From assembly GCF_003841505.1 (NCBI RefSeq), contig NZ_REGA01000009.1, forward strand, positions 1 through 64,000: a stretch of DNA of 64,000 nt. The letters are read 5' to 3'. The notes below the pieces were generated by a model that saw only the letters and a program-made list of their open reading frames with translations, did no database searches and was not told the origin of the DNA. Source of the stretch: Natrarchaeobius chitinivorans (GTDB taxonomy: Archaea; Halobacteriota; Halobacteria; Halobacteriales; Natrialbaceae). The translations under genes and the position numbers were made by a program. Below are positions 1 through 64,000 of the stretch, piece after piece. Every line of letters starts with the position of its first letter. Position 1 is the stretch's first letter.

Positions 1-191
1 GTCTCATCAGCTGTCGAGTTGTAGCTGCGTCTGAAGCCAGCGAGTGTTCGGCTTTCGCCTGCGGCGAAACCGAACACGAATGCCCAGACGAATGCGGGAA
101 TCTGGAGCTTGCGGTCGCGTTCGACCACGCCGAGTTCCTCGGCGTGCTCTTCGAGGAACTCGGAGGGAAACAATGTAGTGAGCCGACGCAT
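1..191 (-). mobile_element. IS4-family (ISH8-like) transposase, N-terminal part cut by window edge
   Basis: Reading the minus strand from ATG at 191 gives MRRLTTLFPSEFLEEHAEEL and continues open to base 1. This start is typical of the haloarchaeal ISH8-like group of IS4 transposases, as I recall it. Only about 63 residues are visible, so the DDE residues lie outside the window and intactness cannot be judged. The terminal inverted repeat of the element should lie between about 192 and 400, but I could not fix its end. It marks the left side of the accessory island that follows. Confidence 0.7.
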
Positions 192-402
192 AATCCGAGA
201 TGAGGAGGTTTCGTTGTGCACACTCGATACCTCCTCATTCCTTCCGAAAAGTATCCACGATAAGCTGTCGCTGTCACGTGGTTTCACGCTTAGCTAAAGA
301 CGGATAGACGCTCCGTAACCACAACTGGCGATTGATCAAGAGGCTTCTCGTTGGCACTCTCCTGTATGATTTGTAATCAGATCAGCAGTCGAGGAGGTCA
401 AC

Positions 403-1500
403 ATGGGAGAAATAGATAAGGAAACGACTAGAACTCGGCCGTCTGAGACCAATCTGGTCGACGAAATCTCTGGAAAGCAGTTTCGAGACTGGTATCAGGA
501 GCGGGAATTCCGGAAAAACATCGAAAACGGAAAGCCGTATTTCAACGGACCACCGTCGGTTCCGTCGCCCCGAAAACATAGTCCAAGCCAGCTACTGCAA
601 TGCCACCGAAAAATCGCATACCGCCAATGCAACGCGCCAGCAGAAAAACCGGATCCAACCGGGATGTTTTGGTTTGGGTCACAGTTTGAGGAAAGCCTCG
701 TGATAGATTTCCTGAGGGAAGCTATAGTTAATGACCACGAATACGTCTCGAACTCGCTCTGGGTCGATTTCACCGCCCAGACCGATGCTGGTACGATCCA
801 AATCAAGGGAGAAACGGATCCTGTGGTCGTAGATTCAGATGGTGAACCGTTGCTTCTCACGGAGATCAAAACCAAACAATCTGTAGACAACGTTCATTCG
901 CCGAATAAACATCATCGAGCACAGGCGCATGCCTACATGAAGGGATTGAGCGAGAAACACGACCGGAAAGTGACGGAAGCAGTCGTCCTGTACGGCAGTC
1001 GAAAAACTCTGGACGTCAAGGTGTTCCACATCGAATTTGATCCGTGGTTCTGGCGCAATACAGTCCTATCCTGGGCAGAGACACATACTTCGTACCGACT
1101 CAACGAGGAGTTGCCACCGGCAAATCCCGAGTACGGTTGGGAGTGTAGTTTTTGTTCCTTTAGAGAGAGGTGTGGTCGAGGGAGTGCAAGCTACGAGAGC
1201 GTAGGTCCTGTAGGATTTCTGCCGCTCCATGAATACCCTCGAGAAGAGGTGAGGCGTCATCTGGAGAGTCACGAGAATGTAAAGCTCACACCGACCCTCT
1301 CAAAGCAACATCCAGACTTAACGGACAAATTTGGGGTACATGATTGGAAATGTGAACGTTGCGACGCGACCTATTCGCACGATTCAGTTGAATGGAACGG
1401 AAATCTTTCAGAGCCACCCCTCTGTCCCTCTTGTTGCGATCACGGTGTGCCAGCTACACTTCGTGGAGATTCTATCCTCTCACCGAGGAAAAGGGGGTGA
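403..1500 (+). CDS. Cas4-like Fe-S PD-(D/E)XK nuclease with extra C-terminal zinc ribbon
   Basis: A 365-residue RecB/Cas4-type nuclease. Seen: a lone cysteine C67 (LLQCHRK), a GSQFEESL helix near residue 93, D139, then the E154-I-K156 pair of the PD-(D/E)XK core, a Q174-x3-Y178 motif (QAHAY), and C248, C251 and C257. C67 plus these three is the four-cysteine Fe-S arrangement of Cas4/AddB-like nucleases. Beyond the usual end a CxxC (317/320) and CxxC (341/344) form a probable zinc ribbon, which is unusual. The start is fixed by GAGGAGG ten bases upstream. It is followed after 5 bp by a serine recombinase and then TFB, so the three probably form one transcript. No cas1, cas2 or CRISPR array is present, so this is a solo Cas4-like enzyme, likely a 5'-3' or end-processing nuclease of a mobile element. 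The substrate is unknown. Confidence 0.8.
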   Translation: MGEIDKETTRTRPSETNLVDEISGKQFRDWYQEREFRKNIENGKPYFNGPPSVPSPRKHSPSQLLQCHRKIAYRQCNAPAEKPDPTGMFWFGSQFEESLVIDFLREAIVNDHEYVSNSLWVDFTAQTDAGTIQIKGETDPVVVDSDGEPLLLTEIKTKQSVDNVHSPNKHHRAQAHAYMKGLSEKHDRKVTEAVVLYGSRKTLDVKVFHIEFDPWFWRNTVLSWAETHTSYRLNEELPPANPEYGWECSFCSFRERCGRGSASYESVGPVGFLPLHEYPREEVRRHLESHENVKLTPTLSKQHPDLTDKFGVHDWKCERCDATYSHDSVEWNGNLSEPPLCPSCCDHGVPATLRGDSILSPRKRG

Positions 1501-1505
1501 ACGAA

Positions 1506-2447
1506 ATGGACGGAACCCACATTCCGAAGCGAGAGGAATCGATCGCTCAAAGCGGCTCTGAAGATGAGACAGAACTCGACGCTGGTATCTATGCAAGAAC
1601 CTCTTCCCCGTCTCAAAAGTCAAAGTACTCCATTGACGAACAGATTAACCGTTGCTGGGAGCAGTGCGAAGCAGCTGGTTGGTCAGTCGAATACGTGTTC
1701 TTCGATAAAGCAGAATCGGGTCGAGACGTAGACAGGCCACAGTTTCAGAAGATGCTGGAACAAGCCGAAGCAGGTCGGATCGATGTCGTCATATTCTGGA
1801 AGTTAGATCGGTTTTGCCGGTCGCTTGCGGATCTTGTTCGAATAGAAGATAAGTTGCGCTCATGGGGCGTTGGGCTACAGAGCGTAACGGAGTATATCGA
1901 CACGACGTCTCCAGTTGGCAGGTTCAACTTTCGGAACCTTGCATCGGCTGCAGAACTGGAAAGTGATCTCACGAGCCAACGGGTCCAAATCGGCATGTAT
2001 GGACTGGCTAAAGATCACAAGTGGCCGAACGACCACCCACCGCTCGGTTACGAGAAAACCAGCGAGGGACGATTGGAGGTCAACGACGAGGAAGCGTCTC
2101 TCGTCCGGCGGATCTTTCGAATTTATCTCGAGGAGCGCTCCATGCCCCAGGTGGCCTATCTACTGAATGAGAAGGATCTCACAACGAAGAAAGGCGAGAG
2201 ATGGTGTCGCCAAGCGGTAAGAACTGTACTTAGTAACGAGTTGTACACTGGGGAATACGAACTGGCAGACTTCAATGAATATGTTGACGAGTATCAAATT
2301 GTAAGCGAAGACCTGTTCGAAGCAGTCGTCGAGACTCGGTATCGCTTTCAAAATTCGAGTAACGAGATGGATTCACGGCGAAAGAAATCGAAGAGTGAGA
2401 AGATATTGGGCCACTTCAAGACAATGGTTGAGAGAGGTGACGGATAG
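1506..2447 (+). CDS. Serine recombinase (resolvase/invertase family), no zinc ribbon
   Basis: A 313-residue site-specific recombinase. The N-terminal resolvase domain shows IYARTSSPSQ (nucleophile probably S33, with R31), the DKAESGRDVDRP segment near residue 68 and FWKLDRFCRSLADL near 98. A Recombinase-domain-like part follows, ending with a VLSNELYTGEYE segment. The family typically has 450-550 residues with a zinc ribbon and coiled coil; here the protein stops soon after the Recombinase domain. I chose ATG 1506 because GGGGGTGA lies just upstream, although the frame is open from 1392. Its TAG stop shares a base with the GTG start of the TFB gene, indicating translational coupling. Likely role: excision, integration or inversion of the island. 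Confidence 0.85.
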   Translation: MDGTHIPKREESIAQSGSEDETELDAGIYARTSSPSQKSKYSIDEQINRCWEQCEAAGWSVEYVFFDKAESGRDVDRPQFQKMLEQAEAGRIDVVIFWKLDRFCRSLADLVRIEDKLRSWGVGLQSVTEYIDTTSPVGRFNFRNLASAAELESDLTSQRVQIGMYGLAKDHKWPNDHPPLGYEKTSEGRLEVNDEEASLVRRIFRIYLEERSMPQVAYLLNEKDLTTKKGERWCRQAVRTVLSNELYTGEYELADFNEYVDEYQIVSEDLFEAVVETRYRFQNSSNEMDSRRKKSKSEKILGHFKTMVERGDG

Positions 2448-3244
2448 TGACCGAAACAGCTTGCCCACAATGCGATGGGCAAATAAAAGAGATGGATCCG
2501 AAGCCTGGTACCTCTGTTTGCCAGAATTGTGGATTAGTGGATCCAGAAACGAATACCGAGCAGTCAAACGGGGATAATAAAGCGGATGGATCGAACACCC
2601 CCGTACAAACAGAAACCACATCGCCGAACGTAGCGTGGGTGAACGACGTCAGTGTCAAAGACTCGTCTGATGAAAATATAGTTGAACTACTCTTATCGCT
2701 TGACGGGGCAGCTCAGCAGTTGAGGTTTAGTAGAAACAATCGAATTCGTGCAGCCGAACTGGTGATCGCTGGGTGGGAAAATCGACTTCTACACGGCCGC
2801 AGTCAGGATGCACTCGTGGGTGCATGCGTTTATCTGGCATCCCGGGAAAGTGAACGGCCTGTCCCCGTCAGTATTGTAGCAAAGGTTGTCGATGAGAGGG
2901 AAGGGTTGATCAGTAATTCATACCGGGACCTGATGAGGACGTTAGAACTTGAGATACCTGTTGCCGGACCAGAGGCCTACGCTCAATATTTAGGAGAGGA
3001 GCTAGGAATTCAGGACGGTCTCGTTCGAGAAGTTGAGAACGTTCTAGACAGGGAAGTCGATATAAGCGGGAATCCAGCTGGTATCGCTGTTGGAGCACTC
3101 TACCTCATTGCCACCGCTCATGGTCACGACATAACACTAGTTGAGGCCGGAAAAGCGGCTGGTGTAGCTAAAGAAACAGTCTGGAGAAAAGTCAGCGATC
3201 TCCGAGAATTAGAAGTCTGTGAGGGCCACTTGATTCGGTCCTGA
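2447..3244 (+). CDS. Transcription initiation factor TFB paralogue, element-borne
   Basis: A 265-residue TFIIB homologue. The N-terminal zinc ribbon has C6-x2-C9 and C25-x2-C28, followed by a short linker and two cyclin-like repeats (first about residues 80-165, second about 170-262, the latter containing ISGNPAGIAVGALYL and a helix-turn-helix-like end AAGVAKETVWRKV). Chromosomal haloarchaeal TFBs are about 300-330 residues, so this one is short. The conserved B-finger region is not obvious. The GTG start overlaps the TAG of the recombinase gene, and GAGGTGA at 2433-2439 serves as ribosome binding site. Its 3' end overlaps the convergent recombinase by 36 bp. An element-encoded TFB may direct RNA polymerase to the element's own promoters; that is inference. 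Confidence 0.85.
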   Translation: MTETACPQCDGQIKEMDPKPGTSVCQNCGLVDPETNTEQSNGDNKADGSNTPVQTETTSPNVAWVNDVSVKDSSDENIVELLLSLDGAAQQLRFSRNNRIRAAELVIAGWENRLLHGRSQDALVGACVYLASRESERPVPVSIVAKVVDEREGLISNSYRDLMRTLELEIPVAGPEAYAQYLGEELGIQDGLVREVENVLDREVDISGNPAGIAVGALYLIATAHGHDITLVEAGKAAGVAKETVWRKVSDLRELEVCEGHLIRS

Positions 3245-4558
3245 CCCATCATTCTCATCGCTACTTAGATCTTCACGGGCCTGGTCGGCAGGTGTGTCTC
3301 CTGACCACGTGAACTTGAGATCTGGATGTTCAAAACCGCGCTGGTATTTGTCTGGAAGTAAATCAGTTCCAAACATATTGTCGCAGCTCAAGCACGTGTA
3401 TGAGTAATCCCATTCTCCGCCCTCAGCCCGGTCGATCTCAAAGTGTTCCGTTTCGGGGCAAAAAGGACACCGTAATGGGAGGGTGTCGTGTAATTTGTTG
3501 AACTCCTCTTGTGTGAGAAGAGGTCCCTGGTGGTCACATTCTTGGCAGACGTAGTTTTTCAACTTCGTTCCCCAACGTTCCAGATCCCCATTATGCTGTA
3601 GATCACCGCCGCATTTTCTACACTGCGTGTGTATGCTGTCGAACAGAGTAAGGACGTACTCTTCGCCATATTGCTCAGCGGCTCGCTCTATAGGTTTAGG
3701 AACCGCTCGAGTTCCTGTTGGATCTGAACTCCGTCTATCAAGGATTTCTTGGACTGCATTGAAGACCTCTAGATCGATGACTGCAAGCTGTGGATTCTCT
3801 TTGATGACTTCGCCTTCGAGTGTTAGTTGGCCCAGACACAGACGGCTCTGAAGAAGTGTTTTAAGTTGAGAGTCACTTACACTTTGGTTATATTGGTCAT
3901 TGATTGTCCGTTTCACCTCTGCTCGGTTTTGCTCTTGCCGATATAACTCGAAGGTTTCAGGAATGATATCCTCACCTTGCTCAGTCAACAAAACGTAATC
4001 ATTTTCGTCTTTGTAGTAACCGAAAGGTGGCTGTCCGAAAGGCCACTTACCCTGCTCAAGCTTTCCAATCTGGCCGTCGCGTGCATTGTCACGGATCCGC
4101 TGGTACCATTCCCGTGAGAAAACGACTTGGCGAACTAACATCTGAAAGTCGTAAAGATCATCCCAGTCAAAGTAACCGTGTGTGCCAGCGTAGAGGATGA
4201 TGTCGGCTTCCTTCAGCTGTTTCAGATATTCGAAGCTCTCCCAGGGATCCGCCCGGGTTAGACGATCAAGTTTCGAGACGCCTACAACATCAATCTCGTC
4301 CTCCTCTGCGAGAGCTGCAATCTCTTCTAATGATTCTCTCTTTACCGTAGCCGCTGATTCAGCGACTTCCACTTCTTTCCGAACATCTCCGTCAACACTG
4401 TTAACTTCTTCCTCGAGGTTATCGAGTTGCCTCTCGGTACTCTGACCAGCCATTTGAGGACCAGTGCTTACGCGCGAGAGAAGCGCCCATCGATCATCAT
4501 CCACCTTATCACGTCGCAAGAGACCCAGCAACAGAGGGAAGAAAATGCTATTCTCCAT
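3209..4558 (-). CDS. Second serine recombinase with C-terminal zinc ribbons
   Basis: About 449 residues if started at ATG 4558. The catalytic motif ALLSRVSTGPQ (S31 in this numbering) and VSKLDRLTRA identify a serine recombinase; PFGYYKDEN and the LQSRLCLGQLTLEG segment belong to the Recombinase domain. The C-terminal part carries four CxxC pairs (CRKC, CQEC, CPFC, CLSC), that is two zinc ribbons, unlike its partner at 1506. The start is uncertain: the frame is open to 4702, but that would run into the acetyltransferase remnant. GTG at 4504 just before the catalytic motif is the other candidate. It converges on the TFB gene with a 36-bp overlap. Having two different serine recombinases in one island is unusual. 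Confidence 0.8.
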   Translation of the reverse strand: MENSIFFPLLLGLLRRDKVDDDRWALLSRVSTGPQMAGQSTERQLDNLEEEVNSVDGDVRKEVEVAESAATVKRESLEEIAALAEEDEIDVVGVSKLDRLTRADPWESFEYLKQLKEADIILYAGTHGYFDWDDLYDFQMLVRQVVFSREWYQRIRDNARDGQIGKLEQGKWPFGQPPFGYYKDENDYVLLTEQGEDIIPETFELYRQEQNRAEVKRTINDQYNQSVSDSQLKTLLQSRLCLGQLTLEGEVIKENPQLAVIDLEVFNAVQEILDRRSSDPTGTRAVPKPIERAAEQYGEEYVLTLFDSIHTQCRKCGGDLQHNGDLERWGTKLKNYVCQECDHQGPLLTQEEFNKLHDTLPLRCPFCPETEHFEIDRAEGGEWDYSYTCLSCDNMFGTDLLPDKYQRGFEHPDLKFTWSGDTPADQAREDLSSDENDGSGPNQVALTDF

Positions 4559-4684
4559 GGACAAGAATTGAAGCAGAATAGTCGCGCCTGCTGTAAGGAT
4601 GATTAGCCCCGTTTTAGTATGGATGGATTGCCCACACCCTCGCGCATATGCACTTAATGACTTTAGGATGGACAGCTCACCTAT

Positions 4685-4927
4685 ATCTATACCGCAACAC
4701 ACCCGCTCGACGCGGGCGAACGAATCAAAGGCCCGGAGTACGGCAAACCCGTGACGGTTGGTGATAACGTCTGGATCGGTGGACGAGCGGTTCTCAACCC
4801 CGGCGTCTCAGTCGGTGACAACGCCGTCGTCGCGTCCGGGGCGGTCGTGACTGAGGACGTCCCCGACGACGTGGTCGTTCGGGGGAATCCCGCGAGCGTA
4901 GTGAAAGACCTCGAGACAGACGGGTAA
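4685..4927 (+). pseudogene. 3' fragment of maltose/sugar O-acetyltransferase
   Basis: The plus frame ending at TAA 4925-4927 encodes [13 protein letters not shown], then [16 protein letters not shown] and [23 protein letters not shown]. This is the C-terminal left-handed beta-helix part of the Maa/NodL-type acetyltransferase family (complete proteins are about 185 residues). The N-terminal 100 or so residues, including most of the active site, are absent upstream; the reading breaks at about 4680 where low-GC island sequence begins. The rest of the gene is not in this window. It therefore marks one boundary of the inserted or rearranged island. Confidence 0.85.
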
Positions 4928-5017
4928 CGTACTCGGTGGGTCGTCGCTTCCGGCGTCTAAAGAGGACAGTGAAAGTTCCAGAGTCACCCGGCCCGTGATC
5001 GTTCACATGAGGTGTCG

Positions 5018-6955
5018 CTACCGCTCGTGTACGTCGGCCGCGGGAAGCGTAAACGAAAACGTCGATCCCTCGCCCGGATCCGATTCGACCCAGATCTCGC
5101 CGCCGTGGCGTTCGACGATTCGCTGGCAGAGCGCCAGTCCGATACCGGTTCCCTCGTACTCTTCGCGACTGTGAAGTCGGTCGAAGACGGAGAACACGCG
5201 GTCCTGGTCTTCCGGATCGATCCCGATTCCGTCGTCGTGAACCGAGAGCACCCAGTTTCTGCCCTGTCGTTCGGCGTCGACGTGAACCTCCGGTGGGGCG
5301 TCCCCGCTGTAGGTTATCGCGTTGACGATCAGGTTCTGGAGAACCTGCCTGAGCTGGTTGGCGTCTCCCTCCGCGCGAGGCAGTTGCTCGGTCCTGATCG
5401 TGGCGTCCGATTCCTCGATCTGTATCTGCAGGTCGTTGAGCACGTTCCCGAGAATCTGGTCCAGTTCCACCGGTTCGAACGGATCACCTTGCGTCTCGAC
5501 GCGGGAGTACTCGAGCAGCGCGTTGATCATCTCGCGCATGCGCTCGGCGCCGTCGACGGCGAACTCGAGGAACTCCTGACCGTCGCCGTCGAAGGATTCG
5601 CCGTGGCGGTTTTCGAGTAACTGGAGGTAGCTCGTCACCATTCGCAACGGCTCTTGCAGATCGTGGGACGCGGCGTAAGCGAACTGCTCGAGACGCTCGT
5701 TCGACTCCTTGAGTTGTCGTTCGTGGTTTCGCTGTTCGAGTTCGTACTTCAGCCACTGTCCCATCAGGTGGTGAAACGTCCGATCGGCGTCTGAAAACTC
5801 CCGGTCTCCCGGCTCCGTGGACACGAAAAAGAACGTGCGATCGGTCCCGTTCTCGAGTCGGATCCGCGTTCCGAGGTAGGCCTCGACGCCGAACGTTTCG
5901 TACGCGAGCGTCCCTGCGAAGCCGCTATCTTCGAGGTCGGTCACGTCCGCCGTCTCCTCGGTCGCGACGGTGAGTCGACAGCACGTCTCGGAGAGCGGGA
6001 CCTCCGTTCCGGATTCCAGATGGTCGTGCTCGCCGCTTACCGCTTCGACCTCGAGCGTGTCGTGTGCCGGGTCGACTTTCGCCAATCCGCCGAGTTCGAG
6101 ATCGAACCGGTTACGTCCCAGTTCGAAGAGGTTCCGTAGCTTCTCGTCGAACGACTGGCCGGCGTCGGCGGCGATTTCGATCTGTCGCTCGAGGTGTTGC
6201 TGGTGGTTCCGGAGTTCGACGCGGGCCGTCGTTCGGTCGAGTAACGTCCCCATCATTCGATCGATTTCGCGTTCGGGCTGATCGTGGCCGAAAAACTCCT
6301 CCGGCGGGGTGTAGTAGAAGTTCTGACACACCGTGTTACTGTAGATGAGGTGTGGGTGCGTCCTGATGACGTCTCGGATGATCTCGGCGGAGAACTTCTC
6401 GCGGTTGTACTGACAGAGTGCGATTCCGTTCGCATCCGGCAGGAGTTCGTTGAGCTTCCCCTCGTACTCGATGAGTTCCTCGAGCGGCGGATCGTCGCCG
6501 AACACCCAGGTCATTTCACCGGTGATTCGAACGCCCTCGAACTCCTCGGTCCCCTCCTCGATTGCACCTGCGATGAACGCGATCATCTCGTCGGGATCGA
6601 ACTGCCCGTTGCGGAGGTACGCCTCCTGGGCGGTGTACATGACGAGCGAGCCAGATTCGAGCGCATCGTCGACGTCTACCCCGCTCTCTTCGAGTGCCGT
6701 CAGCACCTCCGTCGTATCGTTCTCGTCGGCGATGTAGATGCATCGTTCTCCGCGCTCGAGGCCGTGTTCGATGTACGGAATCGCGGTCGCGAACTGTTCG
6801 GCCTGCGATTCGTAAATAAACGCGAGGTGGTCGTAGGACTCGTGTTCGGCGACCGGTTCGACGAGGCCGTCGAACTCGGAACTGTTCTGGAGGGCTTCGA
6901 GACCGGTGTCGAGGCCGAGGATATCGTCCCTGGGCTGTTGTAGAGAGTGGCTCAT
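5018..6955 (-). CDS. MEDS-GAF sensor histidine kinase
   Basis: A 645-residue cytoplasmic sensor kinase without membrane segments. Order of parts: a MEDS (DcmR-like sensory) domain about residues 40-215 (DHLAFIYESQ, GERCIYIAD, NGIALCQYNREKF), a GAF domain about 265-410, HisKA with phospho-acceptor H431 in YAASHDLQEPL, and HATPase_c with N box (LIVNAITYSG), G1 (DDGIGI) and G2 (GTGIGLAL). C325 and C326 in the GAF domain (SETCCRLTV) may bind a ligand. Length and order are typical of haloarchaeal light/redox-type kinases. No response regulator is adjacent, so it is an orphan; the signal is unknown. Confidence 0.93.
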   Translation of the reverse strand: MSHSLQQPRDDILGLDTGLEALQNSSEFDGLVEPVAEHESYDHLAFIYESQAEQFATAIPYIEHGLERGERCIYIADENDTTEVLTALEESGVDVDDALESGSLVMYTAQEAYLRNGQFDPDEMIAFIAGAIEEGTEEFEGVRITGEMTWVFGDDPPLEELIEYEGKLNELLPDANGIALCQYNREKFSAEIIRDVIRTHPHLIYSNTVCQNFYYTPPEEFFGHDQPEREIDRMMGTLLDRTTARVELRNHQQHLERQIEIAADAGQSFDEKLRNLFELGRNRFDLELGGLAKVDPAHDTLEVEAVSGEHDHLESGTEVPLSETCCRLTVATEETADVTDLEDSGFAGTLAYETFGVEAYLGTRIRLENGTDRTFFFVSTEPGDREFSDADRTFHHLMGQWLKYELEQRNHERQLKESNERLEQFAYAASHDLQEPLRMVTSYLQLLENRHGESFDGDGQEFLEFAVDGAERMREMINALLEYSRVETQGDPFEPVELDQILGNVLNDLQIQIEESDATIRTEQLPRAEGDANQLRQVLQNLIVNAITYSGDAPPEVHVDAERQGRNWVLSVHDDGIGIDPEDQDRVFSVFDRLHSREEYEGTGIGLALCQRIVERHGGEIWVESDPGEGSTFSFTLPAADVHER

Positions 6956-7048
6956 GAGGTGCGTTGGTGACCGCGTCGCTTGTCGATGGAACTGTTTCGC
7001 TCTCGCCGACTGTTCCGCTCTTTCGCCAACGGTTCCGATCTCCCGCCA

Positions 7049-7132
7049 TTATCGTAACAACTGAAACGATTCACACCGATCGCACGACTGCTGTGCGATC
7101 GGGTGTGCAGTGACGTTCAGTGGCTACTGTAG
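7049..7132. repeat. Palindromic repeat family A, copy 1
   Basis: An imperfect palindrome of about 84 bp. The outer arms are GTAACAACTG and CAGTGGCTAC, and the centre is ATCGCACGAC...TGTGCGAT. Related copies lie at 21226-21312 (inverted) and 40709-40793. It sits upstream of the histidine kinase gene and 120 bp from a family-B repeat. No open reading frame. It looks like a small nonautonomous element or a structured untranslated region. Confidence 0.75.
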
Positions 7133-7254
7133 TCCATCAGACCCGGATCGGTCGGGTGAACCGTTTATACCGTATACACGGATAAAAGCCACGGTCACGG
7201 ACGTTCGACGTCCGCAGGAGCAGGTCCCGCCGGTGTACCGCTACAGCATTCGCG

Positions 7255-7340
7255 TCATACGGTTTACTGTCCGTCAGTTCCGGCCCAGTCGCGACCCGGG
7301 CGGCAGGTGCGCCGGGACATCGGGACAGCAATCCGTCTCA
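7255..7340. repeat. Palindromic repeat family B, copy 1
   Basis: An 86-bp imperfect palindrome with ends TCATACGGTTTACTGT and ACAGCAATCCGTCTCA, and a GC-rich inner stem around GCGACCCGGGCGGC. The last three bases, TCA 7338-7340, are the reverse complement of the TGA stop codon of mptA. Other copies are at 17052-17138, 24372-24457 and 49130-49211. Confidence 0.8.
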
Positions 7341-8270
7341 GTCGCCGCCGTCGACTTCCTCGCGCAGCGTCGCCATGTCGACGATGCGCTCGGCGTGGGC
7401 GTTGTGCTGGTGGATCGACTCGTCGTTCGACTGTTTCATCGTGATCACCGCGTCGTCGGGCAGGTGATCGAATTCGGCGACGACCCCTTCCGCCATCGAG
7501 CGCACGCAGTCCTCGACGAACTTCGCGTCCGCGTGGGCCTCGTAGGTCATGTGATCTTCGTCGGGGCGTTTCGCGAGGTTGTAGATCCGCGCGCTCATCG
7601 CGTCTCGAGCGACGTCGATGACGTCGTTCAGGTCGACCTCCGGATCGCCGGTCGTCTCGACGGTCACCGTCGCGTGTCCGCGCTGGGAGTGGCCCGGCTG
7701 GGGGACCTCCTCTAAGAACTGGGTGATCGTCTCCGCCTCGACGTCCAGGTTCTCGAGGGTCTGTTTCGCACGTGCGGCCGACATCCCCTGCGAGCAGGGA
7801 CAGACCGTCATCCCCGTCACCTCCGCGCCGATCTCCTCACGGGTTCCTTCGTCGGTCGCCGTCGCCGAGGCGATGACGTCGACGGTGTGTTGGGTTTCGC
7901 GGTCGGTCGCGGGCGTCCGTTCGCGGCGCATGAACTCGGCTTCCATCGCCACCTCCGCTCTGGTCGTGTAGTCGTGTTTCTCGAGCAGCCGTTCGGCGGC
8001 CTCGCCACAGACTTCCTCGACGCGGTAGGCCTCCTCGCGGGTGGCGTCCTCTAAAATCTCGTCGATAACCTCCATGTTGCGGCTCATGTCCGCGCCTTTT
8101 CGCCAGGCTGGGAGGTCCACGAACACCTCGAACTCGGCGGTGAACACGAGCGGACGCTGGCCGTCGCGGGCGATCTTGACGAGTTTCTCGACGCCGGTGA
8201 CGCCGACCTGGCTCAGGCCGACGGTAACGTCGGGGGAGGTCGCCTGCACGTCCGGAAGCTGGTGACTCAT
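7338..8270 (-). CDS. mptA: GTP cyclohydrolase IV / MptA (FolE2-like)
   Basis: A 310-residue COG1469-type GTP cyclohydrolase, the first step from GTP toward pterin cofactors and, in haloarchaea, archaeosine/7-deazaguanine precursors. Diagnostic segments are [11 protein letters not shown] at the N-terminus, [13 protein letters not shown] (metal/substrate cysteines near residue 160), [15 protein letters not shown] and [13 protein letters not shown] at the C-terminus. The frame is open to 8387, but I start at ATG 8270 (MSHQLPDVQ), which matches the usual family N-terminus. Its stop codon is the terminal TGA of family-B repeat copy 1. Monocistronic. Confidence 0.92.
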
Positions 8271-8613
8271 TGTCACCACTCGGGTCACCAGCCGATTATG
8301 CCTTTCGGAACCAACAACTCCGGGGTGAAAATTGTCCGGTGAGGCCGTCATTCGCCGTTCCAGGATTCTCTTCTCGGCTGAAACCACCGGTACGGCCGCG
8401 AGTCGACGCCGCGGCTCTCTTTAAGTGCTTCTGGTCACAAGGTGAAGATACGACGGGAAGTCGGCTTCTCTCAAACTCACATCTCGCCAGTGAGCGGTGT
8501 CGCTCGTCTGAGTCCATTTTCTCGTCTCGAGCGTCGGCATACGGTCTATCGTACCGATGTAGCGGTGGGGCCGCAGCCGGCGGCCCACCGGAAATGACCT
8601 CCAGTAGTCCCTC
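8271..8613. other. Intergenic gap with 41-bp motif C
   Basis: About 340 bp between mptA and the methyltransferase gene. No credible gene. It contains copy 1 of repeated motif C (8419-8459); the rest shows nothing I recognise. Confidence 0.6.
8419..8459 (+). repeat. 41-bp promoter-like motif C, copy 1
   Basis: A 41-bp stretch starting CTTTAAGTGCTTCTGG and ending ACGACGGGAA that recurs base-for-base at 10752-10792 in the same orientation. TTTAAG resembles a haloarchaeal TATA box, which would place a transcript start near GGTGAAGATACGAC. Downstream sequences differ, although both continue to a CTTCTC that could pair with the GAAG inside the motif. Function unknown: a promoter for a small RNA or a dispersed regulatory repeat. 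Confidence 0.6.
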
Positions 8614-9387
8614 TCAGTCGTGTTTTCGGGCGTTCAGTGAGACGCTCTTGACGCCGTAGGTCTGACAGGCGTTCGCCGCTCGCTCGGAGGTAAACTCGTA
8701 GTCGACGTTTTCTTCGACTGTGGTTACGTCCAGTCCCGCCGCCTCGATCAGGTCGGTGTAGCGGTCCACTTGTTCGGCACCACCGATACAGGCAGCCCAC
8801 AGGTCTGCATCGTTCTTGATGCTTCCCGGCATTTGCTGTTCGCTGATGATATCCGAGAGGGCGAGTCGTCCACCGGACCGCAGCACCCGGAACGCCTCCT
8901 CGAAGACCCGATCCTTCTCGGCGGAGAGGTTGACCACGCCGTTCGAAATCACCGCGTCGAACGAGTCGTCCTCGAACGGAAGCTCCTCGATGTATCCCCG
9001 ACGAAACTCGACGTTGTGAAAGCCGTTTTCCGCCGCGAGCGTTCGGGCTTTCTCGACCTGTTTGTCCGTCATATCCACGCCGGTGACCGTCCCGGTTTCG
9101 GTTACGTGCAACCCGGCGACGAACGCGTCCATCCCCGACCCGCTCCCGAGGTCGAGTACCGCTTCGCCCGGCTCGAGGTTCGCCAACTCGAAGTGGTAGC
9201 CGACGCCCGCGAACGAGTCGATCGCTGCGTCCGGAACGTAGTTCAGATCGTCGGGTTCGTATCCGAGGCGCTCGGCGAGCTCCCGTCCGGTCTCGAAGTG
9301 AAACTCCGCGTCGGACGACTCCGCGACGTCGCCGTACATCGACTTGACCTCGCGTTCGAGTTTTTCCGTGTCGAGTGATTTGCTCAT
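8614..9387 (-). CDS. SAM-dependent methyltransferase, ArsM-like
   Basis: A 257-residue class I methyltransferase of the arsenite-methyltransferase-like group. The SAM site is VLDLGSGSGMDAF (near residue 77), followed by TGVDMTDKQVEKA and RVLRSGGRLALSD. The lead-in LNYVPDAAIDSFAGVGYHF is typical of ArsM relatives. True ArsM uses conserved cysteines; here the motif usually read as ISNCVINLS is VISNGVVNLS, so that cysteine is missing. C215 region (AACIGG) and ANACQTYG remain. Arsenic methylation is therefore doubtful; another soft-metal or small-molecule substrate is possible. GAGGCGTGA lies just before ATG 9387. A small open frame ends 4 bp upstream. Confidence 0.75.
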   Translation of the reverse strand: MSKSLDTEKLEREVKSMYGDVAESSDAEFHFETGRELAERLGYEPDDLNYVPDAAIDSFAGVGYHFELANLEPGEAVLDLGSGSGMDAFVAGLHVTETGTVTGVDMTDKQVEKARTLAAENGFHNVEFRRGYIEELPFEDDSFDAVISNGVVNLSAEKDRVFEEAFRVLRSGGRLALSDIISEQQMPGSIKNDADLWAACIGGAEQVDRYTDLIEAAGLDVTTVEENVDYEFTSERAANACQTYGVKSVSLNARKHD

Positions 9388-9391
9388 TTTC

Positions 9392-9481
9392 TCACGCCTC
9401 TGGATGGCCGCCTGGGTGTTCGACGATCTCCTCGAGGGTGTTGGGGTCGATACCGTGTACGAGTTGCTGATAGTCGTTCAT
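9392..9481 (-). CDS. Possible 29-residue leader peptide or gene remnant
   Basis: Minus-strand ATG 9481 encodes MNDYQQLVHGIDPNTLEEI and ends EHPGGHPEA, with its TGA 4 bp before the methyltransferase start; the ribosome binding site of the latter lies inside its last codons. The composition is protein-like and acidic, and the spacing suggests coupling. The frame is open further up to 9580, but that part looks non-coding. It could be a small real protein, a leader peptide or the end of a decayed gene. I do not recognise it. Confidence 0.3.
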   Translation of the reverse strand: MNDYQQLVHGIDPNTLEEIVEHPGGHPEA

Positions 9482-9696
9482 AATTACTTCATCTCTCGGC
9501 CTGATACGGTAGGTGGTCTGGAATACTGTAGCTACTTCGTGAAGTTTCGGCGGTTGCTGCCGATTTTGCACTCGCTGCAAACGAGTCGCCTGCTGGGCGG
9601 CGGCGGTCGTAGCCGAGTTCCATTTACTCGAGGCCCCGTCGAGGTCATCCTGTTACCGCCGTGATCGAATTGGACGGTTGATCGATGTTCCGGTCA

Positions 9697-10521
9697 CTAC
9701 TCGACGGCTCGTTGCGGCTCGAGTGGGCGAGCATCGGGTTCGTAGCGTTCGTACACCGACTGCGCCCAGTCACGAACTGCCGGCACGTCGGTATCGAGCA
9801 ACGCCCGTATCGTTCCGCTGTCTCGCTCGAAACAGCTGATGACGACGCGATCGTCGAGAAGCCCGATTCCGTACGGCGGTAGCTCCTCGTGCTCCAGGAC
9901 GGTGAAGTTGTCCCGCTGGAGCATCTCCGAACTGCGCTTCGGGTACGTCGAACGGAAGTACGTGTGGCAGTTCGGCCGGTCGATCAACGTGACGTCCACG
10001 CCGTCGCCGATCAGTCGCGTGAGAACGTCGAAACAGGGGTCCATCAACGCGACTTCGGGCCGGAGAAATCGGACTGTAGTCGTCCCCTCGAGAAGCGACT
10101 CGAATCGGTTCACCGGCTGGTAGGGGAAATCGGGCTCGGCGACGGTGACGGTGAGATCCGCCCACGTCTCGATCGAGAACCTGTCCATCTCGTCGGGGAG
10201 CCAGTGCCAGACGTCACGCAACTTCCGCTCGGTTTCGATCCGGTCGATCAGTTCCTCCATCCCGGACGCGATGGACTCTCCGAGCCGAGTTGCAACGTAC
10301 TGATATCCGTCTTTACGGATCCACACCCGGTTTTCGAACTCGTCTACCGTTCGACGAATCGTCGAGGAGGAAACGCCGGTTAGTTCACAAAGCTCGGACC
10401 GACTCCGGGGGCGTTTCGTCAGCGCGACGAGCGTCGGAATACGGTGTTCGGACCGTGTGAGATACGCGATATCACCAGTCGGTGAGTCAGTCGGACAATG
10501 TCTTGTGTTACCTATTCCCAT
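9697..10521 (-). CDS. Winged-helix transcriptional regulator (haloarchaeal HTH plus C-terminal sensor domain)
   Basis: About 274 residues. An N-terminal MarR/ArsR-like winged helix (SEHRIPTLVALTKRPRSRSEL then TGVSSSTIRRTVDEFE) is followed by a C-terminal domain of roughly 170 residues of the type common in haloarchaeal regulators (DUF1724/FilR1-like). PDFPYQPVNRFESLLEG and the ending TDVPAVRDWAQSVYERY are typical. ATG 10521 (MGIGNTRHC) is preferred over 10584. It is transcribed toward the methyltransferase 216 bp away and may control it; no operator is obvious. The regulator at 24525 belongs to the same broad class. Confidence 0.75.
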   Translation of the reverse strand: MGIGNTRHCPTDSPTGDIAYLTRSEHRIPTLVALTKRPRSRSELCELTGVSSSTIRRTVDEFENRVWIRKDGYQYVATRLGESIASGMEELIDRIETERKLRDVWHWLPDEMDRFSIETWADLTVTVAEPDFPYQPVNRFESLLEGTTTVRFLRPEVALMDPCFDVLTRLIGDGVDVTLIDRPNCHTYFRSTYPKRSSEMLQRDNFTVLEHEELPPYGIGLLDDRVVISCFERDSGTIRALLDTDVPAVRDWAQSVYERYEPDARPLEPQRAVE

Positions 10522-10751
10522 AGACAAGGTACGCTTACGAGCATGAAAACTATTTGCGTACGGGATGCACCCGGCCATCTCCACACGGGACGGACCACTC
10601 CGAATGCGATACGGTACGAAACGCTCACACCGTCCAAAGCGGTGATACCCTCCTCAGCCGTGAACGGCCCGATTCCATCGCCGGTAAAAGAGAGCGAACG
10701 GGAACCGTCGTCTGCAACGACGAACTCGGAATCGACGAGGCCCGTTCGTTC

Positions 10752-10792
10752 CTTTAAGTGCTTCTGGTCACAAGGTGAAGATACGACGGGAA
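10752..10792 (+). repeat. 41-bp promoter-like motif C, copy 2
   Basis: Identical over 41 bp to 8419-8459 and in the same orientation, starting CTTTAAGTGC. The two copies bracket the methyltransferase and regulator genes, 2.3 kb apart. It precedes a stretch that leads to the CaCA gene about 260 bp further on. Confidence 0.6.
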
Positions 10793-10927
10793 ACGACGAC
10801 TTCTCGAGGGCTCTTCGATCGAAGTGACGACTTCGCTCACGACGACGAAGAGGAGGGCCTCGCTCACCGGACGGACGAGAGAGGACGGACCACCGCCGGC
10901 CATCGCTGTCGAGCCGACGCTGTCCTC

Positions 10928-11011
10928 GTTTCGCACGGAGCGCTGTCCTCGGTCCCCGTTTTGCACGGAGCGCTGTCCTCGGTCCCCATTTTGCACGGAG
11001 CGCTGTCCTGG
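10928..11011. repeat. Three tandem 30-bp direct repeats
   Basis: Units begin at 10928, 10958 and 10988. Each contains the shared core GCACGGAGCGCTGTCCT; the first two continue CGGTCCCC and the third is partial (24 bp). Spacing is exactly 30 bp. They end 40 bp before the CaCA start codon, a position suited to a multi-site operator or to polymerase slippage. There are no spacers, so this is not CRISPR. Confidence 0.85.
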
Positions 11012-11051
11012 TTTCGCACTGCTTATACCGCGTTCTCGAGTAGCCGACGCT

Positions 11052-11996
11052 ATGTTCTCGGAGACGGTCGGTTCCGTTCTCGTGCTCGCTGCTGGCGTCG
11101 TCGCGCTGTACGCCGGTGCCGAGTTGCTCGTCGCCGGTGCCGGACGACTGGCTCTCGGGATCGGACTCCGGGCGGCGACCGTCGGCGTGACGGTAATCGC
11201 GTTCGCGACGACCACACCGGAACTCTTCGTCGCGACGATCGGCGCGCTCGACGTTTCGACGGACGTCGGACTCGGGGCCGTCCTCGGCTCGAACATCGCG
11301 AACATCGGCCTCGTTCTCGGCGTCGCGGCGCTCATCAAACCCCTGTCGGTGAGCGAGACGGTCATGCGTCGTCACGTCCCGTTCATGGTGTTCGCCGCGT
11401 TCTTGCTGTTCGTCCTCGGAATCGACGGGGTCATCGGCCGTCTCGAGGGTGCCATCTTCCTGTTCACGCTTGCCGGGTTTACGGGGTATCTGCTGTACTA
11501 CGTGGGGGCCGATCCGGCACCGATAGCGGACGAACCCGACGCCGGTGAAGGAATCGAGCCGCGAGACGTCGCGCTCGTTCTCGGCGGGCTTGTCGCGCTC
11601 GTCGTCGGCTCGCGGTGGCTCGTCGCCGGCGGAACGGAACTGCTCTCCACGCTCGGCTTTTCGGAGCTATTCATCGGCCTCACCGTCCTGGCGCTCGGAA
11701 CGTCGCTTCCGGAACTCGCGGCGTCGGTCGTCGGTGCGATTCGCGGCGAGACGGCTTTCGCCATCGGCAACGTCGTCGGTTCGAACATCTACAACGTCCT
11801 CGCCGTCCTCGGACTCGTGGCGATCGTCACCCCGATCTCGATCGCTCCGTCGACGCTCCGATTCGAGTTCCCCGTCCTGATCGTCTTCACAGTCGTCCTG
11901 GTCGGGATGATGGGATACGGGCGGCGGCTCACGAGGCTCGACGGGGCGGCCCTCGTCGTCGGCTACGTCGCGTTCGTCTACCTGCTGTTTCCGTGA
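11052..11996 (+). CDS. Calcium/sodium antiporter, CaCA family (YrbG-type)
   Basis: A 314-residue membrane protein with about ten hydrophobic segments in two halves. Both alpha-repeats are present: FATTTPELFVATIGA with GSNIANIGLVLG in the first half and LGTSLPELAASVVGA with GSNIYNVLAVLG in the second, holding the ion-binding acidic and polar residues. It likely exchanges cytosolic Ca2+ for Na+. The frame is open to 10824, but the upstream part is the tandem-repeat region; ATG 11052 (MFSETVGSV) starts directly at the first membrane helix and fits the family length. A TTATACCGC box about 25 bp upstream fits a leaderless transcript. Confidence 0.92.
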   Translation: MFSETVGSVLVLAAGVVALYAGAELLVAGAGRLALGIGLRAATVGVTVIAFATTTPELFVATIGALDVSTDVGLGAVLGSNIANIGLVLGVAALIKPLSVSETVMRRHVPFMVFAAFLLFVLGIDGVIGRLEGAIFLFTLAGFTGYLLYYVGADPAPIADEPDAGEGIEPRDVALVLGGLVALVVGSRWLVAGGTELLSTLGFSELFIGLTVLALGTSLPELAASVVGAIRGETAFAIGNVVGSNIYNVLAVLGLVAIVTPISIAPSTLRFEFPVLIVFTVVLVGMMGYGRRLTRLDGAALVVGYVAFVYLLFP

Positions 11997-12100
11997 GCGG
12001 GCGGACGCGTTCCGACTGTGACAGGCGAACCCGTTCCGGCACGGCGGCCGGACCGATCGAAAACCGGCGACTTAACGGGTTCCGGAGCGGGACCTCCGGT

Positions 12101-13435
12101 ATGAGCGACATCGCGATCGTCGAGAGCCGTGCCGACCGGGCGTCGGTCCACATCTGCGATCACCTTCGGGACCTCGTCGCCTGGGACGAACGGACGGACG
12201 AGGGGCGTCCGGATGCCGACGGGGGCGGGACCTACTACCGGACGGACGGAGCCGAACTCCGCTCGTTCGACGGCCGCCACCTCGACCTCGAGCGGCCGGT
12301 CGCCGCCTTCGACTGTGAGCCCGCCGTCCTCGTCTTCGCCTCGCGCCACGCCGGCGACACCGGCCCGCTGCTGACCGGCCACTTCACGGGAAACGTCGGT
12401 CCGGCGGAGTTCGGTGGCGAGGACGACTCCGTCGCCGAAACCTGCCCGAACGCGCTCGCTCGGCTGCTCGAGGCCTTCGACGAACACGTTCCCGAGGGGT
12501 ACGACGTCGGAATGGAGTGTACCCACCACGGCCCGACCGACGTCGGCTGTCCCTCGCTGTTCGCCGAACTCGGCAGCGACGACGACCAGTGGGACGATCC
12601 GGTCGGGGCCGAGGCGGTCGCCCGGGCGATCCTCGACCTCCGCGGGGTCGACCCACACCGCGAGCGACAGGTCGTCGGCTTCGGCGGCAACCACTACGTC
12701 CCCCGCTTCGAGCGAATCGTTCGGGAGACGCCGTGGGCCGTCGGTCACGTCGTGCCGGACTGGGCACTCGAGGAGTTGGACCATCCGACTGCACACCGGG
12801 ACGTCCTCGAGGCGGTGTTCGAGACGAGCGAGACCGACCTCGCGGTCGTCGACGACCAGCGACCGGCCCTCGAAGACGCTCTCGAGGAGATGGGATACCG
12901 CGTCGTCAGCGAGAGCTGGCTCCGTGCGGTCGGTGACCGCCCCTTCGACCTCGTCGACGCGGTGGAGTCCGATCTCGGACCCGTCGGAGACGGCGTCCAG
13001 TTCGGCCAGCGCGTCGAGCGCCCGATCGCGACGGTCGATCTTCCGGGCGAACTCGTCGACGCTGCGGAGGGAATCGATCGGCCTCGAGTCCGTGAGATCG
13101 TCGAGCGCCACACCGTCGCGTTCGCGACCGAAAACGGTGGCAGCCGCGTCGGATCGCGCGCCGCGGTTCCCCGAACGGCGGCGGCCGACTCGCGGGCGGC
13201 GGTGGTCGAAGCCCTCGCCGAGGTCCTCGAGTCGAAGTACGACGACGTTACGGTCGAAGACGATGCCGTCGTCGCCGAGGAGGTCGCGTTCGATCCCGAC
13301 CTGGCGAGACAGGCCGGCGTTCGGGAGGGGCCGGCGTTCGGCAAACTTGCCGACGGCGTCCCGGTTACGGTCGACGGTGAATCTATCAGCCCCGGGAGTG
13401 TTCGGACGAAACGAACGCACCGATTTCCCCTGTGA
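12101..13435 (+). CDS. dtdA: D-aminoacyl-tRNA deacylase (GEK1/DtdA type)
   Basis: A 444-residue archaeal/plant-type D-aminoacyl-tRNA deacylase, which hydrolyses D-amino acids from mischarged tRNA in the cytosol. Family segments seen are FASRHAGDTGPLLTGHFTGN (zinc-binding histidines), ECTHHGPTDVGCPSLFAELG, VGFGGNHYVPRFERI and the C-terminal EGPAFGKLADG. ATG 12101 is chosen over an in-frame open stretch reaching 11615, because that stretch overlaps the CaCA gene and CTTAAC sits about 30 bp upstream as a TATA-like box. It lies directly upstream of ftsZ1, an arrangement I recall from other haloarchaea. Confidence 0.92.
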   Translation: MSDIAIVESRADRASVHICDHLRDLVAWDERTDEGRPDADGGGTYYRTDGAELRSFDGRHLDLERPVAAFDCEPAVLVFASRHAGDTGPLLTGHFTGNVGPAEFGGEDDSVAETCPNALARLLEAFDEHVPEGYDVGMECTHHGPTDVGCPSLFAELGSDDDQWDDPVGAEAVARAILDLRGVDPHRERQVVGFGGNHYVPRFERIVRETPWAVGHVVPDWALEELDHPTAHRDVLEAVFETSETDLAVVDDQRPALEDALEEMGYRVVSESWLRAVGDRPFDLVDAVESDLGPVGDGVQFGQRVERPIATVDLPGELVDAAEGIDRPRVREIVERHTVAFATENGGSRVGSRAAVPRTAAADSRAAVVEALAEVLESKYDDVTVEDDAVVAEEVAFDPDLARQAGVREGPAFGKLADGVPVTVDGESISPGSVRTKRTHRFPL

Positions 13436-13592
13436 CGTGTCCGACAAACGGAGTAATTCGAAATATACCTTTCACGTCGGCATTTCTCCTCGAAATTGTC
13501 TTTTGACAGGTAACGAATCGATAACGTGTCAGACGCTCGGCTGACGTGTAGGGGAAAGGTAATTATGCTTCGCCTTTTAGAGAGTCTCAAGA

Positions 13593-14744
13593 ATGGACTC
13601 ACTCATCGACGACGCCATCGACGAGGCCGAAGACGGGGAGCCGACGGAGGCTCTCGACGTCGACCAGTCGACCGACGAGTCGGACGGCGAGAGCGGGCGA
13701 GAATCGGGAACGATGACCGACGAGGAACTCGAGGACGTTTTGCAGGATCTCCAGACCGACATCACGGTCGTCGGCTGTGGCGGCGCGGGCGGCAACACGA
13801 TCGACCGGATGGACGAGGAAGGGATCCACGGCGCGAAACTCGTCGCGGCCAACACCGACGTCCAGCACCTGGTCGAGATCGACGCCGACACGAAGATTCT
13901 GATGGGCGAGGAGAAGACCGGCGGCCGCGGTGCCGGCTCGCTCCCGCAGGTCGGCGAGGAAGCCGCCCTCGAGAGCCAACAGGACATCTACGAGGCGATC
14001 GACGGCTCGGACATGGTGTTCGTCACGGCCGGACTCGGCGGCGGCACGGGAACCGGCTCCGCGCCGGTCGTCGCCAAGGCCGCCCGCGAGGCCGGCGCGC
14101 TGACGATATCGATCGTCACGACGCCGTTCACCGCGGAGGGTGAGGTCCGCAGGACGAACGCCGAAGCCGGCCTCGAGCGCCTGCGCGACGTCTCGGATAC
14201 GGTTATCGTCGTTCCGAACGACCGCCTGCTCGACTCCGTCGGCAAACTCCCCGTCCGTCAGGCGTTCAAAGTCAGCGACGAAGTGTTGATGCGCTCGGTC
14301 AAGGGGATCACCGAACTCATCACCAAACCCGGCCTCGTCAACCTGGACTTCGCCGACGTCCGAACCGTAATGGAACGTGGCGGCGTCGCGATGATCGGCC
14401 TCGGCGAATCCGACTCGGAAGCGAAAGCCGAAGATTCGGTCAAAACCGCGCTTCGCTCGCCCCTGCTCGACGTCGACATCTCCGGAGCGAGTTCCGCGCT
14501 CGTCAACGTTACCGGCGGCAACGACATGTCCATCGAGGAAGCCGAGGGCGTCGTCGAGGAGATCTACGACCGCATCGATCCCGACGCGCGCATCATCTGG
14601 GGAACCTCGATCGACGAGACGCTCGAGGGAAGCATGCGGACCATGATCGTCGTCACCGGCGTCCAGTCACCACAGATCTACGGCCGCCCCGAGGGCGAGG
14701 CCGTCCAGCCCGACATGGGCGACGACATCGACTTCGTCGACTAA
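13593..14744 (+). CDS. ftsZ1: Cell division protein FtsZ1
   Basis: A 383-residue tubulin-like GTPase that forms the mid-cell ring. The acidic N-terminal extension (about 45 residues) is haloarchaeal. The GTPase core shows [15 protein letters not shown], the tubulin signature [15 protein letters not shown], the T5/synergy region ([12 protein letters not shown]) and the C-terminal polymerisation domain with [14 protein letters not shown]-terminus [13 protein letters not shown] and the ending fit the FtsZ1 rather than FtsZ2 or CetZ branch. The CTTTTAGA box about 25 bp before ATG 13593 suggests a leaderless mRNA. Its TAA overlaps the stop of the convergent membrane protein gene. Confidence 0.95.
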
Positions 14745-15352
14745 CGGTTCGGCTCAGAGTCCATCGGCCCGCGCTCGAGACCGACTTTTCCGGCGACGTA
14801 CACGAGACTCCCGACCAGCAGCGCCGCGCCGAGCGGTAACAGCCACGGCAGCACCGTCAACAGCGCGCCGCTCGCCTGGATGCCCAGCACGAGGAGGACG
14901 ACCGGTGCACAGCAGACGCTTCCCGACAGCAACGCCGGGACTGCCGCGGCAGCGCCGGCCCCGGCCCCGATCCCGCAGGAGGCCGGCTGGACGAGTGCCA
15001 GGTACGCCAGCGCGACGTTGAGTCCGACGAGCGCCGAGAGAGCGATGCCGATCCCGAGGTCGATCGGTGCGAGGAGGACGGTTCCGAACCCGGCGTCGAC
15101 GACCGCGATCGGCTCGAACGAGGTCGGTCCCCGCCGCTCGAGCGCGCGAGTGAACGGATCGTCGACGAGACGCCAGGAGAAGCCGGCCCCGAACCGGACG
15201 GTAAACGAGTTCGTCGCCCAGAGAAAGCCGAACAGGTAGGCGATCGCGGTCGCGAACGCGACGCCAACGCTGTCCGCCCGACGCACGGCAACGCGGCTCG
15301 CGAGAACGGTCTCGTGAAGTCGTCTTCGGAGCCGGGCCGTCGAGTCAGTCAT
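14741..15352 (-). CDS. Haloarchaeal multi-pass membrane protein of unknown function
   Basis: 203 residues with five or so hydrophobic helices ([75 protein letters not shown]). A CC pair inside GSVCCAPV and C in PASCGIG resemble the cysteine-containing loops of small haloarchaeal membrane proteins, but no function is known to me. Its TAG overlaps ftsZ1's TAA as CTAA. Its start lies 15 bp from the stop of the DUF3179 gene, and the junction carries a short direct duplication of CGAGTCAGTCATGGACG (15341 and 15363). Confidence 0.75.
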
Positions 15353-15366
15353 GGACGATCCTCGAG

Positions 15367-16494
15367 TCAGTCATGGACGGTCGTCGACGGATAGAACCCC
15401 TTCCAGGCGAACCACATGGCGTCGTAGGCGTACACCGCCTCGAGCGCCAGGTCGGTGGGATCGTGGCGGTCACCGTCCGGATCGATCACCGCCCCGTCCT
15501 CGTAGTCGAACGCGTCGGCGTCTTCGGTCCGGTACAGTCGGCCGAACTCGAGTTCCGGATCGTACGCCGCGAGGTAGTCGTGACCGGCGCGATCGATCCC
15601 GTAGACGCCGTGTTCGCGTAACGCCTCGAGCGAGATGGCGAGCGGTCCGTCCTCGGGTCGCGAGCAGAGAAACACCTGCTTCGGCGGGTGGCTGTCGTCC
15701 GCCTGGAGCGGATCGAACATCCAGTCGCTGTCTTCGCCGTAGTAGCCGGTCTTCGGGTTGTACGTCCCGTAGGGGTCGCCGTCGTAATCCCGCGCATACC
15801 CGGTTTCCTCCGTGAGAACGGTCGAATCCGGGTACGCCTCGATCCACCTCTCCCACGTCGTCCAGACGACCGGAAACTCGAGGAGCGACGCCGCCTCGAG
15901 ATCGCCCTCGATCGCGGTGGCGAGCATCTGGGGCCAGTAGCTCTCGTCTGCGCGGTCGTACATCACGAGATTGCTGTTGAGCAGGTGACCCGAGACGCCG
16001 AGCGTGGTGTCGCCCCGTTCGAACCCCATCGCCGTCCCCGTAAGCGGGCAGTAGGTTACGGCGACCGGCTCGCCGCCGATCTCGTCGTTGACGATTTCGT
16101 GGTGGACGAGGATCGACTGCGGGTACGCCTTCGCCTCGCCACCCCGCCGGACGCCGAAGACCGGATCGCCGTCCCGGATCCGATCACCGACGTCGTCGAC
16201 CGGTTCGAACTCGGGACCGTCGACCGCCGGGATCCCGTCTTGCGGGACGACGCTCCTGACGACGGCCTCCCGCAGGGCCTTGAGTTCGTACTCGACGGGC
16301 AGTTGTCCGTCCCGGATCGGAAGCGGCGAGTCGGCGATCGCGTCGTCGTCGGGCGTCGTCTCCATTCCCCCAGTCGTCGTCGCGTTGCTCTCCCCGTTCC
16401 CGTCGTACGGTCCGGAGTCGGAGTCGCCGAGGCAACCGACGATGCCGACCGCCGCGAGCGCGAGCGCACCGCGACGCGAGAGCCGTCGGTCCAT
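15367..16494 (-). CDS. DUF3179-domain Tat lipoprotein
   Basis: 375 residues. The N-terminus MDRRLSRRGALALAAVGIVG followed by CLGD is a Tat signal with lipobox, so it is exported folded and anchored outside the membrane. After a Ser/Thr/Asp-rich linker the DUF3179 domain fills the rest: PVFGVRRGGEAKAYP, HHEIVNDEIGGEPVAVTYCP with LTGTAMGF, and GTYNPKTGYYGEDSDWMF. The conserved TYCPLTG cysteine suggests a redox or metal role, but the biochemistry is unknown. ATG 16494 is directly before the Tat motif. It is probably cotranscribed with the membrane gene downstream. Confidence 0.88.
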   Translation of the reverse strand: MDRRLSRRGALALAAVGIVGCLGDSDSGPYDGNGESNATTTGGMETTPDDDAIADSPLPIRDGQLPVEYELKALREAVVRSVVPQDGIPAVDGPEFEPVDDVGDRIRDGDPVFGVRRGGEAKAYPQSILVHHEIVNDEIGGEPVAVTYCPLTGTAMGFERGDTTLGVSGHLLNSNLVMYDRADESYWPQMLATAIEGDLEAASLLEFPVVWTTWERWIEAYPDSTVLTEETGYARDYDGDPYGTYNPKTGYYGEDSDWMFDPLQADDSHPPKQVFLCSRPEDGPLAISLEALREHGVYGIDRAGHDYLAAYDPELEFGRLYRTEDADAFDYEDGAVIDPDGDRHDPTDLALEAVYAYDAMWFAWKGFYPSTTVHD

Positions 16495-16764
16495 ACGTGG
16501 TCGTCGACATCGTTGAAGGTACGACTACCGCGGTCGTGTACCCGTCACACACGATCGGCGCTTCGCTCCCGGTGTCATCACCTCTCCACCTCGAGAAGCG
16601 ATCTGATGCGAACCGAACGAATCTGCTGGTGGCGAATTCACTCGCCGGGGGAGGGGCGTAAATGCCTCCTTCGAAGCCGCCAATACCGAACGTAGAGCAG
16701 GAGACACTACTATAGTATCTCGGTAAGTGTGGGATTTAAGTTCTGCTGAAACGTCATATCGAGT

Positions 16765-16935
16765 ATGGGTGACCGGAAGCCAAATAATCCGCTTTCACCG
16801 TACTACCCATCTGAGGCTCCCGATCTGTCGGGGAACGTCCCCAGATGGATTGCAATTGGTGTCCTGCTATGGGCGGTGTTCTGGGGAGGTTGGATCGTCC
16901 TCTCTACGCTTGGTATCGTTCCCGCACCGATGTAG
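16765..16935 (+). CDS. 56-residue single-span membrane protein
   Basis: ATG 16765 encodes MGDRKPNNPLSPYYPSEAPD, then a hydrophobic helix WIAIGVLLWAVFWGGWIVLS and ends GIVPAPM at TAG 16933-16935. GATTTAAG about 30 bp upstream is a plausible TATA box for a near-leaderless transcript. The proline-rich cytosolic lead followed by one membrane helix fits a small regulatory or assembly subunit; I do not recognise the family. The flanking gap 16495-16764 shows nothing else, and 16936-17051 is empty. Confidence 0.6.
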   Translation: MGDRKPNNPLSPYYPSEAPDLSGNVPRWIAIGVLLWAVFWGGWIVLSTLGIVPAPM

Positions 16936-17051
16936 TAAGCGTAGTGCCGAGGGGAATTAGAACCTCGAAGATTGCTCCGGTGGACAGTTACAGCAAGCTG
17001 CATCAATCTGAAGAAGACTGCTCCGACGACCGACCGTCCCGAATCGGCGTC

Positions 17052-17138
17052 GTCATACGGTTTACTGTAAGTCATTTCCGGCGCAACCGCGACCCGGGCG
17101 GCGGTTGCGCCGGCAAATCGTTACAGCAATCCGTATCA
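17052..17138. repeat. Palindromic repeat family B, copy 2
   Basis: An 87-bp palindrome from TCATACGGTTTACTG to CAATCCGTATCA with inner stem GGCGCAACCGCGACC...GGTTGCGCC. The terminal TCA (17136-17138) is the TGA stop of the ferredoxin gene on the minus strand. Confidence 0.85.
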
Positions 17139-17468
17139 GTCGTCGGCCGCCGCCGTCTCCCCGCCCGTCGCCTCGAGGTCACTCTCGATGCTCGGCGGGT
17201 AGACGCCACGCTCGAGTTTCAGGTCCGACTGCGGGCGGGCCATACAGGTGAGCGCGAACCGTTCGGCCTCCTCGTCGGTTAACCCGCGTGCGGCCGGCTG
17301 GGTGACCTCTCCCTCGAGAATCTCGGCCGAACACGCCAGACACATTCCGACCCGACAGGAGTATTCCTGGGCGATGCCCTCCTCGAGACACCGGCTGAGA
17401 ATCGTCTCTTTCTCCGAGCAGGTGATCGTCTCCCCCGTCCCCACGAACTCGATCGTGTACTCCGTCAT
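17136..17468 (-). CDS. Plant-type 2Fe-2S ferredoxin
   Basis: 110 residues. The cluster ligands are in SCRVGMCLACS (first three cysteines) and LTCMARP (fourth), in the usual CX4CX2C...C spacing. The protein lacks the long acidic N-terminal insertion of the classical halobacterial ferredoxin, so it is a smaller paralogue for electron transfer in the cytosol; the partner is unknown. Its C-terminus TGGETAAADD ends exactly where family-B repeat copy 2 begins. Start ATG 17468. No partner gene is adjacent. Confidence 0.9.
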   Translation of the reverse strand: MTEYTIEFVGTGETITCSEKETILSRCLEEGIAQEYSCRVGMCLACSAEILEGEVTQPAARGLTDEEAERFALTCMARPQSDLKLERGVYPPSIESDLEATGGETAAADD

Positions 17469-17572
17469 GAGTGTCGGTACGCAAGAGCGGACTAAAACTC
17501 TTTATTCCGGTTCTGTCCCGTCGGATAGGACGAAAATCAGGGTGAGGGACGTATTTTCGACCGGTTCCGCCG

Positions 17573-17809
17573 ATGGAACCGGACCACGAGGTTCGTCCAC
17601 TGATTAAGCACCGTGAGTTCACATCGCTCTTCAAGGCATGGAACGCACGCTTAGACGCTGATCTCTACGGGCAGCGGAGTCAATCCGAGACTGTCAACTC
17701 AACACTCAAGCGAAAGTACGGTGCGTTCGTCCGCTCACGACGCTGGTGGAAACAATTCCGTGAACTCACCATCGCCTGTCTCGTTCATGATACCGACCGA
17801 TCATTCTGA
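17573..17809 (+). pseudogene. 3' remnant of an IS5-family transposase
   Basis: The 78-residue frame contains VRPLIKHREF, ARLDADLYGQRSQSETVNST, KYGAFVRSRRWWKQFREL and a final CLVHDTDRS. This matches the C-terminal catalytic region of IS5-type DDE transposases (the final E is in SQSETVNS). About two thirds of the protein and the left end are missing, so it is inactive. It borders the accessory segment 17.8-21.3 kb. Confidence 0.8.
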
Positions 17810-17844
17810 GCGGTCAATGCAAGATGAACGTATCATAGAACAGC

Positions 17845-18096
17845 TCAAGCGGATGCAGAACGCCGTTTTGCAGCGTGTACTCCGAGAAGATAGATTGGAA
17901 TGACGAGAAGTTCGACTACGACTAACGCGATGACAGTACTGAAAACGAATGCAAGCCCCACTCCTAGAACGAATACAGATGCTCCTACGACTACCGGGGA
18001 GCGCGAGCCATACTTTTTCGCCTCAGAATAGACGAACCACGAGATGAAAGCTTGTACGACGAGGAATATCGGGATTCCAATACCGAATGCAGGCAT
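17845..18096 (-). CDS. Small three-span membrane protein, unknown
   Basis: 83 residues with hydrophobic stretches IGIPIFLVVQAFISWFVY, SPVVVGASVFVLGVGLAFVF and TVIALVVVELLVIPIYLLG, and a basic tail AAKRRSASA. Base composition is lower in GC than the core genes. The start MPAFGIG is directly at the first helix. No family recognised. It sits between the IS5 remnant and the inverted-repeat-bounded operon. Confidence 0.6.
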   Translation of the reverse strand: MPAFGIGIPIFLVVQAFISWFVYSEAKKYGSRSPVVVGASVFVLGVGLAFVFSTVIALVVVELLVIPIYLLGVHAAKRRSASA

Positions 18097-18447
18097 AGAA
18101 ATATGTTTTCTTTTCGTCTATACAAGTACTTTCGATGAAGATTGTCCACACCTCTTGACGGAGAGATGAGCGGTAACTACGCAGTTCCCATCTACCGACT
18201 GTTTCATTCTACAGTTTACCGTGTCATAGAATACGTCTCCCTTCCTGACGATTATACAACTCACGATCAGCGTTTAGCTGCTAATGTAGTCAGCTAGTTG
18301 CTTTCTCACGGTTGAGACGACGAATCGGGCACGGTGAGAAACATTGTATCACTCTTGACCGACAGATTTGTAACCCACGGCCCTCCGAGCGGAGGTCGTC
18401 GCGTGACAGAACATCGTAATGGGTCTACTAATCCATCGGCTGGTAAT
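18097..18447. other. 350-bp gap containing left inverted-repeat arm
   Basis: AT-richer spacer without a gene. It contains the left arm of a 59-bp inverted repeat (18221-18279). The remaining bases show no recognised signal. Confidence 0.5.
18221..18279 (+). repeat. 59-bp inverted repeat, left arm
   Basis: The stretch from GTGTCATAGAATACG through CCTTCCTGACGATTATAC to CGTTTAGC is the reverse complement of 20828-20886 with about four mismatches. The first 43 bases differ at only one position. The pair encloses a three-gene operon. Confidence 0.85.
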
Positions 18448-18855
18448 TTAGACGACGTCCCTCGAGATGCTGAGTTCGCTGTCGGACCCGTGTAAAACGT
18501 TGATCCAGGCACCACTAGCTGGGCTAATGTCGTCGGTGAGTTCGTCGCTGTCTCGGTCGGTGGCAGCGGTCACGGTTGCCTCGAACTCCGCTCCGATGTC
18601 GAGATCGGGTTTTTTACTCGGTGGCGACCCGTCTTCTTCGGGTCCAGCGAAGCCATCGAAGTCCAACGCCTCGTCGTAGACGACTTCCCCGGTATCGACG
18701 TTGGTGATCGTTACGTCGATCGTGACTGGATTTTCGTGCCAATTGCTGATACGGATGTACTTTGGTTCTTCACCTTCGATGTCCAGACAGCCGGCTGCCA
18801 GGATCGCTCCGACGGCCGCCGCGTTTCCGAGGACCGACCGACGTGTGCTTGGCAT
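18448..18855 (-). CDS. Tat lipoprotein with Ig-like/beta-sandwich domain
   Basis: 135 residues from ATG 18855. MPSTRRSVLGNAAAVGAILA followed by AGCLD is a Tat signal with a lipobox. The mature part has alternating strands (KYIRISNWHENPVTIDVTI and GAEFEATVTAATD) suggesting a small beta-sandwich. Its ATG lies 4 bp after the TGA of the HELLH protein gene, so it is the last gene of a coupled operon. An extra six residues are possible from 18873. Function unknown; it may bind or escort the protease-like protein at the cell surface. Confidence 0.7.
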   Translation of the reverse strand: MPSTRRSVLGNAAAVGAILAAGCLDIEGEEPKYIRISNWHENPVTIDVTITNVDTGEVVYDEALDFDGFAGPEEDGSPPSKKPDLDIGAEFEATVTAATDRDSDELTDDISPASGAWINVLHGSDSELSISRDVV

Positions 18856-18859
18856 CAGT

Positions 18860-19543
18860 TCAATATTCGTCACTCAACCAACGAGTAGCTTCTGATTCGG
18901 TACACCCAGAGAGGTCAGGCGTCCAGTTGGGAGACCCCGAAGGATCACCTTCGTACCCACAGAATTCGGACGGTGGGTGATTGGTGTCAACCCCGGGGAG
19001 CGAAAGTGCATACCCCGTCGCCATCGGCGTAATGGTGGTCTGAAACCAGGATTCCTCAACGTGACCGCAGGAGTGGTCGTCACTTCTAGAAACGTGCGTT
19101 CCTGGACAGTTGTCGTCGCCGTTCATCAACGAGTGGAGGAGTTCGTGTTTGACTATATTTCTGAAAGCACTTTCGCTCCCGATAGAACTCTCCATAAGGT
19201 GCGCATTGGCGACTGCGTAGCAGCTATCATCGGATCGGAAAAAACTCCGGCTAGCACCCGCTGGGACCTCGCTTGACAGGTCGCGTTTGTAGAGGAGAAG
19301 TCCCTGATTACCATCGGGAACGAAGTCCGCATGGACACCTGGAATATCTCCTTCCTCGAGTTCTTCCAGATAGTCACTGTAATCATTGTGGTCGGGGCCA
19401 TCTCGTGTGCCGTGGGAGGTGGCTGAATAGTCAGTCCCAAGTTGGTCCGCGAGGTTTCCAATGGCATCCACCGCCACGCTGAAGGTGTCATCGTCGACGT
19501 CCTCGTCCCGGAACATCGTTATATCCAACGCCGGACTGGACAT
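18860..19543 (-). CDS. Putative zinc metallopeptidase-like protein (HELLH)
   Basis: About 227 residues. The key motif is KHELLHSLMNGDD near residue 137, an HExxH zinc site in which E would be the base; a later histidine (PGTHV or DHSCGHV) could be the third ligand, as in metzincin-like proteases. Four to six cysteines (DDSCYA, DNCPG, HSCGH, FCGYE, SGCTE) suggest disulfides, hence an extracytoplasmic protein, yet no signal peptide is visible. ATG 19543 overlaps the TAA of the upstream gene (TAATG), so the two are tightly coupled and may act as a complex. It could also be a structural relative without activity. Confidence 0.6.
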   Translation of the reverse strand: MSSPALDITMFRDEDVDDDTFSVAVDAIGNLADQLGTDYSATSHGTRDGPDHNDYSDYLEELEEGDIPGVHADFVPDGNQGLLLYKRDLSSEVPAGASRSFFRSDDSCYAVANAHLMESSIGSESAFRNIVKHELLHSLMNGDDNCPGTHVSRSDDHSCGHVEESWFQTTITPMATGYALSLPGVDTNHPPSEFCGYEGDPSGSPNWTPDLSGCTESEATRWLSDEY

Positions 19544-20520
19544 TAGCAACCCACCCCCCTTGTGACGTCGACAAACAGAAGTTCCGACCCGATTCTCGCC
19601 CAGCGACGATCATCGAGGGTCGCAGCCGGATCCACGTCGATGCGCTTGAGGAACTGTGCGACTGCCTCGCTCGGCTCACCTTTCTCGGTGATACCCCCCT
19701 CACTTGCGGCAGTAAGAACTTCTTTTTCCTGGACTGTGAGTAGCGATAATTGATCGTCCACCGCAAGTTGCTTCGTTACGAACCACTCGTCGAATTCCGC
19801 GGCCGTCTTCGCGACAGATTCGGTACGGACATCGTAGACCTCTACGTTCGCCTGCATCGGCCGGAGAGAAAGACGGTGACAATCTCCGGTTTCGTCTTGG
19901 ACGTAGTGGGGGAAATCCACGTCGGCCAACTGGGTCGGAACGTTCTCGGACGCACCGAACACGTACCCGCGCTGGCGGGGCTTTGTGTCATCCACTGAAG
20001 TGTCAGGTTCCGTTTCGAGCAGGTGCAGATACCGCTCGCGGCCGATCGCACCGTGAATTGCCTCCCAAGCAGCGGAGGTGAACTCGTTGACCAGGGTGAC
20101 GGAGTCCGTTCCGAGCTCTTTTCCGTCTACGGACTCGGCGACGAGTACCGGTGTCTCTCTTGTTTCACGACCGGAAAATGAAACGTCGTACTGGTAATAT
20201 TCGTCGTTGACGACGAAGCCAGTACCACGAACCCACGGTCGTTCGTATCGGGTGGTTCGACCGTTTTCGATAGCGGTGTTGATCGTCGACTGTGCATCGT
20301 CAGCGAGCGTCTCGAACTGATCCGGTACGACCACGGCAGGTGACCTGTCGTCGTATCGTTCGATCTCGACAGTCAGGTGTCGGGTTGCACTCCCGGTCTC
20401 GTCCGGGGTTCGTTGTTGATCCTCGTCGCGAGCAGCGGCAACCGTAGTCAATCCAGCAGTTGCCGAAGCTCCTGCCGCAGCGAGGACTATACGGCGGGGA
20501 AGTGGGTTGTCTTTCGACAT
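19543..20520 (-). CDS. Exported protein of unknown function, first gene of IR-bounded operon
   Basis: 325 residues from ATG 20518-20520 (MSKDNPLPRRIVLAAAGASA). The PRR plus hydrophobic stretch is a probable Tat-type signal ending near AAA-RDEDQ. The mature part has no motif I recognise; it contains acidic segments and RPWVRGTGFVVNDEYYQYDV. There is no cysteine until the very last residue. It leads a three-gene operon with the HELLH protein, overlapping it by a stop-start TAATG. The TTTATATT box about 27 bp upstream suggests a leaderless mRNA. Confidence 0.65.
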   Translation of the reverse strand: MSKDNPLPRRIVLAAAGASATAGLTTVAAARDEDQQRTPDETGSATRHLTVEIERYDDRSPAVVVPDQFETLADDAQSTINTAIENGRTTRYERPWVRGTGFVVNDEYYQYDVSFSGRETRETPVLVAESVDGKELGTDSVTLVNEFTSAAWEAIHGAIGRERYLHLLETEPDTSVDDTKPRQRGYVFGASENVPTQLADVDFPHYVQDETGDCHRLSLRPMQANVEVYDVRTESVAKTAAEFDEWFVTKQLAVDDQLSLLTVQEKEVLTAASEGGITEKGEPSEAVAQFLKRIDVDPAATLDDRRWARIGSELLFVDVTRGVGC

Positions 20521-20541
20521 GCATACAATTGTTGGAGACAC

Positions 20542-20553
20542 AATAATATAAAT
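20542..20553 (-). promoter_or_regulatory. TATA box of the secreted-protein operon
   Basis: On the minus strand TTTATATT lies about 27 bp before ATG 20520, inside a markedly AT-rich stretch (20521-20635). This spacing is standard for leaderless haloarchaeal promoters. Confidence 0.5.
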
Positions 20554-20902
20554 TCCTTTACTAGAAAAAACATCATTTTATTCCTTTTATTAATATTCAA
20601 ATTTATATTGTTATTTTCATCACCTGGGTGTTACTAAGAACAGGAGAAGACCGCGATACGAGTCTGCCTTAGGTCACTTTTCTTGAAAGCCTTCGTCAGT
20701 GAGAGTGAACCACTCGATCAAACTGTCCCAACTGATTGTAGCTTCAACTGACCATGTCATACACTGATTCTTTCCCTACACGGTTCGTCGTCTTAATTAT
20801 GAGAAAACAAATACTAACGATATTCCGGCTAAACGCGAATCCTGAGTTGTATAATCGTCAGGAAGGGAGACGTATTCTACGACACGCTATTCTACATTGT
20901 GT
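20554..20902. other. Gap with AT-rich promoter zone and right inverted-repeat arm
   Basis: No gene. 20554-20635 is AT-rich; 20640-20827 shows nothing recognised; 20828-20886 is the right inverted-repeat arm, which ends 16 bp before the PIN pseudogene. Confidence 0.5.
20828..20886 (-). repeat. 59-bp inverted repeat, right arm
   Basis: Reverse complement of 18221-18279 with about four mismatches, running from GCTAAACGCG through GTATAATCGTCAGGAAGGG to TCTACGACAC. Together with the left arm it bounds 2.67 kb holding three coupled genes. The arms could be ends of a cassette or sites for inversion. Confidence 0.85.
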
Positions 20903-21231
20903 ATGAAGAATAGAACTTCAACAGAGCCGGCCGTTCTGGATACGTTCTCATTTCATCAGTGATCTCAACCGGCACGCCCCACGACGTGGTCGTCGCCGGA
21001 TTCGAGGGAGAGTACCAGATAGTCGTATCAGTGGCCACTCTCGGGGAGTTCAGAAAGACGCTGCTCAAGTATCTCGATCGGTTCGAGATGAATGAAGATG
21101 CCGTCCAGAAAGAAGTCGAAACTGTCCGGTATTTCGCAGAATTCGTCGAACCGAGCGAATCGATCCAAGCGGTCGCAGACGATCCCGCCGACGACAAATT
21201 TTTGGAGGCCGCAGTCGCGGGTGACGTATAG
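20903..21231 (+). pseudogene. PIN-domain (VapC/COG1569-like) toxin gene, frameshifted and 3'-truncated
   Basis: ATG 20903 gives MKNRTSTEPAVLDT, the first PIN strand with catalytic D. The expected continuation N-V-L-I-S appears only if AACG is restored after GATACG at 20944: the sequence reads GATACGTTCTC where GATACGAACGTTCTC is expected. This 4-base loss shifts the frame; the downstream frame from 20959 resumes ISTGTPHDVVVAGFEGEYQ to DPADDKFLEAAVAGDV, a standard PIN segment with acidic D-x3-D. It then meets a TAG supplied by family-A repeat copy 2, so the final acidic motif and last strand are missing. No antitoxin gene is visible next to it. Confidence 0.75.
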
Positions 21232-21312
21232 TAGCCACTGGGAGTCAATGCACACCTGATCGCACGACGGCTGTGCGATCAGTGTGTAAATAGTTCCAGT
21301 TGTTACTATAGT
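21226..21312. repeat. Palindromic repeat family A, copy 2 (inverted)
   Basis: From GTATAGTAGCCACTG to GTTGTTACTATAGTG, with a central palindrome TGATCGCACGAC...TGTGCGATCA. Its outer bases provide the TAG that ends the PIN reading frame. Copies 1 and 3 are in the opposite orientation. Confidence 0.85.
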
Positions 21313-21437
21313 GTATCTGGTCTCGGGTGATCAACATCTACTGACGCTCGAGTCGTTTCGCGGAATCGAGATCGTTTCCCCACGGACGTTCTATACGCTT
21401 TTGGAGTGACTGGCCTTATTCCTGACTCATACAGAAG

Positions 21438-21445
21438 TTATATTA
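21438..21445 (+). promoter_or_regulatory. TATA-like box before the structured RNA candidate
   Basis: TTATATTA in an otherwise GC-richer context, ending about 24 bp before the first base pair of the outer stem at 21469. This is the spacing expected between a TATA box and a transcription start. Confidence 0.45.
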
Positions 21446-21468
21446 TCCTGCAGAACGACTGTCACGAT

Positions 21469-21552
21469 GGAAGCCGTACGCTCCAAAAGCGGACGCGGGG
21501 GCATGCGTACGAAATGCCCCGGGTGCAGCAACACCCGAGGCGTGTGGCTTCC
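21469..21552 (+). ncRNA. Candidate structured small RNA or 5' leader
   Basis: GGAAGCC (21469-21475) pairs with GGCTTCC (21546-21552) to close a branched structure. Inside are GGGGCAT/ATGCCCC (21498-21504 with 21514-21520) and CGGGTG/CACCCG (21520-21537). A competing pairing GTACGC (21476-21481) with GCGTAC (21505-21510) would exclude the first arm, so two alternative folds exist. It is not a tRNA, 5S or SRP RNA by length and motifs. It could be an H/ACA-like guide, a stable small RNA or the leader of the zinc-finger gene at 21706. Confidence 0.4.
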
Positions 21553-21705
21553 AAGCTCTCACTCGGTTGCCATGCTTACGTTCCTGCCACCGAGACAAAA
21601 AGGTCTCGCACGACAGCGTCGTATCGCCATCGACTACCGACCGGTCCTCGAGAACACCCGTCCCCCCGCTGGAGTCGTCAGTACACGCCTCGAGAGGACG
21701 CGCCG

Positions 21706-21945
21706 ATGAGTTCCCGGCACGATCCGGGTGACGCGGCCGGCACCGATCGTCCGACGACGATCTGTGATCGCTGTGACGAGTCGATCCCCGAGATTCGAGT
21801 GATCCACGTCGTCGCCGAGCCGTGTCCCGAACTCACGGACCGATACCGGCCCGTCGGTCGGACGTACTGCCCCGACTGCGCCGCCGCCAGCGGCATGCTC
21901 GAGTTTGCGGTCGGTCTTCGAACGTCGCCGACGGAGGCCGAATAG
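21706..21945 (+). CDS. Small zinc-finger protein (two CxxC)
   Basis: 79 residues from ATG 21706 (MSSRHDPGDAAG). TTICDRCDESIPE and RTYCPDCAAASG supply two CxxC pairs about 33 residues apart, a treble-clef or rubredoxin-like zinc site. The rest is acidic and hydrophilic with no DNA-binding helix that I can identify. The frame is open upstream to 21406, but that part overlaps the structured stretch. Such small CPxC proteins are common in haloarchaea and mostly uncharacterised. Confidence 0.7.
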   Translation: MSSRHDPGDAAGTDRPTTICDRCDESIPEIRVIHVVAEPCPELTDRYRPVGRTYCPDCAAASGMLEFAVGLRTSPTEAE

Positions 21946-22100
21946 GCCGCTTTTCCCTCGATTTAATAAGACTCCTGCGCTCGCTACCCGCCACGATTGG
22001 CTCGAGAACGATCGGCCGGCTCGAGAACTATCGTTCGCCACGGCACACCCCAACCGTCAAACGCCACACCACCGAAAAGGCGGTGACGGGTGACTCCTCT

Positions 22101-23300
22101 GTGACCGATTCGAACCGCGGCCCGACGCGTCGAACGTTCCTCCAAAGCGCCATTGCGGTCGGTTCCCTCGCGACCGCCGGCTGCGTCACCCCCCTCGCCG
22201 GTCCATCCGACCCCGACGAGTTCGACGCCGAAACCGTCGCCGAGGGGCTGGTCCATCCGTGGGGACTCGAGTTCCTCCCGGAGGACTCCCGGCTGCTCGT
22301 CACCGAGCGCGAGGGACGGCTGACCGCCGTCGATCGCGAGGACGGTTCGAGTTCGGCCGTAGACGGCGTGCCGCCCGTCCACGACGCCGGTCAGGGCGGA
22401 CTGCTCGACGTTGCTTCCCATCCCGAGTTTCCGAACGAACCGTGGATCTACCTGACCTACGCCGCGACGAACGACGACGGCGAGTCGACAACGCACCTCG
22501 GACGAGGCGAACTCAACCTCGAGGCGGCCACGCTCGAGGAGTTCGAGGTGTTGTACGTCGCCGAGCCGTTCGTCGAGTCGAACGCCCACTACGGTTCTCG
22601 CGTCGTCTTTGGCGAGGACGACGCGCTCTACGTCACCGTCGGTGACCGACAGTTCGACGACTTCGGCCCGGATCACGTTTCGCAGGACCCGACGAACGAC
22701 CTCGGGACCACGATCCGGCTCGAACCGGACGGCTCGATCCCCGAGGATAATCCGTTCGTCGACGACCCAAACGCCGACGACGCGGTCTTCAGCTACGGTC
22801 ACCGGAACGCCCAGGGGATGACCGTCCACCCCGAGACGGGCGAAATATGGCAGAGCGAACACGGCGAGGAGGACGGCGACGAGATCAACGTCCTCGAGGC
22901 GGGCGGCAACTACGGCTGGCCGGTCGCTCACACCGGCTGTGAGTACGGGACCGACGATCCCATCGGCGACGATCCCCGCGAGCGCGCAGACGTGGTCGAC
23001 CCGGTCTACTACTGGGAGTGTAACACGGGCGGCTTTCCGCCCGCCGGCGCGACGTTCTACGACGGTGAGGCGTTCCCCGACTGGCAGGGGGAGCTGTTCG
23101 TCGGGAACCTCGTCGGGGAGTACCTCGGTCACTTCGCCGTCGACGGGAGGGACGTCGAGGAACTCGATCCGCTGCTGGCCGACCGCGGGTGGCGGATTCG
23201 CGACGTCGCGGTCGCCCCCGATACCGGCTTCCTCTACGTCGCAGTGGACGACAGCGATGCACCGGTCGTCCGGCTCGTTCCGCCGGAAACCGACGGTTGA
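22101..23300 (+). CDS. PQQ-dependent aldose sugar dehydrogenase family Tat lipoprotein
   Basis: About 399 residues. RGPTRRTFLQSAIAVGSLA with TAGCVTP is a Tat signal plus lipobox, giving an extracellular membrane-anchored protein. The six-bladed propeller of soluble glucose/aldose dehydrogenase follows: LVHPWGLEFLPED, DAGQGGLLDVASHPEF, HYGSRVVFGEDDALYVTVGD, FSYGHRNAQGMTVHPETGEIW, QSEHGEEDGDEINVLEAGGN and YGWPV. The GHRNxQG and SEHG motifs hold the PQQ/Ca2+ and catalytic His sites. I take GTG 22101; GTG 22083 is also possible. Likely oxidises sugars at the cell surface. Confidence 0.9.
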   Translation: MTDSNRGPTRRTFLQSAIAVGSLATAGCVTPLAGPSDPDEFDAETVAEGLVHPWGLEFLPEDSRLLVTEREGRLTAVDREDGSSSAVDGVPPVHDAGQGGLLDVASHPEFPNEPWIYLTYAATNDDGESTTHLGRGELNLEAATLEEFEVLYVAEPFVESNAHYGSRVVFGEDDALYVTVGDRQFDDFGPDHVSQDPTNDLGTTIRLEPDGSIPEDNPFVDDPNADDAVFSYGHRNAQGMTVHPETGEIWQSEHGEEDGDEINVLEAGGNYGWPVAHTGCEYGTDDPIGDDPRERADVVDPVYYWECNTGGFPPAGATFYDGEAFPDWQGELFVGNLVGEYLGHFAVDGRDVEELDPLLADRGWRIRDVAVAPDTGFLYVAVDDSDAPVVRLVPPETDG

Positions 23301-23459
23301 ACCAGCGTTGTGGCGGTCCGCACGAGGAGTTTCGACGTAAAATGAACAGAATTTGCGTATCGACCGTTCGAATTGCGACCAGTCGTGGCTCGTGTGGGTC
23401 GTCTCGGACATTCGTTCTCTAGTCTAGTGCTTATTATCTAGTAGCTTCCACGTAGACCG

Positions 23460-24374
23460 ATGCACGAATTACGACCGGCCCCATCGCTGCAGACGCTCGA
23501 CGACCTCGTCGAAACGACGTTCACGGTCGACGGTGATGACGACGGAGAGTTTCGGTTGACGGAACTCGATACGTCGCGGGACACCGTCGACGATTGGGAA
23601 CAGTTCACGTTGATCTTCGACGGTCTTGAGGGGAGGCCCCTCGACGGGAAGATGTACCGGCTGGTCGGTGAGGACGGTGAGTGGTTCGATCTCACGCTCA
23701 GCCCGACGCCGAGCGGACGCTCCGACCCGGAGGACGTATATTACGAAGCGGTGCTCTCCCGGGAAGTCCCCGGTCGGCAGGCGATCGACGGATCAGATAA
23801 TTCCGCTGAGGTTGAGAACGCGGCCGTCGGCGCGTCTCAGCTCTCCATCGAGGAGTACATGGGTGGGATTAGCATGTTTGCTGGATCGTTCGCTCCGAAA
23901 GGGTTCATGATGTGTGACGGGCGTCCGCTTCAGGTCCAGAACTACCAGGCGTTGTTCAGCTTACTCGGGACGACCTACGGCGGGAACGGACAGACGACGT
24001 TCCGGGTCCCCAATCTGACCGGTCGAACCCCCATCGGAGCGGGACGGGGCACGGGGCGGACCTCTCGAGAACTCGGCGAAACTGGTGGGGCGGAACAGGT
24101 CACGCTAACGGAAAGAGAGCTACCAGCGCACGGGCACGAAGCACGGTCGGATTTACCAGTGAGTAGATCCCTTGGAAACACCGGAGCACCGAGCGGAAAT
24201 CGTCTCGCCCGATCTGACGACGTGGATATCTACGCAGAGTCGACCGGCGGACAGATGGCCGTCGAGACCACCATCGGTGACGCAGGTGGGAGCGCACCGC
24301 ACGATAATATGCCGCCGTATCTGGCGATCAACTACGTCATCGCCGTACGGGGAACATACCCACAGCGGCCCTGA
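23460..24374 (+). CDS. Phage tail collar (MdpB-like) protein fused to N-terminal DUF6916-like domain
   Basis: 304 residues. About residues 8-105 (TLDDLVETTFTV to DVYYEAVLSREVPG) resemble the DUF6916 family often encoded beside tail-collar genes in bacteria. From about residue 135 a complete collar domain follows: GGISMFAGSFAPKGFMMCDG, NYQALFSLLGTTYGGNGQTT, FRVPNLTGRTPIG, then LTERELPAHGHEA and the final NMPPYLAINYVIAVRGT. Collar proteins of this kind are tail-fibre-like surface proteins in contractile systems, but no other tail genes are nearby. Its TGA is the first three bases of family-B repeat copy 3. Cellular role unknown. Confidence 0.8.
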   Translation: MHELRPAPSLQTLDDLVETTFTVDGDDDGEFRLTELDTSRDTVDDWEQFTLIFDGLEGRPLDGKMYRLVGEDGEWFDLTLSPTPSGRSDPEDVYYEAVLSREVPGRQAIDGSDNSAEVENAAVGASQLSIEEYMGGISMFAGSFAPKGFMMCDGRPLQVQNYQALFSLLGTTYGGNGQTTFRVPNLTGRTPIGAGRGTGRTSRELGETGGAEQVTLTERELPAHGHEARSDLPVSRSLGNTGAPSGNRLARSDDVDIYAESTGGQMAVETTIGDAGGSAPHDNMPPYLAINYVIAVRGTYPQRP

Positions 24375-24457
24375 TACGGACTGCTGTACCGATGTACCGG
24401 CGCACCTGCCGCCCGGGTCGGGGGTGCGCCGGTAATGGCTTACAGCAAACCGTATGA
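24372..24457. repeat. Palindromic repeat family B, copy 3
   Basis: An 86-bp palindrome from TGATACGGACTGCTGTACC to TTACAGCAAACCGTATGA, with inner stem GGCGCACCTGCC...GGGGTGCGCC. The first three bases are the stop codon of the collar-protein gene. Confidence 0.85.
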
Positions 24458-24524
24458 AACACCGTTTTCGTCCGGAGATCTGCTCGGACACAGTTCCACT
24501 CGGTTTCTCGGTCTCCGTTGTTCG

Positions 24525-25301
24525 TTATTCGAGGAACTCCTCGACGGGGGTACCTCGTGACCAACACCGTTCGAACAGGCCGTAGAGCCAGCTTCGGGCT
24601 TCGGGAGCATCGCTTATCGCGAGGACTGTTGCGATCCCGGTCTCGTCGTTTGCGCCAACGGTAACGACGTCTTCGTGGAGGGCAAACGAGAACGGTATCC
24701 GTTCAGAGACCCGTATCGTTACGTTCTCCGCGACGATGATCTCGTCTAGGAGGTCCGGGGTAAGGTTTCGAAACGTCGCGAGGACCTTCGGTGTCAGACA
24801 CATTTCGACGTCCATTCCCGAGTTTCGAATCTCTGTCGTCCCCCTGACGATGGAATCTCGTGAGCCCATTGCGGGAATCGCAAATCGGATCCGGTCGGAA
24901 GTCTCCCAGAGATCCATCGCGCGATCGGTCGCTACGTACGGGTTGGTTTCGGTCGCAACGACGAGTTCGGCGTCGATGAGCAGGTGAGCGTTCGCTGCGA
25001 GTTCTTGCGAACTCACCCCCATCAGGAGTGGTTCGAGTCGGTCGATCGCCGTCACGGAATCGAGAAAGCGGTTCGTGGCCTCGAGCACTACCGCTCCTCG
25101 CTGGGTCGTCCGAAATCCATCCGGAGTCTGTTCGAGAAACTCGTTCTGCTCGAGAGCATCCGTCGCGCGGTAGACCGTTGCGCGAGAGCGATCGACTCGA
25201 TCCGCGATCTCGCTTCGAGTCAGCGGTGTCCCGGAACAGACAGAGAGAATGTCCGCTCGGTTACCGACAGACAGCGCATCCTGAAGCGCACTTGTATTCA
25301 T
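24525..25301 (-). CDS. Winged-helix transcriptional regulator (haloarchaeal type)
   Basis: 258 residues. The N-terminal winged helix (VGNRADILSVCSGTPLTRSEI, DRSRATVYRATDALEQ, TPDGFRTTQRG) precedes a ligand-type C-terminal domain ending FALHEDVVTVGANDETG and SWLYGLFERCW, the same class as the regulator at 9697. It diverges from the giant surface-protein gene with about 110 bp between the starts, so it is a candidate regulator of that gene. An AT-rich sequence around 25305-25345 may hold its own promoter. Confidence 0.8.
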   Translation of the reverse strand: MNTSALQDALSVGNRADILSVCSGTPLTRSEIADRVDRSRATVYRATDALEQNEFLEQTPDGFRTTQRGAVVLEATNRFLDSVTAIDRLEPLLMGVSSQELAANAHLLIDAELVVATETNPYVATDRAMDLWETSDRIRFAIPAMGSRDSIVRGTTEIRNSGMDVEMCLTPKVLATFRNLTPDLLDEIIVAENVTIRVSERIPFSFALHEDVVTVGANDETGIATVLAISDAPEARSWLYGLFERCWSRGTPVEEFLE

Positions 25302-25380
25302 ATCTGATAAGATACCACCACTGATATAATTGTTCGCCAGTGAGACAGTTGTTCAGTAATGGAACGTCCATAAAAGAAAG

Positions 25381-25387
25381 TAATATA
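25381..25387 (+). promoter_or_regulatory. TATA box of the giant surface-protein gene
   Basis: TAATATA lies 25-31 bp before ATG 25412. This supports a leaderless transcript beginning at that ATG rather than the earlier in-frame ATGs at 25340 or 25391. Confidence 0.5.
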
Positions 25388-25411
25388 GATATGGAATATA
25401 TTTTGTTAACA

Positions 25412-28400
25412 ATGATTCTTCGACGAGACCCATACGCGATTGGGTTATTATTACTTGTTTTTGGATTGGTATTCACTCCGGGAGTGTTTGCGGTATCGGA
25501 CGATCTTTCTAACTCGGACGTACTGATAAACACGTTTGAAGGCGGTACGGATGGCGTCTCGGTGAACGAAGCTGATGTTGTCGGTGGTGCTGAAGCGACC
25601 GCTGGTGGGACGTACGAGAAACCGACTCGAACAACGTCGTTTTCGGTGAGCTCGAGTTCGGACGGGACGAGTCTCGGTCCGAATCTCCTGGTGAACCCTA
25701 CGTGCACTGTCGCCGGACAGGGTGGGGGCGAGGAGCCGCTTCACTGGACGGTCGAGCAGGGAGAGATCGAATGCAACGAGCCCGAGCCCGATTTTATGCC
25801 GGATCCCAGAGTGGGCGACTATGTGTTCATTGACTGGGAGGACCTGGAACCGACGACCGACGAGTCCATCGTCACGCAAACGGTTCCGGTCACGGGTGGT
25901 TCTGAGTACCAGTTCAGCGTGTGGGTTGGGTCCGACGAGGTAGACGACGACTATGCCCAGTTCGAGGTCCAGTTTCTCGACGACGGTAGCCCTATCAGCG
26001 AGGGAGTGATCGATAGCGGTGAATTCCAACCTGAAGACCACACAGAACCCGATCAGTTCGTCGAGACGACGGCGGCCCCGGAGAACGCCGACGAAGCGGT
26101 CGTGCGAATAATTCTGGTAAACGGTGGAGATTTCGGTCTCGATAGGCCGTTGCTCTGGGCGGACGACGTCCGATTGCAGGAGTTCAGTGACGCGCCGACG
26201 GCGTTCGACGTCGAGGGTGTCGAGACGGGGATCGAACAGACGATTGCCCCCGACTGGACGCTCTTCGATGACGAGTTCGGCGAGGACGAAGACGACCGTG
26301 GATTCGACGACTCCGGAGAGATCACTCACTTCGGCGGCGGCGACCTCGGTGGGAGTGTCACCGACAACGTCGCGGGAGAAACAGCCGAACTCGCCGGTGG
26401 CGACTTACAGGTCAACGCTGACGGATCGTTCAGCGTGACGAACCCGACGCAGACGGGTACGTTCGAGTTCGAGTATCGACTGGGATATGAAGGTGACCAC
26501 GACGATGCGACGGTCGAGATCGAAATTTTCGATCACGAACTGGAGAACCCGCTGTGTGAGGAGTGGGATAGCAACGCCCAGGACCAGCCAATCGGGTGGG
26601 ATGGGGAAAGTATCTCCTGTCAGGACCTCGAGGACCTCCCGTTTACCGACACCGATCACACGGCCGTCGGAGAACGGTCGTTCACGGATAACTACATCAA
26701 TCTCGATGACGAGGTCCACACCGAACAGACCGTCTACGTCGTCGGTGGGAAAACCTACACCGTTTCGGGACTGTACGGAACCGACTCCGAGGACTACTCC
26801 GGAACGATCGAGTTCGAGTACCTCGATTCTGACGGCCACGTGATCGCGGCCGAGGGGTTCACGCTCGGGGAACTCCAGTCCGAATCGACCACGGATTTCG
26901 ATCGATTCACTGAGATCACCGACGCACCCGACGACGCGAAACGGGCGACGCTCCGTCTTACGGTCGTCCGCCCGAGTGGACACGACGATCCGGCGGGGGT
27001 CTACTTCGACGATCTCTCGATCGATCGCGGAGACCCCGGTGAAGAGCCGGTGAACGCGTACGATGTCGAAACCGAGGTCGGTATCTATCACACGTTCGAT
27101 CCCTCGGACACGCTGTTCGATGACTGGGGCAACGGGGTAGACGAACTGGGGACGCCCGAAGCTGAACTCGTGAACTTCGGCGGTGGCGACCTCTCGGGGA
27201 GCGTGACCGACCACGGCCCCGGTGAGTCAGTTCCCTTCGCTGGCGGGACGCTCACCGTCGAAGCCGACGGCTCGTTCAGTCTCGAGGAACCGACCGACGT
27301 CGGGACCCACACCTTCGAGTACGAGACCGAGAACGAACACGACTCGAGCACTGCGACGGTCGAACTCTGGGTCAGAGACAGTACGCTGTTGGACGCTGAC
27401 TGCGATCCAGATAGCTTCGAGGCGTGGGACGATGTCTCGCCCGGCAATGGAAACATCGACTGTCTCGACCCACAAGAGTCCGGAACGGGTCAGCCGAACG
27501 GAGAGCAGAATCCGCCGGTCCCTCCGTACGCGATCGGTGACCGTGGGGGAGACGGGTACGATGCGGTCGGTGAACAGACGGTGCCAGTCCGGGGCGGATA
27601 CACGTACGAACTGGCCGGGTTCGTTGGAACTGAAGCGACCCCCGAAGATAGCTACGTCACGCTCGAAGTCGACTATCTGAACGAAGACGGAACGAAAATC
27701 ACCGCGTCGGGGGACGATGGTGCCGATCTCTCCGAGATGCGGTCGGAGGGAACGACGGAGTTTGACGCGTTTTCGGACACCACTGTTCCGCCCGACGAGG
27801 CGACCCACGCAACCGTTCGGATCTTCGTACACAGCCCGGAGGAGATGGATCTCGGCGGCGATGCCTATGCGCGCGCGTACGTCGACGACCTCTCGTTCGA
27901 ACTGCTCGGAACGCCGCCCGAAGCAAACGACGTCGATCTCGAGGTCGATGCTGCCGATACGCTCACTACGTCAGTTGTTGCGGACCACGGCCACGGAGTC
28001 GACGATCTCGGCGAACCGGACGCAGACGTCGCGAGTTTCGGCGGTGGTGAACTCGCTGGCGACGCGACCGAATACGACGCTGAGGAGACGGCCGACCTCG
28101 CGGGCGGGGACCTGACGATCGACGCCGACGGCTCGCTCGAGTTGGTCGATCCGTCCAAATCCGGAACCTATCAGTTCGACTACCGCCTCGAGAACGACGC
28201 GGGGTACGACGATGCGACGGTGACGATCGAGGTCGAGTCGTTGACCGTCGACGGCACCGTTACCGACTCGATTGCCGACGGAGAGCTGGGAATCGCGGGC
28301 GCGACAGTGAGACTCGACCACGAAGACGGCGAGGAGAGCTCCGAAACCGAAACCGCCAGCGACGGTTCGTACGAACTCGAGGTCGGGCAGAGAGGCGACT

Positions 28401-31400
28401 TCGAGTTGGCGGTCGAGGCATCCGGATACGAGATGAAAAGCGTCCCCATCACGCTCGACGAGGGAGATAAAACCCGGGACATCGGGCTGATCGGAAACGA
28501 ATCGGTCAGCGGCACAGTCTCGGATACCACGTTCGAGACGGGGCTCGACGGAATCGACGTCGCCGTCGGGAACGGACTCGGGACGTACACCGCCGAGACG
28601 GACGAAGATGGCGAGTATACCGTCGAGAACGTTCCCGGAACCGGTGAGGAATACGTGGTGAGCGTCGATCAGACCGGCTGGGACGATAATTCGACAACTG
28701 TGACCATCGACGATGGCGACGAGGTGACCGGCGTGGACCTCGCGATCACCGGCGATGCGCGGGACGCCATCACGCTCAGTGACGGAGAAACGGACGCGCC
28801 GCTCGAGGGGACGACGGTGCGCATCGAGCACGAGACGTTCGGCGTCGCCGAGGACGCGTTTACGACCGACGGGGACGGAGAGATGGAGATTGTCCTCCCC
28901 GGTGGCTTCACGTACGAGTACACGTTCTCGCACCCGGGGTACGAACCGGCCGAAATCCCGCTTCGCTCGTTCGATCCGGGCCATAAACTGGGTGCGGATT
29001 ATAAACTTGGCGGCAACGCCGAGATCACCGGAACCATCACTGACGGCGAAACCGGCGAGGGAACCGGGGGTACGACCGTGACCGCCCAGAACGGGGCAGG
29101 TGCCTACGAAGCGACGACGAGCGCCGATGGCTCGTACACGGTCGAGAACGTCCCCGGTGGTCACGACTACGACGTGACAATCGAGGCTGACGGTTACGAA
29201 ACCGTCGTCGAGTCCGACGAAGCAGTCGGTGACGGGACAACCCACACCCTCGATTCCGGACTGACGGGTAATGCAGCGATCGAGGGGACCGTCGAAGACG
29301 AGCGTACGGGAGACGGGGCCGAAAACGCCGATGTAACGATCGTCTACCCACGTGACGGAGAGTTTACCATCGAGAACGCAACCGATGCAGATGGCGAATT
29401 TTCCATCGAAAACGTCCCCGGGACCGACGAGGAGTACACCGTCGTCGCACGGGCGGCCGGGTACGACCACGGGAGTGTGGCGGTGACCGTCGAGGATGGT
29501 GTACTCGCAGACGTGGGAGCGATCGAACTCGCCGGGAACGCTTCCGTGAGCGGAACGATCGAGGACGCGACGTTCGAAAGCGGCGTTCCGGACGTGGAAG
29601 TGACCGTCTCGGATGGACACCTCGAGTACACGACGACGACCGACGAGAACGGGGAGTACACCGTCGAAGGGGTCCCCGGAACCGGAGTCGAGTACACGGT
29701 GAGTACCGATCCGGACGGCTGGGACGAGAACTCGACGACCGTGACGGCTGGAGACGGTGAGGAGGTACAGGCTGACCTCACCGTCTCGGGGTCGAGAACC
29801 GCTACCGTTGAGGTCCACGACCAGTTGCTTTCCGATGCTGGGCAGTCACATCTCCTCGGTGATGCGACGGTCACCGTTGAACACGATACGGGAGGAATTG
29901 AGCCGACGCTCGGCGAGACGACGGTTACGACCGCGAGCGATGGAAGCCCGGTCGCGATCGAGCTTCCCGAACTCCCCACACACCTGGATTTCGACGGGAA
30001 GACTGACCGGTTCGTACTCACGGCAGAAAAGAACGGGTACGAATCAGACACCGTCTACGACGAACACGGTGTCTCTCACTCGATACAATTCTCCGTCTCT
30101 GGAACCGCCTCGGTGAGCGGTACCGTCGTCGATGAGGCAACCGGTGAGGGAATCGAGGACGCCGACGTCGCGCTCGAGTATCCGACTGGCGAAGAGATCG
30201 TCTTCGAGGATGCCACCGATGCGGATGGAGCGTATGCGATCGAAGACGTCCCTGGAACGGATGAGGTGTACACGGTCCACGCGAGCGCTGATGGCTACGA
30301 CTCCAGCGCGACGACGACTGTCGTTGACGACTGGGAAGATATCGAAGACGTGACAGTCGGGTTGAACGGGACTGCGACGGTCAGTGGCTCCGTCTCGGAT
30401 ACGACGTTCGAGACGGGACTCGACGGGATCGACGTCGCCGTCGAGAACGGGCTCGGGACGTACACCGCCGAGACGGACGAGAACGGTGAGTACACTGTCG
30501 AAAGCGTGCCCGGTACAGGCGACGCGTACACGGTGGGCGTCGATCCGATCGGCTGGGACGGGGAGTCGACGACCGAAACGATCAGTGACGGCGACGACGT
30601 GACCGACGTGGAGTTCGCGCTCACCGGCGACGCGCGGGACACTGTTACGCTCAGTGACGGAGAAACGGCCGCGCCGCTCGAGGGGACGACCGTGAGCATC
30701 GAACACGAGACGTTCGGCGTCGCGGAGGACGCGTTCACGGCCGACGGGGACGGAGCGATGGAAATCGTGCTTCCTGGCGGGTTCACGTACGAGTACACGT
30801 TCTCTCAACCGGGGTACGAACCGGCCGAGATCCCGCTTCGCTCGTTCGATCCGGGCCACGAACTGTCGGCGAACTATGTACTGGGCGGCAACGCCGAGAT
30901 CACCGGCCAGCTCACCGACAGCGAGAGCGGAGACGGAATCGAGGGTGCGACCGTCACCGCCGAAAACGGTGCCGGTGCGTACGACGCAACGACCGACGAG
31001 AACGGCGAATACACCGTCGAAGACGTTCCCGGTGGTCACGACTACGACGTCGCGATCGAAGCGAGCGGTTACGAAATCGTCGTCGAATCGGACGAATCCG
31101 TCGGTGAGGAGACGACTCACGCTTTCGACGCCGAACTGACGGGAAGCGCAACGCTCGGCGGAACCCTCACGGACGAGACGTTCGGGACGGCTCTTGAGGA
31201 CGTCGAAGTCGACGTGGCCGGTGAGCAAGAGTACGTCGTGGAGACGGACGAGGACGGCGAGTACGCGGCGACCGTCGCCGGAACCGGTGAGGAGTACACC
31301 GTCACCGTCGATCCCGACGGATGGGTCGAGACGAGCGAGACCGTCGAACTCGGTGACGGCGAGACGGTGACTGACTTCGACGTCACCCTGGGTGGCGACG

Positions 31401-34400
31401 CAGCAGCCGAGATCACGCTCGAGGATAGCGAAACCGGTGGCCCGATCGACGGGGCGACCGTAATCGCTCAGAACGAGACGCTCGGTGAGAGCGATTCGTT
31501 CGTGACTGCCGGTGACGGTATCGCCGAGATGACGCCGCTTCCGGGCGGATTCGTCTACGACGTCACGATCGAGGCCAACGGCTACGATGGCGAGGTGGTG
31601 ACGAACGTATTCCTCGCTGCCGGTTCGTCCGAGAGTCGAACTGACGCCCTGTCTGGAAACGCCACGATCTCCGGGCAGGTGACCGACGACGCGTTCGGTG
31701 CGCCGATGGAAAGCGTGACCGTCACCGCCGAAAACGGTGCCGGAGCGTACGAAGCGACGACGGGTGGAAACGGCGAGTACACGATCGAGAACGTTCCCGG
31801 AACGGGCGAAGTGTACACCGTCACCGTCGACGAAGCGGGTTACGAACCGACTGCGGAGACGGTGACCGTCGCCGACGGCGCGAGCGTTTCGCGGGATCTA
31901 ACCGTCGTCGGTGACGCCGAGATCACCGGAACGGTGACCGATCTACTGACCGAGGACGGAATCGAGGACGTGACGGTGACCGCGACGAACGGCGCTGGAG
32001 CGTACGAGACGACGACCGACGAAGCGGGCGAGTACGCCGTCGAGAACCTGCCCGGTGGAGAGACGTACGACCTCGTCGCTGACCGCGACGGCTACGGACA
32101 GATGACGCGAGACGGAGTGGCGCTCGACGCTGGCACGCAACAGACCGAGAACGTCGTCCTCGAGCCGATCGGTGAGACGACGGTGACCGGAACGGTCACC
32201 GACGAGGTGACGGACCACCCCATCGCAGGCGCAAACGTAACCGTCGAACTCGACGACGACCGCGTCGACACCGGCCTCGCGTTCGAAACCGAGACGAACG
32301 CCGACGGTGTCTACGAGCTGACCGACGTCGTTGGCGGCTACGACTACACGCTTACGATCGATGCGGACGGCTACGACGTCGACACGACGTCGCTCCACGT
32401 CGATCACGACGACGAGGTCGACCGCTCGCTGACCGGCGACGGCGCACTCGAGTTCGACGTCGGTGGCGAGCAGTTCGGCGACGGACTCGAGGGTGCGACC
32501 GTCGAGGCGACGCCGGTCGACGGCCACGGCACCTACGCCGGGAGCCACACCGGAAACGGAACCTACACCGTACCCGAGCTGGCGAGCGCCGTCGAGTACG
32601 ACGTCACCATTACGCTGGCTGGCTACGAGCCGACCGAATTCGACGCACGCGTCGAGGAGCCCGGAACCACGACGCTGTCCGAGCCGGCGTTGCTCGACGG
32701 CGACGCTTCGCTCGAGGTAGATGCCACTGATTCGCGTACCGACGAGCCGCTTGCGAACGTTTCGGTGACGATCGAACGCGAGAACGACGGGGCACAGGTC
32801 GAGCCAGTGCCGACGACCGATTCCGACGGAGTGCTCGCGGTGACGGTTCCCGGAACGGGTGACGAGTACGCCGTCATCGCGAACGCCACGGGCTACGACG
32901 AGGCGACGGTCACGACGGACGGAGTCGACACCGGTGCGACGGTCCCGGTTTCGATCGCACTCGAGGGTGATTCGACCATCGAGGGGACCGTGAGCGACCG
33001 CGTGACCGGCGACGCGATCGAAGGGGTGACCGTCACGGTCGACGCGGATGGCTCCGCCTTCGAGACGACGACCGCCGCGAACGGCTCCTACCTGCTGACG
33101 GCCGTTCCGGGCGAGCAAGCGTACGAGGTGACACTCGAGGCGGACGGCTACCGATCCGAATCGACGGTCGTTACGCCGTCGGCTGAGACGCTCGTCGTAT
33201 CCGACTCGCTCTGGCTGGCTCACGACGGCGACGGCACGCACGAAGAACCGTACCGGGTCACGAACGCGGCCGAACTGCAGGCAATCGGGGCGGAACCCGA
33301 CGCCCACTACGTGCTCGAGGAACACGTCGACGCCGCCGAAGCCGACGCCTGGCACGGTGGCGACGGTTTCGAGCCGATCGGCGACGACGCGTCGCCGTTC
33401 ACCGGCTCACTCGACGGACAGGGCAACGCCATTTCGACGCTCAGCGTGGAGCGACCTGGCAACTCTTCGGTCGGCCTGTTCGGTACCGTCGACGGGGGTA
33501 CGATCGAGACGCTCGCGCTCGAGAACGTGAGCGTCACGGGCGACGAACGGGTCGGCGGCCTGGTCGGCTCGCTCTCGGCGGGATCGATCGACGGGGTCGT
33601 CGTGAGCGGGAGCGTCGCCGGCGAGGAGTCGGTCGGTGGTCTGGTCGGCTCCGGCGGCGGCGTTTCGGCGTCGGCCTCGAGTGCCACTGTCGAGGGGACG
33701 ACGGCCGTCGGCGGGCTGGTCGGTGAGAGCGACGGGGACGTCTCCGGATCGTTCGCCGTTGGACAGGTGACCGGAACGACGGCAACCGGCGGTCTCGTCG
33801 GCGAGGGGACGCCGCACGTCGACTCGAGTTACTGGGACGCGACCGAAACGACCCAGAACCACTCGGCCGGTTCGCCTGACTCCAATGGATTGAACGCGGA
33901 CGAACTGGCCGGTTTAGCTGCCCAGGATACGGGTCTCGATTTCAACGAGACGTGGATCGCGCTCGACGATGCGTACCCACGCCACGGGTGGATGCTCGCC
34001 GATCTCGACCTGTCGCTCGCCGACGACTCGCTCGAGCCGGGAGCGACGACTGACGCGATCGTCACGGTCGATTTCTTCGACGGCTCGACGGCGTACGCAA
34101 ACGAGACGGCGGCGCTCTCGAGTTCCGATCAGGACGTCATCGTCATCGAGAACGCGACTGTTGAAGCCGTTGGCGATGGAATCGCAACCCTCACCGTGAA
34201 TATCGACGTCCTCGAGTCGACACTCTCCGTGGAGGTTGAACCGCGCTCTTCGTCGTCGGGCTCTTCGAGCGCTCCCGCCGACGGTGAGAAGACAGCAGGT
34301 AGTGGCGAAATCAGTGATGACGCTGGCGAATCCGGTGACAGTGAAGCCAGCGAAACCGACGACGTGACGGCGCCCGCTGATGAAACCGGTGACGACGATG

Positions 34401-34558
34401 GCGGGGAAATCGGCGATGATCTCGGCGACGGTCAGCACGAGTTGCCCGGAGATACTGATCGATCGGATGATTCGGTTCCAGGATTTAGCCTCCACCTTAC
34501 TCTCAGTGTGGTGCTGGCCCTTCTTCTCACACTCCGGCTAGCAACGGTGTGTGAGTGA
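25412..34558 (+). CDS. Giant repetitive surface protein with CBM-like, cadherin-like, carboxypeptidase-regulatory-like and GLUG repeats and PGF-type C-terminal anchor
   Basis: About 3,048 residues from ATG 25412. A signal peptide (RRDPYAIGLLLLVFGLVFT) opens it. Residues about 85-940 hold three modules, each a carbohydrate-binding-like beta-sandwich with two cysteines followed by a cadherin/VCBS-like domain (FGGGDLSGSVTD...ADGSFSL). Residues about 940-2600 are roughly 20 tandem carboxypeptidase-regulatory-like domains (TDENGEYTVENVPGTGE...VDPDGW), then GLUG motifs (VGGLVGS, about 2605-2810), one Big_2-like domain (LSLADDSLEPGATTD), an acidic Ser/Asp/Thr linker and VPGFSLHLTLSVVLALLLTL near the end. 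The last part resembles PGF-CTERM, the archaeosortase A signal, so lipid anchoring is likely. About 260 residues are duplicated with an offset of 625 residues. Likely adhesin or cell-wall component. Confidence 0.9.
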   Translation: MILRRDPYAIGLLLLVFGLVFTPGVFAVSDDLSNSDVLINTFEGGTDGVSVNEADVVGGAEATAGGTYEKPTRTTSFSVSSSSDGTSLGPNLLVNPTCTVAGQGGGEEPLHWTVEQGEIECNEPEPDFMPDPRVGDYVFIDWEDLEPTTDESIVTQTVPVTGGSEYQFSVWVGSDEVDDDYAQFEVQFLDDGSPISEGVIDSGEFQPEDHTEPDQFVETTAAPENADEAVVRIILVNGGDFGLDRPLLWADDVRLQEFSDAPTAFDVEGVETGIEQTIAPDWTLFDDEFGEDEDDRGFDDSGEITHFGGGDLGGSVTDNVAGETAELAGGDLQVNADGSFSVTNPTQTGTFEFEYRLGYEGDHDDATVEIEIFDHELENPLCEEWDSNAQDQPIGWDGESISCQDLEDLPFTDTDHTAVGERSFTDNYINLDDEVHTEQTVYVVGGKTYTVSGLYGTDSEDYSGTIEFEYLDSDGHVIAAEGFTLGELQSESTTDFDRFTEITDAPDDAKRATLRLTVVRPSGHDDPAGVYFDDLSIDRGDPGEEPVNAYDVETEVGIYHTFDPSDTLFDDWGNGVDELGTPEAELVNFGGGDLSGSVTDHGPGESVPFAGGTLTVEADGSFSLEEPTDVGTHTFEYETENEHDSSTATVELWVRDSTLLDADCDPDSFEAWDDVSPGNGNIDCLDPQESGTGQPNGEQNPPVPPYAIGDRGGDGYDAVGEQTVPVRGGYTYELAGFVGTEATPEDSYVTLEVDYLNEDGTKITASGDDGADLSEMRSEGTTEFDAFSDTTVPPDEATHATVRIFVHSPEEMDLGGDAYARAYVDDLSFELLGTPPEANDVDLEVDAADTLTTSVVADHGHGVDDLGEPDADVASFGGGELAGDATEYDAEETADLAGGDLTIDADGSLELVDPSKSGTYQFDYRLENDAGYDDATVTIEVESLTVDGTVTDSIADGELGIAGATVRLDHEDGEESSETETASDGSYELEVGQRGDFELAVEASGYEMKSVPITLDEGDKTRDIGLIGNESVSGTVSDTTFETGLDGIDVAVGNGLGTYTAETDEDGEYTVENVPGTGEEYVVSVDQTGWDDNSTTVTIDDGDEVTGVDLAITGDARDAITLSDGETDAPLEGTTVRIEHETFGVAEDAFTTDGDGEMEIVLPGGFTYEYTFSHPGYEPAEIPLRSFDPGHKLGADYKLGGNAEITGTITDGETGEGTGGTTVTAQNGAGAYEATTSADGSYTVENVPGGHDYDVTIEADGYETVVESDEAVGDGTTHTLDSGLTGNAAIEGTVEDERTGDGAENADVTIVYPRDGEFTIENATDADGEFSIENVPGTDEEYTVVARAAGYDHGSVAVTVEDGVLADVGAIELAGNASVSGTIEDATFESGVPDVEVTVSDGHLEYTTTTDENGEYTVEGVPGTGVEYTVSTDPDGWDENSTTVTAGDGEEVQADLTVSGSRTATVEVHDQLLSDAGQSHLLGDATVTVEHDTGGIEPTLGETTVTTASDGSPVAIELPELPTHLDFDGKTDRFVLTAEKNGYESDTVYDEHGVSHSIQFSVSGTASVSGTVVDEATGEGIEDADVALEYPTGEEIVFEDATDADGAYAIEDVPGTDEVYTVHASADGYDSSATTTVVDDWEDIEDVTVGLNGTATVSGSVSDTTFETGLDGIDVAVENGLGTYTAETDENGEYTVESVPGTGDAYTVGVDPIGWDGESTTETISDGDDVTDVEFALTGDARDTVTLSDGETAAPLEGTTVSIEHETFGVAEDAFTADGDGAMEIVLPGGFTYEYTFSQPGYEPAEIPLRSFDPGHELSANYVLGGNAEITGQLTDSESGDGIEGATVTAENGAGAYDATTDENGEYTVEDVPGGHDYDVAIEASGYEIVVESDESVGEETTHAFDAELTGSATLGGTLTDETFGTALEDVEVDVAGEQEYVVETDEDGEYAATVAGTGEEYTVTVDPDGWVETSETVELGDGETVTDFDVTLGGDAAAEITLEDSETGGPIDGATVIAQNETLGESDSFVTAGDGIAEMTPLPGGFVYDVTIEANGYDGEVVTNVFLAAGSSESRTDALSGNATISGQVTDDAFGAPMESVTVTAENGAGAYEATTGGNGEYTIENVPGTGEVYTVTVDEAGYEPTAETVTVADGASVSRDLTVVGDAEITGTVTDLLTEDGIEDVTVTATNGAGAYETTTDEAGEYAVENLPGGETYDLVADRDGYGQMTRDGVALDAGTQQTENVVLEPIGETTVTGTVTDEVTDHPIAGANVTVELDDDRVDTGLAFETETNADGVYELTDVVGGYDYTLTIDADGYDVDTTSLHVDHDDEVDRSLTGDGALEFDVGGEQFGDGLEGATVEATPVDGHGTYAGSHTGNGTYTVPELASAVEYDVTITLAGYEPTEFDARVEEPGTTTLSEPALLDGDASLEVDATDSRTDEPLANVSVTIERENDGAQVEPVPTTDSDGVLAVTVPGTGDEYAVIANATGYDEATVTTDGVDTGATVPVSIALEGDSTIEGTVSDRVTGDAIEGVTVTVDADGSAFETTTAANGSYLLTAVPGEQAYEVTLEADGYRSESTVVTPSAETLVVSDSLWLAHDGDGTHEEPYRVTNAAELQAIGAEPDAHYVLEEHVDAAEADAWHGGDGFEPIGDDASPFTGSLDGQGNAISTLSVERPGNSSVGLFGTVDGGTIETLALENVSVTGDERVGGLVGSLSAGSIDGVVVSGSVAGEESVGGLVGSGGGVSASASSATVEGTTAVGGLVGESDGDVSGSFAVGQVTGTTATGGLVGEGTPHVDSSYWDATETTQNHSAGSPDSNGLNADELAGLAAQDTGLDFNETWIALDDAYPRHGWMLADLDLSLADDSLEPGATTDAIVTVDFFDGSTAYANETAALSSSDQDVIVIENATVEAVGDGIATLTVNIDVLESTLSVEVEPRSSSSGSSSAPADGEKTAGSGEISDDAGESGDSEASETDDVTAPADETGDDDGGEIGDDLGDGQHELPGDTDRSDDSVPGFSLHLTLSVVLALLLTLRLATVCE

Positions 34559-34722
34559 AAACCTCTGTCGCGGCCAGCACCAACGACGCGCCGAGCACCC
34601 GTAGACGATGCTGACGCGACCCGGCCAACGGCGTCGACGGCCACTCGTTGGATGGATTCGCTCCGCCGAGTCGCCGGAACGACCATAAAACGTTTTCTTG
34701 TCGGGGTATAGAGAGTGTGGGT

Positions 34723-36135
34723 ATGAGTACACAGGAGCAGTCGGGTGGGGCCGCGCCGTCTGGAACGCAGACGCAGTCACCCGACGCCGTCGTCGTCGGT
34801 GCCGGGACCGCCGGCTGTTACGCCGCCGCGACCGTCGCACGGGAGGGGTACGACGTCGTCGTCCTCGAGCGCAAATCCGAGGAAGAGGCGGGACACATCG
34901 CCTGCGGGGACGCCCTGAAGGGGGCGAACGCGTTTCCCGAGTCGATCCCGAAATCCCAGATCGAACCGGCGTTTACCAACACCGGCGTCGACCACGGCCG
35001 ATTCGAGATTCCACAGGAGGATACGGTCCTCGAGATTCCGGTTCCCGGCGAACTGGCGGTCATCGATCGCTGGGAGTACGGCCGGCGGATCATCGAGGGT
35101 GCCGAAAACGCGGGCGCGCGGATGCAGTACGACACCGTCGTGACGGACGTCGTCCAGGCCGAGGACGGACGCGTCACCGGCGTCGAGGCGATCCGGAAAG
35201 GCGATCCGATCACCTACGAGGCAGACGTCGTCGTCGACGCGGCGGGCTCGCTCTCGGTACTGCAGGACAACGTCGACTTCTCGGAGTCGACGTTCGACAC
35301 CAACGTCAACTACTCGCACTTCTGTTCGGCCTACCGCGAGATCGTCCACGTCGAGGAACCCGTCGAGTGGTCCGACGCGCTCGTCTTCAAGCCGACCGAA
35401 CGCGCGGCGGGCTATCTCTGGTACTTCCCGCGGACGGAGACCGAGATCAACGCCGGGCTGGGCTTTCAGATGACCGAAGAGCCCATGCAACTCGTCGAGG
35501 ATCTCAAACACGACCTCGAGAACAGACCGGAGTTCGCCGGAGCCGACGTCGAGGACAAACTCGGCGCGGCGCTGCCGACCCGTCGGCCGTACGACTCGGC
35601 CGTCCACCCCGGCTACGTGGCGATCGGCGACGCCGCGGGCCACGTCAACCCGACCACCGGCGGCGGCATCGCCGGGGCGGCCTACGCCGGCAAGTACGCC
35701 GCCGAACGGATCGTCGAGGCGATCGAGACCGGCGACCCGAGCGAGGAGACGCTCTGGGAGTACAACGAGCGCGTGATGGATCACTTCGGCGCGCGGTACG
35801 CGGCGCTCGACGTCTACAACATCCTCTCGACCGCGGTCGACGTCGACGACCTCATGGGGCTGCTCGCGGCGATGCCCGGCGAGAAACTCGCCGAAGCGCT
35901 CTACTCCGGCAGCACGGACATCGGCACGAAGCTCAAACTCGAGGCCCTGATCAAGAGCCGCGGCCACTGGGGAACCATCTGGAACCTCTACAAAACGAAA
36001 CGCTGCGCGGACGACCTCCTCGCACACTACGAGGACTACCCCTCGAGTCCCGACGGCCTCGCGGCCTGGCAGGACCGACGCGACGAGCTGATGGAGGCCG
36101 TCTACGAGACGACCGGAGCCGATCCGAAGTACTAG
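34723..36135 (+). CDS. Digeranylgeranylglycerophospholipid reductase (FAD-dependent GGR)
   Basis: 470 residues. The FAD-binding N-terminus is AVVVGAGTAGCYAAATVARE with LERKSEEEAG, followed by HIACGDALKGANAFP. The second FAD motif, YVAIGDAAGHVNPTTGGGI, sits near residue 305. This pattern defines the geranylgeranyl reductases that saturate the isoprenoid chains of archaeal membrane lipids. The RWEYGRRIIEGAENAGARM segment is typical. ATG 34723 follows a GTATAGAGAG stretch; the frame is open to 34648, but MSTQEQSGG is the natural haloarchaeal N-terminus. Monocistronic; the next 265 bp hold nothing recognised. Confidence 0.92.
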   Translation: MSTQEQSGGAAPSGTQTQSPDAVVVGAGTAGCYAAATVAREGYDVVVLERKSEEEAGHIACGDALKGANAFPESIPKSQIEPAFTNTGVDHGRFEIPQEDTVLEIPVPGELAVIDRWEYGRRIIEGAENAGARMQYDTVVTDVVQAEDGRVTGVEAIRKGDPITYEADVVVDAAGSLSVLQDNVDFSESTFDTNVNYSHFCSAYREIVHVEEPVEWSDALVFKPTERAAGYLWYFPRTETEINAGLGFQMTEEPMQLVEDLKHDLENRPEFAGADVEDKLGAALPTRRPYDSAVHPGYVAIGDAAGHVNPTTGGGIAGAAYAGKYAAERIVEAIETGDPSEETLWEYNERVMDHFGARYAALDVYNILSTAVDVDDLMGLLAAMPGEKLAEALYSGSTDIGTKLKLEALIKSRGHWGTIWNLYKTKRCADDLLAHYEDYPSSPDGLAAWQDRRDELMEAVYETTGADPKY

Positions 36136-36400
36136 AATCGACCTTTTGCGCTGCGGTCTGGCGCGAGCGACGAACGCCTCGCACGCGCCGTCCCTCGGCA
36201 AAATGTCGATCAAAAGCACTCCTCCCTCCGTTTCGGACGCGTAGCGTCCTCCACATCGGTCGTCGGCCCGCTCGCTCGTTTTACTCGCTCGCGGTCGGTA
36301 TCGGCCGACCGCCTGCCCTCCCCCGAGTCACGACGGTCGCCGCGAGTTGCGGCGACCGCCCCTCCTGGCCACCTGTTTCGAGTGTATCGGGACGCCCGGA

Positions 36401-38134
36401 TCACACTCGAGCCCGCAGCCGGTCGACGCGCTTCTCCGTCGGCGGATGGGTTCCGAAGATCGTTCGCGCGACGAACCGTCGCGTCCGGTCGAAAAAGCGG
36501 TGTTCCTCCCACGGCGGCGGGACGATGGCGAACGCGGCGGCCGTCTCCCGCTCGCGGAGGTCCGTCGTCGGACGGCGCTCGAGGTCGAAATCGAGCGTCT
36601 CGAGCGCGCTCGCGAGGCCTGCCGGGTCGCCGGTGATCGCGACCGCGCCGTCGTCGGCGGCGTACTCCCGGCCGTGGGCGACGAGGGCGACGTACCAGCG
36701 ACTCGCGATCCGAACGACCGCCGCGAGCGGTTCGACGACGGGGTTGTAACCGTACCGGCTGCGGGAGAGCCGTGAGACGGCACCGGGGGCCGACAACGCG
36801 GTGAGCACCGCGGCGTCCCGGTTTTTGAGGTGGGCGAGTTCGTGGGCGACGACGGCATCGAGTTCGCGTTCCTCGAGCGTCTCGAGCAGTCCGTGCGAGA
36901 GGACGAGCGTCGACGCAGCGGGCCGGTATCCAACCGTCAGCGCGACCGGCGTCTCGCGCTCGAGCACCCGAATCTCGGGGGTCGGAAGGTCGGCCTGCCC
37001 GGCGAGTCGGGTCACGACCGACTCCAGTTGCGTTCGAGACCGTTGGCCGTCCACCGCTGCGCTCGAACCCGCTTCCGCCCCACCGGCGACCCGACCCGCC
37101 GGCTCGTCCGCCACGAGCGTCTCGAGGTCGAATCGATCCTCGAGGTCCCGGAGGACGGCGGTGTCGCCGGCGAACTCCGCGCGTATCGCGCCGCCTGCGT
37201 GGACGCCGACGAGTGTGAACGCGCTCGCGGCGGCCAGCGAGACGGCGAGGGTCTCCGTCGGGACGATGGTCCCCGCCCAGTAGCCGCCTCCCGCGACGGC
37301 GAGCGCACCGGCCGCTGCCAGAACTGCCGGTCGCGGCCCGCGCGCTCGCCGGAGTCGGGTGCGAATCCGTTCGACCTCGTCCGTGAAGCCGTAGACGTCG
37401 GCGGGATCGACGGGCTCCTCCTCGGCGCTCTCGGCGGCGCGGCGCTCGACGGCGTCTCGAACCCGGTCGACGTAGTCGGGTGCGAGGATCGAACCGAGGA
37501 CGAGCCAGCCGAGCGCGCCCACGACGAGCAGGGAGAATCCTGGCCAGAACGCCGCGCTGAGGTAGCCGACGGCGAAGACGACGAGGACGAGCCAGTTGCC
37601 ACCGGTCGTGCGCTCGTCGTCCACGCCGTCTCTCGAGCGGAGCCACTCGTGGGCGGCCCAGGCGTAGCCGACCGTCACCAGGTAGAAGAAACCGAGCAGA
37701 ATCAGCATCGCGAGCACGGGTTCGGGAAGCGCCTGACCCAGAAACGGCAGGGCAGCCAGGGCGATCAGCAGCGACGAGAGCAACAGCACGTACGAGGCGA
37801 GTTCGACGGTTCCCTGCGCGAGCGCGCCCGCCGGCGACCCGAGCTCGCGGGCGGTTCGGACGGTTCGCAGCGAGAGTTCGACGGCGACCAGACAGGTGAT
37901 CGTGACCGCGACCACGAGCGCCGCGGCGACCGGTTCGACGAGGAGGCCGGAGTCGGTACCGGGGAAGAACGTCGGTGACGAAAGCGCCTCGACGCCGTAG
38001 CGAACCCCCGCGTAGACGGGGACGGCGACGAGCAGGAGGGCCGCGCCGACGACGCCACTCGAGAGGGCGAGACAGCAGCCGGCGGCGACGACCGTACGGA
38101 CGAGGAGGCTCGCGCGGGTGCGGATCGACGTCAC
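36401..38134 (-). CDS. HtpX-like M48 family membrane metallopeptidase
   Basis: About 577 residues from GTG 38134, which has GAGGTGA upstream; longer starts to 38284 are possible. The N-terminal half is a multi-span membrane region (at least six hydrophobic helices, for example VVAAGCCLALSSGVVGAALL and LPFLGQALPEPVLAMLILLG). The peptidase domain follows with HELAH beginning at residue 431, a zinc-ligand segment AHGREYAADDGAVA downstream, and RFFDRTRRFVARTIFGTHPP plus TEKRVDRLRAR at the end. Membrane-embedded M48 proteins of this shape act in quality control of membrane proteins. It is nearly twice the length of bacterial HtpX because of the extra membrane part. Confidence 0.88.
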   Translation of the reverse strand: MTSIRTRASLLVRTVVAAGCCLALSSGVVGAALLLVAVPVYAGVRYGVEALSSPTFFPGTDSGLLVEPVAAALVVAVTITCLVAVELSLRTVRTARELGSPAGALAQGTVELASYVLLLSSLLIALAALPFLGQALPEPVLAMLILLGFFYLVTVGYAWAAHEWLRSRDGVDDERTTGGNWLVLVVFAVGYLSAAFWPGFSLLVVGALGWLVLGSILAPDYVDRVRDAVERRAAESAEEEPVDPADVYGFTDEVERIRTRLRRARGPRPAVLAAAGALAVAGGGYWAGTIVPTETLAVSLAAASAFTLVGVHAGGAIRAEFAGDTAVLRDLEDRFDLETLVADEPAGRVAGGAEAGSSAAVDGQRSRTQLESVVTRLAGQADLPTPEIRVLERETPVALTVGYRPAASTLVLSHGLLETLEERELDAVVAHELAHLKNRDAAVLTALSAPGAVSRLSRSRYGYNPVVEPLAAVVRIASRWYVALVAHGREYAADDGAVAITGDPAGLASALETLDFDLERRPTTDLRERETAAAFAIVPPPWEEHRFFDRTRRFVARTIFGTHPPTEKRVDRLRARV

Positions 38135-38321
38135 GGCGAGTTCACCTCGAGTCGCGGCGGCTCGGACCGGGCGGAGGGTGACTGCGTGGAAGGCATGTCG
38201 TTCGAATGATTCGTCTCGAGGGACAAATATCGTGGTCGTTCTCGGCGGGTCCCGGAGTGGAGCCGAGAGCCGTATGTTCCTCACGCGGTGGTAGTCACAG
38301 GTTCGCGGGTTTTGGCGGCTC

Positions 38322-39596
38322 TCAGTGATTTTCGAGCTCGATACGCTCTATCGCACCGGCGAGGACGTCGATCCCGGTACCGATGCTCTCCTCGTCCACG
38401 TCGAACGTCGACGTGTGGTGGCCGCCGGGGTGGTCGGTGCCGACGCCGACGTAACAGGCCGTGCCGCCGTTTTCCTGGACCGTCTCCATCAGGAACGTGG
38501 CGTCCTCGCTCCCGCCGAGGTCGTCGCGCTCGAGGACGCTATCCACGCCATCTGTCCTCGCGGCCACGTCGGCGACGATCGAGACGAGCTCGTCGTCGCT
38601 CGTCGCGCTCGGGGCCTCCGCGCCCGGTTCGATCTCGACGTCACAGTCGTGCATCTCGGCGGCGCTCCGGAGGACGCGGCGGGCGTTCGATCGCATGTAC
38701 TCCATCAACTCCGTCGTCTCGCCTCGCACTTCGGCGACGATCCGGGCCTCTTCGGGGACGATGTTCGCGGCGCTTCCACCCTCCGCGATTCCCGCGTTGA
38801 CCCGCGTCTTCCCCCCGCTGTTCCGGGGAATGGCATAGAGGTTCTGGACGGCCGTCGCCATCGCCTGGACGGCGTTTCGACCGTCCTCGGGGTGGCCGCC
38901 CGCGTGGGCTGGCTCGCCGGTGAACGTCGCCTCGAGGTGTGAGACGGCCAGGAAGCCGTCGACGCCGGCGACGATCTCACCGGTGGGGTGGTTCAGTCCA
39001 ACGTGGACCGCGAGCATGGCGTCGACGTCCTCGATATGCTCGCTTCTGGCCATCGCCTTGCCGCCGGCGATGATCTCCTCTGCGGGCTGGAAAAAGACCT
39101 TGAGGGTTCCGGAGAACTCGCCGTCTGCGATCCGTTCGAGGACGCCGATACCGATCGTCGCGTGGGCGTCGTGTCCGCAGGCGTGCATCGCGCCGTCGTG
39201 TTCCGATCGGAACCCCTCCGCTGCGGGCAGGTGGTCCGGATCGTCGGATTCCGACCGCGGGAGGGCGTCGATGTCGACGCGCAGACCCACGGTCGGCCCG
39301 TCGCCCCGCTCGAGGACCGCGACGGCTCCCGTGTATCCTCCCTCGAGGCGCTCGAGTATCGCCTCGTCGGCCCCGGCGTCGCGGGCCTGTTCGTACCATC
39401 GTGTGAGTTCGACGTCGTCGGGGACCGCGAGTCGGTGCTCCTCGGCGATGGCGTCCGGTCCCACGTGGAGTTCGTCGAGGTCGAAGCGGGACTCGAGTTC
39501 CTCGACGATTCGTGCGGTCGTGTAAAACTCCCGCCAGGCGGGTTCCGGTCTCCGGTGGAGGTCTCGCCGAAGCGAGACGAGATCGGCGCTCGTCAT
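38322..39596 (-). CDS. M20 family amidohydrolase (AbgB/HipO-like)
   Basis: 424 residues. Metal-binding motifs of the M20D amidohydrolases are seen: MHACGHDAHATIGIGVLERI near residue 105, VFFQPAEEIIAGGKAM, and a final VGTDHPGGHHTSTFDVDE. GLRVDIDALPRSESDDP is the conserved first metal region. It hydrolyses an N-acyl, indole-acyl or aminobenzoyl amide; the substrate cannot be told from sequence. I start at ATG 39596 (MTSADLVSLRRDLHRRPE), the usual N-terminus. It may be cotranscribed after the uS10-like gene, 63 bp upstream. Confidence 0.9.
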   Translation of the reverse strand: MTSADLVSLRRDLHRRPEPAWREFYTTARIVEELESRFDLDELHVGPDAIAEEHRLAVPDDVELTRWYEQARDAGADEAILERLEGGYTGAVAVLERGDGPTVGLRVDIDALPRSESDDPDHLPAAEGFRSEHDGAMHACGHDAHATIGIGVLERIADGEFSGTLKVFFQPAEEIIAGGKAMARSEHIEDVDAMLAVHVGLNHPTGEIVAGVDGFLAVSHLEATFTGEPAHAGGHPEDGRNAVQAMATAVQNLYAIPRNSGGKTRVNAGIAEGGSAANIVPEEARIVAEVRGETTELMEYMRSNARRVLRSAAEMHDCDVEIEPGAEAPSATSDDELVSIVADVAARTDGVDSVLERDDLGGSEDATFLMETVQENGGTACYVGVGTDHPGGHHTSTFDVDEESIGTGIDVLAGAIERIELENH

Positions 39597-39659
39597 ACCG
39601 GTCCCTCGTCGCGAACGATAAAAAAACACTGTACTTCGTCCGTCCCTCGCGGACGACGT

Positions 39660-39995
39660 TCAGTTCCCGCGTCCGGAGCTGTGGATCTGCTCGACTTCGG
39701 CTTCGATGTGGACCGAGTCGGGGAAGTTCTGCGAGGCGATGTTGCGCGCGAGGTTGTCGTGGCCGTGAATCTCGAGTTGACGGGTGAAAACCGTGTACTC
39801 CCAGGAGGAAAAGCGCCGATCGTCGTCCGCGTGGAGGCGGCTGTACTGTGGGACCGACCGTTTCTCGGGCGGGTGCGAATGGGGGCCTTTCAGCGCCGCA
39901 CCCTTTCGTTCCGCGGTCGTTTTGATGTCGTCGACGATGCCGTCGAGCGCCGCTCGGTCGCCGCTCTGGAGCGTGAGACGGGTGACGAAGGTCAT
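39660..39995 (-). CDS. uS10-like ribosomal-protein paralogue
   Basis: 111 residues. The fold elements of ribosomal protein S10 are evident: FVTRLTLQSGDRAALDGIVD, KGPHSHPPEKRSVPQY and FTRQLEIHGHDNLARNIA. The genuine archaeal S10 begins and ends differently and normally sits by the EF-1 alpha gene, so this is the second, shorter haloarchaeal paralogue (uS10/mL48 family). Its function is unknown; it may be a ribosome-associated or transcription-antitermination factor. ATG 39995 is chosen. The Nudix gene diverges 141 bp away. Confidence 0.78.
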   Translation of the reverse strand: MTFVTRLTLQSGDRAALDGIVDDIKTTAERKGAALKGPHSHPPEKRSVPQYSRLHADDDRRFSSWEYTVFTRQLEIHGHDNLARNIASQNFPDSVHIEAEVEQIHSSGRGN

Positions 39996-40136
39996 GGCTG
40001 TGTTGTCAGACCGTCCACGGCCGGCGCGTAAAAACCTGCTGAGATCGCGGTCGGTTCGGTTGCGTTTCGCTCGAGAGCGTATACGAACGACGAACACTCC
40101 GATATTCTCTTAACGTCGTACCTATTAATCTCGTTA

Positions 40137-40571
40137 ATGGCAGTCGAAGCTACGAGCGCAGGCGCAATCCTCTTCCGCGACACGCGGGGCCGGCGCGAGT
40201 ATCTTCTACTCAAGAGCCGCCCGGGCGACTGGGAGTTTCCGAAGGGCGGTGTCGAGGGAGGCGAAGAACTACAGCAGACGGCTATCCGCGAAGTTAAGGA
40301 AGAGGCAGGCATCGAGGAGTTCCGACTTCTCGACGGCTTTCGTGAGGACTACGACTACGTGTTCGAGGCGAACGGGACGACGATCCACAAGACCGTTCAC
40401 CTCTTCATCGCGAAATCCTTCGAGGCGAGTGCGGAACTGTCGAACGAACACCGCGACCTGCAGTGGCGCGATTACGAACAGGCAGTGAACACCGTTACAC
40501 AGGACGGCCCGCGCGAAATCTTAGAACAGGCTCACGAGTTCCTCGACGAGCGGGAGGAAGACGAAGAGTAA
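40137..40571 (+). CDS. Nudix hydrolase, asymmetric Ap4A-hydrolase type
   Basis: 144 residues. The complete Nudix box lies at residues 37-59 (begins GGVEGGEEL, ends REVKEEAGI), preceded by LLLKSRPGDWEFPK, the signature of diadenosine tetraphosphate hydrolases. The small size and acidic tail DEREEDEE fit a cytosolic haloarchaeal enzyme that cleaves Ap4A or related capped nucleotides. The start at 40137 (MAVEATSAGAI) lies about 30 bp after a CTTAACG TATA-like stretch. Single gene. Confidence 0.9.
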   Translation: MAVEATSAGAILFRDTRGRREYLLLKSRPGDWEFPKGGVEGGEELQQTAIREVKEEAGIEEFRLLDGFREDYDYVFEANGTTIHKTVHLFIAKSFEASAELSNEHRDLQWRDYEQAVNTVTQDGPREILEQAHEFLDEREEDEE

Positions 40572-40708
40572 GCGCTTCCGAACCACGTGCGGCCACACCC
40601 CTTAGAGCCGCGGTGTTAGTGATCGAAACGTCCCGTGTGGACTGCACTCGATCTACCGATCCGCCGGCAGGCCGTTCGAAATCGTCCCGACGATGGCCGA
40701 CGGCGACC

Positions 40709-40793
40709 TATGGTGACAACTGCAACGATTTACACACCCATCGCCGATCAGTCTGCCGATCAGATGTGCAATGACTTGCAGTGGCTACTATAT
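40709..40793. repeat. Palindromic repeat family A, copy 3
   Basis: From TATGGTGACAACTG to TGCAGTGGCTACTATA with a more diverged centre (CCATCGCCGATCAGTCTGCCGATCAG). It ends 2 bp before the stop codon of the RDD gene. Confidence 0.8.
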
Positions 40794-40794
40794 C

Positions 40795-41223
40795 TCAGCG
40801 TTGCTTGACGACGACCGTATCCGCGATCAGATCGCCGATCCGCTGGTTCTCGTCGGTGATGAGGATCAACACGAGGCCGATCAGGTACGCGAACGGAAGC
40901 TGATCGACGATCAGCGCCAGGTTACGCAGAATCGACGCCCCGACGGTGCAGTTCGATCCGTCCGATTTGACCACGACCAGGCCGAACAGGTACTTGCCGG
41001 GCGTGTAGCCGTACAGTCCCTCGAGAAGGAACACGTAGACGAACGTGACGACCAGGATGACGAGTGACATCAGTAGGCCGACCGTGTCCCCGAGTGCGAA
41101 TCCAACGACCGAGAGGAGCCCCGCGATGAGGCCCAGAATTATCCCGTCGACGAGAAACGCGATGAGTCTCTGTGCGATCACGTCGCCGTTCGTTCCCATC
41201 TGTGGGCTCGGATGTTTCTCCAT
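40795..41223 (-). CDS. RDD family membrane protein
   Basis: 142 residues from ATG 41223. The RDD signature is seen as AQRLIAFLVDGIILGLIAGL, where R and D are the conserved pair, with further helices (VGLLMSLVILVVTFVYVFLL, LIGLVLILITDENQRIGDLI). GYTPGKYLFGLVVVKSDGS and the ending RIGDLIADTVVV are the other family landmarks. The function of RDD proteins is mostly unknown; some act in ion exchange. Family-A repeat copy 3 lies directly behind its stop. Confidence 0.9.
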   Translation of the reverse strand: MEKHPSPQMGTNGDVIAQRLIAFLVDGIILGLIAGLLSVVGFALGDTVGLLMSLVILVVTFVYVFLLEGLYGYTPGKYLFGLVVVKSDGSNCTVGASILRNLALIVDQLPFAYLIGLVLILITDENQRIGDLIADTVVVKQR

Positions 41224-41292
41224 ACGATCAACGGGTTCATTCAACATACTTGTACTTTTGCATCGAATGCCCCCGTCAGGGACTCAGCGCGC

Positions 41293-41889
41293 TCACTCGA
41301 GCACCGTCCGCTCGAAAAAGGACGTGACTTCGGTAGCGATCCGTTCGCGCTGTCCGACGAAGAAGTGGTCGGCCGGCAACGGCGTCACGTCGTCGCGGTC
41401 GGTCGCGCCGTCGACGACCGGCTCCCACTCGACCGTCGTATCCCGCTCTCCGTACAGTATCTGGACTGGCACGGCGAGGGTCTCGAGTGCCGAGATCGCA
41501 TCGAGGTCGTCCGCGAGTCGAGCCGTCGGTGCGAGCGCGGAGACCGCGTCCACGGCCTCGAGATCGGCGGACGCGAGCAACGCCTCCGTCGCCCCGAAAC
41601 TGTAGCCGAAGACGCCGATCCGTTCGTATCGATCCGCGGCCCACCGGACGACGTTGCGGACGTCCGCGCGCTCGCCGTACCCCTCGTCCCACGCACCGTA
41701 GTCGAACCGGAGACAGGCGATTCCCGACTCACGGAGCGCGTCGGCGACCGCCACGAGCCGCCCGTCGCTTCGCGACCCGCCGCGTTGGGGATGAGGGGGG
41801 CAGGCGACGACGATTACGTCTGCGCCGGCAGCCGGTTCCTCGAGCGTTCCGCGTACGTCGCGACCGGCCGGAATCAGTACGTCCGTCAT
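41293..41889 (-). CDS. Alpha/beta hydrolase (dienelactone-hydrolase-like)
   Basis: 198 residues. The nucleophile elbow GVFGYSFGATEALL (S in GYSFG), a DxG-like acid region and the final active-site His in PADHFFVGQRERI define an alpha/beta hydrolase. CPPHPQRGGSRSDGRLVAVA near the N-terminus is the oxyanion/HPxxGG-type segment of this small subfamily. ATG 41889 (MTDVLIPAGRDVRG) is chosen over 41919. Substrate unknown. Head-to-head with pspA, 170 bp apart. Confidence 0.82.
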   Translation of the reverse strand: MTDVLIPAGRDVRGTLEEPAAGADVIVVACPPHPQRGGSRSDGRLVAVADALRESGIACLRFDYGAWDEGYGERADVRNVVRWAADRYERIGVFGYSFGATEALLASADLEAVDAVSALAPTARLADDLDAISALETLAVPVQILYGERDTTVEWEPVVDGATDRDDVTPLPADHFFVGQRERIATEVTSFFERTVLE

Positions 41890-42027
41890 CGGTGACCGTT
41901 CGACGCGGTCTGTAATCAAAATCGGTCATCCGGGTTGCCGGGCCGTAATCGATCGTCCGGAGACGGGTATCCCCTCGCTGCGGCACGAACGCTGGCACCT
42001 TCGGTTCGGACTGTCGCTGATGTGATG

Positions 42028-42035
42028 TTTTTAAG
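42028..42035 (+). promoter_or_regulatory. TATA box of pspA
   Basis: TTTTTAAG lies 24-31 bp before ATG 42059, a standard haloarchaeal leaderless promoter arrangement. Confidence 0.6.
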
Positions 42036-42058
42036 GGCGACGAGCGATAGGTACGAGT

Positions 42059-42892
42059 ATGGGCATCCTCTCTCGGACCTCCTACGTCATCCGGTCGAAG
42101 ATCAACTCGGTGCTCAACCGGGCCGAGGATCCGACCGAAACGCTCGATTACTCCTACGAGCAGATGCGCGATCAGCTCCAGGAGGTCAAACGCGGCATCG
42201 CCGACCTCACCACGCAGAAAAAGCGCCTCGAGATGCAAAAACGCCGCCTCGAGGAGAACGTCGAAAAACACAACGAGCAGGCCCGGACGGCGGTCCAGCA
42301 GGACCGAGAAGATCTGGCACGACGTGCGCTGGAGAAAAAGAAGACGAAGATGAACCAGATCGAGGATCTGGAGCGCCAGATCTCGGAACTCCAGAGCCAG
42401 CAGGATCGTCTGATCGAGCAGAAAGACGAACTCCAGGCACGAATCGAGGAGTTCCGAACGAAGAAGGAAACGATGAAAGCCCGCTACGAGGCTGCGGAAG
42501 CGAGCTCGACGGTGTCGGAGGCGATGACGGCGACGGGCGAAGAGTTCGAGGACGTCGGCCGCGCGATCGAACGCGCCGAAGAACAGACCGAGGACATGGA
42601 AGCCCGCGCCGCGGCGCTCGACGAACTCCACGAGACCGGCGCGTTCGACGACGTCATCTCCGATAAGGACTCCATCGACCGCGAACTCGAGGAGCTGTCG
42701 ACCGACAGCGGCGTCGAGGCCGAACTCGAGACGCTGAAATCCGAGGTCGGGGGCGGTGAACCCGAGCCCGAACCCCAATCCGAAACCGAGACCGAGGTCG
42801 ACGAGTCGGAACTCGAGGACCTCGAAGCCGACGTCGACGACAGCGAGGTCGAGGCCGAACTCGCCGAACTACAGGACGAAGAGAACTCCTGA
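42059..42892 (+). CDS. pspA: PspA/IM30 (ESCRT-III-like) family protein
   Basis: 277 residues. The N-terminal amphipathic helix (MGILSRTSYVIRSKINSVLN) and long charged coiled coil (residues about 25-180; LDYSYEQMRDQLQEVKRGIA, KKKTKMNQIEDLERQ) are diagnostic of PspA/Vipp1 proteins, which remodel or protect the membrane under stress. The C-terminal 80 residues are extremely acidic (EPEPEPQSETETEVDESELE), a halophilic extension. It converges on the HPP gene; the two stop codons are adjacent without spacing. Confidence 0.9.
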   Translation: MGILSRTSYVIRSKINSVLNRAEDPTETLDYSYEQMRDQLQEVKRGIADLTTQKKRLEMQKRRLEENVEKHNEQARTAVQQDREDLARRALEKKKTKMNQIEDLERQISELQSQQDRLIEQKDELQARIEEFRTKKETMKARYEAAEASSTVSEAMTATGEEFEDVGRAIERAEEQTEDMEARAAALDELHETGAFDDVISDKDSIDRELEELSTDSGVEAELETLKSEVGGGEPEPEPQSETETEVDESELEDLEADVDDSEVEAELAELQDEENS

Positions 42893-43465
42893 TTACTCGC
42901 GAGCGTCTTTCGGTTTGAACCCGTACCGTTCTGCGAGCGTCGAGATGACGCGGTCGTGAAAGTACCAGAGGATGGCGACCGCCGTGACGATGATGAGGGC
43001 GTCGACGACACCGCCCATCAGCCCGAGCGCGATGATGAGCGTCGTCGCACACGCCGCCGCGTGGTTCGTCTTCGTCAGTAACATGGTCGTGGTCGTCAGC
43101 ATCATCGCGAGCGTCGCGCTCGCGGACAGGTAGATCAGGTTCCACGAGAACGCGGGATCCGGCTGATCGAAGACGACGTACGCGCTGACCTCGTTTCCGA
43201 GCAGCGCGTAGGCGATCAGTCCGGCGGCGACGGCGACGGCGTGGCCGCCGATGACGTGGTAGCCACCTTCGGCCCGCGGCTGTTCGCCGGTCGCCATCAG
43301 GTACGCCGAGGGGCCGAGACTCGGGAAGAGAAACGGCCGGCCGCTCACCAGCGTGATCAGCCCGAGAACCGTAAAGTGCAAGAAGACGTTGAGCGTCGCG
43401 CTGTACTCGTCTCTGACGTCCAGTTCGCGGTCGGGATCTTCGAAGGGGAGTTCGACGTCGACCAA
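42893..43465 (-). CDS. HPP family integral membrane protein
   Basis: About 190 residues. GRPFLFPSLGPSAYLMATG carries the family's conserved SLGPSA region, GGYHVIGGHAVAVAAGLIAY is the second signature, and four to five helices follow (TLAMMLTTTTMLLTKTNHAA, TLIIALGLMGGVVDALIIV). HPP proteins are linked to nitrite or other anion transport in some species. The start is not an ATG: TTG 43465 (LVDVELPFEDPDRELD) is the best option; the frame upstream to 44164 is antisense to the blue-copper gene. Confidence 0.82.
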   Translation of the reverse strand: MVDVELPFEDPDRELDVRDEYSATLNVFLHFTVLGLITLVSGRPFLFPSLGPSAYLMATGEQPRAEGGYHVIGGHAVAVAAGLIAYALLGNEVSAYVVFDQPDPAFSWNLIYLSASATLAMMLTTTTMLLTKTNHAAACATTLIIALGLMGGVVDALIIVTAVAILWYFHDRVISTLAERYGFKPKDARE

Positions 43466-43596
43466 CGTGGGTAAGAAAACGGTCCGATCCGGCAAAAGCG
43501 CTCGCGCTGCAACCGCCCGTCTCGCCGCGGTCGACCGCGTTTTCACGCCGTGGCTCGAGTCGCGTACTTTTCCTGCCGTCGCCTCGAGGTGTGAGT

Positions 43597-44172
43597 ATGG
43601 GCAGGCGACGCACCTCGCGGCGACGGGTGGTCGCGACCGGGGGAGCGCTGCTGTCGACCGGCGGGACCGTGCTCGCGTCGGGACTCGCCGGCTGTCTCGA
43701 GGAGGTACCAGGCGACGACGATCCGCAACTGGGCGATCCGGAGCCGTCCGTCGAGGTCGAACTGACGACCGCCGCGGACGACGAGCGGATCGATCCGCCG
43801 GTGGTCCACCTCGTCGACGGCGGAACGGTCGAGTGGGTCGTCGGTGACGGTCGTCACGACACGACCGCGTACCATCCGGCGACGCACGGCGATCAGTTGC
43901 GGATTCCCGACGCCGCCGAGCCGTGGGCGAGCGGCGCGTTGGACGACGGCGATTCCGTCGACCGAACGTTCGACGACGAGGGCGTCTACGACTACGTCTG
44001 TACGCGCCACGAACCGGAGGGCATGGTTGGAACGATCGTCGTCGGCTGGCCCGATCCCGACGAACAGCCGGCGCTCGAGGCCCCGTCCGAAACGTATCCG
44101 CCCGCCGCGGTCGAGCAACTCGAGCGACTGAACGAGCGGGTACGGGAGTTCCTCGAGGAGGCACACGGATAG
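43597..44172 (+). CDS. Halocyanin-like blue copper Tat lipoprotein
   Basis: About 191 residues. A twin-arginine signal (RRRTSRRRVVATGGALLSTG) ends at lipobox LAGCLEE, so the protein sits outside the membrane. The type-1 copper ligands are His in GRHDTTAYHPATHG and the C-terminal cluster YVCTRHEPEGM (Cys, His, Met). The C-terminal 40 residues are an extra acidic helix (VEQLERLNERVREFLEEA). It probably shuttles electrons at the cell surface. ATG 43597 is chosen; GTG 43591 is possible. Confidence 0.88.
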   Translation: MGRRRTSRRRVVATGGALLSTGGTVLASGLAGCLEEVPGDDDPQLGDPEPSVEVELTTAADDERIDPPVVHLVDGGTVEWVVGDGRHDTTAYHPATHGDQLRIPDAAEPWASGALDDGDSVDRTFDDEGVYDYVCTRHEPEGMVGTIVVGWPDPDEQPALEAPSETYPPAAVEQLERLNERVREFLEEAHG

Positions 44173-44232
44173 CGACTTTCGGGAACGGCCGCGTCTACCG
44201 ACCGTGCGTGAAGGCACAGTACCCAACGCCGT

Positions 44233-44754
44233 TCACGTCGGCGTCCCGAGTACCGTCACGTCGTACCCCTCGAGGTCCTCGACCGACTCGAGAAGGATCA
44301 CCTCGAACGCCCAGGCCACGCCGCCGTCGAGGTCGCCTGTCGTGGCGAGGTAACGCCCCAGTTGCTCGCCGTTTCCATCGTACGTTCGAACGCGGACCTC
44401 GACGAGCTGAATGCGGCCGTCGCCCGCGTTCTCCACCGTTCCCTGGACCGTCGGGCCTCTGAAGTCGTCCTCGAGGACGAACTCGTGGGCTTCGATCGAC
44501 AGCGAATCCAGCGGTGTGACGCTCTCGTTGATCTCGGTTTCGGCGAGCGCTGCCGCCGCGACGGTCTCCTCGGGAGTGCGGTCCTCGCCGTCGACCGCAC
44601 CGACCTCGCCGTCCTCGTACGCCGGGGAGTCGTCCCCGCCGACGGCGTTGCATCCGGCGATTGCGAGGGTGGCGACAGCCGTTCCGACGCCGGCGAGCAC
44701 GCGGCGGCGGCCCGGTCGCTCGCAGCGAGACGATTCGAAACCGCGTCGGCTCAT
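44233..44754 (-). CDS. FxLYD-domain lipoprotein
   Basis: 173 residues from ATG 44754 (MSRRGFESSRCERPGRRRVL). The signal contains GRRRVLAGVGTAVATLAIAG then CNAVGG, a Tat/lipobox combination. The mature domain matches the FxLYD beta-sandwich: VQGTVENAGDGRIQLVEVRV, then RTYDGNGEQLGRYLATT and WAFEVILLESVEDLEGY. Such proteins are small envelope proteins of unknown function. Upstream in-frame codons to 44862 look like an antisense artefact of the opposite region. Confidence 0.82.
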   Translation of the reverse strand: MSRRGFESSRCERPGRRRVLAGVGTAVATLAIAGCNAVGGDDSPAYEDGEVGAVDGEDRTPEETVAAAALAETEINESVTPLDSLSIEAHEFVLEDDFRGPTVQGTVENAGDGRIQLVEVRVRTYDGNGEQLGRYLATTGDLDGGVAWAFEVILLESVEDLEGYDVTVLGTPT

Positions 44755-44926
44755 CGCCGCAACCGTCGGTCCGCGGAGCGTTCGCCGTGCTCGATCATAC
44801 GGGTCGAACGGCTCCGAACCATTTGAGTCTGGACCCTGCACTCGAGCCGCAATCGGACACACCGTCGATCAACTCTCGAGATATGCAACGCAGGGCCTTA
44901 TCGTCGCTGATAACGAAGCCGAGCGT

Positions 44927-46003
44927 ATGAGTTCGTCCGACGCCGAAGAGGCGTACGAGTCGTACGGCGCTGACATCGGTGAACGGATGACCTCGTGGGC
45001 GCGGCTTCGTGACTGGGTTCTCGTGGAGGCCGACCGTCTGTTCGTCGCGGCGCTCGTCTCGGTCGTGACGTTTCTCCTCTTTCTCGTCCTGAACGCACTC
45101 GGCGTCGTCTCGTTCGTCAACGACGACTCGATTACCCGCCTGGCCGGCGGGATGATCGCCGGCACCTTCTCGCTCGTGACGCTCGTCGTCTCGATCAACC
45201 AGCTCATCCTCTCTCGTGAGTTCGCCGCGGCCGGCGAGTCCGAGAAACAGCTCGAGGGCGTGCTCTCCTTTCGCGAGGACGTGACCGAGACGACGGGCGT
45301 GGCGGCGATTCCAGCCTCGCCAACGCGGTTACTCGAGTTGCTCGTCGAAGCGATCGACGACCGCGCCAGAACGCTTGCCGACGCGACGAGCGATCACGAC
45401 GACGAACTCGCGGCGCAGGTGAGGCGGTACACGAACGGCGTCACGGAGAGCACCGAACGCATCGACGAAACGCTCGAGCACACGAAGTTCGGCACGTTCC
45501 AGACCGTCTCTGCGGCGATCGGCTACGACGACGCCTGGCAGCTGTACGCCGCCAGACACCTCCGTGGGCGGTACGGCGACCAGCTGTCCGACGAGGCTCG
45601 CGAGGCCCTCGATGGATTGATCGACGCGCTCGAGTCGTTCAGCGTCGCCCGCGAGCACTTCAAGACGACGTACCTCCAGCGCGAGCTCACCCGCTTCTCG
45701 CAGTTGACGATCTACTGCGGCGTGCCGGCGATCCTCTCGGCGATGCTCATCGGCTTCCTGTACGCCGATCTGGGCGGACCGGCGATCAGCGCCGACTACC
45801 TGCCGGTCGTGGTCAGCGCGCTCATCGCCGTCGTCGTCTCGCCGCTCGCGTTGCTCACGTCGTACATCCTCCGGACCGCGACCGTGACGCGTCGAACGGC
45901 CTCAGTCGGGCCCATGCTTCCCCAGAAGGACCCCGACGAGGGGCCGTTCGACGTCACCTACGGCGAGGACTCGGAGTCGCGGACGCCGGCCGGATCGGAC
46001 TGA
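44927..46003 (+). CDS. Haloarchaeal membrane protein, paralogue 1 of 3
   Basis: 358 residues with two N-terminal helices (VVTFLLFLVLNALGVVSF, LAGGMIAGTFSLVTLVVSIN), a soluble helical region of about 190 residues and two C-terminal helices (IYCGVPAILSAMLIGFLYAD, SALIAVVVSPLALLTSYILR). The motif AREHFKTTYLQRELTRFSQL is shared with the two genes that follow. I know no assigned function; the shape suggests a homo- or hetero-oligomeric membrane complex. ATG 44927 is chosen; the open frame back to 44411 runs over the lipoprotein gene. Confidence 0.75.
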   Translation: MSSSDAEEAYESYGADIGERMTSWARLRDWVLVEADRLFVAALVSVVTFLLFLVLNALGVVSFVNDDSITRLAGGMIAGTFSLVTLVVSINQLILSREFAAAGESEKQLEGVLSFREDVTETTGVAAIPASPTRLLELLVEAIDDRARTLADATSDHDDELAAQVRRYTNGVTESTERIDETLEHTKFGTFQTVSAAIGYDDAWQLYAARHLRGRYGDQLSDEAREALDGLIDALESFSVAREHFKTTYLQRELTRFSQLTIYCGVPAILSAMLIGFLYADLGGPAISADYLPVVVSALIAVVVSPLALLTSYILRTATVTRRTASVGPMLPQKDPDEGPFDVTYGEDSESRTPAGSD

Positions 46004-46137
46004 CCGGCCGCCGAATTCGGATCGCCCCCCGATCCTGCGTCGCTTTTGGCTCTCCCGTGTCGTGACCGTCGAACGTCGTCACCCGTCGATCACCGGCTCA
46101 GGTATTTTACGCGCGAGCGTCGTCGATTCTCCCGTCG

Positions 46138-47163
46138 ATGAGCGACTCGGACTCGAGCGACGGATCGGACGATCAGGGACGACTCGAGGGACCTCGGCTG
46201 TGGCTGTTACTCCAGGTAAATCGCTGGTTGTTCACGGCTGCCATCCTGTTTGCCGTCTTCGCGATCCTGGTGGCCGCGAGTTTTCTCGAACTGACGCCGC
46301 TCCGGGAGATCGTCGAGAACCAGGACGGCATCGAGTTCCTCTTTTCGGCGTTCATCGGGGCGATCATCACCGGCACCTCGATCGTCGTCACGATCAACCA
46401 GCTCGTGTTGTCCCAGGAACTCGGCGCGGTCGGTCAGCAACGAGACCGGATGCAGGACGCGATGGAGTTTCGCCGGGACGTCGAAAGCACGATCGACGAG
46501 GACGCGAGTCCGCCCGAACCCGCCGCGTTCCTCTTCGAACTCGTCGACGGCGTCCAGGAGCGAGCGAGCGAACTCGAGGCGGAGATGGAGGGCGGGCGAG
46601 ACGAGGAGTTACGGGAGAAGATCGCCGACTACGTCGACGATGCGACCGAAAACGCACAGACCGTCAAGGACGACCTTCAGGACGCCCAGTTCGGGACGTT
46701 TGACGTGATCTGGAACGCGCTCAACTTCAACTACTCGCGGAAGATCTACGACGCTCGCAAGATTCGGGCGGACCACGGCGACTCCCTCTCTGAGGAAGCA
46801 AGCGAGAAGATCGACCACATGATCGACACGCTGCAACTGTTCGGCCCGGCCCGCGAGCACTTCAAGACGCTTTACTTCCAGTGGGAGCTGATCAACCTCT
46901 CGCGGGCGCTGTTGTACATCTCGGTGCCCGCGCTAACGGTGATGGCGATCATGATTATGTACGTCGACGGGAGCGCGTTGCCGGGATCGACCCTCGGCGT
47001 CGACAACCTCGTCTGGCTGACCAGCGCGGGATTCGTCGTCGGCATCTCGCCGTTCGTCGTCTTCATCACCTACATTCTGCGAATCGCGACGGTCGCAAAG
47101 CGAACGTTGGCGATGGGTCCGTTCATCCTCCGGGAGTCCGAACGCGACGAAGATCTCGGCTGA
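46138..47163 (+). CDS. Haloarchaeal membrane protein, paralogue 2 of 3
   Basis: 341 residues, same four-helix plan: WLFTAAILFAVFAILVAASF and AFIGAIITGTSIVVTINQLV at the front, a region with SPPEPAAFLFELVDGVQER, then AREHFKTLYFQWELINLSRA followed by LLYISVPALTVMAIMIMYVD and PFVVFITYILRIATVAKRTL. It is closer to paralogue 3 than to paralogue 1. Separate promoter possible in the 135-bp gap. Confidence 0.75.
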   Translation: MSDSDSSDGSDDQGRLEGPRLWLLLQVNRWLFTAAILFAVFAILVAASFLELTPLREIVENQDGIEFLFSAFIGAIITGTSIVVTINQLVLSQELGAVGQQRDRMQDAMEFRRDVESTIDEDASPPEPAAFLFELVDGVQERASELEAEMEGGRDEELREKIADYVDDATENAQTVKDDLQDAQFGTFDVIWNALNFNYSRKIYDARKIRADHGDSLSEEASEKIDHMIDTLQLFGPAREHFKTLYFQWELINLSRALLYISVPALTVMAIMIMYVDGSALPGSTLGVDNLVWLTSAGFVVGISPFVVFITYILRIATVAKRTLAMGPFILRESERDEDLG

Positions 47164-47231
47164 GTCGGTTCTCCGATTGCATTCCTGCCATACCTATTTC
47201 CGCCCCATCGTGGTAGCACCAGCCTCGAGCG

Positions 47232-48269
47232 ATGAGCGGCGACGGCTCCCAGCCAAGCGATACGATGGCCGAGCGCAGCGACGACCCGACCTGGAAGCAC
47301 GAGCTCCTGTTGAACGCGAACCGCTGGCTCGTCACCGCCGGGCTGATGGTGTTCGTCGCCGTCGGCCTCCTGTTCGTGAGCGAGTTTAGCCCCGTCTCGT
47401 TACGGGCGTTGATGGGCGAGAAAGAGCCGGTCCACACCCTCTTTCAGGCGCTCGTGACCGCGTTGATCACCGGCGTCACGCTCGTCGTGACGATCAACTC
47501 GCTGGTGCTCTCGCAGGAACTTGGTGCCGTCGAGGACCAGCGCGAGCGCCTCGAGGGCGCACTCGATTTTCGCGAGCGCGTCGAGGCGTCGATCGACGCG
47601 CCGATCAGTCCGCCGGAGCCCGCGTCGTTCGTCCAGGCGATCATCGCCGCCTCGGAGGAGCGAGCCAACGACTTTCGAGAGGCCGTTGCCGACAGTCACG
47701 ACGAGGAGTTCGAAGAGCGCGTCGACGACTTCGTCGACAACCTCACGACCCACGCCGACTCGATCCGCGACGATCTCGGAGACGCCCAGTTCGGCACCTA
47801 CGACGTCGTCAAGGCCGCGCTGGACTACAACTACTCCTGGAAGATCTTCCGCGCCCGCCGCATCCAGAACGCGCACGCGGACTCGTTCACCGACGAGACC
47901 CGCGAGGCGTACGACGAACTGCTCGAGTCGCTGAAGCTGTTCGGACTCGCCCGCGAGCACTTCAAGACGCTGTACTTCCAGTGGGAACTCATCAATCTCT
48001 CGCGGGCGATGATGTACGTCGCCGTGCCCGCGCTGGTGGTCACGATCTCGATGCTGCTGTTTTTCGATGCAGACGCCGTCTCGGGGACGATCCTCGGCAT
48101 CGATTCGGTCGTCTGGGTCGTCGTGCTGACGTCGACGGTCGCCGTCACCCCGTTTCTCCTGTTGATCGCCTTCGTCCTGCGGATCGCGACGATGGCCAAG
48201 CGGACGCTCGCGATCGGCCCGTTCATCCTCCGCGACTCGAGTCGCGGCGAGGAGATCGACTGGGAGTGA
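47232..48269 (+). CDS. Haloarchaeal membrane protein, paralogue 3 of 3
   Basis: 345 residues. It shares with paralogue 2 the stretches SPPEPASFVQAIIAASEER, DAQFGTYDVVKAALDYNYSW, AREHFKTLYFQWELINLSRA and ILRIATMAKRTLAIGPFILR. Tandem duplication and divergence are evident. An NQL or NSLVLSQELGAV motif after helix 2 is conserved in all three copies. Function unknown. Confidence 0.75.
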   Translation: MSGDGSQPSDTMAERSDDPTWKHELLLNANRWLVTAGLMVFVAVGLLFVSEFSPVSLRALMGEKEPVHTLFQALVTALITGVTLVVTINSLVLSQELGAVEDQRERLEGALDFRERVEASIDAPISPPEPASFVQAIIAASEERANDFREAVADSHDEEFEERVDDFVDNLTTHADSIRDDLGDAQFGTYDVVKAALDYNYSWKIFRARRIQNAHADSFTDETREAYDELLESLKLFGLAREHFKTLYFQWELINLSRAMMYVAVPALVVTISMLLFFDADAVSGTILGIDSVVWVVVLTSTVAVTPFLLLIAFVLRIATMAKRTLAIGPFILRDSSRGEEIDWE

Positions 48270-48296
48270 GCCGGCCAGTATATACACCAGTCCGGA

Positions 48297-49034
48297 TCAC
48301 TCCAGCAGCGTTTCCGCCCGCGTGAACAGCACGTTGTTCTCCCGGTGGACGTGCAGGTGCGTGTTGTGCTCGAGTCGCTCGAGGCGCTCGAGCATGCTGC
48401 GGTAGCTTCCGCAGGCTTCCTCGGGAACTGCGTAGCCGTCGGTCAGGTCCACGATGCGCTCGAGCGCGGCCGCCGTCTCGTCGTGGTCGTCCTCGAGGGC
48501 GTCGATCTCCTCGCGAAGGCGGGACTCCTCGGCGTCGGTCAGCGGGCGGTCGTCGTCTACCTTCTTTATCAGCGGGAACGCACCCACCTCCTCGTCGACG
48601 ATGTGTTCTGCCATCTCCGCAGCGAGGTCGTCGACCGTCGCTTCGAGATCCCGAAGCTCGGGATGGCCCTCGCCGTGGACGCGGGCGACTTTCTCGACGA
48701 GCGCCCGAAGCTCCGGTAACTCGTCGCGGAGGTATTCGTGGTGGTCCCGGACGATCAGGTTCGCGAGCTGGGTGAGCGAGTCCCAGTCCGTATCGCGGTT
48801 CGCCGCGCCTTCTGTCGAGCGAGCGTCAGGGGCTCCGTCGTTCGTCCTCGCGCGCTCGAGTCGCTCGAGGACGGACTCGAGTTCGAGGTCCGCCTCGTCG
48901 CAGGCAGCGGCGAGCGAGCGATCGCCGCCACAACAGTAATCGAGCCCGAGAGACTCGAACGCACGAGCGTACGCGAGATTCGTTTCGACGAGTACTGCGA
49001 GTTCGGCGTCCGGATCGACTGCGGTCGTTTGCAT
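48297..49034 (-). CDS. ric: Iron-sulfur cluster repair di-iron protein (RIC/YtfE/ScdA)
   Basis: 245 residues from ATG 49034. The N-terminal ScdA_N domain has LGLDYCCGGDRSLAAAC, and the hemerythrin-like part carries iron-binding His/Glu in VRDHHEYLRDELPELR, AEHIVDEEVGAFPLI, LEDDHDETAAALE and NTHLHVHRENNVLF. Such proteins repair Fe-S clusters damaged by NO or oxidants. The open frame to 49163 is not coding: it crosses family-B repeat copy 4. No nitrite/NO reductase gene is nearby. Confidence 0.92.
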   Translation of the reverse strand: MQTTAVDPDAELAVLVETNLAYARAFESLGLDYCCGGDRSLAAACDEADLELESVLERLERARTNDGAPDARSTEGAANRDTDWDSLTQLANLIVRDHHEYLRDELPELRALVEKVARVHGEGHPELRDLEATVDDLAAEMAEHIVDEEVGAFPLIKKVDDDRPLTDAEESRLREEIDALEDDHDETAAALERIVDLTDGYAVPEEACGSYRSMLERLERLEHNTHLHVHRENNVLFTRAETLLE

Positions 49035-49129
49035 ACTCGAACGGTGTGCCCCCGAACGGATGGGAATCTCCCCGAACATATTCTCCCAATGCCAGGGGGA
49101 AGCGATCTCGTACTGTCGGCCAAAACGGT

Positions 49130-49211
49130 TCATACGGATTGCTGTACCGATGTCCTGGCGCACCCGCTTCCGGGTCGCGGATGCGCCGGAAAGACGGACA
49201 GTAAACCGTCA
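49130..49211. repeat. Palindromic repeat family B, copy 4
   Basis: From TCATACGGATTGCTGTACCG to CAGTAAACCGTCAA, inner stem GGCGCACCCGCTTCC...GCGGATGCGCC. It is the most diverged copy and the only one not ending at a stop codon; it lies between the ric start and the cupin pseudogene. Confidence 0.75.
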
Positions 49212-49526
49212 ACCACGTCGCTCGCGCGCGAACGGCCGTCGACGATTACGCGACTACAGTGGCGCGCCGACGAGGACGACCTTCGCGCGTTCCTCGCCCC
49301 GGTTTACGATCTTCCGGGTTACTTCCGGGTCCAGCCTGAGGAGTTGGTCTTCCGCGAGCGCGACGGTCTCGGCTGCGTCGGTCAGTTCGACCTCGATCTC
49401 CCCGGCGACGACGTAGTAGATCTCCTCCTGACCGGTTTCGGTCTCGTCGTGTTCTTTTCCCTCGCCATCGGGCTCGAGTTCGAGGATCGTGAACCCGACG
49501 TGGTCCGCCTCGAGTTCGTCTTTCAA

Positions 49527-49832
49527 ATAGGTATCAAGGCGGATTCCCCGCCCTTCCGAAAACCTGCGGTTTTCGGCTTTCGCAAATCGAAGATTTGCGT
49601 CAACACCGTGGGCGGGGAGGAAGCCGACACTCGCTGTCCCATACCAGTCTTTTAGTCGATGGCATCCCAACAATCTGGTAGTGGTCGGCGGCCCACAGTT
49701 GTCGTCGGCTACGGGCCGCAGTCAACCGGCCCCGAAGTCAGGGATGCCGACCTGTGAACGCCCGAAACCCTTCGGGTACGACGCGGCGAGTCCACTGACA
49801 AGCCACGGGCCACCGCGCCCGTGGCAGTTGAC
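49527..49832 (-). mobile_element. Nonautonomous IS200/IS605-like element inserted in the cupin gene
   Basis: A 306-bp insertion exactly between codons 24 and 25 of the cupin gene, without target duplication. One end has a 9-bp hairpin GCCACGGGC-N6-GCCCGTGGC (49802-49825); the other has a three-stem structure (49546-49617). Subterminal hairpins without terminal inverted repeats and without target duplication fit the IS200/IS605 group, and the complex end resembles the right end that overlaps tnpB and its guide RNA in IS1341-type elements. No tnpA or tnpB frame remains, so it would move only in trans. Family assignment is inference. Confidence 0.6.
49546..49617 (-). ncRNA. Cloverleaf-like structured end of the element (omega-RNA-like candidate)
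   Basis: Outer stem CCCCGCCC (49546-49553) with GGGCGGGG (49610-49617). Arm 1: CCGAAAACC-TGC-GGTTTTCGG (49556-49576). Arm 2: CGCAAATC-GAA-GATTTGCG (49581-49599). All three stems are perfect. On the minus strand it would be the 3' part of an element transcript running into the cupin sequence. Related TnpB right-end RNAs serve as guides; here no nuclease gene is present, so the role is open. Confidence 0.45.
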
Positions 49833-50145
49833 AAACCACATTCCACCGATTTCCTCCGGCACGACCGATTCAGCGTCGGTCTTCGTTGCGGTTTCGTACC
49901 CCATACCGTGTTCCTCGACGACGAGACGGTAAACTGCTGGGGAACCGGACGTCGATACGAACGGAGGGTGAGGGGGTGCGGCCCACACCGGACTATGGAC
50001 TTAGAGATATAATTGATTTATTATATAATAGTTCTCGAACGTACTATTAATGCACAAATTCGCGGGTTAAGACGTAATATAGATATGATTTTTAGATGGT
50101 GTGTTGGGTGAGATTAATGGAGTGACATCTGGTATTCGGTACTAC

Positions 50146-51231
50146 ATGACACAGGTCTCGATGGAGAACGTGAGCAAATACTTCGACGACGGGGAAACCG
50201 TCGCGAACTATCGCCTGAACCTCGAGGTCGAGGAGGGTGAGTTTCTCGTCTTTCTGGGACCGTCGGGCTGTGGCAAGACGACGGCGCTTCGGCTCATCGC
50301 CGGGCTCGAGGAGCCGTCGGAGGGAGCGATCTACTTCGACGGCCAGCGAGTGGACAGGTGGTCGCCTAGCGATCGAAACGTGGCGATGGTGTTCCAGAAC
50401 TACGCGTTGTACCCACACATGTCCGTCGCGGAGAACGTGGCCTACCCGCTCAAGATACAGGGCGTTCCGCCCGACGACCGCGACCAACGGATCGAGGAGG
50501 TGCTGCGCTTTCTGCACATCGAAGCACAGGCCTCGAAGTCGCCCGCCGAGTTGAGCGGCGGGCAACGTCAGCGCGTGGCGCTGGCCCGCGCGATCGTTCG
50601 CGAACCGTCGGTGTTCCTTCTGGACGAACCGCTGTCGAATCTCGACGCCAAACTCCGCCAGGAGATGCGAAGCGAACTGAAGCGGTTACAGGACGAACTC
50701 GAGATCACGACGATCTACGTGACGCACAACCAGGAAGAGGCCATGAGCATGGCCGACCGGGTCGTGGTCATGAACCGTGGAACGATCCGACAGATCGCAC
50801 CCCCCGAGGAACTGTACTCACGCCCGCGGACGGAGTGGGTCGCTCGCTTCATCGGCTCTCCGCCGATGAACCTGCTGCGCGGAACGCGCCAAAACGGCTC
50901 GATCGCGTTCGGGGAGGCGGGTTCGGTCGATATCGGCGAAACGACGGTCGGCGGACTCGAGACCGTTCCGCGCGGCGACGTCTCCCTCGGCGTCCGTCCG
51001 GAAGATATCTCGATCGCGACCGAACGACCTGCGTCGACGACGGCGATCGCAGGAACGGTCGACACCGTCGAACCGCTCGGCGAGTACACCGTCGTCAACG
51101 TGGCGGTCGGCGATCAGATCGTCAACGCGAAGGTACCGACGACGTCCGTCGAACGGGACGATCCAGTCTACCTGACGTTCGACGACGCCGACGCCTACCT
51201 CTACGACGAGAACGGCGAACTGCTCACCTGA
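50146..51231 (+). CDS. ABC transporter ATPase, UgpC/MsmX type (carbohydrate)
   Basis: 361 residues from ATG 50146. Walker A GPSGCGKTTAL, Q-loop VFQNYALYPHMSV, signature LSGGQRQRVALARAI, Walker B VFLLDEPLSNLD, H-loop VTHNQEEAMS, and a C-terminal TOBE/OB regulatory domain (residues about 240-355; GVRPEDISIA). This is the MalK/UgpC group that energises CUT1 sugar importers. It precedes two permease genes by 7 bp, so it is the first gene of the operon. An AT-rich stretch before 50100 carries the likely promoter. Confidence 0.93.
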   Translation: MTQVSMENVSKYFDDGETVANYRLNLEVEEGEFLVFLGPSGCGKTTALRLIAGLEEPSEGAIYFDGQRVDRWSPSDRNVAMVFQNYALYPHMSVAENVAYPLKIQGVPPDDRDQRIEEVLRFLHIEAQASKSPAELSGGQRQRVALARAIVREPSVFLLDEPLSNLDAKLRQEMRSELKRLQDELEITTIYVTHNQEEAMSMADRVVVMNRGTIRQIAPPEELYSRPRTEWVARFIGSPPMNLLRGTRQNGSIAFGEAGSVDIGETTVGGLETVPRGDVSLGVRPEDISIATERPASTTAIAGTVDTVEPLGEYTVVNVAVGDQIVNAKVPTTSVERDDPVYLTFDDADAYLYDENGELLT

Positions 51232-51238
51232 CGCTCCT

Positions 51239-52192
51239 ATGAGCCTGCGAGATCACATCGATGGCCTCGAGGCGGATCGTGACACCGCTTCCGGAATCGA
51301 CCGGGAGAAAGCAGTTGCGATCGTGATCTTTCTGGTTCCCGGCCTGACCCTGTTCGGGATCTTTTCGGTGGGTCCCATCGTCTACTCGGCCGTCGGCAGT
51401 TTCTTCTCGTGGGACGGGTTCTCGATGGAGAGTTTCGTCGGACTGGACAACTGGATTCGGACGTTCGCCGACCCCCTTATCATCCACTGGGACAACATCG
51501 CCCGCTGGCGGTTCCCGATGGGCGCGCTCACCCAGAATCTCCTCTGGGTGGTCCTTCACGTTCCGATCAGCACCTTGCTGGGACTCGGGATGGCGGTGTT
51601 GTTCGCCGATCTCAAGGGGCGACGCATCCTCCGATCGATGGTCTTTCTCGGCTTTACGACCCCGACGATTATCATCGGGCTGGTCCTCATGTTCATCTAC
51701 GATCCCCAGGCTGGAATCTTCAACGAACTGCTTCGAGTCATCGGCCTCGAGGGGTCCGTCCGGAACTGGACGCAGTCCCCACAGGTGGCGATTTACGCCC
51801 TCATCGCCGGCGGAATCTGGGTCCAGACAGGGTTCAACATGTTACTGTACAGTTCGGCGCTGGCGGCGATCGATCCATCGGTGATCGAGTCGGCCAAAGT
51901 CGACGGGGCCGGACGCTGGCGACGGTTCTGGGACATCGTCTGGCCGCTGGTCAGGCCCGTGACGGCCGTGGTCGTCATCATGGGCATCATCTGGGTGATG
52001 CGGGTGTTCGACATCGTCTACGCGGCCGGCGGCTCCGCCGGCGGACCGAATCACTCCTACTCGGTGCTCGGAATCGAGGTGTACAGGGCCGCGTTCGAAC
52101 CGCCGATCGACTACGGCAAGGCGATGGTCGTTGCGCTGATCCAGCTGGTCATCGTCGCTCCGCTCGCGCTGTACATCGCCCGAATGGACTGA
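51239..52192 (+). CDS. ABC sugar permease, MalF/UgpA type
   Basis: 317 residues, six helices. The EAA motif lies near the C-terminal third: VIESAKVDGAGRWRRFWDIV (EAA---G pattern) coupling to the ATPase. LVPGLTLFGIFSVGPIVYSA is the first helix region. It starts 7 bp after the ATPase stop and ends 6 bp before the second permease. Inner-membrane subunit of the importer. Confidence 0.92.
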   Translation: MSLRDHIDGLEADRDTASGIDREKAVAIVIFLVPGLTLFGIFSVGPIVYSAVGSFFSWDGFSMESFVGLDNWIRTFADPLIIHWDNIARWRFPMGALTQNLLWVVLHVPISTLLGLGMAVLFADLKGRRILRSMVFLGFTTPTIIIGLVLMFIYDPQAGIFNELLRVIGLEGSVRNWTQSPQVAIYALIAGGIWVQTGFNMLLYSSALAAIDPSVIESAKVDGAGRWRRFWDIVWPLVRPVTAVVVIMGIIWVMRVFDIVYAAGGSAGGPNHSYSVLGIEVYRAAFEPPIDYGKAMVVALIQLVIVAPLALYIARMD

Positions 52193-52198
52193 TTCGAT

Positions 52199-53170
52199 AT
52201 GACGAACGACGAACCTCACACGTCGCGCGAACCGACCGCGAAATCGGACGGCGGAGCCACAGAACAGTACATCCCACTGGATGCGGTACCCGAGAGTGCC
52301 CCCCGACCGGACCTCGACTGGGGGACGCGAATCGCTGCCGCTGTCCCGTCGATGCCGCGACTGCTCAAGTACGCGATCGCCATCGCGGTGGCCGTTCTCT
52401 GGATCGTTCCGTTTCTGGGACTGTTCATGGCCTCGTTTCGACCGCTCGGTGAGATTCTCGCCGGCTGGTGGCACGTAGAGGGGATGACGATCACGTTCGA
52501 GAACTACCGCCGGGCGTGGTCCTATCAGACGGCCCCGATGGGTCGGGCGCTTTTCAACACACTCGTCGTGACCGTCCCTGCAGTACTCGTCGTCATGTTG
52601 CTCGGTGCGATGGCCGCGTACCCCTTCGCACGCTTCGAGTTCCCGCTGAAGACGATGCTTTTCTTTTTCATCCTGCTGGTGATGGCGGCACCGCCGGAAC
52701 TGGTCGCGATGGGCAACTACAACACCCTCCGTGAGATCGGTCTCTTCGACAGTTACATGGGGCTGATTCTGGTCCACATCGGCTGGGGGCTGGGCTGGGT
52801 CGTACTGTTCTTGCGCAACTACTTGCTCGGCATCCCCGAAGAACTCGAGGAAGCCGCACGCATCGACGGCGCGTCCCGCTACCAGATCTTCCGAACGATC
52901 ATCCTGCCGCTGTCGACGCCGGCGCTGGTCTCCGTGGCGGTCATCCAGTTCACCTGGGTCTGGAACGCCTTTTTCTTCCCGCTGGTCTTTATGCGGTCAC
53001 CGGAACTCTACCTCGCCCCCCAGGTCCTGCCGCTGATGACCGGTCGCATCCAGGTCGAGTGGGGACTCGTCGCGGCCGGATCCGTGATGACGATGGCCGT
53101 CCCCGTCTTTCTCTTCTTGATGCTCGAGCGCTACTACAAACAGGGGATGGTCGCGGCGGTCACGGACTGA
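52199..53170 (+). CDS. ABC sugar permease, MalG/UgpE type
   Basis: 323 residues with a 50-residue hydrophilic N-terminal extension then six helices. The EAA motif reads LEEAARIDGASRYQIFRTII with LPLSTPALVSVAVIQFTWVW after it. It closes the plus-strand part of the transporter; the substrate-binding protein lies beyond on the other strand. Confidence 0.92.
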   Translation: MTNDEPHTSREPTAKSDGGATEQYIPLDAVPESAPRPDLDWGTRIAAAVPSMPRLLKYAIAIAVAVLWIVPFLGLFMASFRPLGEILAGWWHVEGMTITFENYRRAWSYQTAPMGRALFNTLVVTVPAVLVVMLLGAMAAYPFARFEFPLKTMLFFFILLVMAAPPELVAMGNYNTLREIGLFDSYMGLILVHIGWGLGWVVLFLRNYLLGIPEELEEAARIDGASRYQIFRTIILPLSTPALVSVAVIQFTWVWNAFFFPLVFMRSPELYLAPQVLPLMTGRIQVEWGLVAAGSVMTMAVPVFLFLMLERYYKQGMVAAVTD

Positions 53171-53212
53171 TTCAAAACAGTCCGTCCAAGACGTTTCGAC
53201 GGCAATACGTGC

Positions 53213-53509
53213 TCACAGCGGTGATATCCCGGTCTCGGTCGCGACCACCGCGACGACGATCGCGATCAGGTTCGCGACGAGGAAGGCGGTCGTCGACTTC
53301 CAGGCGAAGTACAGAAAGACCGCGAGCGGGAAGAACGCGACCGCCGCCGGTCGGAGTCCCTGTGCGGCCAGCGTGGCGAGAAACGCCGTGGTGAACAGAT
53401 AGAGGACGTCCATCGCGAGCGCGCTCGAGTTTCGCCGCCGAAGCTCCTGTCCGACGATTACGACGGAATCGACGACCGAACCGGCGGAACCCGTCTCGCG
53501 TTTCGACAC
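53213..53509 (-). CDS. Small membrane protein cotranscribed with the binding protein
   Basis: 98 residues with two to three hydrophobic helices (DVLYLFTTAFLATLAAQGL, AVAFFPLAVFLYFAW, AFLVANLIAIVVAVVATETG). Its ATG is 1 bp after the TAG of the binding-protein gene, so it is translated with it. It may help anchor or assemble the transporter. No family recognised. Confidence 0.65.
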   Translation of the reverse strand: MSKRETGSAGSVVDSVVIVGQELRRRNSSALAMDVLYLFTTAFLATLAAQGLRPAAVAFFPLAVFLYFAWKSTTAFLVANLIAIVVAVVATETGISPL

Positions 53510-53510
53510 G

Positions 53511-54830
53511 CTATACCTCGTCCTGTTCCTCGACGGTCTCCTGGAGGACGGTGTCGAGCGAGTCGAGCAGCGGTTCGACGTCCTGGTCCGGTTCGGCCCA
53601 GAAGCCGGTGAGAACCGACCAGAACTCCGACTGGAACGGGTCGCCGACCGTGTCGTCGAGGTCGGGTACGAGTTCTACCTCGTCGGCCATCTCCGAGAGT
53701 TCGAGCATGATCTCGACGTCGTAGGCGTCTTCCGGGACGTCGAGGTTCGAGGCGATGAAGCCGCCGCGTTCGGCCCAGACTTCCTGGCCGTCGGCCGACA
53801 CCATCTCCTCGACGGCCGCCTGGGCCGCTTCGACGTCGTCACCGTACTCCGGAACCGTAAACCAGTTTTCGGCGGCGACCATCGCGTCCGTACCGGGGAG
53901 CATGAAGACGTCGAGGTCTTCCGGATCTTCGATCGCACCGAACGTCGGCGTCCACGACCCCATGAAGTAAAGCGGGATCTCGTTCTCCCAGAAGAACTCG
54001 TACTGGATCCCGAAGTCTCGGACTTCGCTGAAGTAGCCGTCGGTCAGGAGGTCTTGAATCTCCTCGAAGGCAGTAACGACGCGATCGTCCGTAAACTCGG
54101 CTTCGCCGTCGATGAGATCGAGCTGGAGTTGGTCACCGTCTTCTTGCCGGAGGATGAACGCTTCGGTGACGTCGCTCAGGGGCCAGCCGTCGCCGTTTCC
54201 GGATGCGAGCGGTGCCTCGACGCCCTCGATTCCGTCGATCTCCTCGAGCAGGTCGAGAAACTGGTCGTAATCGTCCGGCTCCTCGAGGCCGTGCTCGTCG
54301 AAAAACGACTGCCGGTACCAGAACCCGGGTTTCAGGTCCATCTTGAACGGGGCCGCGTAGGCCTCGTCGTCGACGCTCACCAGGTCCGGATCCGGCGCGA
54401 AGTTTTCCGGGTCCCAGGTGTCGGTCAGTGGCGCAAGATGGCCGGACTCGGCGTCGGACTGGACTCGAGCCGGCGACGGTATCACGACGATGTCGGCGGT
54501 GGCGACGCCCGCCTCGTAATCGATCAGGGTCCCGGTCAGGATCGCCTCCGTATCCCGGGGCTCGTACGTGATCTCGAGGTCAGTCTCCGCCTCGACGTGG
54601 TCGACGACTGCGAGGAAGTCCTCCTCTTCGTCTTCGGTCCAGACGCCTGTGACGGTGACGGATCCCTCCTGTGTCGCTTCGGTGTCACCGCCTGTCTCTC
54701 CCTCCGTATCGTCGTCGGTCTCCTCGAGGCCGTCTCCTTCCTCGCCGAGACAGCCAGCGATGCCGACCGCGCCGGCTCCGATGCCCCCGAGAACGGTCCG
54801 TCGGTCGATTGGTGTGTCGCTCTCTCGCAT
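53511..54830 (-). CDS. ABC transporter substrate-binding lipoprotein (carbohydrate)
   Basis: 439 residues from ATG 54830. Tat signal PIDRRTVLGGIGAGAVGIAG and lipobox cysteine (CLGEEGDG), an acidic linker, then an SBP_bac_1 fold: AILTGTLIDYEAGVATADIV, FKMDLKPGFWYRQSFFDEHG, LPGTDAMVAAENWFTVPEYG. Such proteins deliver sugars or oligosaccharides to CUT1 permeases. It is convergent with the permease genes rather than first in the operon, an unusual arrangement. Upstream 54831-55118 is a divergent promoter region toward the AI-2E permease with no other signal seen. Confidence 0.9.
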   Translation of the reverse strand: MRESDTPIDRRTVLGGIGAGAVGIAGCLGEEGDGLEETDDDTEGETGGDTEATQEGSVTVTGVWTEDEEEDFLAVVDHVEAETDLEITYEPRDTEAILTGTLIDYEAGVATADIVVIPSPARVQSDAESGHLAPLTDTWDPENFAPDPDLVSVDDEAYAAPFKMDLKPGFWYRQSFFDEHGLEEPDDYDQFLDLLEEIDGIEGVEAPLASGNGDGWPLSDVTEAFILRQEDGDQLQLDLIDGEAEFTDDRVVTAFEEIQDLLTDGYFSEVRDFGIQYEFFWENEIPLYFMGSWTPTFGAIEDPEDLDVFMLPGTDAMVAAENWFTVPEYGDDVEAAQAAVEEMVSADGQEVWAERGGFIASNLDVPEDAYDVEIMLELSEMADEVELVPDLDDTVGDPFQSEFWSVLTGFWAEPDQDVEPLLDSLDTVLQETVEEQDEV

Positions 54831-55118
54831 GGGTGTTTCCGACGGCAATCTGGGACTTAATGCTTTCATCGAGGCCGCTGTAATTAGTCTGGAGGCGACT
54901 TACCGTGGTTTCGAACTGTTTTTCGGAAACGAACGACGATCAGTCTCGATCTCGATTCAGCCGATCTGTCGTACCGGTTTTTCGGTGGCTCCGGCCGATC
55001 ACAGTCACGCCGTAACAGACGACGATCGTCGCACGAGTACCGATCTCTGGACTCGAGTCACAGGCACGACCCAACCGCATGATTTATCTGAAACCACTAA
55101 CGATGTCAGCCCGCCAAA

Positions 55119-56246
55119 ATGAACGAGAAACGAGCGGTAGTCACCCTGTTCGGGGTCGGTGTCGCCGCCGTGACGGCGTACATCGCCTACCGGTTCATCG
55201 CGGCGCTCACCGTTGCTGTCTTCCTCTATTACTCGACGCGTCGCTTCTACAAGTACCTCGAGCTCAAACGGGTTCACGTTCCGGACCAGGTCCGTGCCGC
55301 CCTCGTCATCTCGTTTCTCGCCGTGCCGTTGCTCGCACTCGGCAGTTATACCGCCGCCTTACTCGTCGTCGAGGTCCGCAACTTCGTCGCGACGTATCCG
55401 GTTGCCGAGATGCTCCCCGAAGACGCGAGCTGGGTCCAGGGACTCGAAAACCCGCCAGAACTGACGATTCAGGGTCTCGCCGGTGCCTACCAGTCCGGAA
55501 CGTTTGATCCGTTCATCGACTTCGCGGTCGAACACGCCGGGATGTTGACGAGCGTGGTTTCGAGCCTTCTGTTGAACCTTCTGATCGTCGTCGTCGTCAC
55601 GTACTATCTCCTCATCGACGGATCGAAGTTCCACGAGTGGTTGCTCCGATTCGACGACGACGCCATCGTCCGCGAATACCTCGAGGCCGCCGACAGGGAA
55701 CTCGAGGCGGTGTTGTTCGGTAACCTGTTGAACGTGATCCTCATCTCCCTGATCGCCATCGTCACGTTCATGGGCTACAACGCACTCGTCCCGTCGGCTG
55801 CCGAAATCCCCTATCCGGCACTGGCCGGTGCGCTCACCGGAGTCGCGAGCCTGATCCCGGTCGTCGGAATGAAGATCGTCTACGCCCCCGTCGCCGTCGC
55901 GGCGGCCGTCCCACTCGTCCTCGACGGAAACTCGGCGATGATCGTCTATCTCGTCGGCTTTCTGGCGCTTGCGGTCGTCGTCGTCGACACGATCCCCGAC
56001 CTCGTCCTCCGACCATATCTCAGCGGCGAACGGACCCATGTTGGCCTCCTGATGCTCGCGTACATCTTCGGTCCGATCGTCTTCGGCTTCTACGGACTCT
56101 TTCTCGCCCCGATCATCCTCGTCCTCGGCCTGACGTTCGCCGACACGGCTCTCCCGCGTCTCCTCGGTGCCGATCCCGACCGCGACCGGAACCCCGATCC
56201 CAGTCCAGAATCCGACCCGCCGGACCAGGTGACGGTCAACCGCTGA
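55119..56246 (+). CDS. AI-2E family transporter (YdiK-like permease)
   Basis: 375 residues with about eight helices. The family landmarks are the middle stretch LLLNLLIVVVVTYYLLIDGS, the PYPALAGALTGVASLIPVVG motif and the final LLMLAYIFGPIVFGFYGLFL. AI-2E family proteins are a mixed group of exporters, some acting as Na+/H+ antiporters, so AI-2 itself is not implied. The C-terminal tail is acidic (DPDRDRNPDPSPESDPPD). It starts 34 bp after a TTATCTGAAA region. Confidence 0.88.
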   Translation: MNEKRAVVTLFGVGVAAVTAYIAYRFIAALTVAVFLYYSTRRFYKYLELKRVHVPDQVRAALVISFLAVPLLALGSYTAALLVVEVRNFVATYPVAEMLPEDASWVQGLENPPELTIQGLAGAYQSGTFDPFIDFAVEHAGMLTSVVSSLLLNLLIVVVVTYYLLIDGSKFHEWLLRFDDDAIVREYLEAADRELEAVLFGNLLNVILISLIAIVTFMGYNALVPSAAEIPYPALAGALTGVASLIPVVGMKIVYAPVAVAAAVPLVLDGNSAMIVYLVGFLALAVVVVDTIPDLVLRPYLSGERTHVGLLMLAYIFGPIVFGFYGLFLAPIILVLGLTFADTALPRLLGADPDRDRNPDPSPESDPPDQVTVNR

Positions 56247-56282
56247 TCGCTCTCCCAGCGTCCACAGCTCCGACTCGAGTGG

Positions 56283-56585
56283 TCATCCATCACTCGCGAG
56301 ACGAACGCGAATTCGCCCCGTATCCTCGACCAGTACGTGATAGTCCTCGAGTCGTAACTCGACACTCACGTCGCCGGTACCGTTCGTGACCATCGTGTCG
56401 AGCGCTTCCGGATCGACGTGATCGTGGAGAGTGAAGCCGAGATCGTCCGGCGCGTCGACCGGGTCGACGTTCTCGACTGCACATATCGCTTTGATAATCG
56501 CGATGCTAGCTGGTGTTACGTCGTCGTACGTCTGGTCGATCACATACGGCGAATCACCGCCGTTTTGATGAATTTTCGGGGGCAT
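56283..56585 (-). CDS. HalOD1-domain protein
   Basis: 100 residues from ATG 56585. The HalOD1 output-type domain spans most of it: ASIAIIKAICAVENVDPVDA, LGFTLHDHVDPEALDTMV and VRLASDG at the end, with the conserved LHDHVDPEALD core. HalOD1 proteins are small haloarchaeal signalling-output domains of unknown mechanism. The longer frame to 56804 is rejected. Convergent with the AI-2E gene. Confidence 0.85.
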   Translation of the reverse strand: MPPKIHQNGGDSPYVIDQTYDDVTPASIAIIKAICAVENVDPVDAPDDLGFTLHDHVDPEALDTMVTNGTGDVSVELRLEDYHVLVEDTGRIRVRLASDG

Positions 56586-56986
56586 CTCACTGGGACGTGC
56601 TACCGTGCTGGCGTATTTGGATCTGTGCCCCGGATGATTTGGTGACGGGTTCGATCGCCACTGCAACCGATCGATCGCTGCGTCGCGAGCGGACTCGAGC
56701 GGTTCCGAGCCGATAGCTGTGACAGCTTTCCCCGAAGCCGACTTTCCCCGGCGGTACTGGCGCTTCGATCGGATTCTTCCGTATCCCGCCTCGAGTGTGA
56801 CCACGAATTCGAGACGGCCGATCGGGATAGTGTCCGGCCAGCGACGGCTCCCGGCGCACCCACCGACCGCTCGATGTCGTCTCCGTGATCGATACCGTCG
56901 GATCGGTCTCGAGTGTACCGTCTCGGAAGGGGCATTGGCGTGAGAATCGAACTCGAGTGGACGACTTGCTTCTTCGTCGCGAAAAA
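56586..56986. other. 400-bp gap before tRNA-His
   Basis: No gene found. 56982-56986 is the T-run terminator of the tRNA. GAGAATCGAACTCGAG at 56943-56958 faintly resembles a T-arm, but no tRNA can be folded. Confidence 0.5.
56982..56986 (-). terminator. T-run terminator behind tRNA-His
   Basis: Five T on the minus strand directly after base 56987, the 3' end of the tRNA. Archaeal RNA polymerase terminates at such runs. Confidence 0.6.
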
Positions 56987-57059
56987 GTCCGGGTGCGAGA
57001 ATCGAACCCGCGTCTCAGCCTCCACAAGGCTGAAGGATAACCACTACCCCAACCCGGAC
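56987..57059 (-). tRNA. tRNA-His (anticodon GTG)
   Basis: Minus strand, 73 bases. The acceptor stem TCCGGGT pairs with ACCCGGA; G-1 at 57059 pairs with C73 at 56987, the mark of tRNA-His. The anticodon stem CAGCC/GGCTG encloses loop TTGTGGA, anticodon GTG. T-arm GGGTTCGATTC is standard. CCA is not encoded. No intron. Confidence 0.95.
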
Positions 57060-57224
57060 ACGCTTGCACGCTTACGTACGACCGGTCGTCCTGAAATACG
57101 TTACGACTCGAGCGGGCCGCATGCGAGCGCCTGACGCGATTTTCGCCCTCGAGTACACCGTTGGATCGCCCCGAACTCGCGACCGGGACGTTTTTCGCCG
57201 GCCAGGTCGTACGACCGCCAACGC

Positions 57225-57680
57225 GTGGCCATCACGGACAAAATCTACGTCAAGAACCACCGCCAGCTCGCCTCCCAGCTCGAGACCAACATTCCGAAGG
57301 GAGCGTTCAAAGGAGCGACGCTGGACGTGCTCTTCCAGGGCGAGGGCCTCGAGAAACTCGACGACGCCACCCAGGAACGCGTCCTCGATTTCGCGGGCGA
57401 CTTCCTCGATTGTGATTGCGAGAACAACCCCTACTGTGGCTGTCCGGAACGAAAGTTCATGCGCTACCTGCTCGAGTTGCGCGCACAGGGACTCGGTCCT
57501 GACGCCATCGTCGACGTGATGACCGACGACTATCTGGTGTATGCCTACCCCGGAGACGTCCTCTCGTTTCTCGACGACGGCGTGCGGACGCTCGAGGCCG
57601 CGGAGGGGCTGGCTCGCGTCGACGGCGAATCGGAGAAATCCGACGAGATCCGACGGGAGAAACAGAACCTCGCGAGATAG
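57225..57680 (+). CDS. Haloarchaeal DUF5814-type cysteine-containing protein
   Basis: 151 residues from GTG 57225 (MAITDKIYVKNHRQLASQLE). The centre carries a tight cysteine cluster, DCDCENNPYCGCPERKF, with four cysteines that could bind zinc or an Fe-S cluster, then GLGPDAIVDVMTDDYLVYAY. I take it as the DUF5814 family of haloarchaea by recall; the function is unknown. It stands alone downstream of tRNA-His on the opposite strand. Confidence 0.7.
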   Translation: MAITDKIYVKNHRQLASQLETNIPKGAFKGATLDVLFQGEGLEKLDDATQERVLDFAGDFLDCDCENNPYCGCPERKFMRYLLELRAQGLGPDAIVDVMTDDYLVYAYPGDVLSFLDDGVRTLEAAEGLARVDGESEKSDEIRREKQNLAR

Positions 57681-57734
57681 CGCGCACTCACCCGCCGAAC
57701 CGAAGGGGAAACGGCCGGACGCGCCCGGATTCGA

Positions 57735-58148
57735 TCACCGAAGCTGGTAGGAGTCGTCTTCGCCGTCGAGGTCGTCGAGTAACAGCACCTCGTCTTCCTC
57801 GCCCTCGAGTCTGTCCTGGAGGTCGTTGACGTACGCCTTGTACTCGTCGAGTTGCTCCCGGAGGTGGTCCGCCTCGAGTTCCAGCCGCTCGTGCTCGCGG
57901 ATGAAACTCTTCGGAACCTGGACGGTCGGCGGGAACGAGAGGTCCTCGTCGTCGCCCGCCGACGCCGTCCTCGCCTCGAGTTCGCGCTCGGGGACGACCT
58001 GCACCTGGCCGTCGTGGTCGACGAGCTGGTCGACGTAGTCCCGGAAGACCGCCGAAAGGGAGATGTCCCGCTCCTCGGCGATGTCCTGAAGCGCCTCGAA
58101 GGCGTCCTCGTTCACTCGAAACGAGATCGTCTTGTTCTTGTTGCCCAT
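57735..58148 (-). CDS. Ribbon-helix-helix (CopG/Arc-like) DNA-binding protein with coiled coil
   Basis: 137 residues from ATG 58148 (MGNKNKTISFRVNEDAFEAL). The RHH fold is strand TISFRV, helix EDAFEALQDIAEERD, turn, helix SLSAVFRDYVDQL. A long coiled coil (HERLELEADHLREQLDEYKA) and an acidic tail DEVLLLDDLDGEDD follow. Probably a dimeric transcription regulator. The longer start at 58175 is disfavoured. The target is unknown. Confidence 0.8.
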   Translation of the reverse strand: MGNKNKTISFRVNEDAFEALQDIAEERDISLSAVFRDYVDQLVDHDGQVQVVPERELEARTASAGDDEDLSFPPTVQVPKSFIREHERLELEADHLREQLDEYKAYVNDLQDRLEGEEDEVLLLDDLDGEDDSYQLR

Positions 58149-58279
58149 TCGCCCACTAGTGACCCCTCCGTTCACTTAACAGTTCGTCAGACGATCGTCT
58201 TCGATTCGGTCACGAAACGACTGGGCGAATCTCTCACCGGGGGCGGACGATCTAACACGCTCGAGGACCAATCACACCC

Positions 58280-59344
58280 ATGGTCGCCGATACGCCCGGC
58301 ATTCATCACGTTACCGGCATCGTCGGAGATGCCCAGGAGGCCGTCGACTTCTACGCAGGGGTGTTGGGGCTTCGACCCGTGATCCGGACCGTCAACTTCG
58401 AGGATATTCTCCAGCATCACCTCTACTTCGGCGACGCGAGAGGAACGCCGGGAACGGTCTTTACGTGTTTTCCCGACCCCTATGCCGACACCGGCCGAGT
58501 CGGCAAACCGCAGGTCGATGCCGTTGCCTTCCGAGTCCCCGACGGCTCACTCCCCTACTGGCGTGACCGTCTCGAGGCCGATGGGATCGACGCCGTCGGT
58601 CCGCTCGAGCGATTCGCCGACCGGTTCCTTCGACTCGTAGACCCGGTCGGGACGCGACTCGAACTCGTTGCTGATTCCGACGCCAGCGACGCCGTCGCCG
58701 AGCCGTGGCCGGGGAGCAACGTTCCAGCGGAGGCCGCAATCCGCGATCTGTACGGCGTCTCGACGGTGTCGCTCAATCCCTACGCCACCGCGAGCACGCT
58801 CGAGACCCTCGGATTCGTGTACGACGAGGAACGTGATGACCGCGTCCGGTATCGCGCGCCGGGCGATCGGGCGATGATCGTTGACGTGCGGACTGCTGTC
58901 GCCGCCGACACGAAAGCCGAACGAGGCGTGTCGTTCGGCCGTGAAGGGCCGGGGACGATCCATCACGTCGCCGTTCGTGTCGAAAGCGAGGAGATGCTGT
59001 ACGAGTGGCGCGACCTGTTCGACGATCGCGGTGGGGACGTCTCGCGGGTCAAAGATCGCCACTTCTTTCACTCGCTGTACGTCCGCGAGCCCGGTGGGAT
59101 CCTCTTCGAACTCGCAACCGAGACCGATGGCGTTGCCGCCGACCCCCCATTGGACGCAAACGTCCTTGATTCGACGAACGGGAGAGAGCGCGTCCACCTG
59201 CCGCTGTCTCTCCCAGACTGGTTCGAGGACGACCGCGAGCTGATCGAGAGCCAGCTCCCCCCGCTGTCGGCCCCGGTCGACAAGCGCGACCAGCAGCCGG
59301 GCGAGACGGGCGGTGCTGATACCGACGACGAGGAAGGCACATGA
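58280..59344 (+). CDS. Ring-cleaving dioxygenase, VOC family (MhqO/glyoxalase-like)
   Basis: 354 residues with two vicinal-oxygen-chelate repeats. First: GIHHVTGIVGDAQEAVDFYA, GLRPVIRTVNFED. Second: GTIHHVAVRVESEEMLYEWR with SLYVREPGGILFELATETDG. Metal ligands are the His near each HHV and Glu in ILFELATE. The pattern matches MhqO-type hydroquinone dioxygenases. The stop overlaps the next ATG by 4 bp (ATGA). Probable role: detoxification of quinones and electrophiles. Confidence 0.85.
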   Translation: MVADTPGIHHVTGIVGDAQEAVDFYAGVLGLRPVIRTVNFEDILQHHLYFGDARGTPGTVFTCFPDPYADTGRVGKPQVDAVAFRVPDGSLPYWRDRLEADGIDAVGPLERFADRFLRLVDPVGTRLELVADSDASDAVAEPWPGSNVPAEAAIRDLYGVSTVSLNPYATASTLETLGFVYDEERDDRVRYRAPGDRAMIVDVRTAVAADTKAERGVSFGREGPGTIHHVAVRVESEEMLYEWRDLFDDRGGDVSRVKDRHFFHSLYVREPGGILFELATETDGVAADPPLDANVLDSTNGRERVHLPLSLPDWFEDDRELIESQLPPLSAPVDKRDQQPGETGGADTDDEEGT

Positions 59345-60018
59345 CGGACTCGAGTTACCCGATGGCTGCCGTTTCGGGACCTCACGGCGGACAGGAGCTG
59401 CGTACCGCAGGTGCACCTTCGATGGCGGCAGATGCCGTCGTCATACTCTGTCACGGCCGCGGCGCGACGGCCCAGGGCGTCTGCAACCTGTTCGAGCCGA
59501 TCTACCGCCACGGCGTTGCCTTCCTCGCCCCGCAGGCCAAACGGAGTCGCTGGTATCCGCGGCCGGCGACGGCACCCCGGGCGGACAACGAGCCCTGGCT
59601 CACCTCGGCACTCGAGTGCGTCGAGGCCGGACTCGAGGCGGCCAACGCGATCGACGTCCCGCCCGAGCGAACGCTCCTCGGTGGCTTCTCGCAGGGGGCG
59701 AGCGTCGTCGCGGAGTTCGTCCGGCGGAATCCGAGACGCTACGGCGGCGTCTTCGTCCTCTCGGGGGTCCTCCCCGGCGTCTCCGCCGACCGCGATCCTC
59801 TCACCGGCTCCGGCTCGCTCGAGGAAACCCCGGTACTCTTCGGTTGTGGGGCGGACGACGCCAGAATCGACACCGCACACGTCTCCGAGATGGCCGACGT
59901 CTTCGCCTCCGCGGGCGGAGACGTCGACGAACGGATCTACCCTGACGTAGGTCACGAGGTCACGGACGACGAGTTCGACGCGATTCGGGCGATGCTCGGT
60001 TCTCTCCCCCGGTCGTGA
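59341..60018 (+). CDS. Phospholipase/carboxylesterase (MhqD-like alpha/beta hydrolase)
   Basis: 225 residues. The nucleophile elbow is LLGGFSQGASVVAEF (S in GFSQG), LCHGRGATAQ near the N-terminus forms the oxyanion region, the acid is in FGCGADDARIDTAH and the His in YPDVGHEVTDDE. This is the predicted carboxylesterase group that neighbours mhqO in bacteria. Overlaps the dioxygenase gene, so both are coexpressed. Confidence 0.85.
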   Translation: MTDSSYPMAAVSGPHGGQELRTAGAPSMAADAVVILCHGRGATAQGVCNLFEPIYRHGVAFLAPQAKRSRWYPRPATAPRADNEPWLTSALECVEAGLEAANAIDVPPERTLLGGFSQGASVVAEFVRRNPRRYGGVFVLSGVLPGVSADRDPLTGSGSLEETPVLFGCGADDARIDTAHVSEMADVFASAGGDVDERIYPDVGHEVTDDEFDAIRAMLGSLPRS

Positions 60019-60048
60019 TACTGTCGGACGGTACGACTTTTCCCGTCA

Positions 60049-60549
60049 TCAGTCCGGACCTAACCCCTTCTCCTCGAGTTCGTCGATCGCTTCGTCGGAT
60101 TTTTCGAGCCCGTCGAGGCCCATCCCGCGGAGAACGTGGTCGGCTTTCGTAAACTGGATCTCCTCGTAGTCGACGATCTGAACGCGATTCCCCCACGGAT
60201 CGCGAAACTCGAGTCCCGGAACGTCGAGCCGGTCGATATCCAGCGTCTCGAGCCGCCGGTCGACGCGGTTCGCGTCGTCGACGACGAGACCGAAGTGGCG
60301 CGCGTCGTCGACTTCGTCCGTGGCTCCGTCGGTCTCGGCGAGTGCGATGAACTGGTCGCCCATATCGACGAACGCTTTCGTCTCGGAGCGCCCGCGCAAC
60401 TCGACGGTGAAGATGGACTCGTAGAACTCGAGTGCCGCGTCGACGTCGCCGACCTCGAGTGCGACGTGGTTGATACCGACGAGTCGCGGTTGGTTCTCGG
60501 GCTCGTCGGTGTCCCGGTCGTGATCGTGATCGGCCGACCGTTCGGTCAT
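60049..60549 (-). CDS. VOC superfamily (glyoxalase-like) protein
   Basis: 166 residues. A single VOC module: VGINHVALEVGDVDAALEFY, ESIFTVELRGRSETKAFVDM, FGLVVDDANRVDRRLETLDI and EFRDPWGNRVQIVDYEEIQF. The metal ligand positions His (NHVALEV), His (ARHFGL) and Glu (YEE) are plausible. The reaction is unknown. The N-terminus is acidic and flexible; ATG 60549 is chosen. Confidence 0.82.
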   Translation of the reverse strand: MTERSADHDHDRDTDEPENQPRLVGINHVALEVGDVDAALEFYESIFTVELRGRSETKAFVDMGDQFIALAETDGATDEVDDARHFGLVVDDANRVDRRLETLDIDRLDVPGLEFRDPWGNRVQIVDYEEIQFTKADHVLRGMGLDGLEKSDEAIDELEEKGLGPD

Positions 60550-60681
60550 ACGAACGCTGTCGGTATCGACGCCAAAAAGACTCGTGCCGGCCGGCCCGTG
60601 GCGGTCGGCCGGCGACGGTCCACCCGCCGAACGAACGCGGTAGTGTGTCGTGGTGGTTTCGAGTTCGATTCGGTCGGCGAC

Positions 60682-61317
60682 TTAGGCGGTCGGTTCGGGG
60701 TTCTCCGCACCCTCGAGCGACTCGAGGGCCTGGATCACGTCGTTGCGGTAGTTGACGACCGGCGAGTCGTACCGTTCGCGAGCCATCTGGGCGTACTCGT
60801 TGGTCGGAGCGGTCGACCCGCTTTCGGGGGCCTCTTGTTCGGCTTCCCACTCCTCGAACGCTTCGATGCGCTCGAGGGTGCGTTCGGCGGTCTCGACGAC
60901 CCAGCGGTCCCGCGTCGCGTCGTCGACGACCGAGATGGATTCGGGTCGAAGCGAGACGTTGACGGTGCCGTCGTCGGTCTCGTAGGTTCTGGGTTTGCCG
61001 ACGACGGCCACGTACGCCGGCGGCTCCGTATCCCGCAGGACGGAGGCCGCTTCGGGCTGGTACTGGCCGGCGTAGACGAAGAACGTCCCGGTCGGATCGA
61101 CGACGCGGCCGCGCCAGTACTCGCTTTCCTCGCCGACGTCCTCGGTTTCGGTGAGGGTGCCGGCGACGAACACGCGGTTGGCGCGGTCGCCGGTCGGGAG
61201 CAACGCGTAGTTCGGTGCGCGCTCGTCGTCTGACTCTTTGAATGCGTACGTCGAATCGTTGAATTCGGAGGCGAAGACGCGGCGAGCGACTTCGCGGGTG
61301 AGTTCTGCCTGGCTCAT
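60682..61317 (-). CDS. rpap3: RPA-associated protein RPAP3
   Basis: 211 residues of the COG3390-type haloarchaeal RPA partner. ELTREVARRVFASEFNDSTY opens it and an OB-like fold (NRVFVAGTLTETEDVGEESE, VVDPTGTFFVYAGQYQPE) follows; FEEWEAEQEAPESGS is the acidic linker. It follows rpa3 after a 1-bp gap and is presumably cotranslated. Family identity rests on the position next to rpa3 and on overall shape. Confidence 0.82.
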   Translation of the reverse strand: MSQAELTREVARRVFASEFNDSTYAFKESDDERAPNYALLPTGDRANRVFVAGTLTETEDVGEESEYWRGRVVDPTGTFFVYAGQYQPEAASVLRDTEPPAYVAVVGKPRTYETDDGTVNVSLRPESISVVDDATRDRWVVETAERTLERIEAFEEWEAEQEAPESGSTAPTNEYAQMARERYDSPVVNYRNDVIQALESLEGAENPEPTA

Positions 61318-61318
61318 G

Positions 61319-62248
61319 TCACATCGACCTCGCTTTGATCAGCAACTGTTCTGCATCCACCGGCCCGTCGAGTTCGGTGACGTCGTCGGCCAGCACGTAT
61401 CGGCCGAACGTCGGCCCCTCGATGCGGTAGTAAGTGCCGACGATGTCGTCGGCGATTTCGTCCGCGACGATCGTCGTATCGAGCGCGTCCATCGCCATCT
61501 CCTTTGCCTCCTCGAGGGAAAGCCCCGTGAGGTCCTCGGTGGCTTCCTTGTCGAAGATGACTTCGTGGGCGTCGATACCGTCGTCGACGACGGCTTTGAT
61601 CCGGAGGTCGAACTCGCCTTCGACCTCGCCGTGTTCGTTACACCGGCCGTTCTGGAGGACGCGCGTGCAGTCCTCTTTCGGACAGCGTTTGATGAGGCCG
61701 CTGCCGCTTTGCATGTCGACGAGCGCGCCTTCGATCTCGCTGGTGTCGTCGCCGACTTCGATGTCCTCCTCGAGTTCCTCGATCACCGTCGTCGAGTTGA
61801 GTTTGACCGAGTACCGGCCCTGGTACTCGTCGGTGACGACGTTTCGAAGGTCGTAGACGCCGCCTTCCTCGAGCGCGGGCAGGTCGGATTTCGCCCACTT
61901 GGTGAACTTGATCGTCCCCGTCGGATCCCCCAGCAGGCCGACCTGGGCGACCGAGTCGCTGCGTGGGTCCCAGAGTTCGATGACCTTCGCCGTGAGGTCG
62001 ACCCACTGCTCCGGTTCGTCGACGTCCTCGACGTTGACGTGTTCGCTCGAGCCGCTGGAGATGTCCTCGCGCTCGAGGCCCGCCTCCTCTAAGTAGTGGT
62101 TGGTGACGCTCCGGCGTGCCTCGTCGATGGGTACCTTGTACTCGTCGACGAGGGTGTGCAGGCGCTCCTCGACGTCGTCGACGCTGACGTCGATGTGGTC
62201 TGAAAACTGCTCGTGTATGTCGTCCGCGTGCTGTCGTACGTCGCTCAT
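61319..62248 (-). CDS. rpa3: Single-stranded DNA-binding protein RPA3
   Basis: 309 residues. An OB-fold (VGLLGDPTGTIKFTKWAKSD, YQGRYSVKLNSTTVIEELEE) is followed by a zinc finger with CPKEDC and RCNEH ligands near residues 185-200 and a C-terminal winged region (DIVGTYYRIEGPTFGRYVLA). Start ATG 62248 (MSDVRQHADD). It acts with RPAP3 in protecting ssDNA in replication and repair. Head of the two-gene operon. Confidence 0.9.
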   Translation of the reverse strand: MSDVRQHADDIHEQFSDHIDVSVDDVEERLHTLVDEYKVPIDEARRSVTNHYLEEAGLEREDISSGSSEHVNVEDVDEPEQWVDLTAKVIELWDPRSDSVAQVGLLGDPTGTIKFTKWAKSDLPALEEGGVYDLRNVVTDEYQGRYSVKLNSTTVIEELEEDIEVGDDTSEIEGALVDMQSGSGLIKRCPKEDCTRVLQNGRCNEHGEVEGEFDLRIKAVVDDGIDAHEVIFDKEATEDLTGLSLEEAKEMAMDALDTTIVADEIADDIVGTYYRIEGPTFGRYVLADDVTELDGPVDAEQLLIKARSM

Positions 62249-62374
62249 TGTGCCACGCCTCCTCTTGCGTTTCACTGGGAGGCATACCGACGTTCGCTCC
62301 CAATACTATTTAAACTGCCGCCACCGGAGTGAAAGTGATCGGACGCCGTTTCGCGGTGCGATCGTGGCCTGTCG

Positions 62375-62965
62375 TCACTCCTCGCCGTAATCGGACAACG
62401 CCCCCTCGGTCACGTCCGCACGGTGGCTCGTCGCCAGACCGGCGAGATGAGGCGTTTCGGGAACGATCAGTTTCTCGCAGGCGGTCTGACACGCGCCCGT
62501 ACTCCCCGGGATGCAAAACACCGGCGTGTCGACGGCGATTCCCGCCGTCGCGCGCGAGGCGATCGCTCGAGTCCCGATCTCCTCCCACGAGAGCGCGCGG
62601 AAGCGTTCGCCGAAGCCGGGCAGGTCGCGCTCGAACAGCGACGAGGTGGCCTCGGGGGAGACGTCGTCGGCCGTGACGCCGGTTCCGCCGGTCGTGACGA
62701 CGACGTCGACGTCTCGGCGTGCGACCAGTCCGCGGACCGCAGTCCGGATCGCCGAGTAGTCGTCCTGGACGAGCAGACGCTCTTGTACTTCGTGGCCCTC
62801 GGCCTCGAAACACTCCTGGATGACGTCGCCGCCCGGATCATCGGGATCCGCTTCGGCCGCCTGTGCGCGCGAACTCGAGACGGTCACGATACCGACGTAC
62901 AGCGGGTCGATGATGTCGTGGCCGTGGTCGTCAGTGCTCCGTCTGTCTTCTCTGTTGCTCGTCAT
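62375..62965 (-). CDS. moaB: MoaB/Mog family molybdopterin biosynthesis protein
   Basis: 196 residues. Signatures VGIVTVSSSRAQ, VVTTGGTGVTADDVSPEAT (molybdopterin-binding motif) and the SRATAGIAVDTPVFCIPGST segment. It likely adenylylates molybdopterin before metal insertion. The N-terminus has about 20 extra hydrophilic residues before the usual start. ATG 62965. Confidence 0.9.
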   Translation of the reverse strand: MTSNREDRRSTDDHGHDIIDPLYVGIVTVSSSRAQAAEADPDDPGGDVIQECFEAEGHEVQERLLVQDDYSAIRTAVRGLVARRDVDVVVTTGGTGVTADDVSPEATSSLFERDLPGFGERFRALSWEEIGTRAIASRATAGIAVDTPVFCIPGSTGACQTACEKLIVPETPHLAGLATSHRADVTEGALSDYGEE

Positions 62966-63007
62966 CTCTGTTACCGTGTTGGTCTGTATGCTCGAGGGCG
63001 ATAATTG

Positions 63008-64000
63008 CTAGCGATTCTCGGACAGTCCATCGCGTTCGTCCGTCGACACGGTGACGGTTTCGCCCATCGCCGTCGGCGCGTCGGTTTCGAACGCCGCCCA
63101 GTCGGCGTCCATCTCGGCGTCGGTGAGCAGACAGTCGTCGAGCCGCTCGATCAGTGCGTCCATCTCGAGGCCGCGGCCGATGAGCGCCAGCCGCGTCTCG
63201 CGGTCGCCCCACTCCTCGTCCCACTCGAGGTCGGGCTGGCCGGAACGGTAGCGCTCCTGGCGCTGCTCGGAGAGGCTGGCGATCCAGCGGCCCGTGACCT
63301 CGAGGGAGGTCTCCGAGCCGGCGAAACTCATCGTGATCGCCTGGCGCTCGCGGCCGGCGATCCAGCACAGTCCCTTCGCGCGCACGAGTCCGTCCGGCAG
63401 GTCGGCGAGGAGTGTCGCGAACCGTCCGGGGTGAAACGGTCGTCGACGTCGGTAGGCGTCGACATCGATGCCGTACTCCTCGGGCGGATGCGCGTGATCG
63501 TGGTCCCCGTGATCGTCGCCGTCGTCGTGATCGTGGGTATGCTCGTGACCTCGGTCGTCACAGCTGTGTTCGTGATCGTGGGTATGCTCGTGGCCGTCGT
63601 GGGCGTGTTCGTGACCGCGGTCTTCGGCGTGCGTACGATCGGGGTCGCCGTGATCGTCGCCGTCGCCGTGATCGTGGCCGGCCGTTTCGTCCTCGAGCAC
63701 GCGTTTCCAGCCCGCCGATTCGGCGGCTGTCTCGAGGTCGAAGCGATCGGTCCCGAGGACGCCGTCGGGGTCGACGACTCCGAACTCGGTCGTCACGACC
63801 TCCGCCCGCGGCTGGAGCGTCTCGAGCAGCGCGACCGCGCGCTCGCGTTCGGCCCCGGTCACCAGATCGCACTTGTTGAGCACGAGGAGGTTACAGAACT
63901 CCACCTGCTCGAGGACGAGATCGGCGAGCGGCCGCGTGCCGGATTCGTCGGGGCCTTCGATCGCGGGCACGCCGTCTCGCTCGCGGGCCGCGAACCGATC
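63008..64000 (-). CDS. CobW/COG0523 G3E GTPase, N-terminus outside window
   Basis: The minus strand is open to base 64000, so the P-loop half is cut. Seen: the GTPase base-recognition stretch VEFCNLLVLNKCDLVTGAER (NKCD), a His-rich insert of about 70 residues (repeated HEHTHDH, GDDHGD; bases 63490-63690) and a CobW C-terminal domain (PFHPGRFATLLADLPDGLVR, AKGLCWIAGRERQAITMSFA). The His-rich run suggests zinc or nickel binding, with a metallochaperone role. The GTG at 63970 is an internal codon. Confidence 0.85.
   Translation of the reverse strand, partial: DRFAARERDGVPAIEGPDESGTRPLADLVLEQVEFCNLLVLNKCDLVTGAERERAVALLETLQPRAEVVTTEFGVVDPDGVLGTDRFDLETAAESAGWKRVLEDETAGHDHGDGDDHGDPDRTHAEDRGHEHAHDGHEHTHDHEHSCDDRGHEHTHDHDDGDDHGDHDHAHPPEEYGIDVDAYRRRRPFHPGRFATLLADLPDGLVRAKGLCWIAGRERQAITMSFAGSETSLEVTGRWIASLSEQRQERYRSGQPDLEWDEEWGDRETRLALIGRGLEMDALIERLDDCLLTDAEMDADWAAFETDAPTAMGETVTVSTDERDGLSENR

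Follow-up and report, generated by a model that had tools for sequence, protein, structure and literature searches.

The window analysed here is a 64,000-nucleotide stretch of Natrarchaeobius chitinivorans (genome G000) from the start of contig NZ_REGA01000009.1. It begins with the N-terminus of an IS4-like transposase (1..306, minus strand), the end of a multicopy IS that lies outside the module described below; the contig starts here, and the same 306 bp are found at the ends of several G000 contigs. Because the window opens inside this multicopy IS at a contig end, it does not include the left part of the element.

Four genes follow. The first (403..1500, plus strand) encodes a Cas4-like PD-(D/E)XK nuclease that combines four Fe-S cysteines with an additional zinc ribbon at the C-terminus. 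A gap of 5 bp separates it from serine recombinase A (1506..2447, plus strand; 313 aa), whose start is backed by relatives and which has the catalytic and Recombinase domains. Recombinase A overlaps by one base a TFB homologue (2447..3244, plus strand, GTG start) composed of a zinc ribbon and two cyclin repeats, without B-reader and B-linker. Serine recombinase B (3209..4558, minus strand), with catalytic and Recombinase domains and two zinc ribbons, is convergent with the TFB gene and overlaps it by 36 bp, its stop lying at 3209. The longest frame of B reaches 4702; this start was rejected because it falls in host DNA past the element end at 4684, and the ATG at 4558 is favoured by relatives. 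Upstream of B we find the right end of the element (RE), a half crossover site ATAGGTGAGCTGTCCATC at 4667..4684 (minus strand) with the core AT at 4683-4684, followed by the 3' half of a maltose O-acetyltransferase-like gene (4685..4927, plus strand). This gene is the interrupted host target and its 5' half is on contig C41.

The initial annotation had described this gene order, the 5-bp and 1-base junctions and the second recombinase facing the others, all of which are present once the starts are slightly corrected. The gene names agree with Pfam, NCBIfam and PADLOC, with Resolvase and Recombinase domains in both recombinases, TFIIB in the TFB and PF12705 plus Cas4 models in the nuclease. The description as a low-GC island is likewise confirmed, the GC content of the four-gene stretch being 0.48-0.54 compared to 0.60-0.70 for most of the window. 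Elsewhere in the window, another patch of low GC (0.53-0.58) contains three consecutive minus-strand ORFs (18448-20541), two of them with twin-arginine-like or lipobox-like N-termini, and a 3072-aa ORF with a hydrophobic N-terminus at 25340-34558 (plus strand) probably encodes a giant secreted or surface protein.

Proteins of the module

The nuclease scores 42.8 bits with the model of the CRISPR-associated Cas4 equivalog TIGR00372, below its cut-off of 65. It has the hallmarks of Cas4-like PD-(D/E)XK nucleases, namely the catalytic D, E-x-K and Q (D139, E154, K156 and Q174) and the four Fe-S cysteines (C67, C248, C251 and C257), all invariant in 17 relatives. The gene is present in 42 of the 293 genomes of the same order and also occurs without its module partners, either before a tyrosine-recombinase module (G197, G128 and others) or after Orc1/Cdc6. 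Members of the nuclease family are found directly 3' of Orc1/Cdc6 in many haloarchaeal replicons (L089-L093, L095, L097, L251 and others). Viral contigs and phage records contained no match to the nuclease. Because it neighbours tyrosine recombinases and Orc1/Cdc6 too, the nuclease might be a general accessory of mobile elements and not a part of strand exchange.

Solo-Cas4 or MGE-Cas4 nucleases (PMC5704561) and casposons resemble the module in that a mobile element carries a Cas4-like nuclease that has four Fe-S cysteines. Casposons are recognised by the presence of PolB together with an integrase of the Cas1 type, whereas the module is without Cas1 or CRISPR, serine or tyrosine recombinases adjoin its nuclease, and the nuclease carries the extra zinc ribbon. 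As the initial annotation had stated, Cas1 is not among the four genes, as judged with Pfam, NCBIfam and PADLOC, the full G000 element being split across the assembly.

Both recombinases belong to the serine recombinase superfamily: PF00239 is above cut-off in each, the residues R31/S33/R102/R105 of A and R29/S31/R99/R102 of B are invariant, and both proteins match serine integrase structures. A lacks the two zinc ribbons of B, and we infer that the two proteins work together.

The B-reader and linker are missing in all 14 module TFBs aligned, which keep the zinc ribbon and cyclin repeats; four other haloarchaeal TFBs in the same comparison have at least some of this region. In canonical TFB this region extends into the polymerase active site (PMC7289017). 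Its absence from the cassette proteins makes it doubtful that the TFB redirects transcription, as had been proposed from the gene content, and such a role is unlikely in the ordinary sense. The protein may instead be a module-specific regulator or a DNA-binding accessory. It can be likened to Sulfolobus TFB3, a TFB paralogue unable to replace canonical TFB (review PMC7289017); the module TFB differs in having a zinc ribbon and both cyclin repeats, in lacking the reader and linker, and in being located on a mobile element.

Recurrence and exchange of the module

We inspected 17-20 kb around the nuclease and recombinase B matches. Recombinase B is matched in 19 of the 293 order-level genomes, largely at the places of the nuclease, and in 17 of these 19 genomes, spread over seven family-level groups, the TFB and recombinase A are in the same locus; this figure counts loci and not B orthologues, because some of the weaker recombinase B matches are recombinase A itself. 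A scan of genome contigs with recombinase B added one locus, in Natronosalvus hydrolyticus. Two arrangements are seen: nuclease-A-TFB-B in the window, G117, G243, G221, G173, N. hydrolyticus and Haloarcula marina, and nuclease-TFB-A-B in, for example, G119, G271, G124, G135 and G282. The H. marina copy lies on a complete 187-kb plasmid (NZ_CP100409), where it is annotated merely as nuclease, recombinase, hypothetical and recombinase. The prospect that the four genes are never neighbours elsewhere, raised with the initial annotation, did not hold: they occur together at different sites, and since the same genes are neighbours in many genomes the association is not due to chance.

Within the family to which the window belongs, the nuclease is about 80 % identical between serine-type loci (G000, G243) and tyrosine-type loci (G197, G128), which also have their upstream DNA in common, and the homology between the two types stops at the nuclease stop codon. 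This abrupt end indicates a swap of different recombinase modules at the position immediately following one and the same nuclease. A recurring tyrosine-recombinase operon occupies the slot of the serine module in L066, L067, L074, L080 and L081, in the order nuclease, protein of about 200 aa, ribbon-helix-helix/winged-helix protein, tyrosine recombinase (often duplicated) and tyrosine recombinase pair.

Ends, targets and carrier islands

The window and G117 are 92 % identical over 322-4684, the identity ending at CACCTAT, and the right end is identical in G243; the flanks are unrelated among the three genomes. The right end falls exactly at 4684, where the 18-bp end repeat GATGGACAGCTCACCT-AT adjoins the 3' half of the acetyltransferase gene. 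On contig C41 the 5' half is followed immediately by ATACCTGCAGTGTCCATC, an inverted match of the right end, and rejoining the halves over the AT core results in one uninterrupted acetyltransferase reading frame. The core could be AT or TA within ATA in G000 and TA or AT within TAT in G117; we assign it to AT, the only option that fits both junctions jointly. In a genome-wide pattern search of G000, G117 and G243, perfect copies of the end repeat were found solely at element ends. A left end of G000 inside the window was considered and rejected, the window starting in the IS and the left end (LE) being that of contig C41.

The crossover site lies just outside recombinase B, and the left arm beyond it carries another conserved gene and in several cases also a pair of tyrosine recombinases. 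Beside the G000 left end is a conserved gene of about 400 aa without Pfam match (G000:C41:4429-5616, L179), relatives of which adjoin the closed site in G243, G221 and G177. This left-arm gene is 30-36 % identical between G000 and G117, compared to 89-91 % for the nuclease and recombinase B of the right arm, which suggests that arms have been exchanged at the site.

The closed form of the site, with RE and LE joined as a single near-palindromic sequence beside recombinase B, is found in G243, G221 and N. hydrolyticus and probably also in G031, and near-palindromes adjoin the second recombinase in several module variants. Tandem copies as the source of the G243 closed site were rejected, the G243 genome having no other end repeats. 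G173 has the right end, and a pattern search there for a recognisable left end gave nothing above background. For G244, an insertion between RE and LE was considered; the left-arm gene is 23 kb away and matching end repeats were not found. Upstream of the second recombinase in G119 and G271, about 150 bp separate att-like half-sites (TATGAT...; L068, L069), and these stretches differ between the two related genomes, an arrangement reminiscent of small insertions into the crossover site.

Two further targets could be reconstructed. In G117, RE (C1:239,941) and LE (C1:196,911) are both at one chromosomal host site, which is unrelated to the acetyltransferase gene and is present in empty form in G150 and G299. 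On the H. marina plasmid a transposase gene is cut in two: its N-terminal portion ends at RE (21,011), and its C-terminal portion starts at about 87,430 beside the matching LE. Joined over the core AC, the halves keep the frame (attB GACGGT-AC-AGTTGG, read-through YQWATVQLVGNAVPLV). The position of the transposase halves at RE and LE and the restored frame indicate that NZ_CP100409 is a cassette-bearing circle of about 120.7 kb inserted into one of about 66.4 kb, and each of the two parts has one orc1/cdc6 gene. A simple 4.4-kb transposon was rejected, as RE and LE are far apart in G117 and H. marina.

The exchange is thus conservative, at a 2-bp core and with exact restoration of attB, and two interrupted genes are restored. 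The three attB sites have essentially the core alone in common and do not define a specific attB. Nothing supports the earlier proposal that the nuclease processes ends: the junctions are exact, with no bases lost or duplicated.

In several Natrialbaceae the cassette resides within defence islands that a tyrosine integrase has inserted into tRNA-Met. The island of about 50 kb that holds the G117 module has a 41-bp direct repeat, and a tyrosine integrase of 337 aa is encoded at its other end. The first bases of the repeat are the 3' end of a tRNA gene with an intron; this gene is intact in the empty relative and is an elongator tRNA-Met by its CAT anticodon loop, with no ARAGORN call. The G243 island (3,311,113-3,351,321) has the same repeat and G128 a related one. 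PADLOC identifies type II RM, DinG-like and UvrD/Cas4-like genes in the G117 island, DrmMII and TmtA in G243, type I RM and a SIR2-like gene in G128, and HmaB/HmaC and LmuB in G119. In G000, contig C20 appears as a tandem integration hotspot, with two tyrosine integrases (8299-9312 and 16978-18048, L222) each followed by the tRNA-Met 3'-end repeat CCGTCAGGGCCCA, the first being 96 % identical to the G117 island integrase; no link from this integrase and repeat to the module was found. The G117 and G243 islands resemble SNJ2-type tyrosine-integrase elements, for which a provirus att site of 13 bp is described (review PMC8371274), in their tRNA-Met target and short direct repeats only. They differ in that the tyrosine integrase is at the other end of the island and the serine module is a second system.

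Proposed mode of action and relation to known systems

We conclude, from the sequences compared here, that the four genes very probably form a module of the serine-integrase type, by which the carrier circle is inserted at targets with essentially no more than a 2-bp core in common. The two serine recombinases would act on the near-palindromic site directly upstream of recombinase B, the half-sites of the unrecombined element being joined around the core (RE-AT-LE). When such a site recombines with a target that matches it in little beyond the core, it would be split into two ends and the carrier DNA inserted precisely, with nothing lost and no duplication of the target; a target on the same molecule could lead to inversion. 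Adjacency and the 2-bp-core geometry suggest that A and B made the observed joints. The initial annotation had the two recombinases handling integration and excision; integration can be read from the junctions, whereas a division in which one integrates and the other excises finds no support.

It is conceivable, if doubtful, that the closed site is instead a dimer-resolution (res/dif-like) site keeping the plasmid or excised island monomeric, with fusions as rare accidents. The closed site is common, near-palindromes accompany the second recombinase of module variants, the site is symmetric around a 2-bp core as in resolvase crossover sites, and a tyrosine-recombinase module can occupy the same slot. 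However, two of the three closest Natrialbaceae copies have recombined with unrelated DNA, and H. marina provides a fourth, more distant and clean example.

A switch that flips tens of kilobases within islands by recombining with nearby host sites, without integrating, is a distinctly less probable reading. In G117 the exchange partner of the module site is a host site 2.15 kb beyond tRNA-Met, and the final order there is explained by one 43-kb inversion between a closed site in the island and this host site, but integration followed by a tyrosine-integrase event at the tRNA gives the same result. No invertible pair of sites is seen, and the H. marina cointegrate, in which both transposase halves have the same orientation, speaks directly for insertion and against inversion. 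In G000 the two are indistinguishable because the assembly is broken there.

A defence module, in which nuclease and TFB would attack foreign DNA and the recombinases would do no more than mobilise the two, is very improbable: the nuclease is Cas4-like and the carrier islands are rich in defence genes, but Cas4 is the sole PADLOC match, recombinases and TFB having none, the conserved partner of the recombinases is the crossover site, and the defence cargo differs between islands while the module is constant. Of the self-contained mobile or defence-like module first proposed, the mobile and recurrent character stands. The module is not self-contained, forming the right arm of larger elements such as plasmids or tRNA-integrated islands, and it is not itself a defence system, though defence genes are numerous in the islands that carry it.

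Serine integrases are well known. The integrase-type module proposed here resembles the large serine integrases (TP901-1, phiC31, SPbeta YokA/SprA) in the Resolvase, Recombinase and zinc-ribbon domains of B, in conservative recombination at a 2-bp core and in the attP/attB/attL/attR logic. It differs in having two recombinases, of which A is without zinc ribbons, an inverted repeat as donor site, three targets that share essentially the core only, and an archaeal operon that includes a TFB and a Cas4-like nuclease. Serine recombinase pairs also mobilise islands in the SCC elements with Ccr, and the best score of recombinase A is to CcrB; this score is 133 bits against a cut-off of 900, far below the Ccr cut-offs, and in contrast to SCC the module has no fixed chromosomal target gene and carries other accessory genes. 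IS607-type serine transposases share the relaxed target choice, whereas the module has a larger, multi-gene carrier with end repeats and no TnpB among its genes, and scores below the IS607 model cut-off. In the open-licence papers searched we found no description of this module, an archaeal A/B pair with a TFB and a Cas4-like partner, a symmetric donor site and relaxed targets.

These observations pose the question of why a site-specific recombination operon retains a B-reader-less TFB and a Cas4-like nuclease. We speculate, with little confidence, that the two recombinases form a heteromeric pair assisted by the TFB, which would bind at the crossover region and serve as accessory or directionality factor, the nuclease supporting serine and tyrosine versions of the module alike. 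If true, a general transcription factor would have been recruited into DNA recombination.

Its ends, core and donor site being defined, and with three targets reconstructed and a plasmid cointegrate at hand, this archaeal system is testable at once. If our reading of a serine-integrase-type module is right, it would explain haloarchaeal plasmid fusion and the movement and rearrangement of defence islands, and it may offer genetic tools for haloarchaea.

Follow-up and report, generated by a model that had tools for sequence, protein, structure and literature searches.

Palindrome-associated transposable elements (PATEs) have been known from Haloquadratum walsbyi since 2011 (PMC3119063). As far as the accessible text of that source goes, the 306-bp insert described here resembles the H. 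walsbyi PATEs in having near-terminal palindromes but neither terminal inverted repeats nor a target duplication, and also in its transposase-less size, its IS605-type boundaries, and its haloarchaeal host (PMC3119063). PATEs with IS605-like ends are already known, and the insert adds one more such element. The difference lies in its content: the H. walsbyi PATEs are described, in the same portion of the source, as DNA elements, whereas the right half of the insert corresponds to the omega RNA of a TnpB nuclease with a predicted self-directed guide. A second comparable case is a PATE-like element of 271 nt from Halanaerobium, which consists of LE, the last 58 nt of a tnpB open reading frame, and RE (PMC7290912). 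It shares with the insert the same architecture and the same kind of internal deletion but is present as a single copy in a bacterial host, and the available part of its description does not include an omega RNA (PMC7290912); the family of the insert, in contrast, was traced across several haloarchaeal families.

The window (the whole stretch of 64,000 nucleotides that was analyzed) is part of contig C9, one of the 48 contigs that make up a 4.57-Mb haloarchaeal genome. Within it, a cupin gene on the minus strand is separated into two parts (Table 1). The sequence-only reading had held this gene to be cleanly split by a 306-bp nonautonomous element, and its coordinates were exact to the base: the minus strand without positions 49527-49832 gives a single 114-aa frame (...EEIGGMWF|LKDELEADH...), as that reading had also stated, and the rejoined product is a Cupin_2 protein (Pfam, 35.9 bits versus a cut-off of 27.2). 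Orthologues agree with this reconstruction. The search returned 30 loci (L041 to L070), and in all 29 that remain when the window's own locus (L045) is set aside, reading of the junctions found GMWFLK continuous at the insertion codon, with the insert as coding sequence in none. Two of these orthologues (L041 and L042) have TTCAA at the insertion point. No target duplication is present, and removal of the element restores TTCAA|AAACC.

Table 1. Features of the interrupted cupin locus, in window coordinates
Feature	Position	Strand	Remarks
Cupin gene, 3' part	49254..49526	(-)	LKDELEADH... to stop; separated by insert
Target pentanucleotide TTCAA, left of element	49522..49526	(+)	Candidate TAM; also precedes 12 other complete copies, L079, L085, and the C8 tnpB element
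Nonautonomous IS200/IS605-type element (PATE), 306 bp	49527..49832	(+)	
Left-end hairpin, 9-bp outer stem, 50-bp module in loop	49545..49618	(+)	Branched fold, shuffle z -5.0; module absent in L075, L191, and others
Double-hairpin module, 50 bp	49554..49603	(+)	50 extra bases versus relatives
Module parts: TT, first arms, CTTT, second arms, TCAA	49556-49564/49568-49576 (first arms); 49581-49588/49592-49599 (second arms)	(+)	
AT-rich peak, candidate TATA box	49647..49654	(+)	~30 nt upstream of first RNA helix
Omega RNA scaffold, six helices	49681..49832	(+)	Homologous to tnpB 3' ends; model spans 49656-49832
Right-end hairpin, 9-bp stem	49802-49825	(+)	Compensatory changes among copies; shuffle z -3.3
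Cupin gene, 5' part (24 codons)	49833..49904	(-)	M...GMWF
Predicted guide segment, cupin host sequence right after right end	49833..49852	(+)	From omega RNA layout

Cupin relatives occur in 103 of 125 family genomes, own genome counted (E <= 1e-15). In the own genome the broken gene is the sole match at this threshold, and two of the three other members of the genus have no cupin relative at E <= 1e-15; the cupin gene is therefore dispensable. Two neighboring frames of 341 and 345 aa (46138-47163 and 47232-48269) resemble, by eye, tandem paralogues of a membrane protein.

An order-wide search of 392 genomes gave matches in 54 (E <= 1e-8), some of which are left-end-only matches from other elements, and the 18 best right-half loci (L072 to L089) were aligned to the element. 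Twelve are complete copies of 256 to 311 bp, with TTCAA directly to the left and GTTGAC as the last bases, and they agree with the insert on both ends and on the lack of duplication. Their flanks are all different and represent unrelated insertion sites. Two further loci (L079 and L085) have TTCAA, but their final one or two bases deviate from GTTGAC, and the remaining four (L084, L086, L087, and L089), in which the TTCAA left end was not found, are broken or diverged copies with no recognizable left end. Over the part 3' of the 50-bp module, the identity of L073 and L075 rounds to 100%, and yet the two occupy different sites.

No protein gene was found in these elements. In tblastn searches with four queries, neither tnpA nor tnpB was matched in 18 of the 19 copy loci (L071 to L089), the window's own locus (L071) included; the sole exception, L074, has a remote fragment. 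No open reading frame is conserved among the copies, and a Pfam scan of one frame of the insert, its stops masked, gave no match. Palindromes lie near both ends, and terminal inverted repeats are absent by eye (left end ATAGGTATCA versus right-end reverse complement GTCAACTGCC), which, with the missing target duplication and transposase gene, is the set of features that defines PATEs. The family likewise has what marks IS200/IS605 elements, i.e., a fixed left target and right end at many sites, no duplication, and ends in common with a tnpB element. Shared ends at unrelated sites, combined with the lack of transposase and tnpB, mark out a nonautonomous element of the IS200/IS605 type, and the insert, judged by its sequence, is such an element of the PATE kind. 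The common TTCAA and GTTGAC ends support the sequence-only reading here also, and the comparison of copies demonstrates mobility. By eye, no convincing IS608-style pairing was found between left guide sequences and TTCAA.

The sequence-only reading had pointed to a full element with the same ends as a further comparison, and one was found in the same genome. It is a lone-tnpB (IS1341-type) element of 1384 bp on contig C8 (150855-152238), with the left end TTCAA|ATAGGTATCAAGG and the right end GGCAGTTGAC matching those of the insert and a homologous omega RNA (110.8 bits). It differs from the insert in its intact tnpB frame, its lack of the 50-bp module, and its RNA region, which is only ~70% identical. 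The tnpB frame has 418 codons and encodes TNB and OrfB domains, and what we take to be the usual D, E, D, and zinc-finger motifs can be seen by eye. L092 and L093 are further related elements. A relative of the C8 tnpB in the same genus (L019, G003:C16) is apparently truncated, with 235 residues aligned and one TAA.

The right half of the insert was modeled as an RNA. Nineteen tnpB-less copies (alignment A2) gave a six-helix consensus, from which a covariance model (R1) was built. In A2, 98.0% of cells pair under this consensus, and two-sided changes are seen in 11 pairs and 34 cells; of 500 shuffles, which ignore kinship, 1 attained the first value and 0 the second, and with slid structures no more than 3 pairs and 9 cells show two-sided change. 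Such changes occur in helices 1, 3, 4, and 5 as well as in the right-end hairpin (helix 6). The window's RNA has a folding energy of -80.9 kcal/mol (z -4.2). In the own genome, R1 matches six places: the insert (204.7 bits) and five others (110.8 bits on C8, 90.9, 67.9, 58.3, and only 19.9 bits on C6), all five of which are at tnpB 3' ends.

Across the 125 family genomes, 11 R1 matches score at least 176.8 bits and the next scores 126.8. Above this gap, eight of the nine loci read are without tnpB, and L140 adjoins a fragment of another tnpB class. Below it, tnpB is present in 19 of 21 loci (L142 to L162), most of which encode relatives of the C8 protein; the tnpB queries used around the gap were 14 of the 19 tnpB frames of the own genome. 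L142 (118 bits) and L146 (116 bits) have no tnpB match despite their below-gap scores, so the gap is an imperfect divider. Matches at tnpB 3' ends, together with the tnpB-less loci above the gap, identify the insert as a carrier of an omega RNA without its nuclease, closest on present sequence comparison to the RNAs of C8-type tnpB elements; the homology of the RNAs is demonstrated by that comparison. Omega RNA-only elements are reportedly found beside TnpB elements in Geobacillus, where Meers et al. are said to have described them in 2023 and where they are thought to rely on TnpB in trans. By that description they likewise lack tnpB but belong to another host domain and another sequence family. 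Our literature search for an orphan omega RNA acting as a MITE returned nothing, which says little. A known Rfam RNA was ruled out, as nothing matched at the gathering level; the haloarchaeal sot2652 (sense overlapping transcript) family, RF02657, reached 18.5 bits against a cut-off of 61 (E 0.3). Viral contigs gave no match to a strict RNA pattern.

Two features of the layout bear on how this RNA might be made and directed. The AT-rich peak is 77% AT across copies, versus a mean of 38%, and is the highest AT content to the right of the module; its placement where an archaeal TATA box would sit is suggestive only. The flank after GTTGAC is cupin sequence (AAACCACATTCC...), and the predicted guide segment would be read from it, at a length that we take to be 20 nt. 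Independent support for the production of PATE RNAs comes from published data, in the portions accessible to us: a haloviral PATE is strongly transcribed over ~300 bp (PMC10544981), and omega RNAs of Halobacterium are expressed, including in circular forms (PMC12558985).

These observations lead us to a reading that we hold with good, though not full, confidence: the insert is a PATE derived by tnpB loss, presumably moved by TnpA in trans, whose self-guided omega RNA is probably loaded by an outside TnpB and which would be retained by cutting. A lone-tnpB (IS1341-type) element that lost its tnpB coding region would have given rise to the 306-bp guide-only element, which would have entered the cupin gene right after TTCAA by single-strand Y1 TnpA transposition, with TnpA provided in trans. 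The omega RNA at the right end would have stayed intact, the flanking cupin sequence serving as the guide and TTCAA as the TAM. The RNA would probably have a promoter of its own and be taken up by a TnpB encoded elsewhere. Exact loss of the element would then join TTCAA to the guide sequence and so create an ideal target of the element's own RNA; the complex would cut the emptied locus, and repair from a filled copy would restore the element. For TnpB elements, the part of the source available describes the site left by their own excision as such a target of the guide (PMC11870625).

The enzymes that might act in trans were sought in the own genome. Its 19 tnpB (PF07282) matches compare with a single Y1 tnpA (PF01797) gene, on contig C6, so that nuclease genes are in strong excess over transposase genes. 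The C6 element that holds this sole Y1 gene has different outer ends (TCTAA on the left, in its relatives, and GTTTAC on the right). The left ends of the insert and the C6 IS605 element are 91% identical, but this identity is that of the shared 50-bp module and a common hairpin, and with its outer ends differing, the C6 element was rejected as the element to which the insert belongs. The empty left-end hairpins of a C6-type element (L191) and of the insert family (L075) are identical over 22 nt (CCCCGCCCCACCGTGGGCGGGG). In IS608, TnpA recognizes a hairpin, and the element's own guide bases set the cut site. Given this recognition and the hairpin identity, the C6 TnpA could plausibly move the insert. 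The best candidate for the source of the nuclease is the C8 tnpB. Genes of its type (at least 72% identity) occur in 7 of 19 element-bearing genomes versus 32 of 373 others (Fisher p 0.0012, from genome lists compiled by hand and with kinship ignored). The other 12 element-bearing genomes have none at this identity, and the partner is therefore uncertain or variable; in these genomes a different TnpB may stand in, or the RNA may be inactive.

The strongest competitor, which we consider unlikely, is that the insert is a decayed IS605 remnant, moved by TnpA in trans, in which the omega RNA is a functionless leftover of tnpB. Internal-deletion derivatives do occur: an independent short element (L185, G095:C2:423900-425000) consists of LE, the last part of another tnpB, an omega RNA, and RE, a layout that illustrates the deletion step by which such elements arise and represents a second origin of a guide-only element, and PATE-like remnants made of LE, a tnpB tail, and RE are described from Halanaerobium in the accessible text (PMC7290912). 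Truncated copies without a left end also exist (L084, L086, and L089). Against this, the 256- to 311-bp layout and the RNA core are common to many copies from several families, with compensatory changes among them, and a relic of single origin that continues to be copied would need some selection for the RNA or, failing that, for its hairpins. Changes confined to helix 6 could mirror recognition by TnpA, but the two-sided changes extend to four other helices.

Far less probable is that the RNA acts away from its own site, for example by directing a TldR-like, nuclease-dead TnpB homologue in regulation or by working in antisense against the cupin gene. The RNA of the insert is indeed antisense to that gene, and the strong ~300-bp transcription of the haloviral PATE, as given in the available text (PMC10544981), is compatible with such a role; the guide segment, however, is the local flank and is different at each insertion site, a pattern that fits self-targeting better than regulation of one fixed target. 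An artefact of the assembly can be set aside, as can a coding insertion specific to the host, since no support for either was found, related copies with identical ends occupy other sites in other species, and a coding insertion is ruled out by the absence of the insert from every orthologue read and of any frame conserved among the copies, the one masked frame scanned having no Pfam match.

With the tnpB-loss PATE as the preferred reading, the left end calls for separate treatment. The sequence-only reading had noted a hairpin near one end and a complex fold at the other, and both folds are real (Table 1), but the left one resolves into a plain hairpin plus an inserted 50-bp double hairpin. 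This second unit and the omega RNA with its predicted self-directed guide go beyond that reading. The left fold was ruled out as an intrinsic feature of the element, as copies and TnpA elements occur with and without the module. Among 15 copies (alignment A1), four have it (the window, L072, L074, and L076) and 11 do not. The four form two groups (window/L072 and L074/L076, each 94% alike, with ~82% between groups), and module-free copies are found in the neighborhood of each.

Searches of the 392 genomes for the module found 27 places with exact arms and 33 with 3 mismatches (34 distinct); the reversed pattern was found in none. All 34 (L107 to L133 and L179 to L185) are inside IS605-type terminal hairpins, with TCAA|CACC always next: 31 in left-end hairpins, one in a right-end hairpin (L112), and two in fused left-right remnants (L125 and L126). 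At loci of C6-kind TnpA, the left hairpin holds the module in 8 of 30 cases and, at the match threshold used, no module in 22. The module loops occur both ways round (TGC/GCA, GTA/TAC, and TTC/GAA). In G192:C1, L112 and L129 (810027 and 811880, ~1.85 kb apart) seem to belong to one C6-type element with the module in both hairpins, and the fused remnants L125 (G110) and L126 (G115) have identical flanks in both genomes.

The nearest described counterpart of the module is SMR-A of Haloquadratum, which inserts into palindromes near the ends of PATEs and IS605-type elements and leaves no target duplication (PMC3119063). The module likewise goes into near-terminal palindromes without duplication. 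Compared by description, in the part of the source available, SMR-A differs in its size of ~110 bp and its terminal inverted repeats (PMC3119063), whereas the module has 50 bp and two separate hairpins. REPINs, from what is accessible of their description, are another comparable double-hairpin system (PMC3116915). The module is at most a variant of SMR-like repeats. Tentatively, and with more doubt than belief, the whole could be read as nested parasitism, in which a widespread haloarchaeal element that has only a self-targeting RNA hijacks the TnpA and TnpB of others and itself carries, in its TnpA-recognition hairpin, a loop-inserting module, perhaps Y1-moved. In such nesting, the single-stranded loops of terminal hairpins of the IS605 type would be the sole places where the module inserts.

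With no protein gene of its own, the insert has apparently retained a putative guide RNA of a CRISPR-like nuclease, and it probably borrows the enzymes of other elements to move and to stay put. At ~256 bp when the module is left out, it is a clean and minimal example from nature in which to ask whether a mobile element can be maintained by an RNA-guided nuclease that acts in trans. The hairpin-restricted 50-bp module, in turn, provides a sharp test of whether terminal hairpins exist as single-stranded DNA in cells and are targets of transposition.
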